Origin: an uncultured Porphyromonadaceae bacterium
GTDB lineage: Bacteria > Bacteroidota > Bacteroidia > Bacteroidales > Muribaculaceae
NCBI GenBank assembly: GCA_947176995.1
Contig: CAMWSY010000003.1
Coordinates: forward strand, 1 to 42,879
Length of the DNA stretch: 42,879 nucleotides
Direction: 5' to 3'
The notes under the pieces are model-generated. The model was not told where the DNA came from, did not search any database, and saw only the letters and a program-made list of their open reading frames with translations. The position numbers and the translations under genes are program-made. The stretch's first letter is position 1. Every line of letters begins with the position of its first letter. This document shows positions 1-42,879 of the stretch, one piece after another.

Positions 1-286
1 CCACACGGTAGCAGTTCTCAACGCGCTCCTGAATCCAGCGGGCAATATTTTCAGCCGTGGGGTTAAACGGAAGCACCTCGTTGAAATCGGCATGGTCGAG
101 AACATCGCTCACACTCTCCTTGATGTGGGTGAAATCGGTGACCATACCCGCATCATTGAGTTCCTTGGCGCGGCAATGCACCGTGATGACCCAGTTGTGC
201 CCGTGCTTGCGCATGCACTTGCTGGGGTAGGGGAGTTGCAGGGAGTGGCTCCCCGATATTTCAAGACGTTTGCTGACGTAATACAT
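1..286 (-). CDS. queD: 6-carboxytetrahydropterin synthase (QueD/PTPS family), 3' end outside window
   Basis: QueD makes 6-carboxy-5,6,7,8-tetrahydropterin from dihydroneopterin triphosphate in the queuosine (preQ0) pathway; the family also includes 6-pyruvoyl-tetrahydropterin synthases. I translated this frame by hand because the ORF track omits it. It starts MYYVSKRLEISGSHSL and continues with CMRKHGHNW, in which the His residues match the zinc-binding HGHN motif of the family, followed by GMVTDFTHIK and LDHADFN, also typical. About 95 residues are visible before the window edge cuts the gene, against roughly 110-140 for a whole protein. The ATG lies 11 bp after the cca stop codon, behind a purine-rich AGAAGAAA, so the two genes are probably co-transcribed. 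Family assignment is strong. QueD rather than another PTPS paralogue is inferred. Confidence 0.85.
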   Translation of the reverse strand, partial: MYYVSKRLEISGSHSLQLPYPSKCMRKHGHNWVITVHCRAKELNDAGMVTDFTHIKESVSDVLDHADFNEVLPFNPTAENIARWIQERVENCYRV

Positions 287-297
287 TTTCTTCTATC

Positions 298-1731
298 TTA
301 AACGGCTGTAAGTCCGAGTTCGGCAGCCCGTTCCAACATCAGGGCGCGGGCCTCGTCATGATCGTTGTGGATGCGCCCGTCGAGTATCGCCTCCTTCACA
401 TAATTTTTCAGTTCACCCACTATCTTGAGCCGGTCAGGTGGGTCAGTAGGCTGCATCCCGAAGGTGGCCATGATCTCATGTCCGTCCACAGGCGGCTGAA
501 AAGTCCTTATGTGATCCCGCTCCTCGAGGTCTTTCATCTTCTCCCTGACGAGCTGAAAATTCTGGAGAAGCCGGCGCACCTTCTCAGCGTTCTTCGACGT
601 TATGTCGGCCTCGCAGAGAGTCATCAGATCCTCTATGTCCTCACCGGCATCAAACAGCAGACGGCGCACCGCCGAGTCGGTAACCTCCTCCTCCACAAGC
701 GCTATCGGGCGCATGTGCAGTTCCACAAGTTTCTGCACATACTTCATTTTCTCATTCAGCGGAAGCTTCAGGCTGCGGAATATCTTTGGCACCATGCGAC
801 CCCCTATGAAATTGTGGTTGTGGAAAGTCCACCCCTGTTTCATGTCCCACCGCTTGGTCACAGGCTTTGCTATGTCGTGCAGCAGGGCAGCCCAGCGCAG
901 CCACAGCGAGTCACTTTTGGCAGCCACATTGTCGAGCACCTCGAGGGTGTGCAGGAAGTTATCCTTGTGTCCGCGTCCCTTCACCGTCTCCACCCCCTTC
1001 ATCGCGTCAAGCTCGGGCAGCACGAGCGGCAGCAGCCCCGACTCCGACAGGAGCATCCATGCCCTCGAAGGCTTTTCGGCCAGCATCATTTTGCAAAGCT
1101 CGTCGGCAACGCGTTCACGCGATATTATCTCAAGGCGCGACGCATTGCGCCTGATAGCCTCCATCGTCTCAGGCACGATCCTGAAATCAAGGCGTGCGGC
1201 AAACCTCACGGCACGCAACATGCGCAGCGGGTCGTCGCTGAAAGTTATATCCGGGTCGAGAGGAGTTCTTATAAGCCCCTTGTTCAGGTCATCAATACCG
1301 CCGAACATATCCACCACCTCACCGAAACAGTCACCGCTGTTCACGCAGAGCGCGAGAGCGTTTATCGTGAAATCGCGACGCGAGAGATCATCCTCCAGTG
1401 TCCCGTCCTCCACGATAGGTTTACGCGAGCCGCGGTTGTAGGATTCCTTTCGTGCCCCCACAAATTCCAGCTCCATCCCCTTCATCAGCACCTGCGCCGT
1501 TCCGAAATTACGGAACACAGTGAGCCGCGCATGTTTTTTTTCCGATGCAATCGCTTCGGCAAGCTCTATGCCCGACCCCACCGTCACAAAATCTATATCC
1601 TTCGATTTGCGGCCGAGAAGCAGATCACGCACATATCCGCCGACTACGTATGCCTTCCGCTCCAGACGGTCGGCGACACGTCCGACGGTCAGAAACGGCT
1701 CACGGGATATGGCTTCACGCAATTCTGCCAT
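298..1731 (-). CDS. cca: CCA tRNA nucleotidyltransferase / poly(A) polymerase family with HD domain
   Basis: This enzyme adds or repairs the 3' CCA end of tRNAs using CTP and ATP. The class II nucleotidyltransferase head is clear: GGYVRD at about residues 31-36, the metal-binding DID at about 45-47, and RRDFTINALA near 118-127. An RNA-binding neck follows, then an HD phosphohydrolase-type domain with LLHDIAKP near residue 287. The length of 477 aa is normal for HD-containing CCA enzymes of Bacteroidetes. Poly(A) polymerases share the same head, so sequence alone does not fully separate the two activities, but a single gene of this form is usually the CCA enzyme. The start ATG is 34 bp after the M24 peptidase stop. 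Long plus-strand ORFs over this gene (for example 358-1758) are antisense shadows. Confidence 0.9.
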   Translation of the reverse strand: MAELREAISREPFLTVGRVADRLERKAYVVGGYVRDLLLGRKSKDIDFVTVGSGIELAEAIASEKKHARLTVFRNFGTAQVLMKGMELEFVGARKESYNRGSRKPIVEDGTLEDDLSRRDFTINALALCVNSGDCFGEVVDMFGGIDDLNKGLIRTPLDPDITFSDDPLRMLRAVRFAARLDFRIVPETMEAIRRNASRLEIISRERVADELCKMMLAEKPSRAWMLLSESGLLPLVLPELDAMKGVETVKGRGHKDNFLHTLEVLDNVAAKSDSLWLRWAALLHDIAKPVTKRWDMKQGWTFHNHNFIGGRMVPKIFRSLKLPLNEKMKYVQKLVELHMRPIALVEEEVTDSAVRRLLFDAGEDIEDLMTLCEADITSKNAEKVRRLLQNFQLVREKMKDLEERDHIRTFQPPVDGHEIMATFGMQPTDPPDRLKIVGELKNYVKEAILDGRIHNDHDEARALMLERAAELGLTAV

Positions 1732-1765
1732 TGCAATTCTATGTTTTTTTTGAAGTGATTTTAAC

Positions 1766-2977
1766 TTAATGCAGCTCGATAATCTCCTCAGGCATGTTGG
1801 TGAGGCACTTCAGGCCGGAGGCTGTCACGACGTAGGTGTTCTCCACACCCACCGCACCTGTGCCAGGCACGACAAACTTGGGCTCGATCGCTATCACATT
1901 CCCCTCGGCAAGCACGTCGCGCGAGCGGGGAGCAATCACCGGAGCTTCGTTGATCTCTATTCCCACGCCGTGGCCTATGAAGCCCGCGTGTTGCCGGTGT
2001 CCCATGAAATAGGCGTGCAGATCATGGCTCTTCACAATCCGCTCCGCCTCCTCATACATTTCCGAAGCCTTGGTGCCGGGCACACCCATCTTTTCAAGCG
2101 CCCGCAGTATCTCCATCGAGCAGTGATGTGCCTTCTCGGCCAGTGCGCTTATCTCCCCCGCCTTATAGACGCGGGTCATGTCGGTCATGTAGCCGGTGTA
2201 GTTTCCGTTGACATCCACCATCACGGTCATTCCATCAGTGATGATGGTCCCGTCGGCACCCACAGGGAGCGACGGATCGGCACCCGCACCACCCATAGCG
2301 AAATCGTATGGAGTGGGATTGTCGGCATTGTCGCCTGCAATCACATTACCCATGAAAAGTTCCATGCTGTCGCCGGCTATGCGGAACTGCCCGAGGCAAC
2401 CCGACAGACGCGACAGATGCTCTATCTCTATCTGAAATTCCAGATCCGACATTCCGGGACGGTATAATCCCGGGATATGCCGGTAGACATTTTCCTGCAT
2501 ACGCCCCGACTGCGCGATAAGCTCTATCTCCATCGCGGTTTTCACGCTGCGGGCGTCTCTCAGCGCCACCGACAGATTTCCGGGCGACGTCACACCCGCC
2601 GCTTTGCCCAGACGCTCCACCACACTGTAGATAGCCGTGTCGAGTTCGAGACCCAGAACGCCGTCGCCGACGCAGCTGAAATCGATTTCCTCTGGCTTGC
2701 GCACATACACCACATTCTCACCCCTGAGTTCCACCGGGCGGCGCACATAGTAGGTCACTGTGTCGGAGGTAATAAGAATCCATCCCACAAACACGCGGCC
2801 GGTCAGATAAAACTTCGACACATTTCCGCTGACCAGACCGGCACTTATGCCGTGCGAGGCCATAGCCGCGCGCACGCGTCCGAGCCGCCGCTCGGTCTCC
2901 TCCGACGGAAGCAGCACGAGTTCAAACTCCTCGCTCCGCCGACTGCGGCTGAAAAAATGCTCACTGTTTCGTTTCAT
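1766..2977 (-). CDS. M24 family aminopeptidase (Xaa-Pro aminopeptidase-like)
   Basis: This is a cytoplasmic di-metal peptidase of the pita-bread fold that removes N-terminal residues, typically before proline. All five metal ligands of the M24 fold can be placed: Asp255 and Asp266 in DVNGNYTGYMTD, His336 in GHGVGIEINEAP, Glu365 in AIEPKF and Glu379 in GVENTYVV. The first 130 residues form a creatinase/prolidase N-terminal domain. The 403-aa length fits short prolidase-like members rather than the longer PepP. No signal peptide is visible. The start ATG lies inside the 3' end of the GldH-like gene (17-bp overlap), so translation is probably coupled. Exact substrate (dipeptides or longer peptides) cannot be read from sequence. 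Confidence 0.85.
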   Translation of the reverse strand: MKRNSEHFFSRSRRSEEFELVLLPSEETERRLGRVRAAMASHGISAGLVSGNVSKFYLTGRVFVGWILITSDTVTYYVRRPVELRGENVVYVRKPEEIDFSCVGDGVLGLELDTAIYSVVERLGKAAGVTSPGNLSVALRDARSVKTAMEIELIAQSGRMQENVYRHIPGLYRPGMSDLEFQIEIEHLSRLSGCLGQFRIAGDSMELFMGNVIAGDNADNPTPYDFAMGGAGADPSLPVGADGTIITDGMTVMVDVNGNYTGYMTDMTRVYKAGEISALAEKAHHCSMEILRALEKMGVPGTKASEMYEEAERIVKSHDLHAYFMGHRQHAGFIGHGVGIEINEAPVIAPRSRDVLAEGNVIAIEPKFVVPGTGAVGVENTYVVTASGLKCLTNMPEEIIELH

Positions 2978-3464
2978 CCTGATTATCTTCTAAATCGCTT
3001 TTGAAAAAGAGTCCTACCTTCGACAGTCCCTGCAAAGTGTCGCAGCGCATGATGTGGCGCACGTTGATCGGATGTCCCGACACGTGCCTCGTATGTCTCA
3101 CAGGCATTTCAAGCTCTATTTCGGGAGTCAGGCCTGTACCCAGCCAGTGTCCTGTGCTATCGGATACCTGAAACTCTATGGTGTCCCTCACTATGCGGTT
3201 GTCGCTCTCAACGCTCGAGATTTCAAGCCAGAGATTGCTGTAGCGGTACGACTGGTCGTGACTGATGGCAACGATAATCTCCCCTTCAGTCACGCTGTCG
3301 ATATGCGTCAGGTTGAAAGTCACCATCTCACCGTAGGGCCAACCCTCTTCAGGCAGCATCACGTATGCACTGGTGTCATTGAGCGAGCGCACGCATCCCG
3401 GCACTACCGACAGAATTACCGGCACAGCCATTGCAGCGATATATCTCCTCAGTCCGCCAGTCAT
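2961..3464 (-). CDS. gldH: GldH-like gliding-motility-type lipoprotein
   Basis: This is a small predicted lipoprotein of 167 aa. The N-terminus has Arg residues, a hydrophobic stretch and a lipobox-like VVPGC, so the mature protein would begin at Cys and be anchored by lipid. The remainder is a beta-rich domain with the pattern of GldH proteins (YVMLPEEGWPYGEMVTF, LTPEIELEMPVRH). GldH is required for gliding and type IX secretion in Flavobacterium, but non-motile Bacteroidales keep the gene and its role there is unclear. The ORF track begins at a GTG overlapping the PSP1 stop. I prefer the ATG at 3464 because an AAGGG lies about 9 bases upstream. The PSP1-gldH order is one I associate with Bacteroidetes genomes. 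Confidence 0.75.
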   Translation of the reverse strand: MTGGLRRYIAAMAVPVILSVVPGCVRSLNDTSAYVMLPEEGWPYGEMVTFNLTHIDSVTEGEIIVAISHDQSYRYSNLWLEISSVESDNRIVRDTIEFQVSDSTGHWLGTGLTPEIELEMPVRHTRHVSGHPINVRHIMRCDTLQGLSKVGLFFKSDLEDNQDETKQ

Positions 3465-3469
3465 GGTTC

Positions 3470-4801
3470 TCACCCTTCGCTCTTTTCGCCGCCGCCCTGA
3501 TTGCCGTGACCTCCGCGGCGGCGGTTACGGTTGCGGCTGCGTTGCGAGCCGCCTTCCTTCCCCTTTTCGGGTTGCACAGTCTCCTGTGCTTTAGCTTCCT
3601 GCGGCTGTTGCGGTGTCTCCTGATTGCCTTTGTTTTTCTTGCCGCTTTTGTTTTTCTTGCGGCGCGACTTCGAGTCAAAACGGTTCAGGCTGCTGTCGGC
3701 AAGTATGTCATTGTATTGCTTACCCTTTTTGGCATCAGCTTCCTCATCGCGCAGCAGTGAGCGTGGCTTTTCGCCGGCCTTGTTCATCTCGATGATCTCA
3801 AAGGCGCGCACGGCATCGATCACCGTCAGATTAGCGGCTATCTGCTTGTCCGACGAGTAAGTGATTTCCTTCTTGAACACATCGGTCTTAAACACATACC
3901 ATGTGGCGTCGTCAGTCTCGAGCCTTACATTCTTCTCAGGCATCTCCTTCAGGCACTCCATGTAGGCGTCCACCTCAAAGTTGAGGCAGCATTTCAGTTT
4001 CGCACACTGTCCGGCGAGTTTCTGGGGATTCAGCGATATATCCTGATAGCGGGCGGCAGCCGTCGACACCGACACGAAATTCGACATCCATGTAGCGCAG
4101 CAGAGCGGACGTCCGCAAGGTCCTATGCCTCCTATTCTCGCCGCCTCCTGTCGGGCGCCTATCTGCTTCATCTCGATGCGCACCTTGAAAGTCTCGGCAA
4201 GCACCTTGATAAGCTGGCGGAAATCCACACGCTCGTCGGCGATATAGTAGAAGATAGCCTTGTTGCCGTCACCCTGATACTCCACATCGCCTATCTTCAT
4301 GTTGAGTCCGAGCGACTCGGCGATGCGGCGCGAGCGTATCATCGTGTCGTTTTCGCGTGCCTTGGCCTCCTCATATTTTTCAAGATCCTGAGGTTTGGCC
4401 TTCCTGAAAATACTCTTGATAGCGTCGAAATTCTCGCTTCTGAATCCAGCGCGCCTCATCTGTATCTTCACGAGGTCACCCGTCAGTGCCACGCGGCCTA
4501 TGTCGTGACCCGGCTGAGCCTCCACGGCCACCATGTCACCCTCCTCCACCTTCATTCCTTCAGGCAGACGGTAGAAACCTTTGCGGGTGTTTTTGAAATG
4601 CACCTCCACTATCTCATAGTCGGCACCTCCACCGGGAATGTGGGCGAGCCAGTTGGTGCACCGCAGGTTGTCGCGCAGGCGGTCACAACAGCCGCATGCG
4701 CATCCTGCCGTTTTCTGCGTCGATGTGTCGGCACCCTCCTTCGCCGCCTCATCAGGCTGACGCGGAGTGTCGTTCACACCTCCGTTGGGCGATTCTTCCA
4801 T
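3470..4801 (-). CDS. PSP1 domain protein, RicT (YaaT)-like, with basic disordered C-terminal tail
   Basis: The core (about residues 50-300) is a PSP1 C-terminal domain of the RicT/YaaT type. It carries the conserved cysteine motifs PCGRPLCC and CAKLKCCLNFE, plus an N-terminal cysteine cluster (CACGCC). In Bacillus subtilis, RicT with RicA and RicF binds iron-sulfur clusters and directs RNase Y to particular transcripts. Here the gene follows the RNase Y gene by 15 bp, which supports the same partnership by inference. The last 100 or so residues are low-complexity and very basic (RRKKNKSGKKNKG, then Arg/Gly-rich RNRNRRRGG), as in RNA-binding tails. I chose the ATG at 4801 over the upstream GTG at 4810 because a GGGGGG Shine-Dalgarno-like run is well spaced for the ATG. 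Confidence 0.85.
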   Translation of the reverse strand: MEESPNGGVNDTPRQPDEAAKEGADTSTQKTAGCACGCCDRLRDNLRCTNWLAHIPGGGADYEIVEVHFKNTRKGFYRLPEGMKVEEGDMVAVEAQPGHDIGRVALTGDLVKIQMRRAGFRSENFDAIKSIFRKAKPQDLEKYEEAKARENDTMIRSRRIAESLGLNMKIGDVEYQGDGNKAIFYYIADERVDFRQLIKVLAETFKVRIEMKQIGARQEAARIGGIGPCGRPLCCATWMSNFVSVSTAAARYQDISLNPQKLAGQCAKLKCCLNFEVDAYMECLKEMPEKNVRLETDDATWYVFKTDVFKKEITYSSDKQIAANLTVIDAVRAFEIIEMNKAGEKPRSLLRDEEADAKKGKQYNDILADSSLNRFDSKSRRKKNKSGKKNKGNQETPQQPQEAKAQETVQPEKGKEGGSQRSRNRNRRRGGHGNQGGGEKSEG

Positions 4802-4816
4802 AGCGGTCACCCCCCT

Positions 4817-6358
4817 TTATTTCGCGTAACTTACCGAACGGGTCTCGCGGATCACAGTAATTTTCACCTGACCCGGATACGTCATCTCGTCTTGGATTCG
4901 GCGTGCGATTTCAGTCGACAGGCGTTCTGTCTCCACATCGTCGATCTTGTCGGCACCCACAATCACGCGGAGCTCGCGACCGGCTTGGATAGCGTAGGTC
5001 TTCACCACGCCGGGATACGACAGAGCAAGCTGCTCGAGATCCTTCAGGCGCTTGATGTAAGCCTCGACGATCTCACGGCGTGCACCGGGACGTGCGCCCG
5101 AAATAGCGTCGCACACCTGCACGATAGGAGCTAACAGCGAAGTCATCTCTATCTCGTCGTGGTGAGCGCCTATGGCATTGCATATATCAGGTTTTTCCTT
5201 GTATTTTTCAGCCAGCTTCATGCCGAAGAGTGCGTGCGGCAGCTCGGGTTCCTCATCAGGCACCTTGCCTATGTCATGCAGCAGACCGGCACGACGCGCG
5301 CGCTTCGGGTTAAGTCCGAGTTCCGACGCCATCACCGCGCACAGGTTTGCCGTCTCCCTCGAGTGCTGGAGAAGATTCTGCCCGTAGCTTGAGCGGTACT
5401 TCATTTTGCCGACGATGCGTATCAGGTCGGGATGCAGGCCATGTATGCCCAGATCGATAGCCGTGCGCTTGCCGGTCTCGATGATCTCCTCCTCAATCTG
5501 CTTTCTCACCTTCGCCACAACCTCCTCGATGCGGGCCGGATGAATACGGCCGTCCGTCACAAGCTGATGCAGGGCGAGACGCGCTATCTCGCGGCGCACG
5601 GGATCAAATCCCGAGAGCACGATTGCCTCAGGCGTGTCGTCCACGATGATCTCAATACCTGTGGCAGCCTCGAGAGCGCGTATGTTGCGGCCCTCGCGAC
5701 CGATGATGCGGCCCTTTATCTCATCTGAATCGATATGGAACACCGTCACCGAGTTCTCGATAGCCGTTTCCGAAGCCACACGCTGGATCGACTGTACCAC
5801 GATCTTCTTAGCCTCCTTGTTGGCCGTCATCTTGGCCTCGTCCATGATGTCGTTGATATAGGCGGCAGCCGCGGTCTTGGCCTCGTCGCGCATCGACTCC
5901 ACCAGTTTCTCCTTGGCCTGCTCGGCAGTCAGCCCCGATATATGCTCCAGTTCCTCCAGAGCTTTGCGGCGCACCTCCTCCACCTCCTCGGCTTTGGCAT
6001 CGAGCTGCATCTTCCGGTTTTCAAGCGCATTCTTCTGGCTCTCGAGATCATTTTTTGTGCGCTGGTTCTCACTCTGCTGCTGGTTGAGCTGAAGTTCACG
6101 CTGCTTGATGCGGGCCTCGGCCGACTGCACCTTCGACAAGCGCTGCGAAGCCGTCTTCTCAGCCTCATTCTTTATCTTCATCTCCTGCTCGCGTGCTTCA
6201 AGCAACTTATTCTTTTTCAGAACCTCAGCCTCACGCTCAGCCTCCTCGACGAGAATCCTCGCGCGACTCTTACCCGACTGCTGCTGCACCAGAAGCGTCA
6301 CTCCCGCTCCTGCCGCTACTCCCAGCAAAGCTATGATTATGTAATACAGTACACTCAT
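4817..6358 (-). CDS. rny: Ribonuclease Y
   Basis: RNase Y is a membrane-anchored endoribonuclease that starts mRNA decay. Domain order is complete: one N-terminal transmembrane helix (about residues 4-26), a long Glu/Lys/Gln-rich coiled coil (about 30-200), a KH domain with the [15 protein letters not shown] motif, and an HD domain with [11 protein letters not shown]. The C-terminus ([16 protein letters not shown]) is typical of the family. The length of 513 aa matches the usual 510-520. The gene lies upstream of the PSP1/RicT-like gene and downstream of zapA, with a 243-bp gap before its ATG that may hold a structured RNA. No promoter of the TAnnTTTG type is seen directly upstream, so transcription probably begins before zapA. 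Confidence 0.97.
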
Positions 6359-6416
6359 TTTATTGTTTTTGAATATGATGACTTATTGGGTTAGTTCTTA
6401 TATAGTTACATACAAA

Positions 6417-6580
6417 TTCGACACACATCCGTCCCTCATTCGTTTCCGGGCAGTCACATCAGTCCTGCCGGTTTCGGGGGCGCGGTGCGTGTCGCGTCAG
6501 CGTTTTGTTGTCCGTTTTGTTTTCATGCCTCATCATCCCGCCTCTCCCGGCGCGGACCCGACGACGCACGATATATCTAA
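6417..6580 (-). ncRNA. Candidate structured RNA (6S-like?) between zapA and rny
   Basis: The 243-bp zapA-rny gap has no credible ORF but is GC-rich in its centre and foldable. Read on the minus strand, a closing stem is possible between UUAGAUAUAU and GUGUGUCGAA (several G-U pairs and one mismatch). Internal hairpins include CGCC-GGGAGA-GGCG and CCGGCAG-(11 nt)-CUGCCCGG with one bulge; GUGCGU can also pair with ACGCAC. A rod of about 165 nt with a closing stem is reminiscent of 6S RNA, and in E. coli the 6S gene ssrS lies next to zapA. Fold and position are suggestive only. It could equally be the 5' leader of rny. No promoter or terminator of its own was found. Confidence 0.3.
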
Positions 6581-6601
6581 ATCACCTCTCTTGCAGGTTG
6601 T

Positions 6602-6892
6602 TCACTCCATTTCAGTCAGTATCTCATCCAGTTCACCGTCAGCCTCTTTCAAGTGACCCTCCATGCGTTCCATTGCAAGATTCAGAGTCTCGAAATTTCT
6701 TGCGAAGTGAAACGCTATCAGCGTCATAAGCTCCTGAGGAGCCTTCGTCGGAAATCTCAGCTTCCATCTCTCCCAGAGATAATTGAGAGCCACTTCAGCC
6801 TTTCTGATAGCCTCCTCCTGATCAGGCACGATATCCATGTGGAGCGGAAGCAAATCCGCTATCCTGACTGTAATATGTTGTTTTTCTGCCAT
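6602..6892 (-). CDS. zapA: Cell division protein ZapA
   Basis: ZapA is a small cytoplasmic protein that bundles FtsZ filaments at the division site. The 96-aa product has the usual layout: an N-terminal beta region (ITVRIADLLPLHMDI) followed by an amphipathic helical segment forming the coiled-coil dimer (EEAIRKAEVALNYLWERW, FARNFETLNLAMERMEG). The ORF track starts at a GTG three codons upstream. I favour the ATG at 6892, though the Shine-Dalgarno evidence does not decide. It follows the small coiled-coil gene by 34 bp, and the two are probably one transcript from the promoter at 7334-7364. ZapA proteins are short and variable, so the call relies on length, pattern and position before rny. 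Confidence 0.8.
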   Translation of the reverse strand: MAEKQHITVRIADLLPLHMDIVPDQEEAIRKAEVALNYLWERWKLRFPTKAPQELMTLIAFHFARNFETLNLAMERMEGHLKEADGELDEILTEME

Positions 6893-6926
6893 CTCCGTCA
6901 CAAAGCATTAGAAATTGTCCATATCC

Positions 6927-7220
6927 TCAACTCTGAAGATCAGAGATACAGTGATCTATCTCACGCACAAGTTCCGACAGCATGGCACGACTACGTCTCA
7001 TCTCCTCGATGCCCGGGCGAGCCGACGTCACAACCGACAGATACTCCACCTTCATCTTCAACTCGCGTATCTCGCGGTCTTTTCGGGAGATCTCTTCTTC
7101 AAGACGGCTGATCTCATCACGCGCGGCATCACGCTGCTCTACGGCCTGCTGATAGCGTTTGGCAATCATCGCGGCCTTCCCGCGAAGCCTCTCTATTGCT
7201 CTTTCAAAGTCAAATGCCAT
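6927..7220 (-). CDS. Small coiled-coil protein upstream of zapA
   Basis: This 97-aa protein is almost entirely predicted coiled coil: a heptad-like run from about residue 8 to 60 rich in Arg, Glu, Lys and Leu (RDEISRLEEEISRKDREI), then a shorter helical tail (MLSELVREIDHCISDL). No signal peptide or transmembrane segment is visible. It is the first gene after a good Bacteroidetes-type promoter, and zapA follows directly. A role in division, as a ZapB-like partner of ZapA, is a reasonable guess from shape and position, but I see no diagnostic motif and make no firm functional call. Confidence 0.7.
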   Translation of the reverse strand: MAFDFERAIERLRGKAAMIAKRYQQAVEQRDAARDEISRLEEEISRKDREIRELKMKVEYLSVVTSARPGIEEMRRSRAMLSELVREIDHCISDLQS

Positions 7221-7333
7221 GACTCAAACAACCGACCTTTTTTCGATGAAACATTGTGTACTCGCCGCAAAATGATGCTGGAATTCACATCCGCTGACCA
7301 AATACGGCTTCTACATACTGTCCGTAGTTTCTG

Positions 7334-7364
7334 CAAATTTAATCACACGCATTCACATTTCAAA
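7334..7364 (-). promoter_or_regulatory. Bacteroidetes-type promoter for the coiled-coil/zapA/rny genes
   Basis: On the minus strand, TTTG (7364-7361) is followed after 19 bp by TAAATTTG (7341-7334). This matches the sigma-ABfr consensus TTTG-N19-21-TAnnTTTG. The predicted transcription start is near 7327, about 107 bp before the ATG at 7220. The rest of the 302-bp gap 7221-7522 holds a short 9-bp-period repeat and the rplI terminator. Confidence 0.7.
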
Positions 7365-7417
7365 ACATTTCCCTCTCAAAATCACCCCGCATCTTTTCTT
7401 AATGAGATTTTATAACT

Positions 7418-7445
7418 TCCTCGGAGTTCTCGGAGTACTCAGAAT
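7418..7445. repeat. 9-bp periodic repeat, copy 1 (reverse orientation)
   Basis: TCGGAGTTC TCGGAGTAC TCAGAATAA gives three units at a 9-bp step, the reverse-complement sense of the CTCCGAGTT-type tract seen at 8793, 22481 and 37741. It lies in the intergenic space between the rplI terminator and the zapA-operon promoter. Confidence 0.6.
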
Positions 7446-7463
7446 AAAACTCCACAAAAAGTC

Positions 7464-7499
7464 GATGCCGTTTTCCCCTTTTCAGGAAAAAACGGCATC
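7464..7499 (-). terminator. Rho-independent terminator of the rpsF-rpsR-rplI operon
   Basis: GATGCCGTTTT and AAAACGGCATC form an 11-bp inverted repeat with a 14-nt loop. On the minus strand the hairpin starts 24 bp after the rplI stop codon and is followed by GACTTTTTG, a short U-tract. Position and form fit an intrinsic terminator ending the ribosomal operon. Confidence 0.8.
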
Positions 7500-7522
7500 A
7501 GGATATTGCTATGGCTAATGCT

Positions 7523-7966
7523 TTATTCCGAGACAACCTCAAAAGGTATTTCTACGGCAACTTCCTTGTGGAGGTTGAGAGTAGCGGTATATTCGCCAAC
7601 TTCCTTCACAGGATTCTTGATTACGATGATCTTGCGGTCGATGTCGAAACCAGCCTTCTGCAGAGCCTCGGCAATCTGGATAGCATTAACGCTACCGAAG
7701 ATAGTGCCGGTCGAGCTGGTCTTTGCACCGATAGTGAGCTTAACGTCGGCGAGAGAAGCTGCAAGAGCCTCTGCATCAGCTTTGATCTTAGCGAGCTTGT
7801 GGGCACGCTGACGCTGATCCTCGGCGAGCTGCTTCAGAGCCGAAGGAGATGCGATCACTGCCTTGCCGGTGGGGATGAGGTAATTGCGGCCGTAACCCGA
7901 CTTCACCTCCACTACATCGTCCTTGTAACCGAGGTTGGCGATGTCTTCTTTAAGAATAATCTTCAT
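7523..7966 (-). CDS. rplI: 50S ribosomal protein L9
   Basis: L9 binds 23S rRNA and extends from the large subunit near the L1 stalk. The N-terminal domain is canonical (MKIILKEDIANLGYKDD, then VKSGYGRNYLIPTGKA, the L9 signature), followed by the long connecting helix (residues about 40-75) and the C-terminal domain. The length of 147 aa is standard. It is the last gene of the rpsF-rpsR-rplI operon, 25 bp after rpsR, and is followed by a clear terminator. Confidence 0.98.
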   Translation of the reverse strand: MKIILKEDIANLGYKDDVVEVKSGYGRNYLIPTGKAVIASPSALKQLAEDQRQRAHKLAKIKADAEALAASLADVKLTIGAKTSSTGTIFGSVNAIQIAEALQKAGFDIDRKIIVIKNPVKEVGEYTATLNLHKEVAVEIPFEVVSE

Positions 7967-7991
7967 AACTTCTTTTTGAATTGGGGGTGAT

Positions 7992-8261
7992 TTACTTCAT
8001 CAGGTCCGTTACGTAGGGCAGAAGAGCCAGATGACGGGCACGCTTTACTGCCTGTGCAACACGACGCTGGAACTTCAGCGAAGTGCCGGTGATGCGGCGG
8101 GGAAGGATCTTGCCCTGCTCGTTGAGGAACTTCTTGAGGAACTCAGGATTCTTATAATCAATGTACTTGATGCCGCTGCGCTTGAAACGGCAGTACTTTT
8201 TCTTCTTGACGTCTACCGACAGGGGAGTCAGATAGCGGATTTCTGAATTGTTCTGTGCCAT
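7992..8261 (-). CDS. rpsR: 30S ribosomal protein S18
   Basis: S18 is an 89-aa small-subunit protein that binds as a heterodimer with S6 on the platform. The conserved core is visible ([17 protein letters not shown], then [23 protein letters not shown]). The ORF track extends to a TTG at 8267, giving MIM. The true start is more likely the ATG at 8261, two bases beyond the rpsF stop codon, which gives [11 protein letters not shown] and tight coupling of S6 and S18. Confidence 0.97.
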
Positions 8262-8263
8262 GA

Positions 8264-8635
8264 TCAAGCTTCGGTTTGTGCGGGTTCAACTGTAGTGGCC
8301 TTGGGAGCGCTGGCAAGCGAGCGACGCTTGGCGGCATACTCGGCTGCGTACTTGTCAAGACGGAAGACAAGGAAACGCATCACATTGTCGTCACGACGGA
8401 AAGCGGTCTCGAGCTTCTTTACAAGAGTCGGATCGCCGTCAAACTCTACGAGCACATAGTAACCGGTGCTCTTCTTTTCGATGGGGTAAGCAAGTTTTTT
8501 TACACCCCACTCCTCCTCGTTCACGATGGTCGCACCGTTGTCGGTGAGCACCTTCACAAACTTGGCAGCCGCTTCCTTCATCTGCTGGTCAGACAAAACG
8601 GGAGTTAAAATGAAAACGGTCTCGTAATGGTTCAT
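8264..8635 (-). CDS. rpsF: 30S ribosomal protein S6
   Basis: S6 is a small-subunit protein that pairs with S18. The 123-aa product begins [15 protein letters not shown] and shows the family's ferredoxin-like pattern with [18 protein letters not shown] and a charged, Ala-rich C-terminal tail. It is the first gene of the operon. A strong promoter lies at 8699-8729, with a leader of about 57 nt that can form a hairpin. No classical Shine-Dalgarno is visible before the ATG; the upstream sequence is A/T-rich, as is common for Bacteroidetes ribosomal protein genes. Confidence 0.97.
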
Positions 8636-8668
8636 TTGTGAAACTTATTGAATTGTGTTTGTGGCTCA

Positions 8669-8687
8669 CGCAAGGACATGCCTCGCG
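8669..8687 (-). promoter_or_regulatory. Hairpin in the rpsF leader, candidate S6:S18 autoregulatory element
   Basis: In the predicted rpsF leader, CGCGAGG pairs with CCUUGCG (7 bp with one G-U, loop CAUGU), and GGC/GCC can extend the stem across an asymmetric internal loop. Many bacteria regulate rpsF operons through a leader that binds the S6:S18 complex. I cannot place the CCG bulge of that motif with confidence here. Confidence 0.35.
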
Positions 8688-8698
8688 AAAAACCGCCG

Positions 8699-8729
8699 CA
8701 AAATTACATAATTTTTACCTCTTTACAAA
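8699..8729 (-). promoter_or_regulatory. Promoter of the rpsF-rpsR-rplI operon
   Basis: On the minus strand, TTTG (8729-8726), exactly 19 bp, then TAATTTTG (8706-8699). This is a full match to the Bacteroidetes TTTG-N19-TAnnTTTG promoter. The transcription start is predicted near 8692, about 57 bp before the rpsF ATG. Confidence 0.8.
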
Positions 8730-8792
8730 AAAATATCCCCACCATCCTCATTTTTATTTTTTCAACCCAATGTAACTCCAATAAATCCGATT

Positions 8793-8850
8793 GTTCCGAG
8801 CCCTCCCACCACTCCGAGTCCTCTGAGTCCTCTGAGTTCTCCGAGAACCC
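8793..8850. repeat. 9-bp periodic repeat, copy 2 (longest uninterrupted run)
   Basis: ACTCCGAGT CCTCTGAGT CCTCTGAGT TCTCCGAGA are four consecutive 9-bp units, with weaker units before them (TTCCGAGCC CTCCCACC) and an isolated TACTCCGAGAACC about 30 bp later. Each unit is nearly palindromic (ACTCnGAGT). A minus-strand frame reads SENSEDSEDSE through it, but this looks like a by-product of the repeat rather than a gene. The remainder of the 286-bp gap 8636-8921 is the rpsF leader and promoter. Confidence 0.7.
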
Positions 8851-8921
8851 AAAATTCAAAAAGCATCGGGATTCCCAGATTACTCCGAGAACCCCGAAAA
8901 GCATTTATTATCAAACTATTC

Positions 8922-10661
8922 TTATTTCCTCGATGCCTCGTCGAGAGCCTTGCGGGCCTTCTTTGTGATTGCCTGCCAAGGCTGCTGCGGGTCATTCACA
9001 TCAGAGTTTCTGATCTCCTCGAGCACAGCATCAACACCGCTCACATCCACACCGGCAGCACGCAGCGCACGCACCTTCTCGGCTGTTTCGATACCGTCGA
9101 TAAGGCGCTCAAAGCGCATCGACGAGCGGTTGTAGGGATAAACCAGATAGGTGTCGCCCGAACTCCAGTTACCGTAACGGCTGTCGCTCTGCGGGTCAGC
9201 AGGCCATGAGTTGTAAGCCCAGCGGAGCATTCCGTCATAATCCCATGCAAGACCATACCATCCGAGCAGTTCTGCCTCAAACGGCTCTGAATAAGTGAAC
9301 GTGTTGGGGTACAGCGGACCGCAGCACACATAGAATGTGGTTTTGTAACCCTGATCGCGGCGCGACTCGATATCGCTGTGTTCAGCCGGCTGACGCTGTG
9401 CCACACACACGTCGCGCATCATCGTGTACTTTTTGTAAGACTTGTGGTTGTCGGCAAGCGCGAAGCCCATCTCGGGAGCGCACTTTTCAAGCACCTTCAC
9501 GGCAGCATCCATAGCCTCGGGCGAACGCTCGTCCATAGCGATGTTTGTGATTTCAAGCCATCCTTTCTCACCGAGATGTTTCTTGAAGTCGAGTAGGAAC
9601 GGCTCCCATATCTCGCCGAAAATCTCAGTTCCCGGCTCGGCGACCACTGTCACCTTCTCACCCTTGGCTTCGTCGAAATATTCGAGCTCGCAGTTCCACG
9701 GCACCATCGAGTAGCAGTTGATCATCTCGTTTATGCCGAGACCCATCATCATTTCCACCCAGCGGTCAAACACAGCGTAGTCATATTCCCATGTACCGTC
9801 CTTCTTGAGAGTCCAGTTGATCATGTTCTCATAACCGTCGTAGCACTGATGATTCCACGGATCTTTGTTGAGATTGGCCGTCACCACCTTCTGTCCGGCA
9901 GCAGCCAGACGCTCCATCAGCGGAACCATGGCGGCAAAATGCTCGTCGCTCCACAGTTCCAGCCCCTGCGCGCGCGCCACAGCCGTGGGGTGCTGCCACA
10001 AGTCGAGATGATAGTTCCACTTGTCGGGCGATGCGAGAGTGTGATCCTGCACTTCGAGAGTCATCGGCAGCACTACCTTTTCACCATTCACACCCTTCAC
10101 AGTCACATCAGCGTTGTAGAGGCCGGCAGTGGCGTTCTCAGGCACCGAGATAGTGATCCACATCGGTCTGACGGTCTTGGCCTCCATGTCAAATGTCTTC
10201 AGTGAGTCAAGCATGTCAGGCATCAGGCGTGTGGCTTTACCCACGCTGAACAAGCTGTCGGCAATCGTGTAGCGCACAAATCTCGCGTCGGCTATGCTCC
10301 CCGGCAGAGTAGCGGCATCCGACTTGAAATCCCCTATCTCGCAAGTGATACCGTCAACGCTGTCGGTCGACCACAGCACAAGCTGAGCCGACTCCTTTTC
10401 ACCTTTCCACGCCACTAATTCACATGCCTCGGTGCTCAATCCCTGAGGCACCGTGCTGCGGCTGTAGTGAAGGTCAGCGTCACCCCATGCGCCATGCAGG
10501 CCGCTTTCCACCGCATCCCACTGCGCGCTTTCCTCAGCAGTCAGTGCCAGAGGATCATCAGCCTCCTTGAAAGTATCTACAGGCGTATAACTTTTCTGAC
10601 ATCCGGCGAGCATCGTCACTGCCAGTGTCGAAATTGCAAGAACTTGTGATTTGATTCCCAT
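8922..10661 (-). CDS. Secreted lipoprotein with DUF4091 (glycoside-hydrolase-like)
   Basis: This 579-aa protein has a lipoprotein signal (hydrophobic run ending LAGC, Cys about residue 21), so it should be lipid-anchored in the envelope. An N-terminal beta-sandwich-like region (about 60-210) precedes a large domain whose C-terminal part (YPNTFTYSEPFEAELLGWYG, MLRWAYNSWP) matches DUF4091, found in glycoside-hydrolase-like TIM-barrel proteins of Bacteroidetes. Several Glu/Asp in the centre (AMDERSPEAM) could be catalytic, but I cannot identify a specific pair or the sugar substrate. There is no SusC/SusD pair next to it, so it is not in an obvious polysaccharide utilisation locus. It lies 48 bp after the HMA gene and may be read from the same transcript. 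Confidence 0.75.
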   Translation of the reverse strand: MGIKSQVLAISTLAVTMLAGCQKSYTPVDTFKEADDPLALTAEESAQWDAVESGLHGAWGDADLHYSRSTVPQGLSTEACELVAWKGEKESAQLVLWSTDSVDGITCEIGDFKSDAATLPGSIADARFVRYTIADSLFSVGKATRLMPDMLDSLKTFDMEAKTVRPMWITISVPENATAGLYNADVTVKGVNGEKVVLPMTLEVQDHTLASPDKWNYHLDLWQHPTAVARAQGLELWSDEHFAAMVPLMERLAAAGQKVVTANLNKDPWNHQCYDGYENMINWTLKKDGTWEYDYAVFDRWVEMMMGLGINEMINCYSMVPWNCELEYFDEAKGEKVTVVAEPGTEIFGEIWEPFLLDFKKHLGEKGWLEITNIAMDERSPEAMDAAVKVLEKCAPEMGFALADNHKSYKKYTMMRDVCVAQRQPAEHSDIESRRDQGYKTTFYVCCGPLYPNTFTYSEPFEAELLGWYGLAWDYDGMLRWAYNSWPADPQSDSRYGNWSSGDTYLVYPYNRSSMRFERLIDGIETAEKVRALRAAGVDVSGVDAVLEEIRNSDVNDPQQPWQAITKKARKALDEASRK

Positions 10662-10709
10662 GATATGATTCTTATTCTTGAGTATATTTATTAATTCTAT
10701 TAAGTTAAA

Positions 10710-11045
10710 CTATTTAGCTGTTTTATTTTTTTCAGCGGGCACATCTGCCTTGCACTCCTTTGCAGTATAACCGATTTTTTTGAATGCCTTTGACAGATTG
10801 TCTGTATTGGTCTTTTCAGAGTCATAGGTGACAGTCACAGTCTGCTTCTTCAGGTCTGTTGCTATGCGGCTAACACCCTTCTCATATCTGATATTGTTTT
10901 TTATCTTATTCTCGCAGTTGTTGCAATGCATCTTAGGACTGACAGTAAAAACCACAGTCTTGCTACTGTCATCCTTCCCCGCAGGAGCCGACATAGCCGC
11001 CACAGGCAGCATTGCCAGCAACATGATAAATATTAGTTTCTTCAT
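10710..11045 (-). CDS. Exported heavy-metal-associated (HMA) domain protein
   Basis: This 111-aa protein has a signal peptide (MKKLIFIMLLAMLPVAAMSA) and then a single HMA ferredoxin-like domain with the metal-binding motif MHCNNC, the MxCxxC pattern of copper chaperones and MerP-type proteins. The remaining pattern (VSRIATDLKKQTVTVTYDS) is typical of HMA domains. The C-terminus is Lys-rich. It follows the TonB-dependent receptor by 26 bp, so a shared role in binding or moving a metal ion, perhaps copper, in the periplasm is likely. The metal identity is inferred only from the family. Mature location (periplasm or outer surface) is not settled by the sequence. Confidence 0.85.
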   Translation of the reverse strand: MKKLIFIMLLAMLPVAAMSAPAGKDDSSKTVVFTVSPKMHCNNCENKIKNNIRYEKGVSRIATDLKKQTVTVTYDSEKTNTDNLSKAFKKIGYTAKECKADVPAEKNKTAK

Positions 11046-11071
11046 AATGTCTATAATTATTTAATTGAATT

Positions 11072-13096
11072 TCATAAATATTTGGTGATATTATATCTGA
11101 AACCCACATAGACCATTGCGCCCTGTAGTGGACCGTAGATCATTGTAGCGTCAAAATTCTCTCCCCATGGATCCGATGCACCAACTATCGGGTTACGTTG
11201 ACGGAAATTCGTCAGATTCTCACCGCCGATATATACCGACCAGTGCCTGAAATTACGTGTTACCTGAGCATTAAGCTGCACATAAGCCTTATAACGTTCA
11301 GGCCACGATAAACCACCGTTAGATGTAACGTAAGGTGTGGGCATACGTCCACCACCATTCACAGCAAGGGTTATATCCGTCTGCCATAAACCCATATTCG
11401 GCGACCATCCGAAAGTAAAAAGACCTTTGTTTCGCGACGTCAGAGGTTTTTGAGTCAGCTTATCTCCCGTGTAGCACGCTTTCACATCTGTCAGTCGCCA
11501 TGCAGCAGTCAGAGTTATATCTTCAGTAGCCTCCAGCGACACTTCCGTCTGAAGTGCGTGAGAGTACGAACTTCCTCTATACGAATAAATATAAGCCGCA
11601 TGAGGATCACGGTCAAGATTGAGCATCAACTGATTGGAAAAATCAGTGTAATAGTATTCCCCCGACAGTGTCAGCTTTTTACCGGCCGGATACACCGTCC
11701 ACGTCACTCCGGCACCATAATTCCACGCCGCTTCACGGCTCAAATTTCCCTCTATTTCCATCCGGCGCGACGAAGCGAGCATATACGAGTATTCGGCCAA
11801 CGGATGCGGAGACCGGTAACCGCGTCCGGCCGATGCGTTGAGCGAAATATCCTGACTCACATTGTAGCGAAGATGTATTCGCGGGGTGAACATCATACCG
11901 TACAGGCTGCTGTGGTCAAGTCTCACTCCCGCCATAGCCACAACCTTTTCATCGGCATTAAGCGTGTATTGGACATATCCGCCGGCCACAGTCTCATTAC
12001 TCGTTTTGTGCGACATATTTCCGCTACCGTCCGTCGAAAGGCGGTAATTGAAATTATAATGATCGTGCACCAGCGAGAGACCCGTGCTGAGTTGATGTTT
12101 TTCATTCCATTTGCGCTCAAACATCAGCGACGAATAAAGTTCACTCTCCTTTACGTCGCATATTCGCAAACCGTACGACGCATCCTGATCATGCGATGAA
12201 CCCGAGACTATAAGAGCTATATTACCGTCATTTTCGCGGTCAAAAATGTAGGCGTTCTTTGCAAACCCCTCCCATCTGCGGGTATCTATATTTATCTTAT
12301 ACAGAGGCACACCAGCCACCATGTTGTGGACATGATGCTCATCCTGACCTCCACGGCGCCGTTCGTCAAGATATTTTGCGGCTGCTTGAAACACGTAATT
12401 TGTGCCGAGATAAGCTACGCGGGGCATTGCCGATATCTGCCGGATACGGGGCATATCCATAAATCCGTCATCGTTGCTGTCATGGCCGGTGAATCCGTTT
12501 TCAAAGTGCGTCAGCACCCCGGCACTCCAGTTACGCCCGAGATGAACATTACCGTCGGCATTAAACTCAGCTTTGTTCATCATATCGTAGTAGCCGTTGA
12601 TCGAAAGCGACGGATCAAGCTGTGGCTTCTTCATCTCCACATTGATTTGGCCGGTTATTGACTCATAACCGTTCTTGACCGATGAAGCACCCTTCGACAC
12701 TTGTATCGACTGCATCCACGGCCCGGGAATATAACCGAGACCGTATGGTGCCGAAGCACCACGGAAATTCGGTATGGTCTCGGTCATCATCTGCACGTAA
12801 CTTCCCGATAGACCGAGAAGCCGTATCTGTCGTGCACCCGTAGCGGCGTCACTGTAATTCACGTCAACCGATGGATTGGTTGTGAAACTTTCACCCAGAT
12901 TGCAGCAGGCCGCCCTTGTCAGTTCCGACGCAGTGATCAACTCGGTATTGGTAGCCTTGTTAAGCTTTCTTACCCCTTTAGGATAAGTGATTACCACCTC
13001 ATCGATTGTCTCAAAAAGAGAGTCAGGGATATCCTGTCCGTGCGAGCACAACACAAATGTAGCTGAAACAGCTGTCAATACCCTGCGCAATCCCAC
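11072..13096 (-). CDS. TonB-dependent outer-membrane receptor, probably metal-related
   Basis: This 674-aa receptor has a short signal sequence (about 20 residues, ending near CSHGQD), a plug domain (IDEVVITYPKGVRKL, ITASELTRA, LLGLSGSYVQMM, VSKGASSVKNGYESITGQINV) and a C-terminal 22-strand-type beta barrel ending in GFRYNITKYL. It would import a large or scarce ligand across the outer membrane with TonB energy. The HMA protein gene directly downstream points to a metal or metal chelate as ligand, by inference. It lacks the carboxypeptidase-regulatory-like extension of SusC receptors and has no SusD partner. The start is a GTG at 13096: an in-frame stop lies three codons upstream and no ATG precedes the signal peptide. 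It follows rdgB by 6 bp. Confidence 0.9.
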   Translation of the reverse strand: MGLRRVLTAVSATFVLCSHGQDIPDSLFETIDEVVITYPKGVRKLNKATNTELITASELTRAACCNLGESFTTNPSVDVNYSDAATGARQIRLLGLSGSYVQMMTETIPNFRGASAPYGLGYIPGPWMQSIQVSKGASSVKNGYESITGQINVEMKKPQLDPSLSINGYYDMMNKAEFNADGNVHLGRNWSAGVLTHFENGFTGHDSNDDGFMDMPRIRQISAMPRVAYLGTNYVFQAAAKYLDERRRGGQDEHHVHNMVAGVPLYKINIDTRRWEGFAKNAYIFDRENDGNIALIVSGSSHDQDASYGLRICDVKESELYSSLMFERKWNEKHQLSTGLSLVHDHYNFNYRLSTDGSGNMSHKTSNETVAGGYVQYTLNADEKVVAMAGVRLDHSSLYGMMFTPRIHLRYNVSQDISLNASAGRGYRSPHPLAEYSYMLASSRRMEIEGNLSREAAWNYGAGVTWTVYPAGKKLTLSGEYYYTDFSNQLMLNLDRDPHAAYIYSYRGSSYSHALQTEVSLEATEDITLTAAWRLTDVKACYTGDKLTQKPLTSRNKGLFTFGWSPNMGLWQTDITLAVNGGGRMPTPYVTSNGGLSWPERYKAYVQLNAQVTRNFRHWSVYIGGENLTNFRQRNPIVGASDPWGENFDATMIYGPLQGAMVYVGFRYNITKYL

Positions 13097-13102
13097 GACT
13101 AA

Positions 13103-13681
13103 CTAAAATATCAAGAGTTCTGCAAGACGCCTCATAGCCTCACCCCGGTGACTTATCGCATTTTTCTCAGCATCGCTCATCTCGGCAAACGTGCGGCTTT
13201 CGCCCACAGGCTGAAACACCGGATCGTAGCCGAAACCGCTTGCACCCGATGGCGATTCAGTGATGCGCCCTTCACACTTTCCTTCCACTGTCTGTTCCTT
13301 GCCGTCGGTTATCAGAGCCACCACAGTCCTGAACCGTGCTGTGCGGTCATCCTTACCTGTAAGATTTTCCAGCAGAAGTTTCATGTTGGCAGCCGAGTCA
13401 TGCCCGGCCCCCGGAGCATACCGGGCGGATCTCACTCCCGGCTCACCGCCGAGAGCGTCCACCTCAAGTCCAGTGTCATCTGCGAAGCAGTCCACACCAT
13501 AGCGTTCGCTCACCCATCTCGCCTTCATCAGAGCGTTTCCTTCAAGCGTTGGGGCAGTTTCAGGTATGTCGTCATGACAATCTATGTCATTGAGTGACTT
13601 CACCTCCACCTTGCCCTCGAGAATAGCTCTTGCCTCAGCGAGTTTATGGGCGTTGTTTGTAGCGAATACTATACTCCTCAT
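13103..13681 (-). CDS. rdgB: Non-canonical purine NTP pyrophosphatase (RdgB/HAM1)
   Basis: RdgB hydrolyses XTP, ITP and dITP to monophosphates, keeping deaminated purines out of DNA and RNA. Family motifs are all visible in the 192-aa product: [12 protein letters not shown] near the N-terminus, [18 protein letters not shown] with its acidic catalytic residues, SARYAP, and FGYDPVF near residue 150. Length is normal. It lies 7 bp downstream of leuS and 6 bp upstream of the TonB-dependent receptor, in what looks like one operon starting at leuS. Confidence 0.96.
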
Positions 13682-13688
13682 TTCAGTT

Positions 13689-16463
13689 TCAGAGTACTAT
13701 GTTCACGATGCGGCCCGGCACCACTATCACCTTGCGGGGCTCCTTGCCGTCGAGCCACTTGGCAGCCGCCTCATTGCTGAGTGCTATTTCCTGCACCTCG
13801 GCTTGAGTTGCCGAAGCAGGAGCCACCACATTGTAGCGCACCTTGCCGTTCACCTGCACCGGATAAGTTTTGGTGTCCTCCACAAGATACTCCTCGTTGC
13901 ATTCAGGCCACTGGGCATCGCATATTGTCGTTGTGTTACCCAGATCATGCCAGAGCTGTTCGGTGATGTGCGGTGCAAAAGGAGCCAAAAGTATCAGGAG
14001 CGGCTCAAGCACCTTGCGGCTGTGGCATTTCTGCGAGGCAAGTTCGCCCACACATATCATGAAAGCAGCCACCGAAGTGTTGTAAGAGAAATTCTCTATA
14101 TCCTGAGTCACCTTCTTTATCAGCTTGTGAAGCGATTTGAGCGATTCCTTCGAAGGCTCGCTGTCGTCAACCAGCCATTCGCCACCCTTCCAGTAGAGCC
14201 CCCATAGTTTGCGAAGGAAGCGGTTTACACCGTCGATACCGTTGGTGTCCCACGGTTTGCTCTGCTCGAGCGGGCCGAGGAACATTTCATAGAGTCGCAG
14301 AGTGTCGGCGCCATATTTCTCTATGATATCGTCGGGATTAACCACGTTGAACATCGACTTCGACATCTTTTCCACAGCCCATCCGCACACATAGCGGCCG
14401 TCATCCTCGGTGATGAACTCGGCAGTGGCATATTCCGGACGCCACTTCTTGAATGCCTCCTGATCGAGCACGTCGTTGCTCACAATGTTCACATCCACGT
14501 GTATCGGAGTCACATCATACTCATCCTTCTTGCCGAGCGTCACAAATGTGTTTGTGTCCTTTATGCGGTACACGAAATTGCTGCGGCCTTGTATCATGCC
14601 TTGGTTGATCAGCTTCTTGAACGGTTCCTCCTCCACGACAACACCTAAGTCATAGAGAAATTTGTTCCAGAAGCGGCTGTAGATCAGGTGACCGGTAGCG
14701 TGTTCAGTACCACCTATGTAGAGATCCACATTTCTCCAGTATTCGTCAGCCTCCTTCGACACGAGTGCCTCGCTGTTGTGCGGATCCATGTAGCGCAGAT
14801 AGTAGGCGCTCGACCCGGCGAAACCGGGCATCGTGCAGAGTTCAAGAGGATAGCCCTCCTCAGTCACCCAGTTCTTGGCGCGTCCCAGTGGCGGCTCGCC
14901 GGTCTCCGTCGGCAGATACTTGTCCACCTCAGGCAGCAGGAGCGGGAGTTTGTCCTCACTCAGCAGGTGAGGTATGCCCTCCTTGTAATAGACAGGGAAA
15001 GGCTCACCCCAGTAGCGCTGACGACTGAATATTGCGTCGCGCAGGCGGTAGTTGACCTTCACCTTGCCTATACCTTTTTCCTCAACAAATTCCTTTGCCT
15101 TCTTTATGGCATCTTTCACCTCGAGACCATTCAGATTCAGTTCGCCGCCGTTGCTGTTCATCATTATGCCGCTTTTGGCGTCGAAACTTTCCTCACTCAC
15201 ATCCGCACCCTCGATAAGAGGGATTATCTCAAGATTGAATTTTTTTGCGAAAGCATAGTCACGGCTGTCGTGAGCCGGAACAGCCATGATCGCACCTGTT
15301 CCATAGCCGGCGAGCACATAGTCGCTCACCCACACCGGAATTTTCTTACCCGTAAGAGGATTGATAGCGTATGAGCCGGTGAACACACCGGTCACCTTCT
15401 TCTCGATCATTCTCTCGCGCTCGGTCTTGTGCTTGATCGAGTTGATATACTCGTCAACTTCAGCGCGTTGTTCGGGAGTGGTGAGCTGATCCACATATTT
15501 GCTCTCAGGTGCGAGCACCATGAAAGTCACACCCATCACGGTATCGGCGCGGGTAGTGAAAATTTCCATCACCACATCATCGTTGCCGTCTACCTTAAAT
15601 TTCATCTCCGCACCCTCGCTGCGGCCGATCCAGTTACGCTGTGTCTCCTTGAGCGAAGGAGTCCAGTCGATGGTCTCAAGGCCGTCGAGCAGACGCTGTG
15701 CGTAAGCCGACACACGCAGACACCACTGATACATCAGTTTCTGTTCCACAGGATATCCGCCGCGAAGCGAAACACCCTCGCTCACTTCGTCATTGGCAAG
15801 CACAGTGCCAAGAGCCGGACACCAGTTCACCATCGTGTTGCCGAGATAAGCAAGACGGTAATTCATCAGCACGTCGCTCTGCTCCTTCTCGCTCATCTGC
15901 TTCCACTCATCGGCTGTGAAAGTGAGTTCACGGCCCGAAGCGGCGTTCACACCCTTGCTTCCCTCCTTTTCAAAGTGCTCGATAAGCGACTTGATAGGCA
16001 TAGCCTTGTTGAGCTTCGTGTCATAGTATGACTCGAACATACGCTCAAAAGCCCACTGGGTCCACTTGTAATACCCCGGATCACATGTTCTCAGTTCGCG
16101 GCTCCAGTCATAGCAGAAACCTATCTTTTCAAGCTGCTCCTTGTAGCGCTTGATATTGTCGTTGGTAGTCTTTTCAGGATGCTGACCCGTCTGTATGGCA
16201 TACTGCTCTGCCGGCAGACCGTATGCATCGTAGCCCATCGGGTGAAGCACATTGAAACCCTGAAGGCGTTTGAAACGCGAGTAGATGTCCGATGCTATAT
16301 AGCCGAGCGGGTGTCCCACGTGCAGCCCTGCTCCCGAGGGGTAGGGAAACATGTCCAGCACATAGTATTTTTTACGGCTGTTATCTATTTCAGTCTTGTA
16401 GGTGTTGTCCTTCTTCCACTGCTGTTGCCAGCGCGATTCTATATCTCTGTGATTGTATTCCAT
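13689..16463 (-). CDS. leuS: Leucyl-tRNA synthetase
   Basis: LeuS charges tRNA-Leu. This class I synthetase of 924 aa has the HIGH-type motif as HVGH (about residues 48-51, in [14 protein letters not shown]), a CP1 editing domain in the middle ([14 protein letters not shown]) and KMSKS at about residue 700 ([12 protein letters not shown]), followed by the anticodon-binding domain. It is somewhat longer than the 860 aa of E. coli LeuS; the extra length is in the N-terminal half, with an insert near residues 155-185 ([17 protein letters not shown]), a feature I associate with Bacteroidetes enzymes. A TAAATTTG promoter element ends four bases before the ATG, predicting a leaderless mRNA. Confidence 0.98.
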
Positions 16464-16467
16464 GACA

Positions 16468-16475
16468 CAAATTTA
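16468..16475 (-). promoter_or_regulatory. TAAATTTG -7 element directly upstream of leuS
   Basis: TAAATTTG on the minus strand, followed by TGTC and then the leuS ATG at 16463. With the usual 5-8 bp from this element to the start of transcription, the mRNA would begin at or next to the start codon. No good TTTG -33 element is found 19-21 bp upstream. Confidence 0.5.
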
Positions 16476-16507
16476 CTATCCTCTCTGTATATTACATGTG
16501 TTAAATG

Positions 16508-17461
16508 TCACTTGCTCATCTCAAGCATTCTTTCGATCGGCTTCACTGCTTTGGCAGCCGTCTCTGCGTCAACCTCTATTGCAGGCGACATATTTTTAAG
16601 GCAGTCGCGCAGCTTCTCGAGAGTATTCAGCTTCATGTAGCTGCAATCGTTGCAGCCACAGGTGCTGTCGGTCGGAGGCACGGGTATGAACTCCTTGTCG
16701 GGACACGACTTGCGCATCTCATGCAGTATGCCGCTCTCGGTTGCGACTATATATTTTTTCCCTTCGCTCTCTTGAGCATGTTTGAGCAGCTTGGCGGTCG
16801 AGCCGACAACATCGGCAAGCATAAGCACCACTTTCTTGCACTCCGGATGTGCCAGCACCTCGGCGTCGGGATTAGCCTTTTTCAGTTCTATAAGCTTCTC
16901 CACCGAGAACTGTTCATGCACATGGCAGGCACCGTCCCACAGCACCATCTCCCGGCCTGTCATCCTGTTTATGTAGCTTCCTAAATTTCTGTCAGGTCCG
17001 AATATGATTTTCTCATCTTCAGGAAGCTGTTTCACGATCGACAGCGCGTTCGACGAAGTCACAACGATATCCGTCAGAGCCTTCACGGCTGCCGAGGTGT
17101 TCACATAGCTGAGCACCGTGTGACCGGGATGCGCCTTTATGAACTCGGCGAACTCGTCAGCCTGACAGCTGTCGGCAAGCGAGCATCCGGCATTCACGTC
17201 AGGCACAAGCACCGTTTTGTCAGGGCAAAGTATTTTTGCAGTCTCACCCATGAAATGCACACCGCAGAGCACTATCACATCCTCCTTGAGAGTGCGTGCT
17301 ATCTGCGCGAGGCCAAGACTGTCCCCTATGAAATCCGCGAGGTCCTGTATCTCCCCCTGCTGATAGTAGTGGGCGAGGATCACCGCACCCCTCTCTTTTT
17401 TCAGCCTGAGGATTTCCTCCTTCAGTGATTCACCGCAGCTACACTTTTCGTCGGCTTTCAT
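16508..17461 (-). CDS. nadA: Quinolinate synthase
   Basis: NadA condenses iminoaspartate with dihydroxyacetone phosphate to quinolinate in de novo NAD synthesis, using a [4Fe-4S] cluster. Conserved features in the product: ILAHYYQQGEIQDLADFIGDS, VLCGVHFMGETAKILCP, NAGCSLADSC, HPECKKVV and CGCNDCSYMKLNTLEKL, which contain the candidate cluster-ligand cysteines. The ORF track begins 37 codons earlier at 17572, but that leader (rich in Tyr, Lys and Asn) does not resemble NadA. I take the ATG at 17461 (MKADEKCSCGE), giving 317 aa, a normal length. nadB and nadC are not adjacent. Upstream is the 436-bp AT-rich gap shared with holA. Confidence 0.95.
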   Translation of the reverse strand: MKADEKCSCGESLKEEILRLKKERGAVILAHYYQQGEIQDLADFIGDSLGLAQIARTLKEDVIVLCGVHFMGETAKILCPDKTVLVPDVNAGCSLADSCQADEFAEFIKAHPGHTVLSYVNTSAAVKALTDIVVTSSNALSIVKQLPEDEKIIFGPDRNLGSYINRMTGREMVLWDGACHVHEQFSVEKLIELKKANPDAEVLAHPECKKVVLMLADVVGSTAKLLKHAQESEGKKYIVATESGILHEMRKSCPDKEFIPVPPTDSTCGCNDCSYMKLNTLEKLRDCLKNMSPAIEVDAETAAKAVKPIERMLEMSK

Positions 17462-17586
17462 TATTATTTTATAATTTGAATTCTTTGAAAAAAATTTTCT
17501 GTAGTAATAGTAATGGATGTTGACAATGCTCCACAACTTTTCAGCTCTTGCCTTGCCTTTGTCACTTATCATCCGTCATCAGTGGG

Positions 17587-17877
17587 TTATACAAGCGTTA
17601 TCTACACATGACCCTTTTAAGAATCAGCACACTACAGCTTTATAAACACACTGTTGATTTCTTGCAAAGTTAATAATTTTTACTTGTAAATAGTTTCAAA
17701 AGTGTAGAAAACCTTGTTTAGAAACACAACGTTGACCGATGATATCGTTCACGGTTCTCAACACTTAGTGGAGTTTTTTTTTTCATCGGCGCGAAGTGTT
17801 GATATGCACTATTGATATTTACAATGCTTTCTACACATTTTCATCATTATCCACACTTTGTTCACAGCTTATAAACA
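17587..17877. other. AT-rich intergenic region with phased DnaA-box-like 9-mers
   Basis: The divergent nadA-holA gap (17462-17897) contains one exact DnaA box, TTATCCACA at 17847, and several one-mismatch versions on the same strand: TTATCTACA (17598), TTATAAACA (17640 and 17869), TTCTACACA (17829) and TTGTTCACA (17858), plus a weaker TTATACAAG (17587). The boxes at 17847, 17858 and 17869 start exactly 11 bp apart, as do those at 17587 and 17598. Between the clusters is an A/T-rich stretch (17660-17720). This resembles an origin or a DnaA-controlled promoter region. Genes on the left all point left and holA points right, but spot counts of G and C on the plus strand show no obvious skew switch. 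Confidence 0.35.
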
Positions 17878-17885
17878 CAATTTTT

Positions 17886-17893
17886 TATCTTTG
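17886..17893 (+). promoter_or_regulatory. TATCTTTG -7 element directly upstream of holA
   Basis: TATCTTTG is followed by CTAT and the holA ATG at 17898, predicting a transcript that begins at or very near the start codon. The nearest TTTG upstream (17857-17860) is 25 bp away, longer than the usual 19-21, and it overlaps the DnaA-box-like cluster. Confidence 0.5.
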
Positions 17894-17897
17894 CTAT

Positions 17898-18920
17898 ATG
17901 GAAAATCCGGTCGATAACATCAGGAAACAGATAGCCGCACGCAACGTGGCGCCAGTATATTACATTCACGGTGAAGAAGGTTTCTTCATCGATGAGATAG
18001 TGCGGCTCTTTTCAGACTATCTTCCCGAGGCCGACCGGCCTTTCAACATGTTCACATTCTATGCCGCCGAGAAGACTCCCGACGATGTTATGGATATATG
18101 CCGCCGTTATCCCATGATGGCCGATAGGTTGGTGGTGATTGTCCGTGAGGCGCAGACGGCAGGCGGACGATGGTTGAACAAACTGTCATCCTACGTGGCC
18201 GCCCCGTCGCCATCCACACTTCTTGTCATTGCTGCACGCGGTGAAAATCCTTCATGTAAGGAATTTACCACAGCGGTGAAAAAAGGCGGTGGAGTGGATA
18301 TTGAATTTAAGAAAGAAAAAGAATCACACATCAATGCCTTGTTGATAGACTTTCTGGAGAAAAAGCGGCTTCGCTACGAGCCCAAGGCATTGGAGATGAT
18401 AAAAGAATTTGTAGGCACCGACTTGTCGCGCATCTACAACGAAGTGGCCAAAATGAGTGTCGCGCTCGGTGAGGGAGCCACGGTTACCCCCGAGAGTGTC
18501 GAGAGCCTTATAGGTGTCAGCACCGAGTACAACAACTTTGAACTCAAGCACGCTTTGGCGGCAAGAGATTATGTAAAAGCCATAAAAATAACCAAGCATT
18601 TCACTGCAAATCAGAAAAACAATCCTTGGGCGATCACATCCGTCACACTTTTCGATCTCTTTTCATCAGCGTTGGTGGCCTACTACACCCCCGGGGGTGA
18701 TCAGAACATAGTGAAAGCGCTTGGATTGAGAGGCACATGGCAGTTGTCCGATATATTGCTGTGCAAGTCTAAATATAACCCGTGGCAACTTATCGACATT
18801 ATTTCGCTCATCCGTCGTTTTGATGCAGCAGCCAAGGGCAATGGCAGTCGCCGTAATGCCTATCTCTTGCAGGAAGAACTCATTATGGACATCCTCACAT
18901 CCCCGGGACGCCGTTCATAA
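17898..18920 (+). CDS. holA: DNA polymerase III subunit delta
   Basis: HolA is the clamp-loader subunit that opens the beta sliding clamp. The product of 340 aa has the family N-terminus (VAPVYYIHGEEGFFIDEIVR), a degenerate AAA+ fold without a working Walker A, and typical central and C-terminal segments (LIDFLEKKRLRYEPKALEMI, NNPWAITSVTLFDLFSSALV). The ORF track extends 34 codons upstream to 17796, into the AT-rich gap. I use the ATG at 17898 (MENPVDNIRKQI), which follows a TATCTTTG promoter element by four bases. The gene starts right beside the DnaA-box-like array, and another clamp-loader gene, dnaX, lies about 5 kb away. Confidence 0.93.
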   Translation: MENPVDNIRKQIAARNVAPVYYIHGEEGFFIDEIVRLFSDYLPEADRPFNMFTFYAAEKTPDDVMDICRRYPMMADRLVVIVREAQTAGGRWLNKLSSYVAAPSPSTLLVIAARGENPSCKEFTTAVKKGGGVDIEFKKEKESHINALLIDFLEKKRLRYEPKALEMIKEFVGTDLSRIYNEVAKMSVALGEGATVTPESVESLIGVSTEYNNFELKHALAARDYVKAIKITKHFTANQKNNPWAITSVTLFDLFSSALVAYYTPGGDQNIVKALGLRGTWQLSDILLCKSKYNPWQLIDIISLIRRFDAAAKGNGSRRNAYLLQEELIMDILTSPGRRS

Positions 18921-18966
18921 TCATTACTACGCATTTGATTGTTTAACAATAAACATTGGATAACCT

Positions 18967-19827
18967 ATGAAGAAATTAACACTGTTGTTTATAATGCTGT
19001 CAGCAATTATGCCTTCTATCATGGCACAGAATACAATATCAGTCACCGGCAAGTCCGAACTCACCGTTCAGCCCGATGAAGTCCATCTTCTTCTCACTGA
19101 AAAAGAGTATCATCGCATAGATTTCAAAGGCAAGGTATTCATCGATTATGGTGATTACTCATCAGGCATAACCTTTGACCAGTCACTTTATGAGTCAACT
19201 CTCCCCGATGCGAAATTTCAATTCAAGGTAGGCGACAAAGTTTATGAAGGCAGGAAAAAAGACATCAAGTACACTCTTGTGAGCATTGATGTGCTTGAGG
19301 ATCGTGTGATCAAGGCAGCCGACAAAGCCGGGATAGCAAAAAAAGACATTAACATTTCAGAGCTTGGCGATTACTGGCGTTGGCGCAATGGTCCTTACAC
19401 TGTATCGAAGCAGTATGATATAAAACTTCATAGCCCCGAGCAGCTCAATAAATTCATTTCAGCCCTCGACAAGCAGGGAGTATCATCCCTATCCTTTGGC
19501 GAGATGAAAAACAACGATATGGAGCAGTACGACCGCAAGGGGCGCATTCAGGCATTGGAAAATGCCCGCGACAAAGCCACCTACATGGTGCAGACCTTCA
19601 ACGGCACACTTGCCGACCCACTCCAGATTGTCGATGGCAATATGCCTGTGACGACCACAGTTGTTCAGCCACGTATGCTCAAGGCCGCCGCGATGAATGA
19701 CATGGTTGAGGAAGCAGCTTACGGAGTCATGGACGCCGGTACATCCCTTGAGTCACTCAATACCTTCCCCATGATTAGGAAAACCTACAACGTCAGCGTC
19801 ATCTTCACCGTCACCTACCCCCAATAA
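18967..19827 (+). CDS. Exported SIMPL-domain (DUF541) protein
   Basis: This 286-aa protein has a signal peptide (MKKLTLLFIMLSAIMPSIMA) and a SIMPL/DUF541 domain: the opening ISVTGKSELTVQPDEVHLLL is typical, as is the second half (KGRIQALENARDKATYMV). SIMPL proteins are periplasmic or outer-membrane-associated and form oligomers in some species. Their biochemical role is poorly defined, with reports of stress-related functions. An insertion around residues 40-90 (KGKVFIDYGDYSSGITFDQ) separates the first strand from the rest and seems larger than in minimal SIMPL domains. It is 46 bp after holA. A composite hairpin repeat follows its stop codon and may end transcription. Confidence 0.8.
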   Translation: MKKLTLLFIMLSAIMPSIMAQNTISVTGKSELTVQPDEVHLLLTEKEYHRIDFKGKVFIDYGDYSSGITFDQSLYESTLPDAKFQFKVGDKVYEGRKKDIKYTLVSIDVLEDRVIKAADKAGIAKKDINISELGDYWRWRNGPYTVSKQYDIKLHSPEQLNKFISALDKQGVSSLSFGEMKNNDMEQYDRKGRIQALENARDKATYMVQTFNGTLADPLQIVDGNMPVTTTVVQPRMLKAAAMNDMVEEAAYGVMDAGTSLESLNTFPMIRKTYNVSVIFTVTYPQ

Positions 19828-19840
19828 AAATATTCCACTT

Positions 19841-19942
19841 CGCCCGTGAAACGGGCGTAACAACTGTCAGCACCGGGTGACCCGTAAGGGGAACCCGGTG
19901 TAAATTTTACATTAAATTAGAGCTGCGGAGCTGCGAAACACC
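19841..19942. repeat. Composite hairpin repeat A, copy 1
   Basis: This element contains CGCCCGTGAAACGGGCG (7-bp stem, 3-nt loop), the linker TAACAACTGTCAG, CACCGGGT...ACCCGGTG (8-bp stem), and, about 18 bp later, GAGCTGCGGAGCTGCGAAACA. A second copy with the same order and orientation is at 22511-22607. Copy 1 lies between the convergent SIMPL and CDP-alcohol phosphotransferase genes, where its hairpins could act as a bidirectional terminator. The rest of 19943-20002 shows nothing recognisable. Confidence 0.75.
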
Positions 19943-20002
19943 TCTGCCTTCTTTGTCAACTAATGACATCATCCCCACATTACATTCTCTAAATTCCCTG
20001 TC

Positions 20003-20926
20003 TTATATCTTTTTGATGAATCTACGGCATATTTTCTCATGCCTTACTATCATGTATATCATGATGAAATTAAACACCGTCAGTTCGGCAGCAAAGTAAA
20101 GCCACGGCATCTTCACTACAAGCGCGATAAAAAGAGTGATGGCGCGCCAGTTGAAAGTGAGGATGTTGGTGTATTTCATCAGCGGTTTCGATGCAGCTCT
20201 GAATTCCTCTCTGAACCAGTCAGGTATATTGCCATCGGGCCATTTTTGTCTGATTTCCCGACGAAGTTTCTGCATCTCGGGGCTTGTAGCCTCCTGTTGG
20301 AGAGTATAACCTATGTAAAAAATTAAAGTCAGTTTTTTAAGCCATTTCCGTTTCGGGGTTTCTGCAAGCTGTTTCTTCAGATTATAGGAATTATCGAGTT
20401 CGCTTCCCGATCTTCCGTTGACAAAAAACAGATGAAATTGTCGGTAAATGTCAGCCATGGCAGCCTGTTTGCCATGACATAATCCGGCTAATACAGCCAT
20501 GACCCATATTACCCACGGATATTCACTGAAAAACACCGATGTACGTGGTTCTCTAAGGCATATTGCTATGTAGATTGCGGCAAACCACAGATCCCCGGCC
20601 ATACCGTCGAGTATTCGGCCGATGCGCGAGTACTGTTTGGTCATGCGGGCAAGCTGACCGTCGGCACTGTCAAATGAATTGGCCCAGATAAGCAGAAGCA
20701 TTCCGAGCATATTGGTCCATAAATCATTGTAGTACATCATCACCCCGGCCGCCACACCTATGAAGATCGAGGCGATAGTGATGGCATTTGGGTGTATACC
20801 GAGCTTCTTTGCGATTATTGCCCATACATATCCTATCGGACGATAAAAGCACAAATCTATCGTTTCTTCTGTATCAGAGCTTTTTAGAGTGCTTTTATAA
20901 TTTTCTTTAAGTTCTTTGATATTCAT
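20003..20926 (-). CDS. CDP-alcohol phosphatidyltransferase family membrane protein
   Basis: These enzymes move a phosphoalcohol from CDP-diacylglycerol or CDP-alcohol to an acceptor, making phospholipid head groups. The 307-aa product has several hydrophobic helices and the signature DSADGQLAR...G...D, matching DxxDGxxAR-x8-GxxxD. After the third Asp the sequence is GMAGD, so the fourth Asp is one residue later than the usual DxxxD; this may reflect a subfamily. The substrate cannot be named. Helices lie around residues 45-100, 115-150 and 255-300, with a soluble loop near 165-235. GtrA and ATP-grasp genes directly upstream on the same strand suggest a small operon for envelope lipid or polymer decoration (inference). 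Confidence 0.85.
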   Translation of the reverse strand: MNIKELKENYKSTLKSSDTEETIDLCFYRPIGYVWAIIAKKLGIHPNAITIASIFIGVAAGVMMYYNDLWTNMLGMLLLIWANSFDSADGQLARMTKQYSRIGRILDGMAGDLWFAAIYIAICLREPRTSVFFSEYPWVIWVMAVLAGLCHGKQAAMADIYRQFHLFFVNGRSGSELDNSYNLKKQLAETPKRKWLKKLTLIFYIGYTLQQEATSPEMQKLRREIRQKWPDGNIPDWFREEFRAASKPLMKYTNILTFNWRAITLFIALVVKMPWLYFAAELTVFNFIMIYMIVRHEKICRRFIKKI

Positions 20927-20934
20927 GTAGTGGA

Positions 20935-21471
20935 TTACATTTTATTGGTGAAATGCCCGTGCATCACAAAATTTGTCATCGAGTGGGCTATTCGGTCAAA
21001 CCGCGTGCGGCGGTACACGAAGTAACGCTGCAAAGTAAAATTAAAACCGAGCGAGACTATGATTGCCACAAGCAGACGCGCTGCCGTGAAATATCCGTCA
21101 GGTTTGAAACCTATCGTTTCGAGAAGATGCCAGCGGCACAGAAGCCAGTACATCCCTTGCGTTCCACCGGCGTTAAGCAGCAGACTCCCCACCCATACCA
21201 TTGCGAATTTAGCTGCAAGAGCCTTCCACGGGCAGTCATCTACCCTGAAAGTGAAGCGGTAATTGAGCATGAAATTCACTATGCCGCCAGCTATTGCACC
21301 TATCGCAGCCGAGATAAGCGGAGTAAGAAAAAGCCACTTGAACATTACGAAACTCACCACAAAGTCCACCAGTCCCGATGTTTGTGATGAGACCCCCGAC
21401 CTGAGCAGGGTACTCACAAAATCGTTGCTGTAGACCAGATGGCGGCCCAGATGTTTTATTCTTCTGCGCAT
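20935..21471 (-). CDS. GtrA family membrane protein
   Basis: GtrA-like proteins are small four-helix membrane proteins often proposed to flip polyprenyl-phosphate-linked sugars. This 178-aa product shows four hydrophobic segments (about residues 30-52, 54-74, 88-110 and 130-152), with the family's NFMLNYRFTFR motif between helices 2 and 3 and the matching NFTLQRYFVYR near the C-terminus. It is 8 bp upstream of the CDP-alcohol transferase. In context it may supply or flip a lipid-linked precursor for that enzyme's product, but no glycosyltransferase gene is adjacent. Confidence 0.85.
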   Translation of the reverse strand: MRRRIKHLGRHLVYSNDFVSTLLRSGVSSQTSGLVDFVVSFVMFKWLFLTPLISAAIGAIAGGIVNFMLNYRFTFRVDDCPWKALAAKFAMVWVGSLLLNAGGTQGMYWLLCRWHLLETIGFKPDGYFTAARLLVAIIVSLGFNFTLQRYFVYRRTRFDRIAHSMTNFVMHGHFTNKM

Positions 21472-21514
21472 TGAAGTGATTGATTTACTCCTTGTTTTTT
21501 AATATCACTTCATT

Positions 21515-22387
21515 TTATCGCCTCTGCTTGATTTGTCGCAACACGTAGCGGGCTATGGCTGAGCTTGCCTCTTTGCGGCACGGTGCGAAACTGGGCCAGT
21601 CGTTCACATCTATGATCATCAGTTCACCGTTGGGCAGAAGCATACAGTCGCCGCCATACACATCTATTTCAAGAGCTTCAGCAGCCTTTTCACAGATCTC
21701 TTTCAACTTGTTCTCGTCAAAGTCAGCTTTCGACTCATCATCGGCATCAGGGCCATAGTGACGTGAATCCATTGGGAGAAACCAGTTGAAAAATCCCGTT
21801 CCCCTTATCCCGTAGAACCTTATCAGATCACCTATGACATGTTCGGTTATAAGCGCGCGCCTTATACCGCGCAGAAAATACTCATGCAGCACTTCTTGGG
21901 CTTCTTCAGCATGACGTACAAATGTCACGTCCTCCTTGTGCATCGAGTGAAAATCGGCCTGCTTTATCCAGCATTTTCCTATATTCAGTTCTTTCAACCG
22001 TTTAAGAGCCGATTTGTCAGTGTCTACTGTAAAATTCACTGGATATGGTATTGAGTTTCCCATGAGAATGCGGCTCATGCGCTCGCGCCGGCAATTCTCT
22101 ATGCCATACCCTGAATTTACAACATACATCCCCTCCTTTTCAAGTTGTTCGAGACGTTCGACACATTTCGGTGAACGGCACATTGCCAGCACGCAATCCA
22201 TCTCTTTTAATTCAGCGATGGCATTTTCATCCATTCCGCCGAATTGCTCCTCGCTGTATAGCCTGACCTCACAGCCGCGTTTACGCAACTGATCGCCTAC
22301 GGCATTCATTATAGCCGCATCATTGCCTATGTGGTTAGGGGAATAGTCTCTTGCGCGCAGTATTCCCGCAATTCTTGCTGTTGACAA
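21515..22387 (-). CDS. ATP-grasp family protein (RimK-like), TTG start
   Basis: This 290-aa protein has an ATP-grasp-like layout: an N-terminal pre-ATP domain (ARIAGILRARDYSPNHIGND), a central region with WIKQADFH and ITEHVIGDLIRFYGI, and a C-terminal metal-binding stretch IDVYGGDCMLLPNGELMIID followed by VNDWPSFAPC. ATP-grasp enzymes join a carboxylate to an amine or thiol through an acyl-phosphate; the substrates here are unknown. No ATG is available at the N-terminus: the frame opens after a stop 10 codons upstream of the TTG at 22387, and the next ATG would delete the conserved SPNHIGNDAAI. TTG is therefore the likely start. A TATCTTTG promoter element sits about 39 bp upstream. GtrA and CDP-alcohol transferase genes follow. 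Confidence 0.8.
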   Translation of the reverse strand: MSTARIAGILRARDYSPNHIGNDAAIMNAVGDQLRKRGCEVRLYSEEQFGGMDENAIAELKEMDCVLAMCRSPKCVERLEQLEKEGMYVVNSGYGIENCRRERMSRILMGNSIPYPVNFTVDTDKSALKRLKELNIGKCWIKQADFHSMHKEDVTFVRHAEEAQEVLHEYFLRGIRRALITEHVIGDLIRFYGIRGTGFFNWFLPMDSRHYGPDADDESKADFDENKLKEICEKAAEALEIDVYGGDCMLLPNGELMIIDVNDWPSFAPCRKEASSAIARYVLRQIKQRR

Positions 22388-22425
22388 AACGTGATAGTGA
22401 GGTGATAAAATTTATATTAGTTCTG

Positions 22426-22433
22426 CAAAGATA
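22426..22433 (-). promoter_or_regulatory. TATCTTTG -7 element upstream of the ATP-grasp/GtrA/CDP-alcohol genes
   Basis: TATCTTTG on the minus strand, with a predicted start near 22420 and a leader of about 33 nt before the TTG start codon. No TTTG -33 element was found at the standard spacing, so the call rests on the -7 match and its position. Confidence 0.45.
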
Positions 22434-22480
22434 ATCAAGTTATTTTAATTCTGAGGGTATGTCATGAATGCTTTTTCAAG

Positions 22481-22507
22481 ACTCCGATATCTCCGAGTTC
22501 TCCCACC
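22481..22507. repeat. 9-bp periodic repeat, copy 3
   Basis: CTCCGATAT CTCCGAGTT CTCCCACCA are three units at a 9-bp step, immediately before composite repeat A copy 2. The same unit order CTCTGATAT CTCCGCGTT CTCC occurs at 37783-37808. Confidence 0.6.
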
Positions 22508-22510
22508 AAG

Positions 22511-22607
22511 CCCGTGAAACGGGCGTAACAACTGTCAGCACCGGGTGAGCATAGCGAACCCGGTGAAAAGTGCATAGATACCCTTGAGCTGCGGAGCTGC
22601 GAAACAT
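22511..22607. repeat. Composite hairpin repeat A, copy 2
   Basis: CCCGTGAAACGGGCG, TAACAACTGTCAGCACCGG and GTGAGCATAGCGAACCCGGTG, then GAGCTGCGGAGCTGCGAAACA, repeat the order and orientation of copy 1 at 19841. The arms are identical, while the loop (AGCATAGCG versus CCCGTAAGGGG) and the spacer before GAGCTGCGG differ. It lies between the dnaX stop and the ATP-grasp promoter. Confidence 0.75.
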
Positions 22608-22614
22608 CCATAGA

Positions 22615-22667
22615 GTAGGAACGCACGATCCGTGCGTCCTCTTGATTATCAGCGTGCAACGCCCGTA
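22615..22667. repeat. GACGCAC hairpin repeat B, copy 1
   Basis: GTAGGAACGCACGATCCGTGCGTCC (7-bp stem ACGCACG/CGTGCGT) is followed by TCTTGATTATCAGCGTGCAACGCCCGT. The copy at 37684-37735 shares both the hairpin and the trailing TATCAGC-TGCAAC sequence. It abuts the dnaX stop at 22674 and could serve as its terminator, although no U-tract follows. Confidence 0.7.
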
Positions 22668-22673
22668 GTTATA

Positions 22674-24488
22674 TCACGACAGGCGCAGATCAAGTTCCTT
22701 AACAAAATCAGCCATTTGCGGATTCTTTTCAAGAAGATGCTGATATACTTCCCGGTCAGTCCATGTGCGTGGATTCCCTTCACCTGCATTTACCTCCACA
22801 TTGAGTGTCACGAAATCATTGTTGAGATTTTTATGCAGATAGGGGAGAAGACGCGATTTTTCCTCCTCCATCATCACCCTTTGCAGTTCATTTTCCACAA
22901 CGATGGTCAGGGTAGTGGTGTCGTCACCGATTTTCGGCATTGAGGCGCGCATTGTATTCACAAGGCGCTTTTCCGAGGGGCGTGCGTCCATGTAATCTTG
23001 CCACACCTCATGTAGTCGTTCGGTAGTGAACCGTGCGCTGTTGGTTTTGTTTCCTCCGCTCTGTGATTGTACCCTCTCGGGTGTCTTGTCATTGTTGATG
23101 TCGTTGATGTTGCGTAGCGACAGACCGCTGCTGCGCATCCCCCCCGTGCTCTTTATCTGCACGGTCGGTTGCGGGCGGCTTTGCCGTTGGGCAGACGGGG
23201 GAGTAGCCGTGGTAGACGGAGTCTGGGTTGTGACCGTGCGCTGTGTCTGTGGTTGCGGTGTAGCAACCGGTGTCGGTTTTGGTGTAACCGGAGTAGCCTG
23301 TGGAGCGGTGTTTGCAACGGTTGTTGTCGCTCTCACTGGTGCGAGACTGTCAAGATGCCCCTCCTCCTTCTCGCTAAAGGCGGGGGAGGGGCTTAGTAGT
23401 TGGCACAGTTTGATGAGCAGCAGCTCCGCAAGAAATGACTTGTTGGTGGCCTCGCGGTAATGCAGGTCGGCATCGTTGCAGAGACTCATGGCTTTATAGA
23501 AGAAATCGGCAGGAAATTTTGAGGCGGCTTCCGCCATAAGTTTCTTCTCCTCTTCGGGTGCATCCACAAGCTGAAGTGTGCGGGCATCGCGGGCAGCCAT
23601 CATGTCGCGTAGCCACGATGCAAGGCCGTTGATGAAAAAGTGGGTGTCAAATCCCTTGTCCCTTATCTCCTTGAACACAAGCAGAGCAGCCCCCGGGTCA
23701 GCTGTGGCAAACGCATCGCACAACCGTTTGAAATAACTTCCGTCGAGCACGTTAAGGCTCTCTATGGCAGCTTCGTATGTGATGTGACCCCGCGTCGAGG
23801 CAGCCACTTGGTCAAATATCGAGAGAGCGTCACGCATCGCGCCGTCGGCTTTCGATGCGATCACCCCGAGAGCCGACCTTTCCGCCTCTATTCCCTCCTG
23901 CCGGGCCACATCGGCAAGATGATCCGTTATGTCATCCGGAGTGATGCGGGCGAAATCATATATCTGACACCTTGACAGTATCGTCGGGATGATTTTGTGC
24001 TTTTCCGTCGTGGCAAGAATGAAAATAGCGTATGATGGCGGTTCCTCAAGTGTTTTCAGAAACGCATTGAAAGCGCTCGACGACAGCATGTGCACCTCGT
24101 CGATGATGAAAACCCTGTATTTTCCTGTAGTGGGGGGGATCAGCACCTGATCCACGAGATTGCGTATATCGTCTACGCCGTTGTTAGATGCGGCATCCAG
24201 TTCCACTATATTGAGCGACCGCCCCTCATTGAAAGCGCGGCACGAGTCGCATTCGTTGCACGGATTGCCGTCGGCTGTCGGATTGGTGCAGTTTATGGTT
24301 TTTGCAAAGATTCTCGCGCACGACGTCTTCCCCACGCCTCGCGATCCGCAGAAAAGATAAGCGTGAGCCAGCCGGTTGGTTGCTATCGCGTTTCGCAGAG
24401 TCATCGTCAGAGCCTTCTGGCCGATCACTGCGTTGAACGTCGACGGACGGTATTTTCGTGCCGAAACTATATACTGATTATTTTCCAT
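22674..24488 (-). CDS. dnaX: DNA polymerase III subunits gamma/tau
   Basis: DnaX is the clamp-loader ATPase. The product of 604 aa has Walker A (GSRGVGKTSCARIFA), the four-cysteine zinc module (C at CTNPTADGNPCNECDSC), Walker B (IIDEVHMLSSSAFNA) and sensor 1 (LATTEKHKIIPTILSRC). A Thr/Pro/Gln-rich flexible linker (about residues 375-470) joins the AAA+ part to a C-terminal domain that ends in EKNPQMADFVKELDL. I see no convincing frameshift signal, so only one long form is expected. The ORF track starts nine codons early. The ATG at 24488 (MENNQYIVSARKYRP) matches the family start and follows a TACATTTG element by four bases. It is divergent from the kinase-like gene. Confidence 0.96.
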   Translation of the reverse strand: MENNQYIVSARKYRPSTFNAVIGQKALTMTLRNAIATNRLAHAYLFCGSRGVGKTSCARIFAKTINCTNPTADGNPCNECDSCRAFNEGRSLNIVELDAASNNGVDDIRNLVDQVLIPPTTGKYRVFIIDEVHMLSSSAFNAFLKTLEEPPSYAIFILATTEKHKIIPTILSRCQIYDFARITPDDITDHLADVARQEGIEAERSALGVIASKADGAMRDALSIFDQVAASTRGHITYEAAIESLNVLDGSYFKRLCDAFATADPGAALLVFKEIRDKGFDTHFFINGLASWLRDMMAARDARTLQLVDAPEEEKKLMAEAASKFPADFFYKAMSLCNDADLHYREATNKSFLAELLLIKLCQLLSPSPAFSEKEEGHLDSLAPVRATTTVANTAPQATPVTPKPTPVATPQPQTQRTVTTQTPSTTATPPSAQRQSRPQPTVQIKSTGGMRSSGLSLRNINDINNDKTPERVQSQSGGNKTNSARFTTERLHEVWQDYMDARPSEKRLVNTMRASMPKIGDDTTTLTIVVENELQRVMMEEEKSRLLPYLHKNLNNDFVTLNVEVNAGEGNPRTWTDREVYQHLLEKNPQMADFVKELDLRLS

Positions 24489-24492
24489 CACC

Positions 24493-24500
24493 CAAATGTA
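24493..24500 (-). promoter_or_regulatory. TACATTTG -7 element directly upstream of dnaX
   Basis: TACATTTG on the minus strand, then GGTG and the ATG at 24488, predicting a leaderless or nearly leaderless dnaX transcript. A TTTG lies 25 bp upstream, wider than the usual spacing. Confidence 0.5.
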
Positions 24501-24564
24501 GTCAAATAAAGACAATTATTTGAACCAAAACCACCCTAAATTTATGAAGTATGGATTATTTTCA

Positions 24565-24572
24565 TAAATTTG
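24565..24572 (+). promoter_or_regulatory. TAAATTTG -7 element directly upstream of the kinase-like gene
   Basis: TAAATTTG is followed by CATTCT and ATG at 24579, so the transcript should start at or next to the start codon. A weak -33 element, TTTA, lies 20 bp upstream at 24541-24544. Confidence 0.5.
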
Positions 24573-24578
24573 CATTCT

Positions 24579-25361
24579 ATGGATGAGAAAGCAGACAATA
24601 CCATATTCAATGATCCTACCGGAAAGTGGACCGAGATAGAGCATCTTCCCGAGTGGGATGAGAAATTTTATCATGTCTACACGGCCAAAAAATTTGGAAA
24701 GTGGGTCATGATGAAAACACTGCGCCCGGAGTTGCGCGACGACCCCGATATGCAGGCCATGATTGAAAAAGAGTTTGAGGTGCGTTATAATTTGGCGAGC
24801 CCCAACATTATCATGATTAATGATTTCGATGATGTGCCTGGAGTCGGACGCGCCATTATCACCGATGATGTCTACGGTGATTCACTGGCTAAACTCATAG
24901 ACAAAGGCGAGGTTGACGAGTCGATACTCATTAAGGTAAACACCTGTCTGGTCGACGCGCTCGACTACATTCAGCAGAACCACATCGTCCATCATCAGCT
25001 CACCCCCGAGCGCATCATCTTCACCGAGAATATCCGTAACCTCAAGGTGATTGATGTTGGGTTCGATCAGCTTGACCATCTTTCACGTCAGGACACACGC
25101 AGTGATATCGTGGCGTTTGGAAAAATACTTCAGACGACACTTGATGCCTGCCCCCCCGAAGTGGCGCAGAGACATTCCCGCTGCCGCAAAGTGGCGCAGA
25201 ACGCCATTGCCGGGCACTACTCCGACGTGCAGGAACTCAAGATGGCCCTCAATGACCGCAAGGCTTCACGCCTCGGTGTGTTGATTGCGATATTTCTTGT
25301 CATTATGATTGTTGTGTTGGCATGGCTCACATCGGTTGTCCACCATGCACAAACCCTGTAA
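24579..25361 (+). CDS. Protein kinase-fold protein with degenerate catalytic loop, C-terminal membrane anchor
   Basis: The 260-aa product has the outline of a Ser/Thr protein kinase: a beta3-type lysine (VMMK, Lys46), a helix-C glutamate candidate (EKEFE, Glu65), a catalytic-loop segment, a DVG in place of DFG (Asp159), and SDIVAFGKIL resembling the helix-F Asp. In the catalytic loop, HRDLKPEN is replaced by HHQLTPER, so the catalytic Asp is Gln140 and the metal-binding Asn is Arg145. A glycine-rich loop is not obvious. It ends with one transmembrane helix (about residues 232-252) and a short tail, so the kinase-like part should face the cytoplasm. It is probably a pseudokinase or signalling scaffold. 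The ORF track starts at a TTG; I use the ATG at 24579. The GNAT-like gene follows after 12 bp. Confidence 0.75.
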   Translation: MDEKADNTIFNDPTGKWTEIEHLPEWDEKFYHVYTAKKFGKWVMMKTLRPELRDDPDMQAMIEKEFEVRYNLASPNIIMINDFDDVPGVGRAIITDDVYGDSLAKLIDKGEVDESILIKVNTCLVDALDYIQQNHIVHHQLTPERIIFTENIRNLKVIDVGFDQLDHLSRQDTRSDIVAFGKILQTTLDACPPEVAQRHSRCRKVAQNAIAGHYSDVQELKMALNDRKASRLGVLIAIFLVIMIVVLAWLTSVVHHAQTL

Positions 25362-25373
25362 TTATGCTTAATT

Positions 25374-26543
25374 ATGTCGATTGAAGTGCATCCCGTAGCT
25401 CCTGTGAAAGAGCAGCTTGCCAAATTCGTCGAGTTTGGCATACGTCACTACGACGGCAACGACGCATTTGTGCCGCCGCTTGTATCCGATGATATAAAGA
25501 CACTGCGCCCCGACAAGAACCCTGCTTTCGACTATTGCGAGGCCCAGTCATTCATGGCCTATCGCCGCGGTGTGCCGGTCGGGCGCATCACAGGCATAAT
25601 AAACCACAAGGCCAATGAGAAATTTGGCGAGAAAGTCATGCGTTGGGGCTTCGTCGAGTTCATCGATGACGACAAGGTTGTCGATGCGCTGTTCAAGGCC
25701 GTCAGCCGTTGGGGAGCCAAAAAAGGGATGACTGAGATGATAGGCCCCATGGGATTCACCGATCTCGACCATGAGGGTATGCTCGTCGACGGGTTCGAGT
25801 ATCTCGGCACGATGGCCACGATCTACAACTATCCCTACTATCCGCAGCAGATGGAGCGCCTTGGGATGAAAAAAGAAGTTGACTGGATCGAGTACCGCAT
25901 TGATATACCCGACGGAGTGCCTGAAAAGATGCAGCGCATCGCCGACATTGTTAAGAAAAAATATAACCTCCGCACAGTCCCCTACACATCGCGTAAAAAG
26001 CTCAAACAGGACTACGGACAGGAGCTCTTCCGTCTAATCAACGAAGCCTACGACGGTCTCTACGGCTACACCGCGCTCACCCCGAAGCAGATTGATTATT
26101 ACATCGACGAATACCTGTCGATGTTGCGTCTCGACCATGTGGTTGTCATTGTCGATGAGTACGACCGTCTGGTTGGCGTAGGCATAACAATGCCTTCACT
26201 CTCGAGGGCATTGCAGAAAAGCAAGGGAAAACTTTTCCCCTTCGGATGGTATCCACTCTTGCAGGCTATCAAAGGCAAGACCGACCGTGTCGATCTCCTG
26301 CTTGTAGCCGTGAAGCCCGAGTATCAGAACAAAGGCGTCAACTCCCTCCTTTTTGCCGAACTGATACCCGTCTACAAGAAATGCGGCTACCGCTACGCCG
26401 AGACAAACCTCGAACTTGAGAATAACCAGAGCGTGCAGAAACAGTGGGAATACTTCGACCGCATCCAGCATCGCCGCCGTCGTGTCTACCGTATGCCCAT
26501 ACCTCCTGTAGCAGCTTCTCCCGATAAAAAAGCACAGTCATAA
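25374..26543 (+). CDS. GNAT-like acyltransferase superfamily protein (YghO-like)
   Basis: This 389-aa cytoplasmic protein resembles a conserved family usually annotated as N-acetyltransferase-domain protein and similar to E. coli YghO. The N-terminal half contains FVPPLVSDDIKTLRPDKNP, YRRGVPVGRITGIIN and MTEMIGPMGFTDLDHEGMLV; the C-terminal half has a GNAT-like stretch (VDLLLVAVKPEYQNKGVNSLLFAELIP) where acetyl-CoA would bind. The substrate is unknown. It lies 12 bp after the pseudokinase gene and 18 bp before pyrH, so all three are likely co-transcribed. Function beyond acyl transfer is not supported by the sequence. Confidence 0.75.
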   Translation: MSIEVHPVAPVKEQLAKFVEFGIRHYDGNDAFVPPLVSDDIKTLRPDKNPAFDYCEAQSFMAYRRGVPVGRITGIINHKANEKFGEKVMRWGFVEFIDDDKVVDALFKAVSRWGAKKGMTEMIGPMGFTDLDHEGMLVDGFEYLGTMATIYNYPYYPQQMERLGMKKEVDWIEYRIDIPDGVPEKMQRIADIVKKKYNLRTVPYTSRKKLKQDYGQELFRLINEAYDGLYGYTALTPKQIDYYIDEYLSMLRLDHVVVIVDEYDRLVGVGITMPSLSRALQKSKGKLFPFGWYPLLQAIKGKTDRVDLLLVAVKPEYQNKGVNSLLFAELIPVYKKCGYRYAETNLELENNQSVQKQWEYFDRIQHRRRRVYRMPIPPVAASPDKKAQS

Positions 26544-26561
26544 ATTCTGATTGAAAGAAAA

Positions 26562-27272
26562 ATGAGAACATCATATAAGAGAGTCCTTCTCAAACTCAGC
26601 GGTGAGTCGCTCGCCGCCGGAAGCGGTCACGGCATCGACACAACCCGCCTCAACCAGTATGCCGCACAGATCAAGGAAGCCGTTGAAAGCGGTGTGGAAG
26701 TTTCCATCGTCATCGGCGGTGGCAACATCTTCCGCGGGCTCAAGGGTGCTTCGCAGGGCTTCGATCGTGTCAAAGGCGACCAGATGGGTATGCTTGCCAC
26801 TGTCATCAACTCGCTTGCGCTTAGTTCCGCTCTGGAGGCGATCGGTCAGAAAGCCACCGTATTCACTGCCATCAATATGTTCCCGATAGGCGAGCATTAC
26901 AGCAAGTGGAAAGCCATCGACGCCATGAAAGCCGGTCGTGTCGCCATCCTGTCGGGAGGCACAGGCAACCCGTTCTTCACCACCGACACCGGTGCGGCGC
27001 TCCGTGGAGTCGAGATCGAGGCCGATGTGATGCTCAAGGGAACACGTGTCGACGGTGTCTATACCGCCGATCCCGAGAAAGATCCCACAGCCGTGAAATT
27101 CGATGAGATTACCTACGACGAGGTCTACAACCGCAACCTTAAAGTGATGGATCTCACTGCCACCGCGCTCTGCAAGGAAAACCGCCTTCCCATCATTGTC
27201 TTTGACATGGACACACCCGGAAACCTTGCCAAAGTTCTTGCCGGAGAGAAAACCGGTACACTTGTCTATTGA
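26562..27272 (+). CDS. pyrH: Uridylate kinase (UMP kinase)
   Basis: PyrH phosphorylates UMP to UDP. The 236-aa product shows the amino-acid-kinase fold with [15 protein letters not shown], the GGGNIFRG glycine-rich loop, [16 protein letters not shown], the nucleotide-binding [18 protein letters not shown] and [15 protein letters not shown]. Length is typical. A purine-rich AAAGAAAAATG precedes the start. It forms the widely conserved pyrH-frr pair with the next gene; rpsB and tsf, often found upstream, are absent here and replaced by the GNAT-like gene. Confidence 0.97.
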
Positions 27273-27297
27273 TTATAAACTCAAACACGCATATACA

Positions 27298-27855
27298 ATG
27301 GATCCTAAGACCTACCTCAGCGACGCTGAAGAGAAGATGGAACTCGCAGTCGAGTATCTTGACGAGTCACTCGCACATATACGTGCCGGAAAGGCAAATC
27401 CCAAAATTCTCGACGGTATCCGTGTCGACTACTACGGCAGCGCGTGCCCCATTTCCAATGTGGCAAACATCAGCGTGCCCGATGCCCGCACAATCACCAT
27501 CACACCGTGGGAGAAATCCATGTTCCGCGAGATAGAGAAAGCAATCATCAATTCTGAGCTCGGCATCACACCTGAGAACAACGGTGAGGTGATCCGCATC
27601 TCCATCCCGCCACTCACCGAGGAGCGTCGCCGCCAGCTTGTGAAGCAGTCAAAAGCCGAGGCTGAGCAGGCCAAGGTGTCAATCCGCAACGCTCGCCGCG
27701 AGGGCATCGACGGTCTCAAGAAAGCCGTGAAGCAGGGTATGCCCGAGGATGTGGAGAAAGACGCTGAAAACGATATGCAGAAACTCCACGACCGCTTCAT
27801 GAAGCGCATCGACGAGCTTTTTGCTGCCAAGGAAAAAGAAATTCTCACCGTCTGA
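27298..27855 (+). CDS. frr: Ribosome recycling factor
   Basis: RRF, with EF-G, splits the post-termination ribosome. The product of 185 aa has the three-helix bundle and core motifs ([52 protein letters not shown] in the form [15 protein letters not shown], and VRNARREG in the form [14 protein letters not shown]). The ORF track starts 34 codons early inside pyrH. The ATG at 27298 ([15 protein letters not shown]) fits the family length and lies 25 bp after pyrH. Confidence 0.97.
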
Positions 27856-27861
27856 TTTTTG

Positions 27862-28641
27862 ATGCAGACCGTATTGTTCCATTCCACCGTTTTCGGGCCG
27901 ATACATAGCCGCCGTCTCGGCGTCTCGCTTGGAATAAACCTGTCGCCCGACGACGGTAAAATATGCTCTTTCGACTGCCTCTACTGTGAGGCAGGCTTCA
28001 ACGCACAGGGACCCGGCACGACCGGGTTCCCTTCGATGGAGCGTCTCAGTCACGACTTGCGCGTCAAGCTCGCCGACATGAAGCGGCAGGGCAGCAAGCT
28101 CGACGTCATCACATTCTCAGGAAACGGTGAGCCTACGCTGCACCCGCAGTTTCCCGAGGCGATTGATATTGTCACCGCTTTGCGTGACGAGTTTTATCCC
28201 GATGCGAAAATAAGCGTGCTCACCAACTCCACACGCATCGACCGTCCTGAAGTAGTCGATGCGCTCAGGCGGGCCGACAACGCCATCCTCAAGCTCGATT
28301 CCGCCCTGACACCCACCATGAGGCTCATCGATCGTCCCAATTCCCCCGGTTTTACCTCTGAGGGAGTTATTGCCCGGCTTGAGGACTTCGGTGAGAAAGC
28401 CATAATCCAGACGATGCTGCTGCGCGGAGAGTATGATGGACAGGTAATCGACAACACTACCGACGAGGAAGTGGATGCGCTTGTGCAGGCCGTCATGCGC
28501 ATAAAACCGCGTGAGGTCATGCTTTACACCATCGACCGTCCCACACCTCTTGCCACTCTTTCCAAGGTCTCTCCCGACGACCTCGAGCGCGTCGCCCGTA
28601 AGTTGCGCGACCATGGCATTACAGTAGCCACCGCCGGCTAA
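27862..28641 (+). CDS. Radical SAM protein (COG0731-type)
   Basis: The 259-aa product carries the radical SAM cluster motif CSFDCLYC (CxxxCxxC), preceded by VFGPIHSRRLGVSLGINLSP, the opening typical of the COG0731 group (relatives of wyosine-base enzymes), and followed by ITFSGNGEPTLHPQF, the GGE-like SAM-binding motif. Bacterial members are uncharacterised for the most part, so a substrate is not assigned. The ORF track includes a TTG one codon upstream; the ATG at 27862 is preferred. It lies 6 bp after frr, which makes transcription with pyrH-frr likely. Confidence 0.85.
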   Translation: MQTVLFHSTVFGPIHSRRLGVSLGINLSPDDGKICSFDCLYCEAGFNAQGPGTTGFPSMERLSHDLRVKLADMKRQGSKLDVITFSGNGEPTLHPQFPEAIDIVTALRDEFYPDAKISVLTNSTRIDRPEVVDALRRADNAILKLDSALTPTMRLIDRPNSPGFTSEGVIARLEDFGEKAIIQTMLLRGEYDGQVIDNTTDEEVDALVQAVMRIKPREVMLYTIDRPTPLATLSKVSPDDLERVARKLRDHGITVATAG

Positions 28642-28656
28642 AACACACCACCATTT

Positions 28657-29574
28657 ATGTCCGTAGTTGAACCAACACCGGTTTTCCCCGCGCCCCTCGC
28701 TCAGGGCGACCGCATAGCCATTGTTTCTCCGGCCGGATCAATAGAGGCCAAGCACGTTCATGCAGCCGTTAAGGTTCTTGAGCAACAGGGCTGGCGCCCC
28801 TACATAGGCGACTACGCTTTGGGCAAGAGCGGCTCCTACAGCGGCACAGGCACAGAGCGATTCCATGACCTGAGCCACGCCCTCAACGATCCGTCAGTGC
28901 GCGCCATTATCTGTAGCCGCGGAGGTTACGGTGCTGTTCATTTGCTCGACCGCCTTGATGCCCTCCCCGTTCAGCGTGATCCCAAGTGGATTGTAGGTTT
29001 CAGTGATATTTCGGCACTCCATGCCCTCATGGCGCGCAAAGGCATTGTGTCCGTTCATGCGCCCATGACCAAGGACATAGCCCGCGGAGCCGATGATCCC
29101 GACAATGCTTCGCTTTTCAGCATCCTGCGCGGCGAGAAACCAACACACAAATTCCCATCCTCAAAGTTCGACCGTCCCGGCCTTGCCACCGGCCGGCTTC
29201 TTGGCGGAAACCTTGCAGTGATCGCCGACCTTATCGGCACGCCGTTCGACGTCATTCAGCCCGGATCGATTCTTTTCATTGAGGACATAGAGGAGCCCAT
29301 CTACAAGACCGAGCGCATCCTTTACCAGCTCCGTCTGTCAGGAAAAATGGCCTCGTTGGCCGGACTGATGGTCGGGCAGTTCACCGGCTATCGCCCCAAC
29401 GCCAACTACACCCTCATGGAGGAGATGATAGCCGACATGGTGTCACCCTATGATTTTCCTGTGGCCATGAACGTCCCGTTCGGTCACGTCGAGCATAATA
29501 TACCCCTTGTTTCGGGAGCTAAGACAACGCTGCGCGTCACTGTTGGCGATTCCAACAGCATAGTCACATGGTAA
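28657..29574 (+). CDS. LD-carboxypeptidase (S66 family, LdcA-like)
   Basis: S66 peptidases cut the terminal D-Ala from muropeptide tetrapeptides during cell-wall recycling. All three catalytic residues can be placed in the 305-aa product: Ser116 in GFSDISALH, Glu209 in FIEDIEEP and His277 in PFGHVEHN. The N-terminal IAIVSPAGSIE and SRGGYGAVHLLD are also typical. No signal peptide is seen, which fits the cytoplasmic LdcA role. It is 15 bp after the radical SAM gene. Some S66 proteins act on microcin-type compounds (MccF), but the context favours wall recycling. Confidence 0.92.
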   Translation: MSVVEPTPVFPAPLAQGDRIAIVSPAGSIEAKHVHAAVKVLEQQGWRPYIGDYALGKSGSYSGTGTERFHDLSHALNDPSVRAIICSRGGYGAVHLLDRLDALPVQRDPKWIVGFSDISALHALMARKGIVSVHAPMTKDIARGADDPDNASLFSILRGEKPTHKFPSSKFDRPGLATGRLLGGNLAVIADLIGTPFDVIQPGSILFIEDIEEPIYKTERILYQLRLSGKMASLAGLMVGQFTGYRPNANYTLMEEMIADMVSPYDFPVAMNVPFGHVEHNIPLVSGAKTTLRVTVGDSNSIVTW

Positions 29575-29651
29575 CGAGCCGGCGGCCCGGTGGTGTAAAC
29601 TCATTTAGCGGTTAGGTTGTTAATATCTATACCAGAGTGACCGTGTCACTT

Positions 29652-30377
29652 ATGCCACCACGTCTTCAACTGTTTGCTATCATGTCACCAGCTCACAAGA
29701 AAATATTTCTGAACCTCCTGCACACCATGGTACTGGTGTTGTCGGTGATTCTCATCATCTACATTTCGGTCGATTCAATCCGCGACCGTGACTTCTTGCA
29801 GAATCATCACTACATGGTATTCCAGTTCTGGGTGTGCGTGGCCTTCATTTTCGACTTCTTTGCCGAGTTGTGGATGGCCGACAGGAAATGGGACTATGTG
29901 CGCCACAGGTGGTATTTTCTTCTCCTCTCCATCCCCTACCTCAACCTGCTCCCTTTCACCGGCTGGCTTGTTACTAACGAGGAACTCTACTTCTTCCGCT
30001 TCATCCCCTTGGCGCGCGGTGGCATGGCACTCAGCATTGTCATAGGCTACATATCCAAAAACCGCTTCCTCGGGATGCTTGTGACCTACGTGTCGATTCT
30101 CGTTCTTGTCACCTATTTCGCCGCGCTTGTATTCTATCAGAAAGAGGGCGGGGGAGTCAACTCGGCGGTTACAAACTATTGGGACGCCTTCTGGTGGGGA
30201 TGCTCGCAGGTCACCACTCTCGGATGCGACATATATCCCGTCACCCCCGTCGGAAAAATACTCTGTTGTGTGCTCTCTGCGATGGGCATAGTCATGTTCC
30301 CTCTTTTCACTGTCTATGCCACCGATGCCATTCAGCGATACTACAACCGCAATAAACAAGCTAAAAACAAAGCCTGA
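29652..30377 (+). CDS. Ion-channel-like membrane protein with a shortened selectivity filter
   Basis: This protein of about 241 aa has a layout like a six-helix voltage-gated-type K+ channel: hydrophobic segments near the N-terminus (LLHTMVLVLSVILIIYISV), around FQFWVCVAFIFDFFAELW, around WYFLLLSIPYLNLLPF, an S4-like segment with few charges (RFIPLARGGMALSIVIGYI), S5 (LVTYVSILVLVTYFAALVFY), a pore helix (YWDAFWWGCSQ) and S6. The filter reads TTLGCDIYP where K+ channels have TTVGYGDxxP, so one residue is missing and the second Gly is lost. Ion selectivity is therefore uncertain. The start is ambiguous: GTG 29637, ATG 29652 or ATG 29682. It is followed 2 bp later by an MscS channel gene. Confidence 0.7.
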   Translation: MPPRLQLFAIMSPAHKKIFLNLLHTMVLVLSVILIIYISVDSIRDRDFLQNHHYMVFQFWVCVAFIFDFFAELWMADRKWDYVRHRWYFLLLSIPYLNLLPFTGWLVTNEELYFFRFIPLARGGMALSIVIGYISKNRFLGMLVTYVSILVLVTYFAALVFYQKEGGGVNSAVTNYWDAFWWGCSQVTTLGCDIYPVTPVGKILCCVLSAMGIVMFPLFTVYATDAIQRYYNRNKQAKNKA

Positions 30378-30379
30378 CC

Positions 30380-31759
30380 ATGCATACACTCCCTACCGAC
30401 TCACTGATACCCTCCCATGCCATAGCCACCGGCATTCTGGCCTTTATCCACAAGATGCTTGATGCCATCGGGCTTGGTGACGTGCGCCGCCTCGACGATG
30501 TGCTCTACTCCGTCGTGATTCTTGTCGTGGCTTTGTTTGTGGCCATGCTTGTGAGGCGCGCCGCTATAGCGATAGTGCGCAGAATACTCCGTATGCGCAA
30601 CAGTCAGCTCGCACAGCAGATCATCGACCTGCGCATAGGCACCAAATGCACCCACATTCTCACCCCTCTGGTGATAATGTCATTCATTCCGTGGGCATTT
30701 CAGGCCGACCATGCGATTCACTCCATCCTCATCCGCATCCTTGTAGTGTGGCTGTATATAGCCTTTGCTATCGGCATCAACAGCCTGCTGTCGCTTATAT
30801 GGCTTCGTTTCGACAACCGCGAGAACGAGAAGAAACACCCCTTGCGCGGACTCCTCATCTCTGCCCACGGAGTAGTCTGGGTCATTACCGCCATTGTCTC
30901 TATCGGAGTGGTGATTCAGAAAGATCCACTTACTCTTCTCACCGGCATGGCTGCAATGTCGGCCGCGTTGCTCCTTATCTTCAAGGACAGCATTCTCGGC
31001 TTCGTTTCAGGCATCCTGCTATCGCAAAACGACATGATCCGCGTGGGCGACTGGATTGTCGTGCCCAACACCCCCGCCAACGGCTCGGTCGAGGACGTCA
31101 CCCTCACTGTTGTGAAAGTGCGCAACTGGGACAATACACTGGTCATGCTTCCACCCTACACACTCATTTCCGGCTCGTTCCAGAACTACCGCGGAATGTT
31201 TGAGATCGGACGCCGTCTTATCGAAGTTAACTTCTTGGTCGATATGTCGAGCATCTTCAACGCCGACAGTGCATTCATTCAGCGCATTGTGCAGAAATAT
31301 CCTCAGATGCAGTCATTTGTCGACGACGCCCTTAAAAACGGCCAGCCCTTCAACGGAGGCACCGCTCCCGTCAACGGCTCCATCGAGACCAACGCCGGCC
31401 TTTTCCGCGCCTATCTCTGCGAGTACCTTCTCAAGCACCCGTGCATCTCCTCGCAGGAGTACCTTATCGTGCGCATTATGCCTCCCACAGCTCAGGGAGC
31501 ACCCCTTCAGGTGTGGTGTTATGCCGACGGTGATGCCACCTCGTGGGTAAAATATGAATCCGTCCGCACCCAGATCATCGAGCACGTCGTAGCCACCGCC
31601 CCCGAGTTCGGCATTGTCATCTACAACGCTCCCGACCGCAACACATTTGAGCTTAAAGACCCCACATCCTCCCAAAACGCTCCTGCCGTCGCCTCTTCAC
31701 CATCATCGGCTGCAGCTGCACCCTCACAGCCATCACAACCACCAGTAGCAAATGAGTAA
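30380..31759 (+). CDS. MscS-family mechanosensitive ion channel (YbdG-like)
   Basis: MscS channels open under membrane tension to release solutes. The 459-aa product has about five transmembrane segments (around residues 42-65, 95-110, 115-140, 155-180 and the pore helix) and the MscS core: GMAAMSAALLLIFKDSILGFVSGI forms TM3 and its cytoplasmic junction, followed by the beta domain (IRVGDWIVVPNTPANGSVEDVTLTVVKVRNWDNTLVMLPP). The size and the RNWDNT-type beta domain resemble YbdG/MscM. The C-terminus is a Ser/Ala/Pro-rich low-complexity tail. It follows the channel-like gene by 2 bp and overlaps the LytM gene by 8 bp. Confidence 0.92.
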   Translation: MHTLPTDSLIPSHAIATGILAFIHKMLDAIGLGDVRRLDDVLYSVVILVVALFVAMLVRRAAIAIVRRILRMRNSQLAQQIIDLRIGTKCTHILTPLVIMSFIPWAFQADHAIHSILIRILVVWLYIAFAIGINSLLSLIWLRFDNRENEKKHPLRGLLISAHGVVWVITAIVSIGVVIQKDPLTLLTGMAAMSAALLLIFKDSILGFVSGILLSQNDMIRVGDWIVVPNTPANGSVEDVTLTVVKVRNWDNTLVMLPPYTLISGSFQNYRGMFEIGRRLIEVNFLVDMSSIFNADSAFIQRIVQKYPQMQSFVDDALKNGQPFNGGTAPVNGSIETNAGLFRAYLCEYLLKHPCISSQEYLIVRIMPPTAQGAPLQVWCYADGDATSWVKYESVRTQIIEHVVATAPEFGIVIYNAPDRNTFELKDPTSSQNAPAVASSPSSAAAAPSQPSQPPVANE

Positions 31760-32618
31760 AAAACTCACCGGGGCTGAGAAAGAGGTACGTCGGCGCTTGC
31801 GTCGGCGTTTCCGCCTTTCGCTCACCGACGAAAACACCTTCTCCCACATTCTGCATCTGCGGCTTTCCATGCCGGGGCTTATCGTCACCGCCGTCATCGC
31901 TGCCATCGTTCTTGCCATTGTGGGCATATCCCTTATAGTGAATACCCCAATGAGGGCAATTCTCCCCGGTTATCTGCGCAACGCCGAGCGTCGCCAGTAC
32001 GAGCAGACAGCCGCGCGCATCGACAGCATTGTCACCGAGACATCCGTGCGCAATAAGTACGTCGACAACCTCCTTGCCGTTATGACCGGCGATCTCGACA
32101 CAGAGCTGCCCCAGTTGCCCGTCGACACCCTTTCGCGCCTCTACACCCTTGATTCACTCGCCAAGGCATCCGAGGCCGAGAAAGAATTTCTCGACAAATA
32201 TCGTGAGCGTGAGCGGTTCAACCTCTCGGTTATGTCACCCATCGTCGCTCAGGGCATGAAATTTGTGAATCCACTTGAGGGAGCCGAGTTGCGTTTGCCC
32301 GAGAAAAATCAGGATCCCCGCCATGCCGACTTTGATGCACTTGCCACGCAGCCCGTATCATCCATTTATCGCGGCACCGTGCTCGACGTCTTCAATTCCC
32401 CTGCCGACGGCATAGTCGTCATGGTGCAGCACCCCAACGACTTCGTGAGCCGTTACACCGGCATCACATCATCCTTTGTGTCGCGTGGCGACAAAGTAGT
32501 ATCCGGCCAGCGCCTCGGCCTTGTCGAGCGCGACAAAGCCAAGAACCTCAATCGCCCCGCCTTCGAGCTTTGGTACAACGGCACCCGCGTAAATCCCCGC
32601 GACTACATCCCCTTCTGA
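31752..32618 (+). CDS. Membrane-anchored LytM/M23-like protein, probably inactive
   Basis: The 288-aa product has a very basic N-terminus (KEVRRRLRRRFRLSL), one transmembrane helix (about residues 36-62), a helical linker with charged stretches (about 75-150) and a C-terminal M23-type domain (IYRGTVLDVFNSPADGIVVM, FVSRGDKVVSGQRLGLV, FELWYNGTRVNP). An HxxxD-like HADFD is present, but the later HxH is missing: where active enzymes have HLHFEL this protein has NRPAFELW, and YAHL is replaced by YTGI. It probably cannot bind catalytic zinc and may instead act as a regulator of wall hydrolases, as EnvC and NlpD do. It overlaps the MscS gene by 8 bp, and its stop is 4 bp from the convergent receptor gene. 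Confidence 0.85.
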   Translation: MSKKLTGAEKEVRRRLRRRFRLSLTDENTFSHILHLRLSMPGLIVTAVIAAIVLAIVGISLIVNTPMRAILPGYLRNAERRQYEQTAARIDSIVTETSVRNKYVDNLLAVMTGDLDTELPQLPVDTLSRLYTLDSLAKASEAEKEFLDKYRERERFNLSVMSPIVAQGMKFVNPLEGAELRLPEKNQDPRHADFDALATQPVSSIYRGTVLDVFNSPADGIVVMVQHPNDFVSRYTGITSSFVSRGDKVVSGQRLGLVERDKAKNLNRPAFELWYNGTRVNPRDYIPF

Positions 32619-32622
32619 CCCA

Positions 32623-35550
32623 CTATCTTTTAGGCTGACGGTTAAAGCGGTATTGCACATGGAAAAGAACGTAGGCCGGCACAACGTTGGTCACGACTTC
32701 GGTGCGCGCCTGAGCATTGACCGTGTAGGTAATGTTGCTTAGCTGCCGGAGCATGTCGTAAGCATCCACGGCAAGGATCATCGAGCCTTTCATTACCGAC
32801 TTTGTGAGCCGTGCGTTCCACACCACATCCGACGTGTTGAGACGCGAATCAGTGAAACCGCGGCGGGTATAGACGTTCAGATCGGTTGATATACCGAATC
32901 CGGCGGGAAGAACAAACACACCTGATGCACCGTAGCGTGCGGTCAGGGATGTGAAATTGCTGAATCCCGAATCTTTGCTGCGGTAGTCGTTGAGACGCAC
33001 CTCGCCAAGAGCAGATATGCGGTTTTCTCCAAATTTGTAACCGATATTCAACTTCTCTTCAAAAGCGAGGTCTTTCACATAGCGGCGCTTCTGATCGTCT
33101 GCATCAAAAGTCACATTGTCGGTAACTGCGGATGTACCTATCAAATCAACGCTGTTTATATAGCTTCCTGTGGTTGTGGTCTTAAAATCAAACTTGCCGC
33201 CGTTGCCGAATGGCGTAAAGAACTCATATTGTGCGTTGCTTTCCCAATTTCCGTCGACGTTGAAGGGATGATAATATCTGACACCCGTCACGGTGTTGAA
33301 CACATATCCTTGAGTGATCGCGCTCTGCATAAACCGCGCGTTTAGACTGACGTTATGGTACTTTTGTCCCTTCAAAGGCTTGCTGAGACTGAACATCACC
33401 ATTTGTGTGAGCGAATGCTTCAGGTCAGGATTGCCTATATACATATTCATGGGATCGATCTGTGGCAGAGTCACCATGCTCTGCATAGGCGCATCCTTGC
33501 TCTCAAGACCATATCCAATGTAGCCAAACGTGCCGTCTTGCCCCATAAGCTGAATGCCTCCGTTAGCTCCCGGCAAAACCGATGACCGCTTAAGTTTTGT
33601 GGGTATTTCTGCACCGATATATCTGTAGTTACGGTTGGAGAATTTAAGATCCAGAGGTTCAGCGTGTATATTTATGGCATACTTTTCTGAGATTTTTATA
33701 GGTGTCACATGTGAGAAGCTGGCAGAGACACCGTGGGTGTTGTTCAACAGCTTGCTGTTATAACTTAGATCAGGCGAAAACACCGGTGCGAAACCGGGGA
33801 GTGCCTGTACATCGGCGATCGTGATTGCCTCAGTGTCCCCCGACAAGTCCCAATCGGCGGCACTCGACACATTTGATCTGTTGGTTGTGCGAGTGTTCTC
33901 AAATGTATATGAGAATATCACTCTTGAACGTTGCCAGTCAAGATCCCAGTAATATGATGTTTCCCCTTTAAGCTTCCGGGTATTGTCGGGAGCAAGATCG
34001 CGTTGCTGAAAGTCCTGCGTTGTAGGAATCAGATTCGTTGAATGATTTACGATATAAAGCTGGGCTACATTATCTTTCTTCTCGTCATAGCTTCCGTAGA
34101 AATTGAAATTCAGCACTCCGTGTCCCGCATTAACTGATGTTTCGACCGGAACCATAAGACTCGTCAGATGCCCGTTCAAAACGCTCTTACTGATATTGCG
34201 ATATATTAGTGTATCGGCAAGCCCCGTGTAGCCTCGGTAAATATTATCCAGCAAGCCTTCTGTAACGTTTTGTACCTCATCTCTGAACAAAGCCGACACA
34301 TCCGATCCCTCTGACTTGTTCTTCTGATATGTCAGTCTCGGTGCTACCGTGATAAAACCTTTCTTGTTGAATCCTAATCTCAGATGATGATTGGTTGTTA
34401 ATTCAAGTTTTTTTGCATGTGAATTATTGAACGAGTACAAGTAATTGTTTCCACCGGGCAGGAAATTTTCGGTAGTTGTCGTTTTACGTATATCATCATC
34501 CGTATGCTTTACATCTGTATTACCGGAAATATGCCATTTGTTTGCTTGTCCATCAGCCATATATGTTATACCACCCAACTTTGTACTACGCAACCCGGGC
34601 TGAATCATGTCGGGAGTCCATTCTTCTGTATTAAAGGGAGATGAGAGATTATTCATCCCTGCACGTAAGTTGAAGTACACATTATCAGAAAACAGCACTG
34701 CAAACAGTTTGCCAAGGTAACGATCTTGTGTGCCATAACCGGCCTCAGCATTGATGTTCCATCCGGTCGAATATTGTCTTTTCAATCTCACATCCATTGA
34801 GAATCTCTTTTTGTCCATCTCGCGGCCAAGAATCTCATTCCTTGCAGTGTTTTTTTCGTATACGGCAATATCTTTTACGGTGTATGCGCCGATGTTTTCA
34901 AGCATGAGCTGTCGGTTGCCGTTGAAAAGATCCTTGCCGTTGAGCAGCAGATCATCTACTTTGCGACCGTTGACTGTAATTTCGCCGTTGTCTTTAAGCG
35001 TGACACCGGGCAACTGCTTGATAAGTGCATCGATCATCGACCCCTCGGCAAGCACAAACTCCGATGCGTTGTAGACGAGGGTGTCCCCTTTGTGATAGAA
35101 AAGTATTCTCGATGACGTCACGGTGGCCTCCTCAAGCTGACGGTGCATCTTTTTGTGGATGCGTACCTGATCGAGTTTCACGTTTTTAGTCACGTCACGC
35201 AGATCAATCTCTATGAAAGCGGGTTCATATTCCGGATCTGCCATATATCCGGCGTCTGTCTTAAGATCGGAAGATGTGGGGCACACAGTGACTTTATAAA
35301 CCTTACCCGGCGCAAGCATCAATCTCCCTTGACCCTCTCTCCATAAATCTGCGTCAAGATTTGTTTTTGCTGAATCAGTTACGTTATAGACTTCTATTAT
35401 AAACGGATCTACCACCCGCTCTGAAAGTGAATAGACCACCTCAAACTCCACCTTTACAGTTTTTTGTTTTTCTGTTTTTACTCCTGCAATTGATAAAAGT
35501 GGGAAAAGCAAAAAGCATAAGAGTGATAATTTGATATTTTCAGGTATCAT
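32623..35550 (-). CDS. Large TonB-dependent-receptor-type outer-membrane beta-barrel protein
   Basis: This 975-aa protein has a signal peptide (MIPENIKLSLLCFLLFPLLSIAG), an N-terminal beta domain (about 30-135), a plug-like domain (YNASEFVLAEGSMIDALIKQ, LPGVTLKDNGEITVNGRKVDDLLLNGKDLF) and a long beta barrel ending FHVQYRFNRQPKR. It resembles the outer-membrane beta-barrel family seen in many Bacteroidetes rather than a SusC transporter, and no SusD gene is nearby. The ligand is unknown. The C-terminal residues Lys-Arg are less usual than the common terminal Phe of outer-membrane barrels. It is monocistronic by position. A TATTTTTG promoter element lies 25 bp before the ATG. Confidence 0.88.
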   Translation of the reverse strand: MIPENIKLSLLCFLLFPLLSIAGVKTEKQKTVKVEFEVVYSLSERVVDPFIIEVYNVTDSAKTNLDADLWREGQGRLMLAPGKVYKVTVCPTSSDLKTDAGYMADPEYEPAFIEIDLRDVTKNVKLDQVRIHKKMHRQLEEATVTSSRILFYHKGDTLVYNASEFVLAEGSMIDALIKQLPGVTLKDNGEITVNGRKVDDLLLNGKDLFNGNRQLMLENIGAYTVKDIAVYEKNTARNEILGREMDKKRFSMDVRLKRQYSTGWNINAEAGYGTQDRYLGKLFAVLFSDNVYFNLRAGMNNLSSPFNTEEWTPDMIQPGLRSTKLGGITYMADGQANKWHISGNTDVKHTDDDIRKTTTTENFLPGGNNYLYSFNNSHAKKLELTTNHHLRLGFNKKGFITVAPRLTYQKNKSEGSDVSALFRDEVQNVTEGLLDNIYRGYTGLADTLIYRNISKSVLNGHLTSLMVPVETSVNAGHGVLNFNFYGSYDEKKDNVAQLYIVNHSTNLIPTTQDFQQRDLAPDNTRKLKGETSYYWDLDWQRSRVIFSYTFENTRTTNRSNVSSAADWDLSGDTEAITIADVQALPGFAPVFSPDLSYNSKLLNNTHGVSASFSHVTPIKISEKYAINIHAEPLDLKFSNRNYRYIGAEIPTKLKRSSVLPGANGGIQLMGQDGTFGYIGYGLESKDAPMQSMVTLPQIDPMNMYIGNPDLKHSLTQMVMFSLSKPLKGQKYHNVSLNARFMQSAITQGYVFNTVTGVRYYHPFNVDGNWESNAQYEFFTPFGNGGKFDFKTTTTGSYINSVDLIGTSAVTDNVTFDADDQKRRYVKDLAFEEKLNIGYKFGENRISALGEVRLNDYRSKDSGFSNFTSLTARYGASGVFVLPAGFGISTDLNVYTRRGFTDSRLNTSDVVWNARLTKSVMKGSMILAVDAYDMLRQLSNITYTVNAQARTEVVTNVVPAYVLFHVQYRFNRQPKR

Positions 35551-35693
35551 AAACAGGTTGAATTAAAATTTTTGCAAAAATAAAAAAAATGTTGCGTAGA
35601 AAAATATGCAACAAAAAATATCACACCATCATCATAAATATCGGTAGGACAGTTTCTGTCGGCTACGACCACAGGATGCCCCGTATCGTCCAT
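35547..35693 (-). other. Short ORF overlapping the receptor start (uncertain)
   Basis: A 48-codon frame, below the ORF track cut-off, begins ATG at 35693 (MDDTGHPVVVADRNCPTD) and ends at a TGA that overlaps the receptor ATG as ATGA. The first half has protein-like composition, while the second half is Phe-rich and simply reflects A/T-rich DNA. There is no Shine-Dalgarno, and the receptor's promoter element lies inside it. It may be a decayed fragment or part of an intergenic element. The rest of the 167-bp gap shows only a GACAG-AAA-CTGTC hairpin. Confidence 0.15.
35575..35582 (-). promoter_or_regulatory. TATTTTTG -7 element upstream of the outer-membrane receptor gene
   Basis: TATTTTTG on the minus strand, with a predicted start near 35568 and a leader of about 18 nt. 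The nearest TTTG upstream is 29 bp away, so the -33 element is weak. The region is extremely A/T-rich, which lowers the value of the match. Confidence 0.35.
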
Positions 35694-35717
35694 TTCATGT
35701 AAAGAGGGGGGACTGAT

Positions 35718-36218
35718 TTACCGGCTTATAGTCATATATTCCCCCTGCATCCCGCCGCCGACGATATATCGCTGCAACCCGTAGCCGTCATGCGCCGCTT
35801 TTCCTGAAAGCGGATGCCCGTAGTTGGTGTATATGTCATAAACGCTTCCGCATTTCGGGCAATAGGCGTTGTTAGCTTCATGATCCACCGTGATTCTCAC
35901 GGTGGCCGACCGCTCCACCGGGCACGCCAGATCGTAGGCCACAGGATTGCCATGTATGTCCCCGACAAGCAACACGCCGCCAAACCCCGTGTAGGTCAGC
36001 GACGTGTATGGAAAATTGTCAGGAATCCTGTCCTGTTTGATAAAGATACGGCTGTCGAGAGCCCCGCTCACACCGTAGGCCTCCCATTGCGATTGCGTCT
36101 GAAATGCGATTCTGACGGGCGAGGATGGAATGCGGTCGTCATCCACGGTCGCACATCCATTCGACAATAGCATTGCGCCTACGGCCACTAAAACGCCCAA
36201 AAATCGCATCCTCATCAT
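35718..36218 (-). CDS. Rieske-like lipoprotein with altered ligand motifs
   Basis: This 166-aa protein has a lipoprotein signal (MRFLGVLVAVGAMLL, lipobox SNGC). The C-terminal half resembles a Rieske [2Fe-2S] fold: CPVE, about 18 residues, then CPKCGSVYD and later GHPLSGKA with a Gly-rich end. True Rieske proteins use CxH and CxxH. Here the first motif has Glu where His is expected, and the second is CPKC, so the usual two His ligands are gone. It may bind zinc, an unusual cluster, or no metal. The start overlaps the argH stop as ATGA (ATG at 36218), so translation is coupled. The track's 36251 start lies within argH and lengthens the region before the signal peptide. Confidence 0.65.
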   Translation of the reverse strand: MMRMRFLGVLVAVGAMLLSNGCATVDDDRIPSSPVRIAFQTQSQWEAYGVSGALDSRIFIKQDRIPDNFPYTSLTYTGFGGVLLVGDIHGNPVAYDLACPVERSATVRITVDHEANNAYCPKCGSVYDIYTNYGHPLSGKAAHDGYGLQRYIVGGGMQGEYMTISR

Positions 36219-37555
36219 ATACCCAAGAGCGAGTCCACGGCCTTGTGCCATCTGGCGAAATCCATGCGGCCGAGTTGAGCCTTCATGCGTGCGCGCAGGC
36301 GGTCGTTGCCGAGATTGCCCGTCGAGCCGATGTGGGTGTGATGCAGAGTCTTGTCGGGTGTGAATTCCCCACGCTCGATTGCCAGTCCCACCTGCTTGTA
36401 GGCATCGCGGAAAGGCACTCCCTCCTTCACGAGGCGGTTCACCTCCTCCACCGAGTACATCAGATCATATCTCGGGTCATCCGACGCGTTGCGGTTCACG
36501 GTCATTCCGCCGATCATGCGGCCGGTCATGTCGAGTATGTCGATCAGAGTGTCGAAAGTAGGCAGGAAATTCTCCTTTATGAGCTGAAGATCGCGGAAAT
36601 ATCCCGAAGGCAGATTCGACGTTATGAGAGTGATCTCGTAGGGGAGAGCCTGAATCTTGTTGCATTTGGCGCGCGTGAGCTCAAACACATCGGGATTCTT
36701 CTTGTGCGGCATGATCGACGACCCGGTGGTGTATTCGTCAGGCAGCTTGATAAATCCGAAATTCTGTGAGTTATACAGGCACGCATCCATGGCGAGCTTA
36801 CCCACGGTAGCAGCGATATTGCCGAGAGCCTGCGCCACGATGCGCTCCGTTTTGCCGCGTCCCATCTGGGCGTAGACGGCATTCACAGCCACTGACTCAA
36901 AGCCCATAAGCTCAGTGGTGAGATCGCGGTCGAGCGGAAACGACGACCCGTAGCCCGCAGCCGATCCGAGCGGATTGCGGTTCACCACATCGTATGCAGC
37001 CGAGAGCACGGCGATGTCATCCGTCAGCCCTTCGGCGTATGCTCCGAGCCACATTCCCACCGACGACGGCATAGCCACCTGCAGATGAGTGTAACCCGGT
37101 ATTGTCACGTCGGCATACTTGTCGCTCTGGCTCACCAGTATGTTGAACAGGCGTTCTACACCCTCTGCGACTTCCTCGATTTTGGCGCGCATCATCAGTT
37201 TCAGGTCCACGAGCACCTGATCATTGCGCGAGCGTCCGGAGTGGATTTTCTTGCCGATATCACCGAGGCGGTTGGTGAGCATCAGCTCCACCTGTGAGTG
37301 AATATCCTCTATGCCCGGTTCTATCACAAAATCCGGTTGAAGCACCTCTGAGTGGATTTCCCTGAGATTTGCGGTCAGCACGGTCAGCTCATCGGCTGTC
37401 AGCAGCCCGATTTTCTCAAGCATGGTGATATGTGCGAGCGAACCTATCACATCCCACTCCGCGAGATAGAGATCCATTTCGCGATCCTGTCCTACCGTAT
37501 AGCGATCCACATCAGAATCTACCTCAGTGCTTTTTTCCCAGAGTTTCTTTGCCAT
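36215..37555 (-). CDS. argH: Argininosuccinate lyase
   Basis: ArgH splits argininosuccinate into arginine and fumarate, the last step of arginine synthesis. The 446-aa product has the superfamily signature GSSIMPHKKNPD (about residues 275-286, with the catalytic-loop Ser), DIHSQVELML, GRSRNDQVLVDLKL and TIPGYTHLQVAMPSS. Length is near the usual 450-460. A promoter of the form TTTG-N20-CAATTTTG lies 74 bp upstream, within a repeat-filled gap. The Rieske-like lipoprotein overlaps the end. Other arg genes are not adjacent. Confidence 0.96.
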   Translation of the reverse strand: MAKKLWEKSTEVDSDVDRYTVGQDREMDLYLAEWDVIGSLAHITMLEKIGLLTADELTVLTANLREIHSEVLQPDFVIEPGIEDIHSQVELMLTNRLGDIGKKIHSGRSRNDQVLVDLKLMMRAKIEEVAEGVERLFNILVSQSDKYADVTIPGYTHLQVAMPSSVGMWLGAYAEGLTDDIAVLSAAYDVVNRNPLGSAAGYGSSFPLDRDLTTELMGFESVAVNAVYAQMGRGKTERIVAQALGNIAATVGKLAMDACLYNSQNFGFIKLPDEYTTGSSIMPHKKNPDVFELTRAKCNKIQALPYEITLITSNLPSGYFRDLQLIKENFLPTFDTLIDILDMTGRMIGGMTVNRNASDDPRYDLMYSVEEVNRLVKEGVPFRDAYKQVGLAIERGEFTPDKTLHHTHIGSTGNLGNDRLRARMKAQLGRMDFARWHKAVDSLLGI

Positions 37556-37585
37556 ATATTATTTTATAAATGTTTCATTTAACAT

Positions 37586-37610
37586 GTAGGGACGCACCAC
37601 GGTGCGTCCG
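37586..37610. repeat. GACGCAC hairpin repeat B, copy 2 (hairpin only)
   Basis: TGTAGGGACGCACCACGGTGCGTCC forms a 9-bp stem GGACGCACC/GGTGCGTCC with a 2-nt loop. It matches copy 3 in the TGTAGGGACGCAC arm and CGTCC end but lacks the trailing TATCAGC-TGCAAC sequence. It sits in the argH leader, downstream of the argH promoter. Confidence 0.7.
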
Positions 37611-37628
37611 TCTGATTTTATTGTACTA

Positions 37629-37660
37629 CAAAATTGCGGCAAAAAATCGGTAACTACAAA
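37629..37660 (-). promoter_or_regulatory. Promoter of argH
   Basis: On the minus strand, TTTG (37660-37657), 20 bp, then CAATTTTG (37636-37629), one mismatch from TAnnTTTG. The predicted start is near 37622. The leader would include hairpin repeat B copy 2, which could affect argH expression. Confidence 0.5.
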
Positions 37661-37683
37661 TTAACTCCATTGATCAATATCAT

Positions 37684-37735
37684 TGTAGGGACGCACGGTT
37701 CGTGCGTCCTCCTGAATATCAGCTTGCAACACACG
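37684..37735. repeat. GACGCAC hairpin repeat B, copy 3
   Basis: TGTAGGGACGCACGGTTCGTGCGTCC forms a 9-bp stem with a GTT loop, followed by TCCTGAATATCAGCTTGCAACACACGT, the same trailing sequence as copy 1 at 22615. A half copy (GGGGACGCACCTG) lies at 37820. Confidence 0.75.
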
Positions 37736-37740
37736 TTTAT

Positions 37741-37808
37741 CCTCCACACCTCCGACCCGTCCCTCCCTCGACATGCCTCCGAGCCCTCTGATATCTCCGC
37801 GTTCTCCT
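37741..37808. repeat. 9-bp periodic repeat, copy 4
   Basis: CCTCCACAC CTCCGACCC GTCCCTCCC TCGACATGC CTCCGAGCC CTCTGATAT CTCCGCGTT CTCCTTGAC are about eight units at a 9-bp step. It fills the space between repeat B copy 3 and the ATPase stop codon, so the whole 290-bp gap 37556-37845 is repeats plus the argH promoter. Confidence 0.6.
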
Positions 37809-37845
37809 TGACCATCGGGCGGGGACGCACCTGTAAGAGACAAAC

Positions 37846-38433
37846 TTATCTTAGTCCATTCGCATAGACCCATGAATAAAATTCCTCTTTTGGAGGCTTT
37901 GTGTATTCATAATCTAAACAAGCTGGAGTTGTCTCAATAATATTTATCGATTGTTTAAGAACTTCCTCAATTGATTTGCCGGCAATATCAACTTCCACTT
38001 CGTTGATAAGTGGATTCCGCTTGATATTTTTTTCGTTCATATTTTTCTGTAGTTCAAAATCTATAAGTCCATTGTTGGGGCGGTTTCTCATTTGTTCTTG
38101 AATCTGATGTATATCACTGCATATAAGTTTTATCGTTATAAAATCAGTTCCCCTAAAAACAATGGGGATGTCAGCCGTCCTTAAATCGTCTATATCAGAA
38201 GCAATTATATTTTTATAACCGAGTCTATGAAAGCACATTAGCATTGCCACCTGATTTTCCCAACAGGTAAGTTCTTCAAGTTTACCGGTCATTGGCTCTC
38301 TGCCGTCTCGTGAAATAAATTCAGGCACCATATTCTGTTCAATACACGTTGTTTTGTAGTGCCCGAGCAGTCCGTTAGCCAAAGTGGTTTTGCCTATGCC
38401 ACTTGCTCCTGTAATAAAAATAAAATCTTTCAT
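37846..38433 (-). CDS. P-loop NTPase (AAA/nucleoside-kinase-like), possibly acquired
   Basis: The 195-aa product starts MKDFIFITGASGIGKTTLANGL, a clear Walker A (GASGIGKTT). Later segments (CFHRLGYKNIIASDIDDLR, VFRGTDFITIKLICSD, MRNRPNNGLIDFELQKNMN) resemble small kinase-like P-loop proteins with a lid containing Arg. The substrate is unknown. Codon use is A/T-rich with many Ile and Asn codons, unlike the GC-richer neighbours recA and argH, and it is flanked by a hairpin on one side and repeats on the other, which fits horizontal gain. The ORF track starts at 38472; I prefer the ATG at 38433 because GAGAGAAAG precedes it and the P-loop follows at the usual distance. Confidence 0.7.
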   Translation of the reverse strand: MKDFIFITGASGIGKTTLANGLLGHYKTTCIEQNMVPEFISRDGREPMTGKLEELTCWENQVAMLMCFHRLGYKNIIASDIDDLRTADIPIVFRGTDFITIKLICSDIHQIQEQMRNRPNNGLIDFELQKNMNEKNIKRNPLINEVEVDIAGKSIEEVLKQSINIIETTPACLDYEYTKPPKEEFYSWVYANGLR

Positions 38434-38540
38434 ATGCTTTCTCTCATAGACCACAATTTCTACCCTGCTCATACTACAGGACGTGCAATTCTAATAGCAA
38501 AGTACCCGTTGACAGGAAATCGAATTGGGATTTATAATTA

Positions 38541-38566
38541 CAGGGAGCCGATTTTTCGGCTCCCTG
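38541..38566 (-). terminator. Perfect hairpin after recA, likely terminator
   Basis: CAGGGAGCCGA-TTTT-TCGGCTCCCTG is a perfect 11-bp stem with a 4-nt loop, 18 bp after the recA stop. The minus strand after it (TAATTATAAATCCC) is only moderately U-rich, so termination is likely but the U-tract is weak. Confidence 0.75.
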
Positions 38567-38584
38567 CTTGTGAAATTGATATTT

Positions 38585-39799
38585 TTATTCGTCAATGTCG
38601 ATCGAGAAATCATCTGGGAGGTCGGCGTCAAAATCAAAATCATCGCCGCTCTTTTCATTCTCCTCATTCTTCTCCTCGGTCTCCTCTGCATCGTCGTCAT
38701 CATCACTCTCCTTAGATGATGCTTTCTTTTTCTTCTTGCCGCTATGCTCCTCCTCATATAGAGCTTTGAGAATCTTCTCTTCAAGCTCGTCGGCAAGTTC
38801 GGGGTTGTCGTCGATAACGCCCTTGGCAGCTTCGCGTCCCTGAGCAAGTTTCGACCCGTCGTAGCTGAACCATGAGCCGCTCTTCTTGATGATGTCCAGC
38901 TCCACGCCAAGGTCAAGAATCTCGCTCGAGCGGGAAATGCCCTCACCGAACATTATGTCGAACTCGCAGCGCTTGAAAGGAGGCGCAACCTTGTTTTTCA
39001 CCACTTTCACTTTAGTGTGGCGGCCGATCACGTTGTCATCCTCTTTAAGAGAGTTGGAGCTACGTATGTCTATGCGTACCGAGGCATAAAATTTCAGGGC
39101 GTTGCCGCCGGTGGTCGTCTCCGGGTTGCCGAACATCACGCCTATCTTCTCACGCAGCTGGTTGATGAAGATGCAAGTAGTGTTTGTGCGTGATATAGTG
39201 CCGGTGAGTTTACGCATTGCTTGCGACATGAGGCGGGCGTGCAGACCCACATTCTTGTCACCCATCACTCCCTCGATTTCAGCTTTCGGCGTAAGGGCGG
39301 CCACAGAGTCGACAACGATGATGTCGACAGCCGATGAGCGTATCAGTTTCTCTGTGATTTCAAGAGCCTGTTCGCCATTGTCGGGTTGCGAGATAAGCAG
39401 ATTATCGGTATCAACGCCAAGAGCGTCGGCATAGAAGCGGTCAAAAGCGTGCTCCGCGTCAATCAGGGCAGCCGTTCCTCCGGCTTTCTGGCACTGCGCG
39501 ATTGCGTGCAGCGCAAGAGTGGTCTTACCCGACGATTCCGGGCCGAATATCTCGATGATACGTCCCTTAGGGAAGCCGCCTACTCCCAGAGCGTAGTTAA
39601 GTCCTATCGATCCGGTGGGGATTACCTCGATCTTGTCGATTTTCTCCTCACCGAGTTTCATGATCGAGCCGTGACCATGATCCTTTTCTATCTTTGCAAG
39701 CGCTTGTGCAAGAGCCTTGGCCTTCACGTCGCGGGGATCGGCTGCGGCCGTGTCCTTGCTCGCTTTTTTGCCTTTTGTGGTCTTACTGGTCTTTTCCAT
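38585..39799 (-). CDS. recA: Recombinase RecA with extended acidic tail
   Basis: RecA forms filaments on single-stranded DNA for homologous recombination and SOS induction. Walker A is GPESSGKTT, and [44 protein letters not shown] and the L1/L2 loop regions are canonical. The product from the ATG at 39799 ([12 protein letters not shown]) is 404 aa, longer than the usual 345-355: the N-terminus has a Lys-rich lead of about 25 residues, and the C-terminus a long acidic tail ([18 protein letters not shown] to DFSIDIDE). The track's start at 39841 is a TTG inside the promoter region. A TATCTTTG element lies 40 bp upstream. nth follows upstream on the same strand. Confidence 0.98.
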
Positions 39800-39838
39800 G
39801 TATCTTGTGTTTTTTATTTTTCTGTTATCGTTGTGCTG

Positions 39839-39846
39839 CAAAGATA
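39839..39846 (-). promoter_or_regulatory. TATCTTTG -7 element upstream of recA
   Basis: TATCTTTG on the minus strand predicts a start near 39833 and a leader of about 34 nt before the ATG at 39799. I see no TTTG -33 element at 19-21 bp and no obvious inverted repeat that could be a LexA-type operator. Confidence 0.5.
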
Positions 39847-39891
39847 AAACAATGCATGGGCAGTTCTACTGCACAGCGAAGTTATTGTGTG

Positions 39892-40536
39892 TTAATTCTT
39901 GCTCCCCTCCTGATAATATCGGCACACATCTCTCAGCCCGCATTCAAGGCAAAGCGGCCGGCGTGCTTTGCACACATATCGCCCGTGAAGTATCAGCCAG
40001 TGATGTGCCCGTGCCAGCTTCTCCTTTTCAAATCCCTCGGTCAGAGCCTTTTCTGTTTCAAGCGGAGTCCGTGATCCCGTAGTCAGGCCAAGGCGCTCGC
40101 TCACCCTGAAAACGTGAGTGTCTACTGCCATTGCAGCCTGTCCGAACACAACCGACAGGATCACGTTGGCGGTTTTGCGTCCGACTCCCGGCAGCTTGGT
40201 CAGTTCGTCGATACTCGACGGCACTTCGCCCCCATATTTTTCAGTCAGCATCTCGGCCATACCCTTCAGCAGCTTGGCCTTGTTGTTGGGATAAGTGACC
40301 GACTTGATATACTCCCTGATTTCATCGACCGGAGCAGCCGCCATAGTCTTGGCATCGGGATATGCTTCAAAAAGAGCAGGGGTGATGAGATTCACACGGG
40401 CATCGGTGCATTGTGCCGAGAGTATCACGGCCACAAGCAGCTGATACGGCGACTTGTAGCGTAGCTCAGTCTTAGGGTCGGGCATCGTTTGCTCAAACCA
40501 TTCGGTGACCTGCTTGTAAATCTCACCCTTCCTCAT
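39892..40536 (-). CDS. nth: Endonuclease III
   Basis: Nth is a DNA glycosylase/AP lyase that removes oxidised pyrimidines in base excision repair. The product of 214 aa has the helix-hairpin-helix LPGVGRKTANVI (containing the catalytic Lys), the catalytic Asp in AVDTHVFRVSERLGL, and a C-terminal [4Fe-4S] loop with exact spacing C-x6-C-x2-C-x5-C (CKARRPLCLECGLRDVC). The track start at 40593 overlaps the end of pheS. The ATG at 40536 (MRKGEIYKQVTEWF) lies 19 bp after the pheS stop with an AAAGAG ribosome site, so I use it. Confidence 0.96.
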   Translation of the reverse strand: MRKGEIYKQVTEWFEQTMPDPKTELRYKSPYQLLVAVILSAQCTDARVNLITPALFEAYPDAKTMAAAPVDEIREYIKSVTYPNNKAKLLKGMAEMLTEKYGGEVPSSIDELTKLPGVGRKTANVILSVVFGQAAMAVDTHVFRVSERLGLTTGSRTPLETEKALTEGFEKEKLARAHHWLILHGRYVCKARRPLCLECGLRDVCRYYQEGSKN

Positions 40537-40555
40537 CTCTTTGGATTCCGGTGGA

Positions 40556-41581
40556 TTAGCGGGCGGCAGTGAACTCCTCAAGGAAGCGCACATCGTTTTC
40601 CGAGAACATGCGCAGGTCTTTCACTCTGTATTTCAGGTTGGTGATGCGTTCTATGCCCATACCCAAAGCGAAGCCGCTGTATTTCTTGCTGTCGATTCCG
40701 CAGGCCTCAAGCACATTGGGGTCTACCATGCCGCAGCCGAGTATCTCCACCCAGCCGGTATGCTTGCAGAAATTACAACCCTTGCCGCCGCAGAGGTGGC
40801 AGGAGATATCCATTTCAGCCGACGGCTCGGTAAACGGGAAGTAGCTCGGACGAAGGCGTATCTGTGTCTCGGTGCCGAACATTTCGCGGGCAAAGTAGAG
40901 AAGCGTCTGGCGCAGATCGGCAAACGAAACATGCTCGTCGATGTAGAGTGCTTCCACCTGATGGAAAAAACAGTGGGCGCGGGCCGAAACAGCCTCGTTG
41001 CGGTAAACACGACCCGGGCAGATGATGCGGATAGGGGGAGTCTGCTTCTCCATCACGCGTGTCTGGACCGACGAGGTGTGAGTGCGCAGAAGCACATCGG
41101 GATCACGCTGGATGAAGAACGTGTCCTGCATGTCGCGGGCAGGATGATCGGGAGCGAAATTCAGTGCCGAGAAAACGTGCCAGTCATCCTCGATCTCGGG
41201 CCCTTCGGCGATTGAGAAGCCCAGACGCCGGAAAATTGAGATTATCTGCTCCCTGACGATCGAGATAGGATGCCGTGTGCCCAGAGCGATAGGCGATGCC
41301 GTGCGCGTCATGTCGAGGCTGTTGGCTTCCTCGCCGTGACGACTGTTCTCCACCTGTTCGCGCAGGGCGGCGATCTGTTCTGTGAGTTGATTTTTAAGCT
41401 CGTTCAGAGCCTGACCGACAGCTTTCTTGCTCTCGGCGGGCACTGTGCGAAACTCATTCATCAGGGCTGAGATCTCGCCCTTTTTGCTCAGATATTTGAT
41501 GCGGAGTGCCTCAACCTCCTCGACCGTATTAGCCGACAGTTGAGCTACTTGCGCTTTAAGTTGTTCTATCTTTTCAAGCAT
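40556..41581 (-). CDS. pheS: Phenylalanyl-tRNA synthetase alpha subunit
   Basis: PheS is the catalytic class II subunit of the alpha2-beta2 enzyme that charges tRNA-Phe. The 341-aa product has an N-terminal coiled coil (MLEKIEQLKAQVAQLSANTVEEVEA), motif 2 (PGRVYRNEAVSARAHCFFHQVE), and motif 3 (YSGFALGMGIERITNLKY). Cysteines in CHLCGGKGCNFCKHTGW form a zinc-ribbon-like insert typical of many bacterial PheS proteins. The pheT gene is not in this window. The start codon overlaps the end of ribE by 8 bp. Confidence 0.97.
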   Translation of the reverse strand: MLEKIEQLKAQVAQLSANTVEEVEALRIKYLSKKGEISALMNEFRTVPAESKKAVGQALNELKNQLTEQIAALREQVENSRHGEEANSLDMTRTASPIALGTRHPISIVREQIISIFRRLGFSIAEGPEIEDDWHVFSALNFAPDHPARDMQDTFFIQRDPDVLLRTHTSSVQTRVMEKQTPPIRIICPGRVYRNEAVSARAHCFFHQVEALYIDEHVSFADLRQTLLYFAREMFGTETQIRLRPSYFPFTEPSAEMDISCHLCGGKGCNFCKHTGWVEILGCGMVDPNVLEACGIDSKKYSGFALGMGIERITNLKYRVKDLRMFSENDVRFLEEFTAAR

Positions 41582-42185
41582 TCTCTAATTCTTTCAGGCG
41601 GGCTACATATTTCCCGATGATGTCAAATTCAATGTTCACACGGTCTCCCTCCTTGAGTGTGCCGAAGTTGGTGTGCTCCAGTGTGTAGGGGATGATAGCG
41701 ACACGGAAACTCGTCGGTGTGGAGTCACACACGGTCAGGCTCACGCCATTGACCGTTACCGACCCCTTCTCTACAGTCATGTACCCCTTCTTCACGAGTT
41801 CGGGGCTGACGGTGTATTCAAATTTGAAATAGCGGCTTCCCTCAACCTCCTCGATGGCCGTACACTCTGCCGTGCAGTCCACATGACCTTGAACGATATG
41901 GCCGTCAAGACGCCCGTTCATGATCATGCTGCGCTCGAGATTGACCTGTGAACCGGCAGTGAGCTGGCCGAGGTTACTGCGGCGCAGGGTCTCATCGATA
42001 GCGGTTACGCGGTAAGTGCCGTCACCGTTGAGCTCTACTACCGTCAGGCACACGCCGTTGTGAGCGACCGACTGATCTATTTTCAGTTCATCGGTAAAAG
42101 TCGATCTTACTGTCAGTTCGAGATTGCCATCCTTGCGGTCAGCCGACACGACCTGAGCAGCTTCCTCTACAATTCCTGAAAACAT
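41574..42185 (-). CDS. ribE: Riboflavin synthase alpha chain
   Basis: Riboflavin synthase dismutates two 6,7-dimethyl-8-ribityllumazines to riboflavin. The 203-aa product has the two lumazine-binding repeats: MFSGIVEEAAQV with AHNGVCLTVVE, then MNGRLDGHIVQGHVD with TVNGVSLTVCD. The length is standard. No FMN riboswitch is seen in the 63 bp before the ATG, so regulation by that element is not supported here. It overlaps pheS by 8 bp; the pairing with a synthetase gene probably reflects transcription only. The symbol ribE is used as in E. coli ribC/ribE naming for the alpha chain. Confidence 0.95.
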   Translation of the reverse strand: MFSGIVEEAAQVVSADRKDGNLELTVRSTFTDELKIDQSVAHNGVCLTVVELNGDGTYRVTAIDETLRRSNLGQLTAGSQVNLERSMIMNGRLDGHIVQGHVDCTAECTAIEEVEGSRYFKFEYTVSPELVKKGYMTVEKGSVTVNGVSLTVCDSTPTSFRVAIIPYTLEHTNFGTLKEGDRVNIEFDIIGKYVARLKELENA

Positions 42186-42248
42186 ATTTCCCGGAGAGTG
42201 TTTTTGAAGTTGATGTTGAAAAGCCTGATTGTGAGGATACGGGGAAGG

Positions 42249-42879
42249 TTATTCACCCTCCTCGTCGTCCTCCTTCATGTTGTGAAACACGTTCTGGACA
42301 TCCTCATCCTCCTCGAGTTTCTCGAGAAGTTTGTCGAGAGCCACACGCTGTTCGGCGGTAACTTCCTTCAGTTCGTGGGGAATACGCTCAAACTCTGCGC
42401 TTACGATCTCAAAATCATTTGTTTCAAGATACTTCTGGATGTTGGCGAACTCCTCGAAAGCACCGTAGAGTACCAGTTCCTCTTCATCGGCCTCGATCTC
42501 ATCCACACCATAGTCGATAAGTTCAAGCTCGAGATCCTCAAGCTCTACGCCCTCTTTTGCCTTGATTTTGAAAACACTCTTGTGGTCAAAAAGGAAAGTC
42601 AGCGAGCCCTGTGTGCCGAGGTTGCCGCCGTAGCGTGTGAAGTAGGAGCGCACGTTGGCGACTGTGCGGGTGTTATTGTCGGTTGCAGCTTCAACAAAGA
42701 TTGCGATGCCGTGGGGGCCATATCCCTCGTATGTGATTTCCTTGTAGTCGCTTGCGTCCTTATCGGTAGCTTTCTTGATTGCGCGTTCAACGGTGTCCTT
42801 GGGCATGTTGGCAGCCTTGGCGTTCTGCATCAGGGCGCGCAGGCGAGTGTTGGTCGAGGGGTCGGGGCCGCCGGCTTTG
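42249..42879 (-). CDS. YebC/PmpR/TACO1 family protein, 5' end outside window
   Basis: The visible 209 residues begin before the ATG shown in the ORF track: the frame is open to the window edge (KAGGPDPSTNTRLRALMQNAKAANMPKDTV), so the N-terminus is outside. Family features are clear: ANMPKDTVERAIKKATD, GYGPHGIAIFVEAATDNNTRTVANVRSYFTRYGG and GSLTFLFDHK. The C-terminus is acidic (EEDEDVQNVFHNMKEDDEEGE). YebC-type proteins have been described both as DNA-binding regulators and, more recently, as factors that help ribosomes through poly-proline stretches. It ends 63 bp before ribE. Confidence 0.93.
   Translation of the reverse strand, partial: KAGGPDPSTNTRLRALMQNAKAANMPKDTVERAIKKATDKDASDYKEITYEGYGPHGIAIFVEAATDNNTRTVANVRSYFTRYGGNLGTQGSLTFLFDHKSVFKIKAKEGVELEDLELELIDYGVDEIEADEEELVLYGAFEEFANIQKYLETNDFEIVSAEFERIPHELKEVTAEQRVALDKLLEKLEEDEDVQNVFHNMKEDDEEGE

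What the first reader, a model, noticed from the sequence alone, without database searches (positions are those of the whole stretch)
17587..17877. DnaA-box-like array with 11-bp phasing between nadA and holA
One exact TTATCCACA and several one-mismatch boxes lie on one strand. Start positions 17847, 17858 and 17869 are exactly 11 bp apart, as are 17587 and 17598, matching roughly one helical turn. Between them is A/T-rich DNA. The genes to the left all point left for 17 kb, and holA points right. This could be the chromosome origin, a DnaA-titration site, or DnaA control of holA. Against an origin: my spot counts show C at or above G on the plus strand on both sides, with no clear skew switch.
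Basis: partly seen in the sequence, partly recalled or inferred. Interest (0 to 1): 0.65.

Follow-up and report, generated by a model that had tools for sequence, protein, structure and literature searches.

The report
Chromosome replication origin beside nadA
The gap in front of the nadA gene carries a fixed set of binding sites for the replication starter protein DnaA, and in related gut bacteria the same gap lies where the two halves of the chromosome meet, so it is most likely the place where this bacterium starts copying its chromosome.

Summary
The real pattern is four same-strand TTATNNACA boxes in two pairs, 42 and 22 bp apart. In the 1.83-Mb MAG the only two such pairs found are these.

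The interpretation 'chromosome origin' is supported by comparison. TTATNNACA boxes lie upstream of nadA across Bacteroidales at 5.9 per kb, against 0.5 in GC-matched DNA, in a fixed register. They follow nadA, not holA. In two near-complete family members GC skew flips at nadA's upstream gap; it also flips there in a same-genus genome and in Parabacteroides. dnaA is far away. The window itself shows no flip because holA and about 25 kb beyond it carry wrong-sign skew; in a sister species the sign turns positive just past that block. I read the block as a rearrangement next to the origin.

Verdict: oriC, about 0.85, inferred by homology without experiment. A bonus: Bacteroidales boxes favour TTATCAACA, alongside a changed DnaA recognition motif (HATV).

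The parts
17462..17897 (.). oriC candidate: gap between the likely nadA start (Met38) and the holA start
   Evidence: (stops in the nadA N-terminal extension in G047 and G153).
17598..17606 (+). DnaA box 1 TTATCTACA (nadA-proximal pair)
   Evidence: invariant in three species; register -181 from nadA residue 50 shared with many relatives.
17640..17648 (+). DnaA box 2 TTATAAACA, 42 bp from box 1
   Evidence: invariant in three species; register -223; a 41-44 bp pair occurs in 27 of 92 nadA loci.
17847..17855 (+). DnaA box 3 TTATCCACA (distal pair)
   Evidence: invariant in three species.
17869..17877 (+). DnaA box 4 TTATAAACA, 22 bp from box 3
   Evidence: invariant in three species.
17703..17711 (-). 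Weak box-like site TTTTCTACA
   Evidence: Read from sequence; conserved in the three-species alignment; function inferred.
17798..17806 (-). Weak box-like site ATATCAACA
   Evidence: Read from sequence; conserved in the three-species alignment apart from an N in G153; function inferred.
17660..17722 (.). A/T-rich, strongly conserved block, candidate unwinding element; overlaps the nadA promoter
   Evidence: 17673-17697 is 84% A+T; block well conserved in three species. Unwinding is inferred.
17665..17672 (-). nadA promoter -7 element TAACTTTG
   Evidence: TTAACTTTGC-type k-mers in 73-81 of 92 nadA upstreams; invariant in the family alignment; matches the Bacteroidota -7 consensus TAnnTTTG (own knowledge).
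17886..17893 (+). Likely holA promoter -7 element TATCTTTG
   Evidence: Sequence; consensus from own knowledge.
16508..17461 (-). nadA, quinolinate synthase: the gene the origin travels with
17898..18920 (+). holA, DNA polymerase III delta subunit; next to the origin only in this species and its sisters G047 and G153
17898..42879 (.). Block with wrong-sign GC skew for an origin-proximal right arm; probable rearrangement next to the origin, extending to about the window end

Best explanation
The gap is the chromosomal replication origin (oriC). DnaA binds two same-strand box pairs, one beside nadA (17598, 17640) and one about 200 bp away (17847, 17869), on either side of an A/T-rich stretch that holds the nadA promoter. 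The helical phasing (42 and 22 bp) would let DnaA assemble a filament that melts the A/T-rich stretch and lets the helicase load, starting forks in both directions. dnaA lies elsewhere on the chromosome. Shown: the boxes, their conservation and register, and the skew switch at the same gap in relatives. Inferred: DnaA binding, the melting site and activity in this species.
For: Box density upstream of nadA 5.94/kb vs 0.51/kb in GC-matched windows. Fixed register across Muribaculaceae and other Bacteroidales. Only two tandem pairs in the 1.83-Mb MAG, both here. 36 of 36 box positions invariant in three species against 71% for the gap, P about 0.0006. GC skew flips at this gap in G087 (negative to 1.374 Mb, positive from 1.377 Mb, nadA at 1.380 Mb) and G057, in same-genus G026 (-0.05 | +0.18) and in Parabacteroides massiliensis (-0.07 | +0.08). 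dnaA is about 600 kb from nadA in G087. oriC far from dnaA is reported as common in Bacteroidetes (PMC4755523). The same box consensus is also denser upstream of dnaA in relatives, 1.31 vs 0.13/kb.
Against: No skew switch at the gap in the window itself: fourfold-site skew of right-hand + genes is lagging-like (-0.47). In sister species G153 the sign turns positive only about 22-24 kb to the right of the gap. Skew at nadA is weak in Bacteroides ihuae and unclear in B. oleiciplenus and in one non-Bacteroidales genome (G188). The MAG is 71% complete and lacks dnaA. Nothing experimental.
Confidence: 0.85

Rival explanations
1. A former origin: the box set is still conserved, but in this lineage initiation has moved about 22-25 kb to the right, where the skew now switches.
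For: Skew in window and G153 switches only past the holA block.
Against: No TTATNNACA cluster lies near the new switch point in G153, while all four boxes at nadA are invariant in three species. A rearranged block gives the same skew pattern; its genes are scattered in G026, G087 and G057.
Confidence: 0.07
2. DnaA control of nadA (and, here, holA) transcription, or DnaA titration, without origin function.
For: Boxes overlap or flank both promoters.
Against: The gene opposite nadA varies freely in Muribaculaceae while the boxes stay. Regulation or titration would not put the skew switch at this gap in several genomes. Some control of nadA and holA by DnaA may come in addition.
Confidence: 0.05
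3. Chance boxes in A/T-rich DNA.
For: TTATCCACA with one mismatch is not enriched in the window as a whole.
Against: 0 of 20,000 simulations, GC-matched background ten times lower, unique in the MAG, conserved in register.
Confidence: 0.01

Closest known systems
Ori-Finder predicted oriC of Prevotella intermedia chromosome 1 (PMC4755523)
   Same: Bacteroidales; DnaA boxes at a GC-skew transition; dnaA far away.
   Different: The passages read do not name the neighbouring genes or a nadA link; boxes were sought with the E. coli consensus. Whether it lies at nadA was not checked here.
Escherichia coli oriC with DnaA
   Same: Intergenic, A/T-rich, several 9-bp boxes with helical phasing, unlinked to dnaA.
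   Different: Box consensus here is TTATNNACA, best TTATCAACA, rather than TTATCCACA. DnaA recognition motif is HATV where E. coli has HTTV (own knowledge). No GATC/SeqA or IHF elements were sought.
Bacillus subtilis type bipartite oriC
   Same: Two box clusters with a gap between them.
   Different: Both clusters lie in one intergenic gap, not split by dnaA.

Membership tests
Bacterial chromosomal oriC | Cluster of DnaA boxes beyond chance | tested here: met
Bacterial chromosomal oriC | Boxes conserved in orthologous position in relatives | tested here: met
Bacterial chromosomal oriC | Located at the GC-skew minimum, in relatives with long contigs | tested here: met
   G087, G057, G026, Parabacteroides massiliensis; weak or unclear in two Bacteroides.
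Bacterial chromosomal oriC | Located at the GC-skew minimum in this genome | tested here: inconclusive
   No switch in the window; the sister species switches about 22-24 kb away; the MAG is too fragmented for a chromosome-wide plot.
Bacterial chromosomal oriC | A/T-rich unwinding element next to the boxes | tested here: inconclusive
   Conserved 84% A+T stretch between the pairs; melting not testable here.
Bacterial chromosomal oriC | Binds DnaA and supports autonomous replication | not testable with these tools
   Needs footprinting, ChIP or a replicating plasmid.
dnaA-linked oriC | dnaA adjacent | tested here: not met
   No dnaA found in the MAG; dnaA and nadA lie on different contigs in G047 and far apart in G087 and G057.

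The most novel reading that the evidence does not exclude
Bacteroidia share one ancestral origin that has stayed attached to nadA while dnaA and the gene on the other side moved freely, and its DnaA boxes have shifted to TTATCAACA together with a change in DnaA's recognition helix (HTTV to HATV, and loss of the preceding Asp in Muribaculaceae).
Probability: 0.5. Interest if true: 0.65.

Novelty: new member of a known kind. Interest (0 to 1): 0.5.

Why it matters
Origins in Bacteroidota are hard to find because they are not next to dnaA and their boxes do not match the E. coli consensus. A nadA anchor plus a lineage-specific box would let oriC be located even in fragmented MAGs of these very abundant gut bacteria. 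That helps growth-rate estimates from coverage, oriC plasmids and studies of replication control. The link between box position 6 and the DnaA recognition motif is directly testable.

Tried and rejected
Boxes as a holA feature: rejected, of 30 holA upstream regions proximal boxes occur only in the window and G047. TTATCCACA plus one mismatch as the search motif: uninformative. RNA element in the gap: only a chance Rfam hit, E 0.82. Second origin at the far end of the holA block: no box cluster there in G153. Literature for a nadA-oriC link: nothing found; only open-licence papers were searchable. Chromosome-wide skew in G188: no clear pattern.

Full report
What is in the sequence. The window is contig C3 of a 1.83-Mb MAG (204 contigs, 71% complete). 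Its genus also contains G026, whose nadA contig has the same length (110,132 bp) and nadA position as Muribaculaceae bacterium HAN052, so the host is Muribaculaceae. nadA and holA are confirmed by NCBIfam. TTATCCACA with one mismatch is not enriched in the window as a whole.

A better motif. K-mers upstream of nadA in 92 loci show strong excess of GTTGATA (95 hits against 4 expected) and related words, the reverse complement of TTATCAAC. With TTATNNACA, the window gap has four + strand boxes at 17598, 17640, 17847 and 17869. None of 20,000 simulated gaps had four, and the only two tandem pairs of this kind in the MAG are these (reversed control 0). The motif was chosen after looking at relatives that include the window, so the independent evidence is the conservation and the skew, not this count alone.

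The boxes follow nadA, not holA. Upstream of holA in 30 loci, proximal boxes occur only in the window and in G047, which share the nadA-holA arrangement. Upstream of nadA, boxes with up to one mismatch occur at 3.7/kb against 0.40/kb in flanking DNA. TTATNNACA occurs at 5.94/kb against 0.51/kb in GC-matched windows. The register is fixed: about -181 and -223 from nadA residue 50, with a 41-44 bp pair in 27 loci, and a second group near -410 to -470. In many Bacteroides the common pair is inverted and 199 bp apart. The gene on the other side differs between Muribaculaceae loci, while in Bacteroides it is usually the same gene, which I read by eye as a SpoU/TrmH-type methyltransferase.

Skew. 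In G087 (one contig, 3.31 Mb) the sampled GC skew is mostly negative from about 0.17 Mb up to the 1.374-Mb bin and positive after 1.377 Mb; nadA is at 1.380 Mb and dnaA at 0.782 Mb. In G057 it flips at 2.943-2.944 Mb, at nadA. It flips at nadA in same-genus G026 (-0.048 | +0.179) and in Parabacteroides massiliensis (-0.067 | +0.077), weakly in B. ihuae, and not clearly in B. oleiciplenus. In the single-contig genome G248, from the same class but another order, there is a weak flip at nadA; G188 is unclear. So the nadA gap marks the skew switch in at least four genomes.

Why the window lacks the flip. The + strand is C-rich on both sides. Fourfold-site skew of right-hand + genes is -0.47, lagging-like, against +0.12 for left-hand - genes. 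Sister species G153 has the same nadA-gap-holA order (about 87% identity) and its skew becomes positive about 22-24 kb beyond the gap, with no box cluster there. The genes of this block are scattered in G026, G087 and G057. The simplest reading is that a block was rearranged next to the origin in the ancestor of these three species. In G047 the corresponding contigs show little asymmetry. A shifted initiation point remains possible.

Constraint and anatomy. Across the window species, G153 and G047 all 36 box bases are invariant against 71% of the gap (P about 0.0006). Between the pairs lies a conserved A/T-rich block with the nadA -7 element TAACTTTG, a candidate unwinding element. The nadA start is probably Met38 (17461), because the upstream extension has stops in relatives.

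Box and DnaA. TTATCAACA is the commonest box: 2.12/kb in nadA upstreams against 0.040/kb in downstream DNA. In Bacteroides position 6 is A in 54 of 57 boxes and never C. DnaA domain IV reads DHATV in the Bacteroides and Parabacteroides examined and [TS]HATV in the Muribaculaceae examined, where E. coli has DHTTV (own knowledge). I infer, but did not show, that the two changes are linked.

Known or new. An origin far from dnaA is stated for Bacteroidetes in PMC4755523, and origin databases hold predictions for complete genomes. I found no paper naming nadA as the anchor, but most subscription papers are not in the library. So this is a new member of a known kind, with a useful pattern that may be class-wide.

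Noticed in passing
nadA upstream regions of L033-L112, L124-L133; DnaA in L113, L114, L119, L121, L194, L196: Bacteroidales origin boxes prefer A at position 6 (TTATCAACA), and DnaA domain IV has HATV, with the preceding Asp replaced by Thr/Ser in Muribaculaceae: possible co-variation of box and initiator.
   Followed up: partly
L237-L256 (mostly Bacteroidia outside the family): Boxes upstream of nadA also occur in several other families of Bacteroidia, so the nadA-oriC link may be class-wide.
   Followed up: partly
window 16508-17572: The nadA ORF as called is probably too long; the first 37 residues are broken by stops in G047 and G153, and conserved sequence begins near Met38.
   Followed up: yes
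window 18790, 18883, 18986: Three further TTATNNACA sites at the end of holA and just after it, conserved in position in G153; unexplained.
   Followed up: no
G087 C1, about 25 places: Many near-identical copies of a 262-aa ORF matching the DnaA AAA+ family weakly: probably the IstB-like helper of an amplified insertion sequence.
   Followed up: no
G122 C1 2175963-2178675: In this one relative dnaA lies about 1.2 kb upstream of holA; whether this is ancestral or chance was not examined.
   Followed up: no
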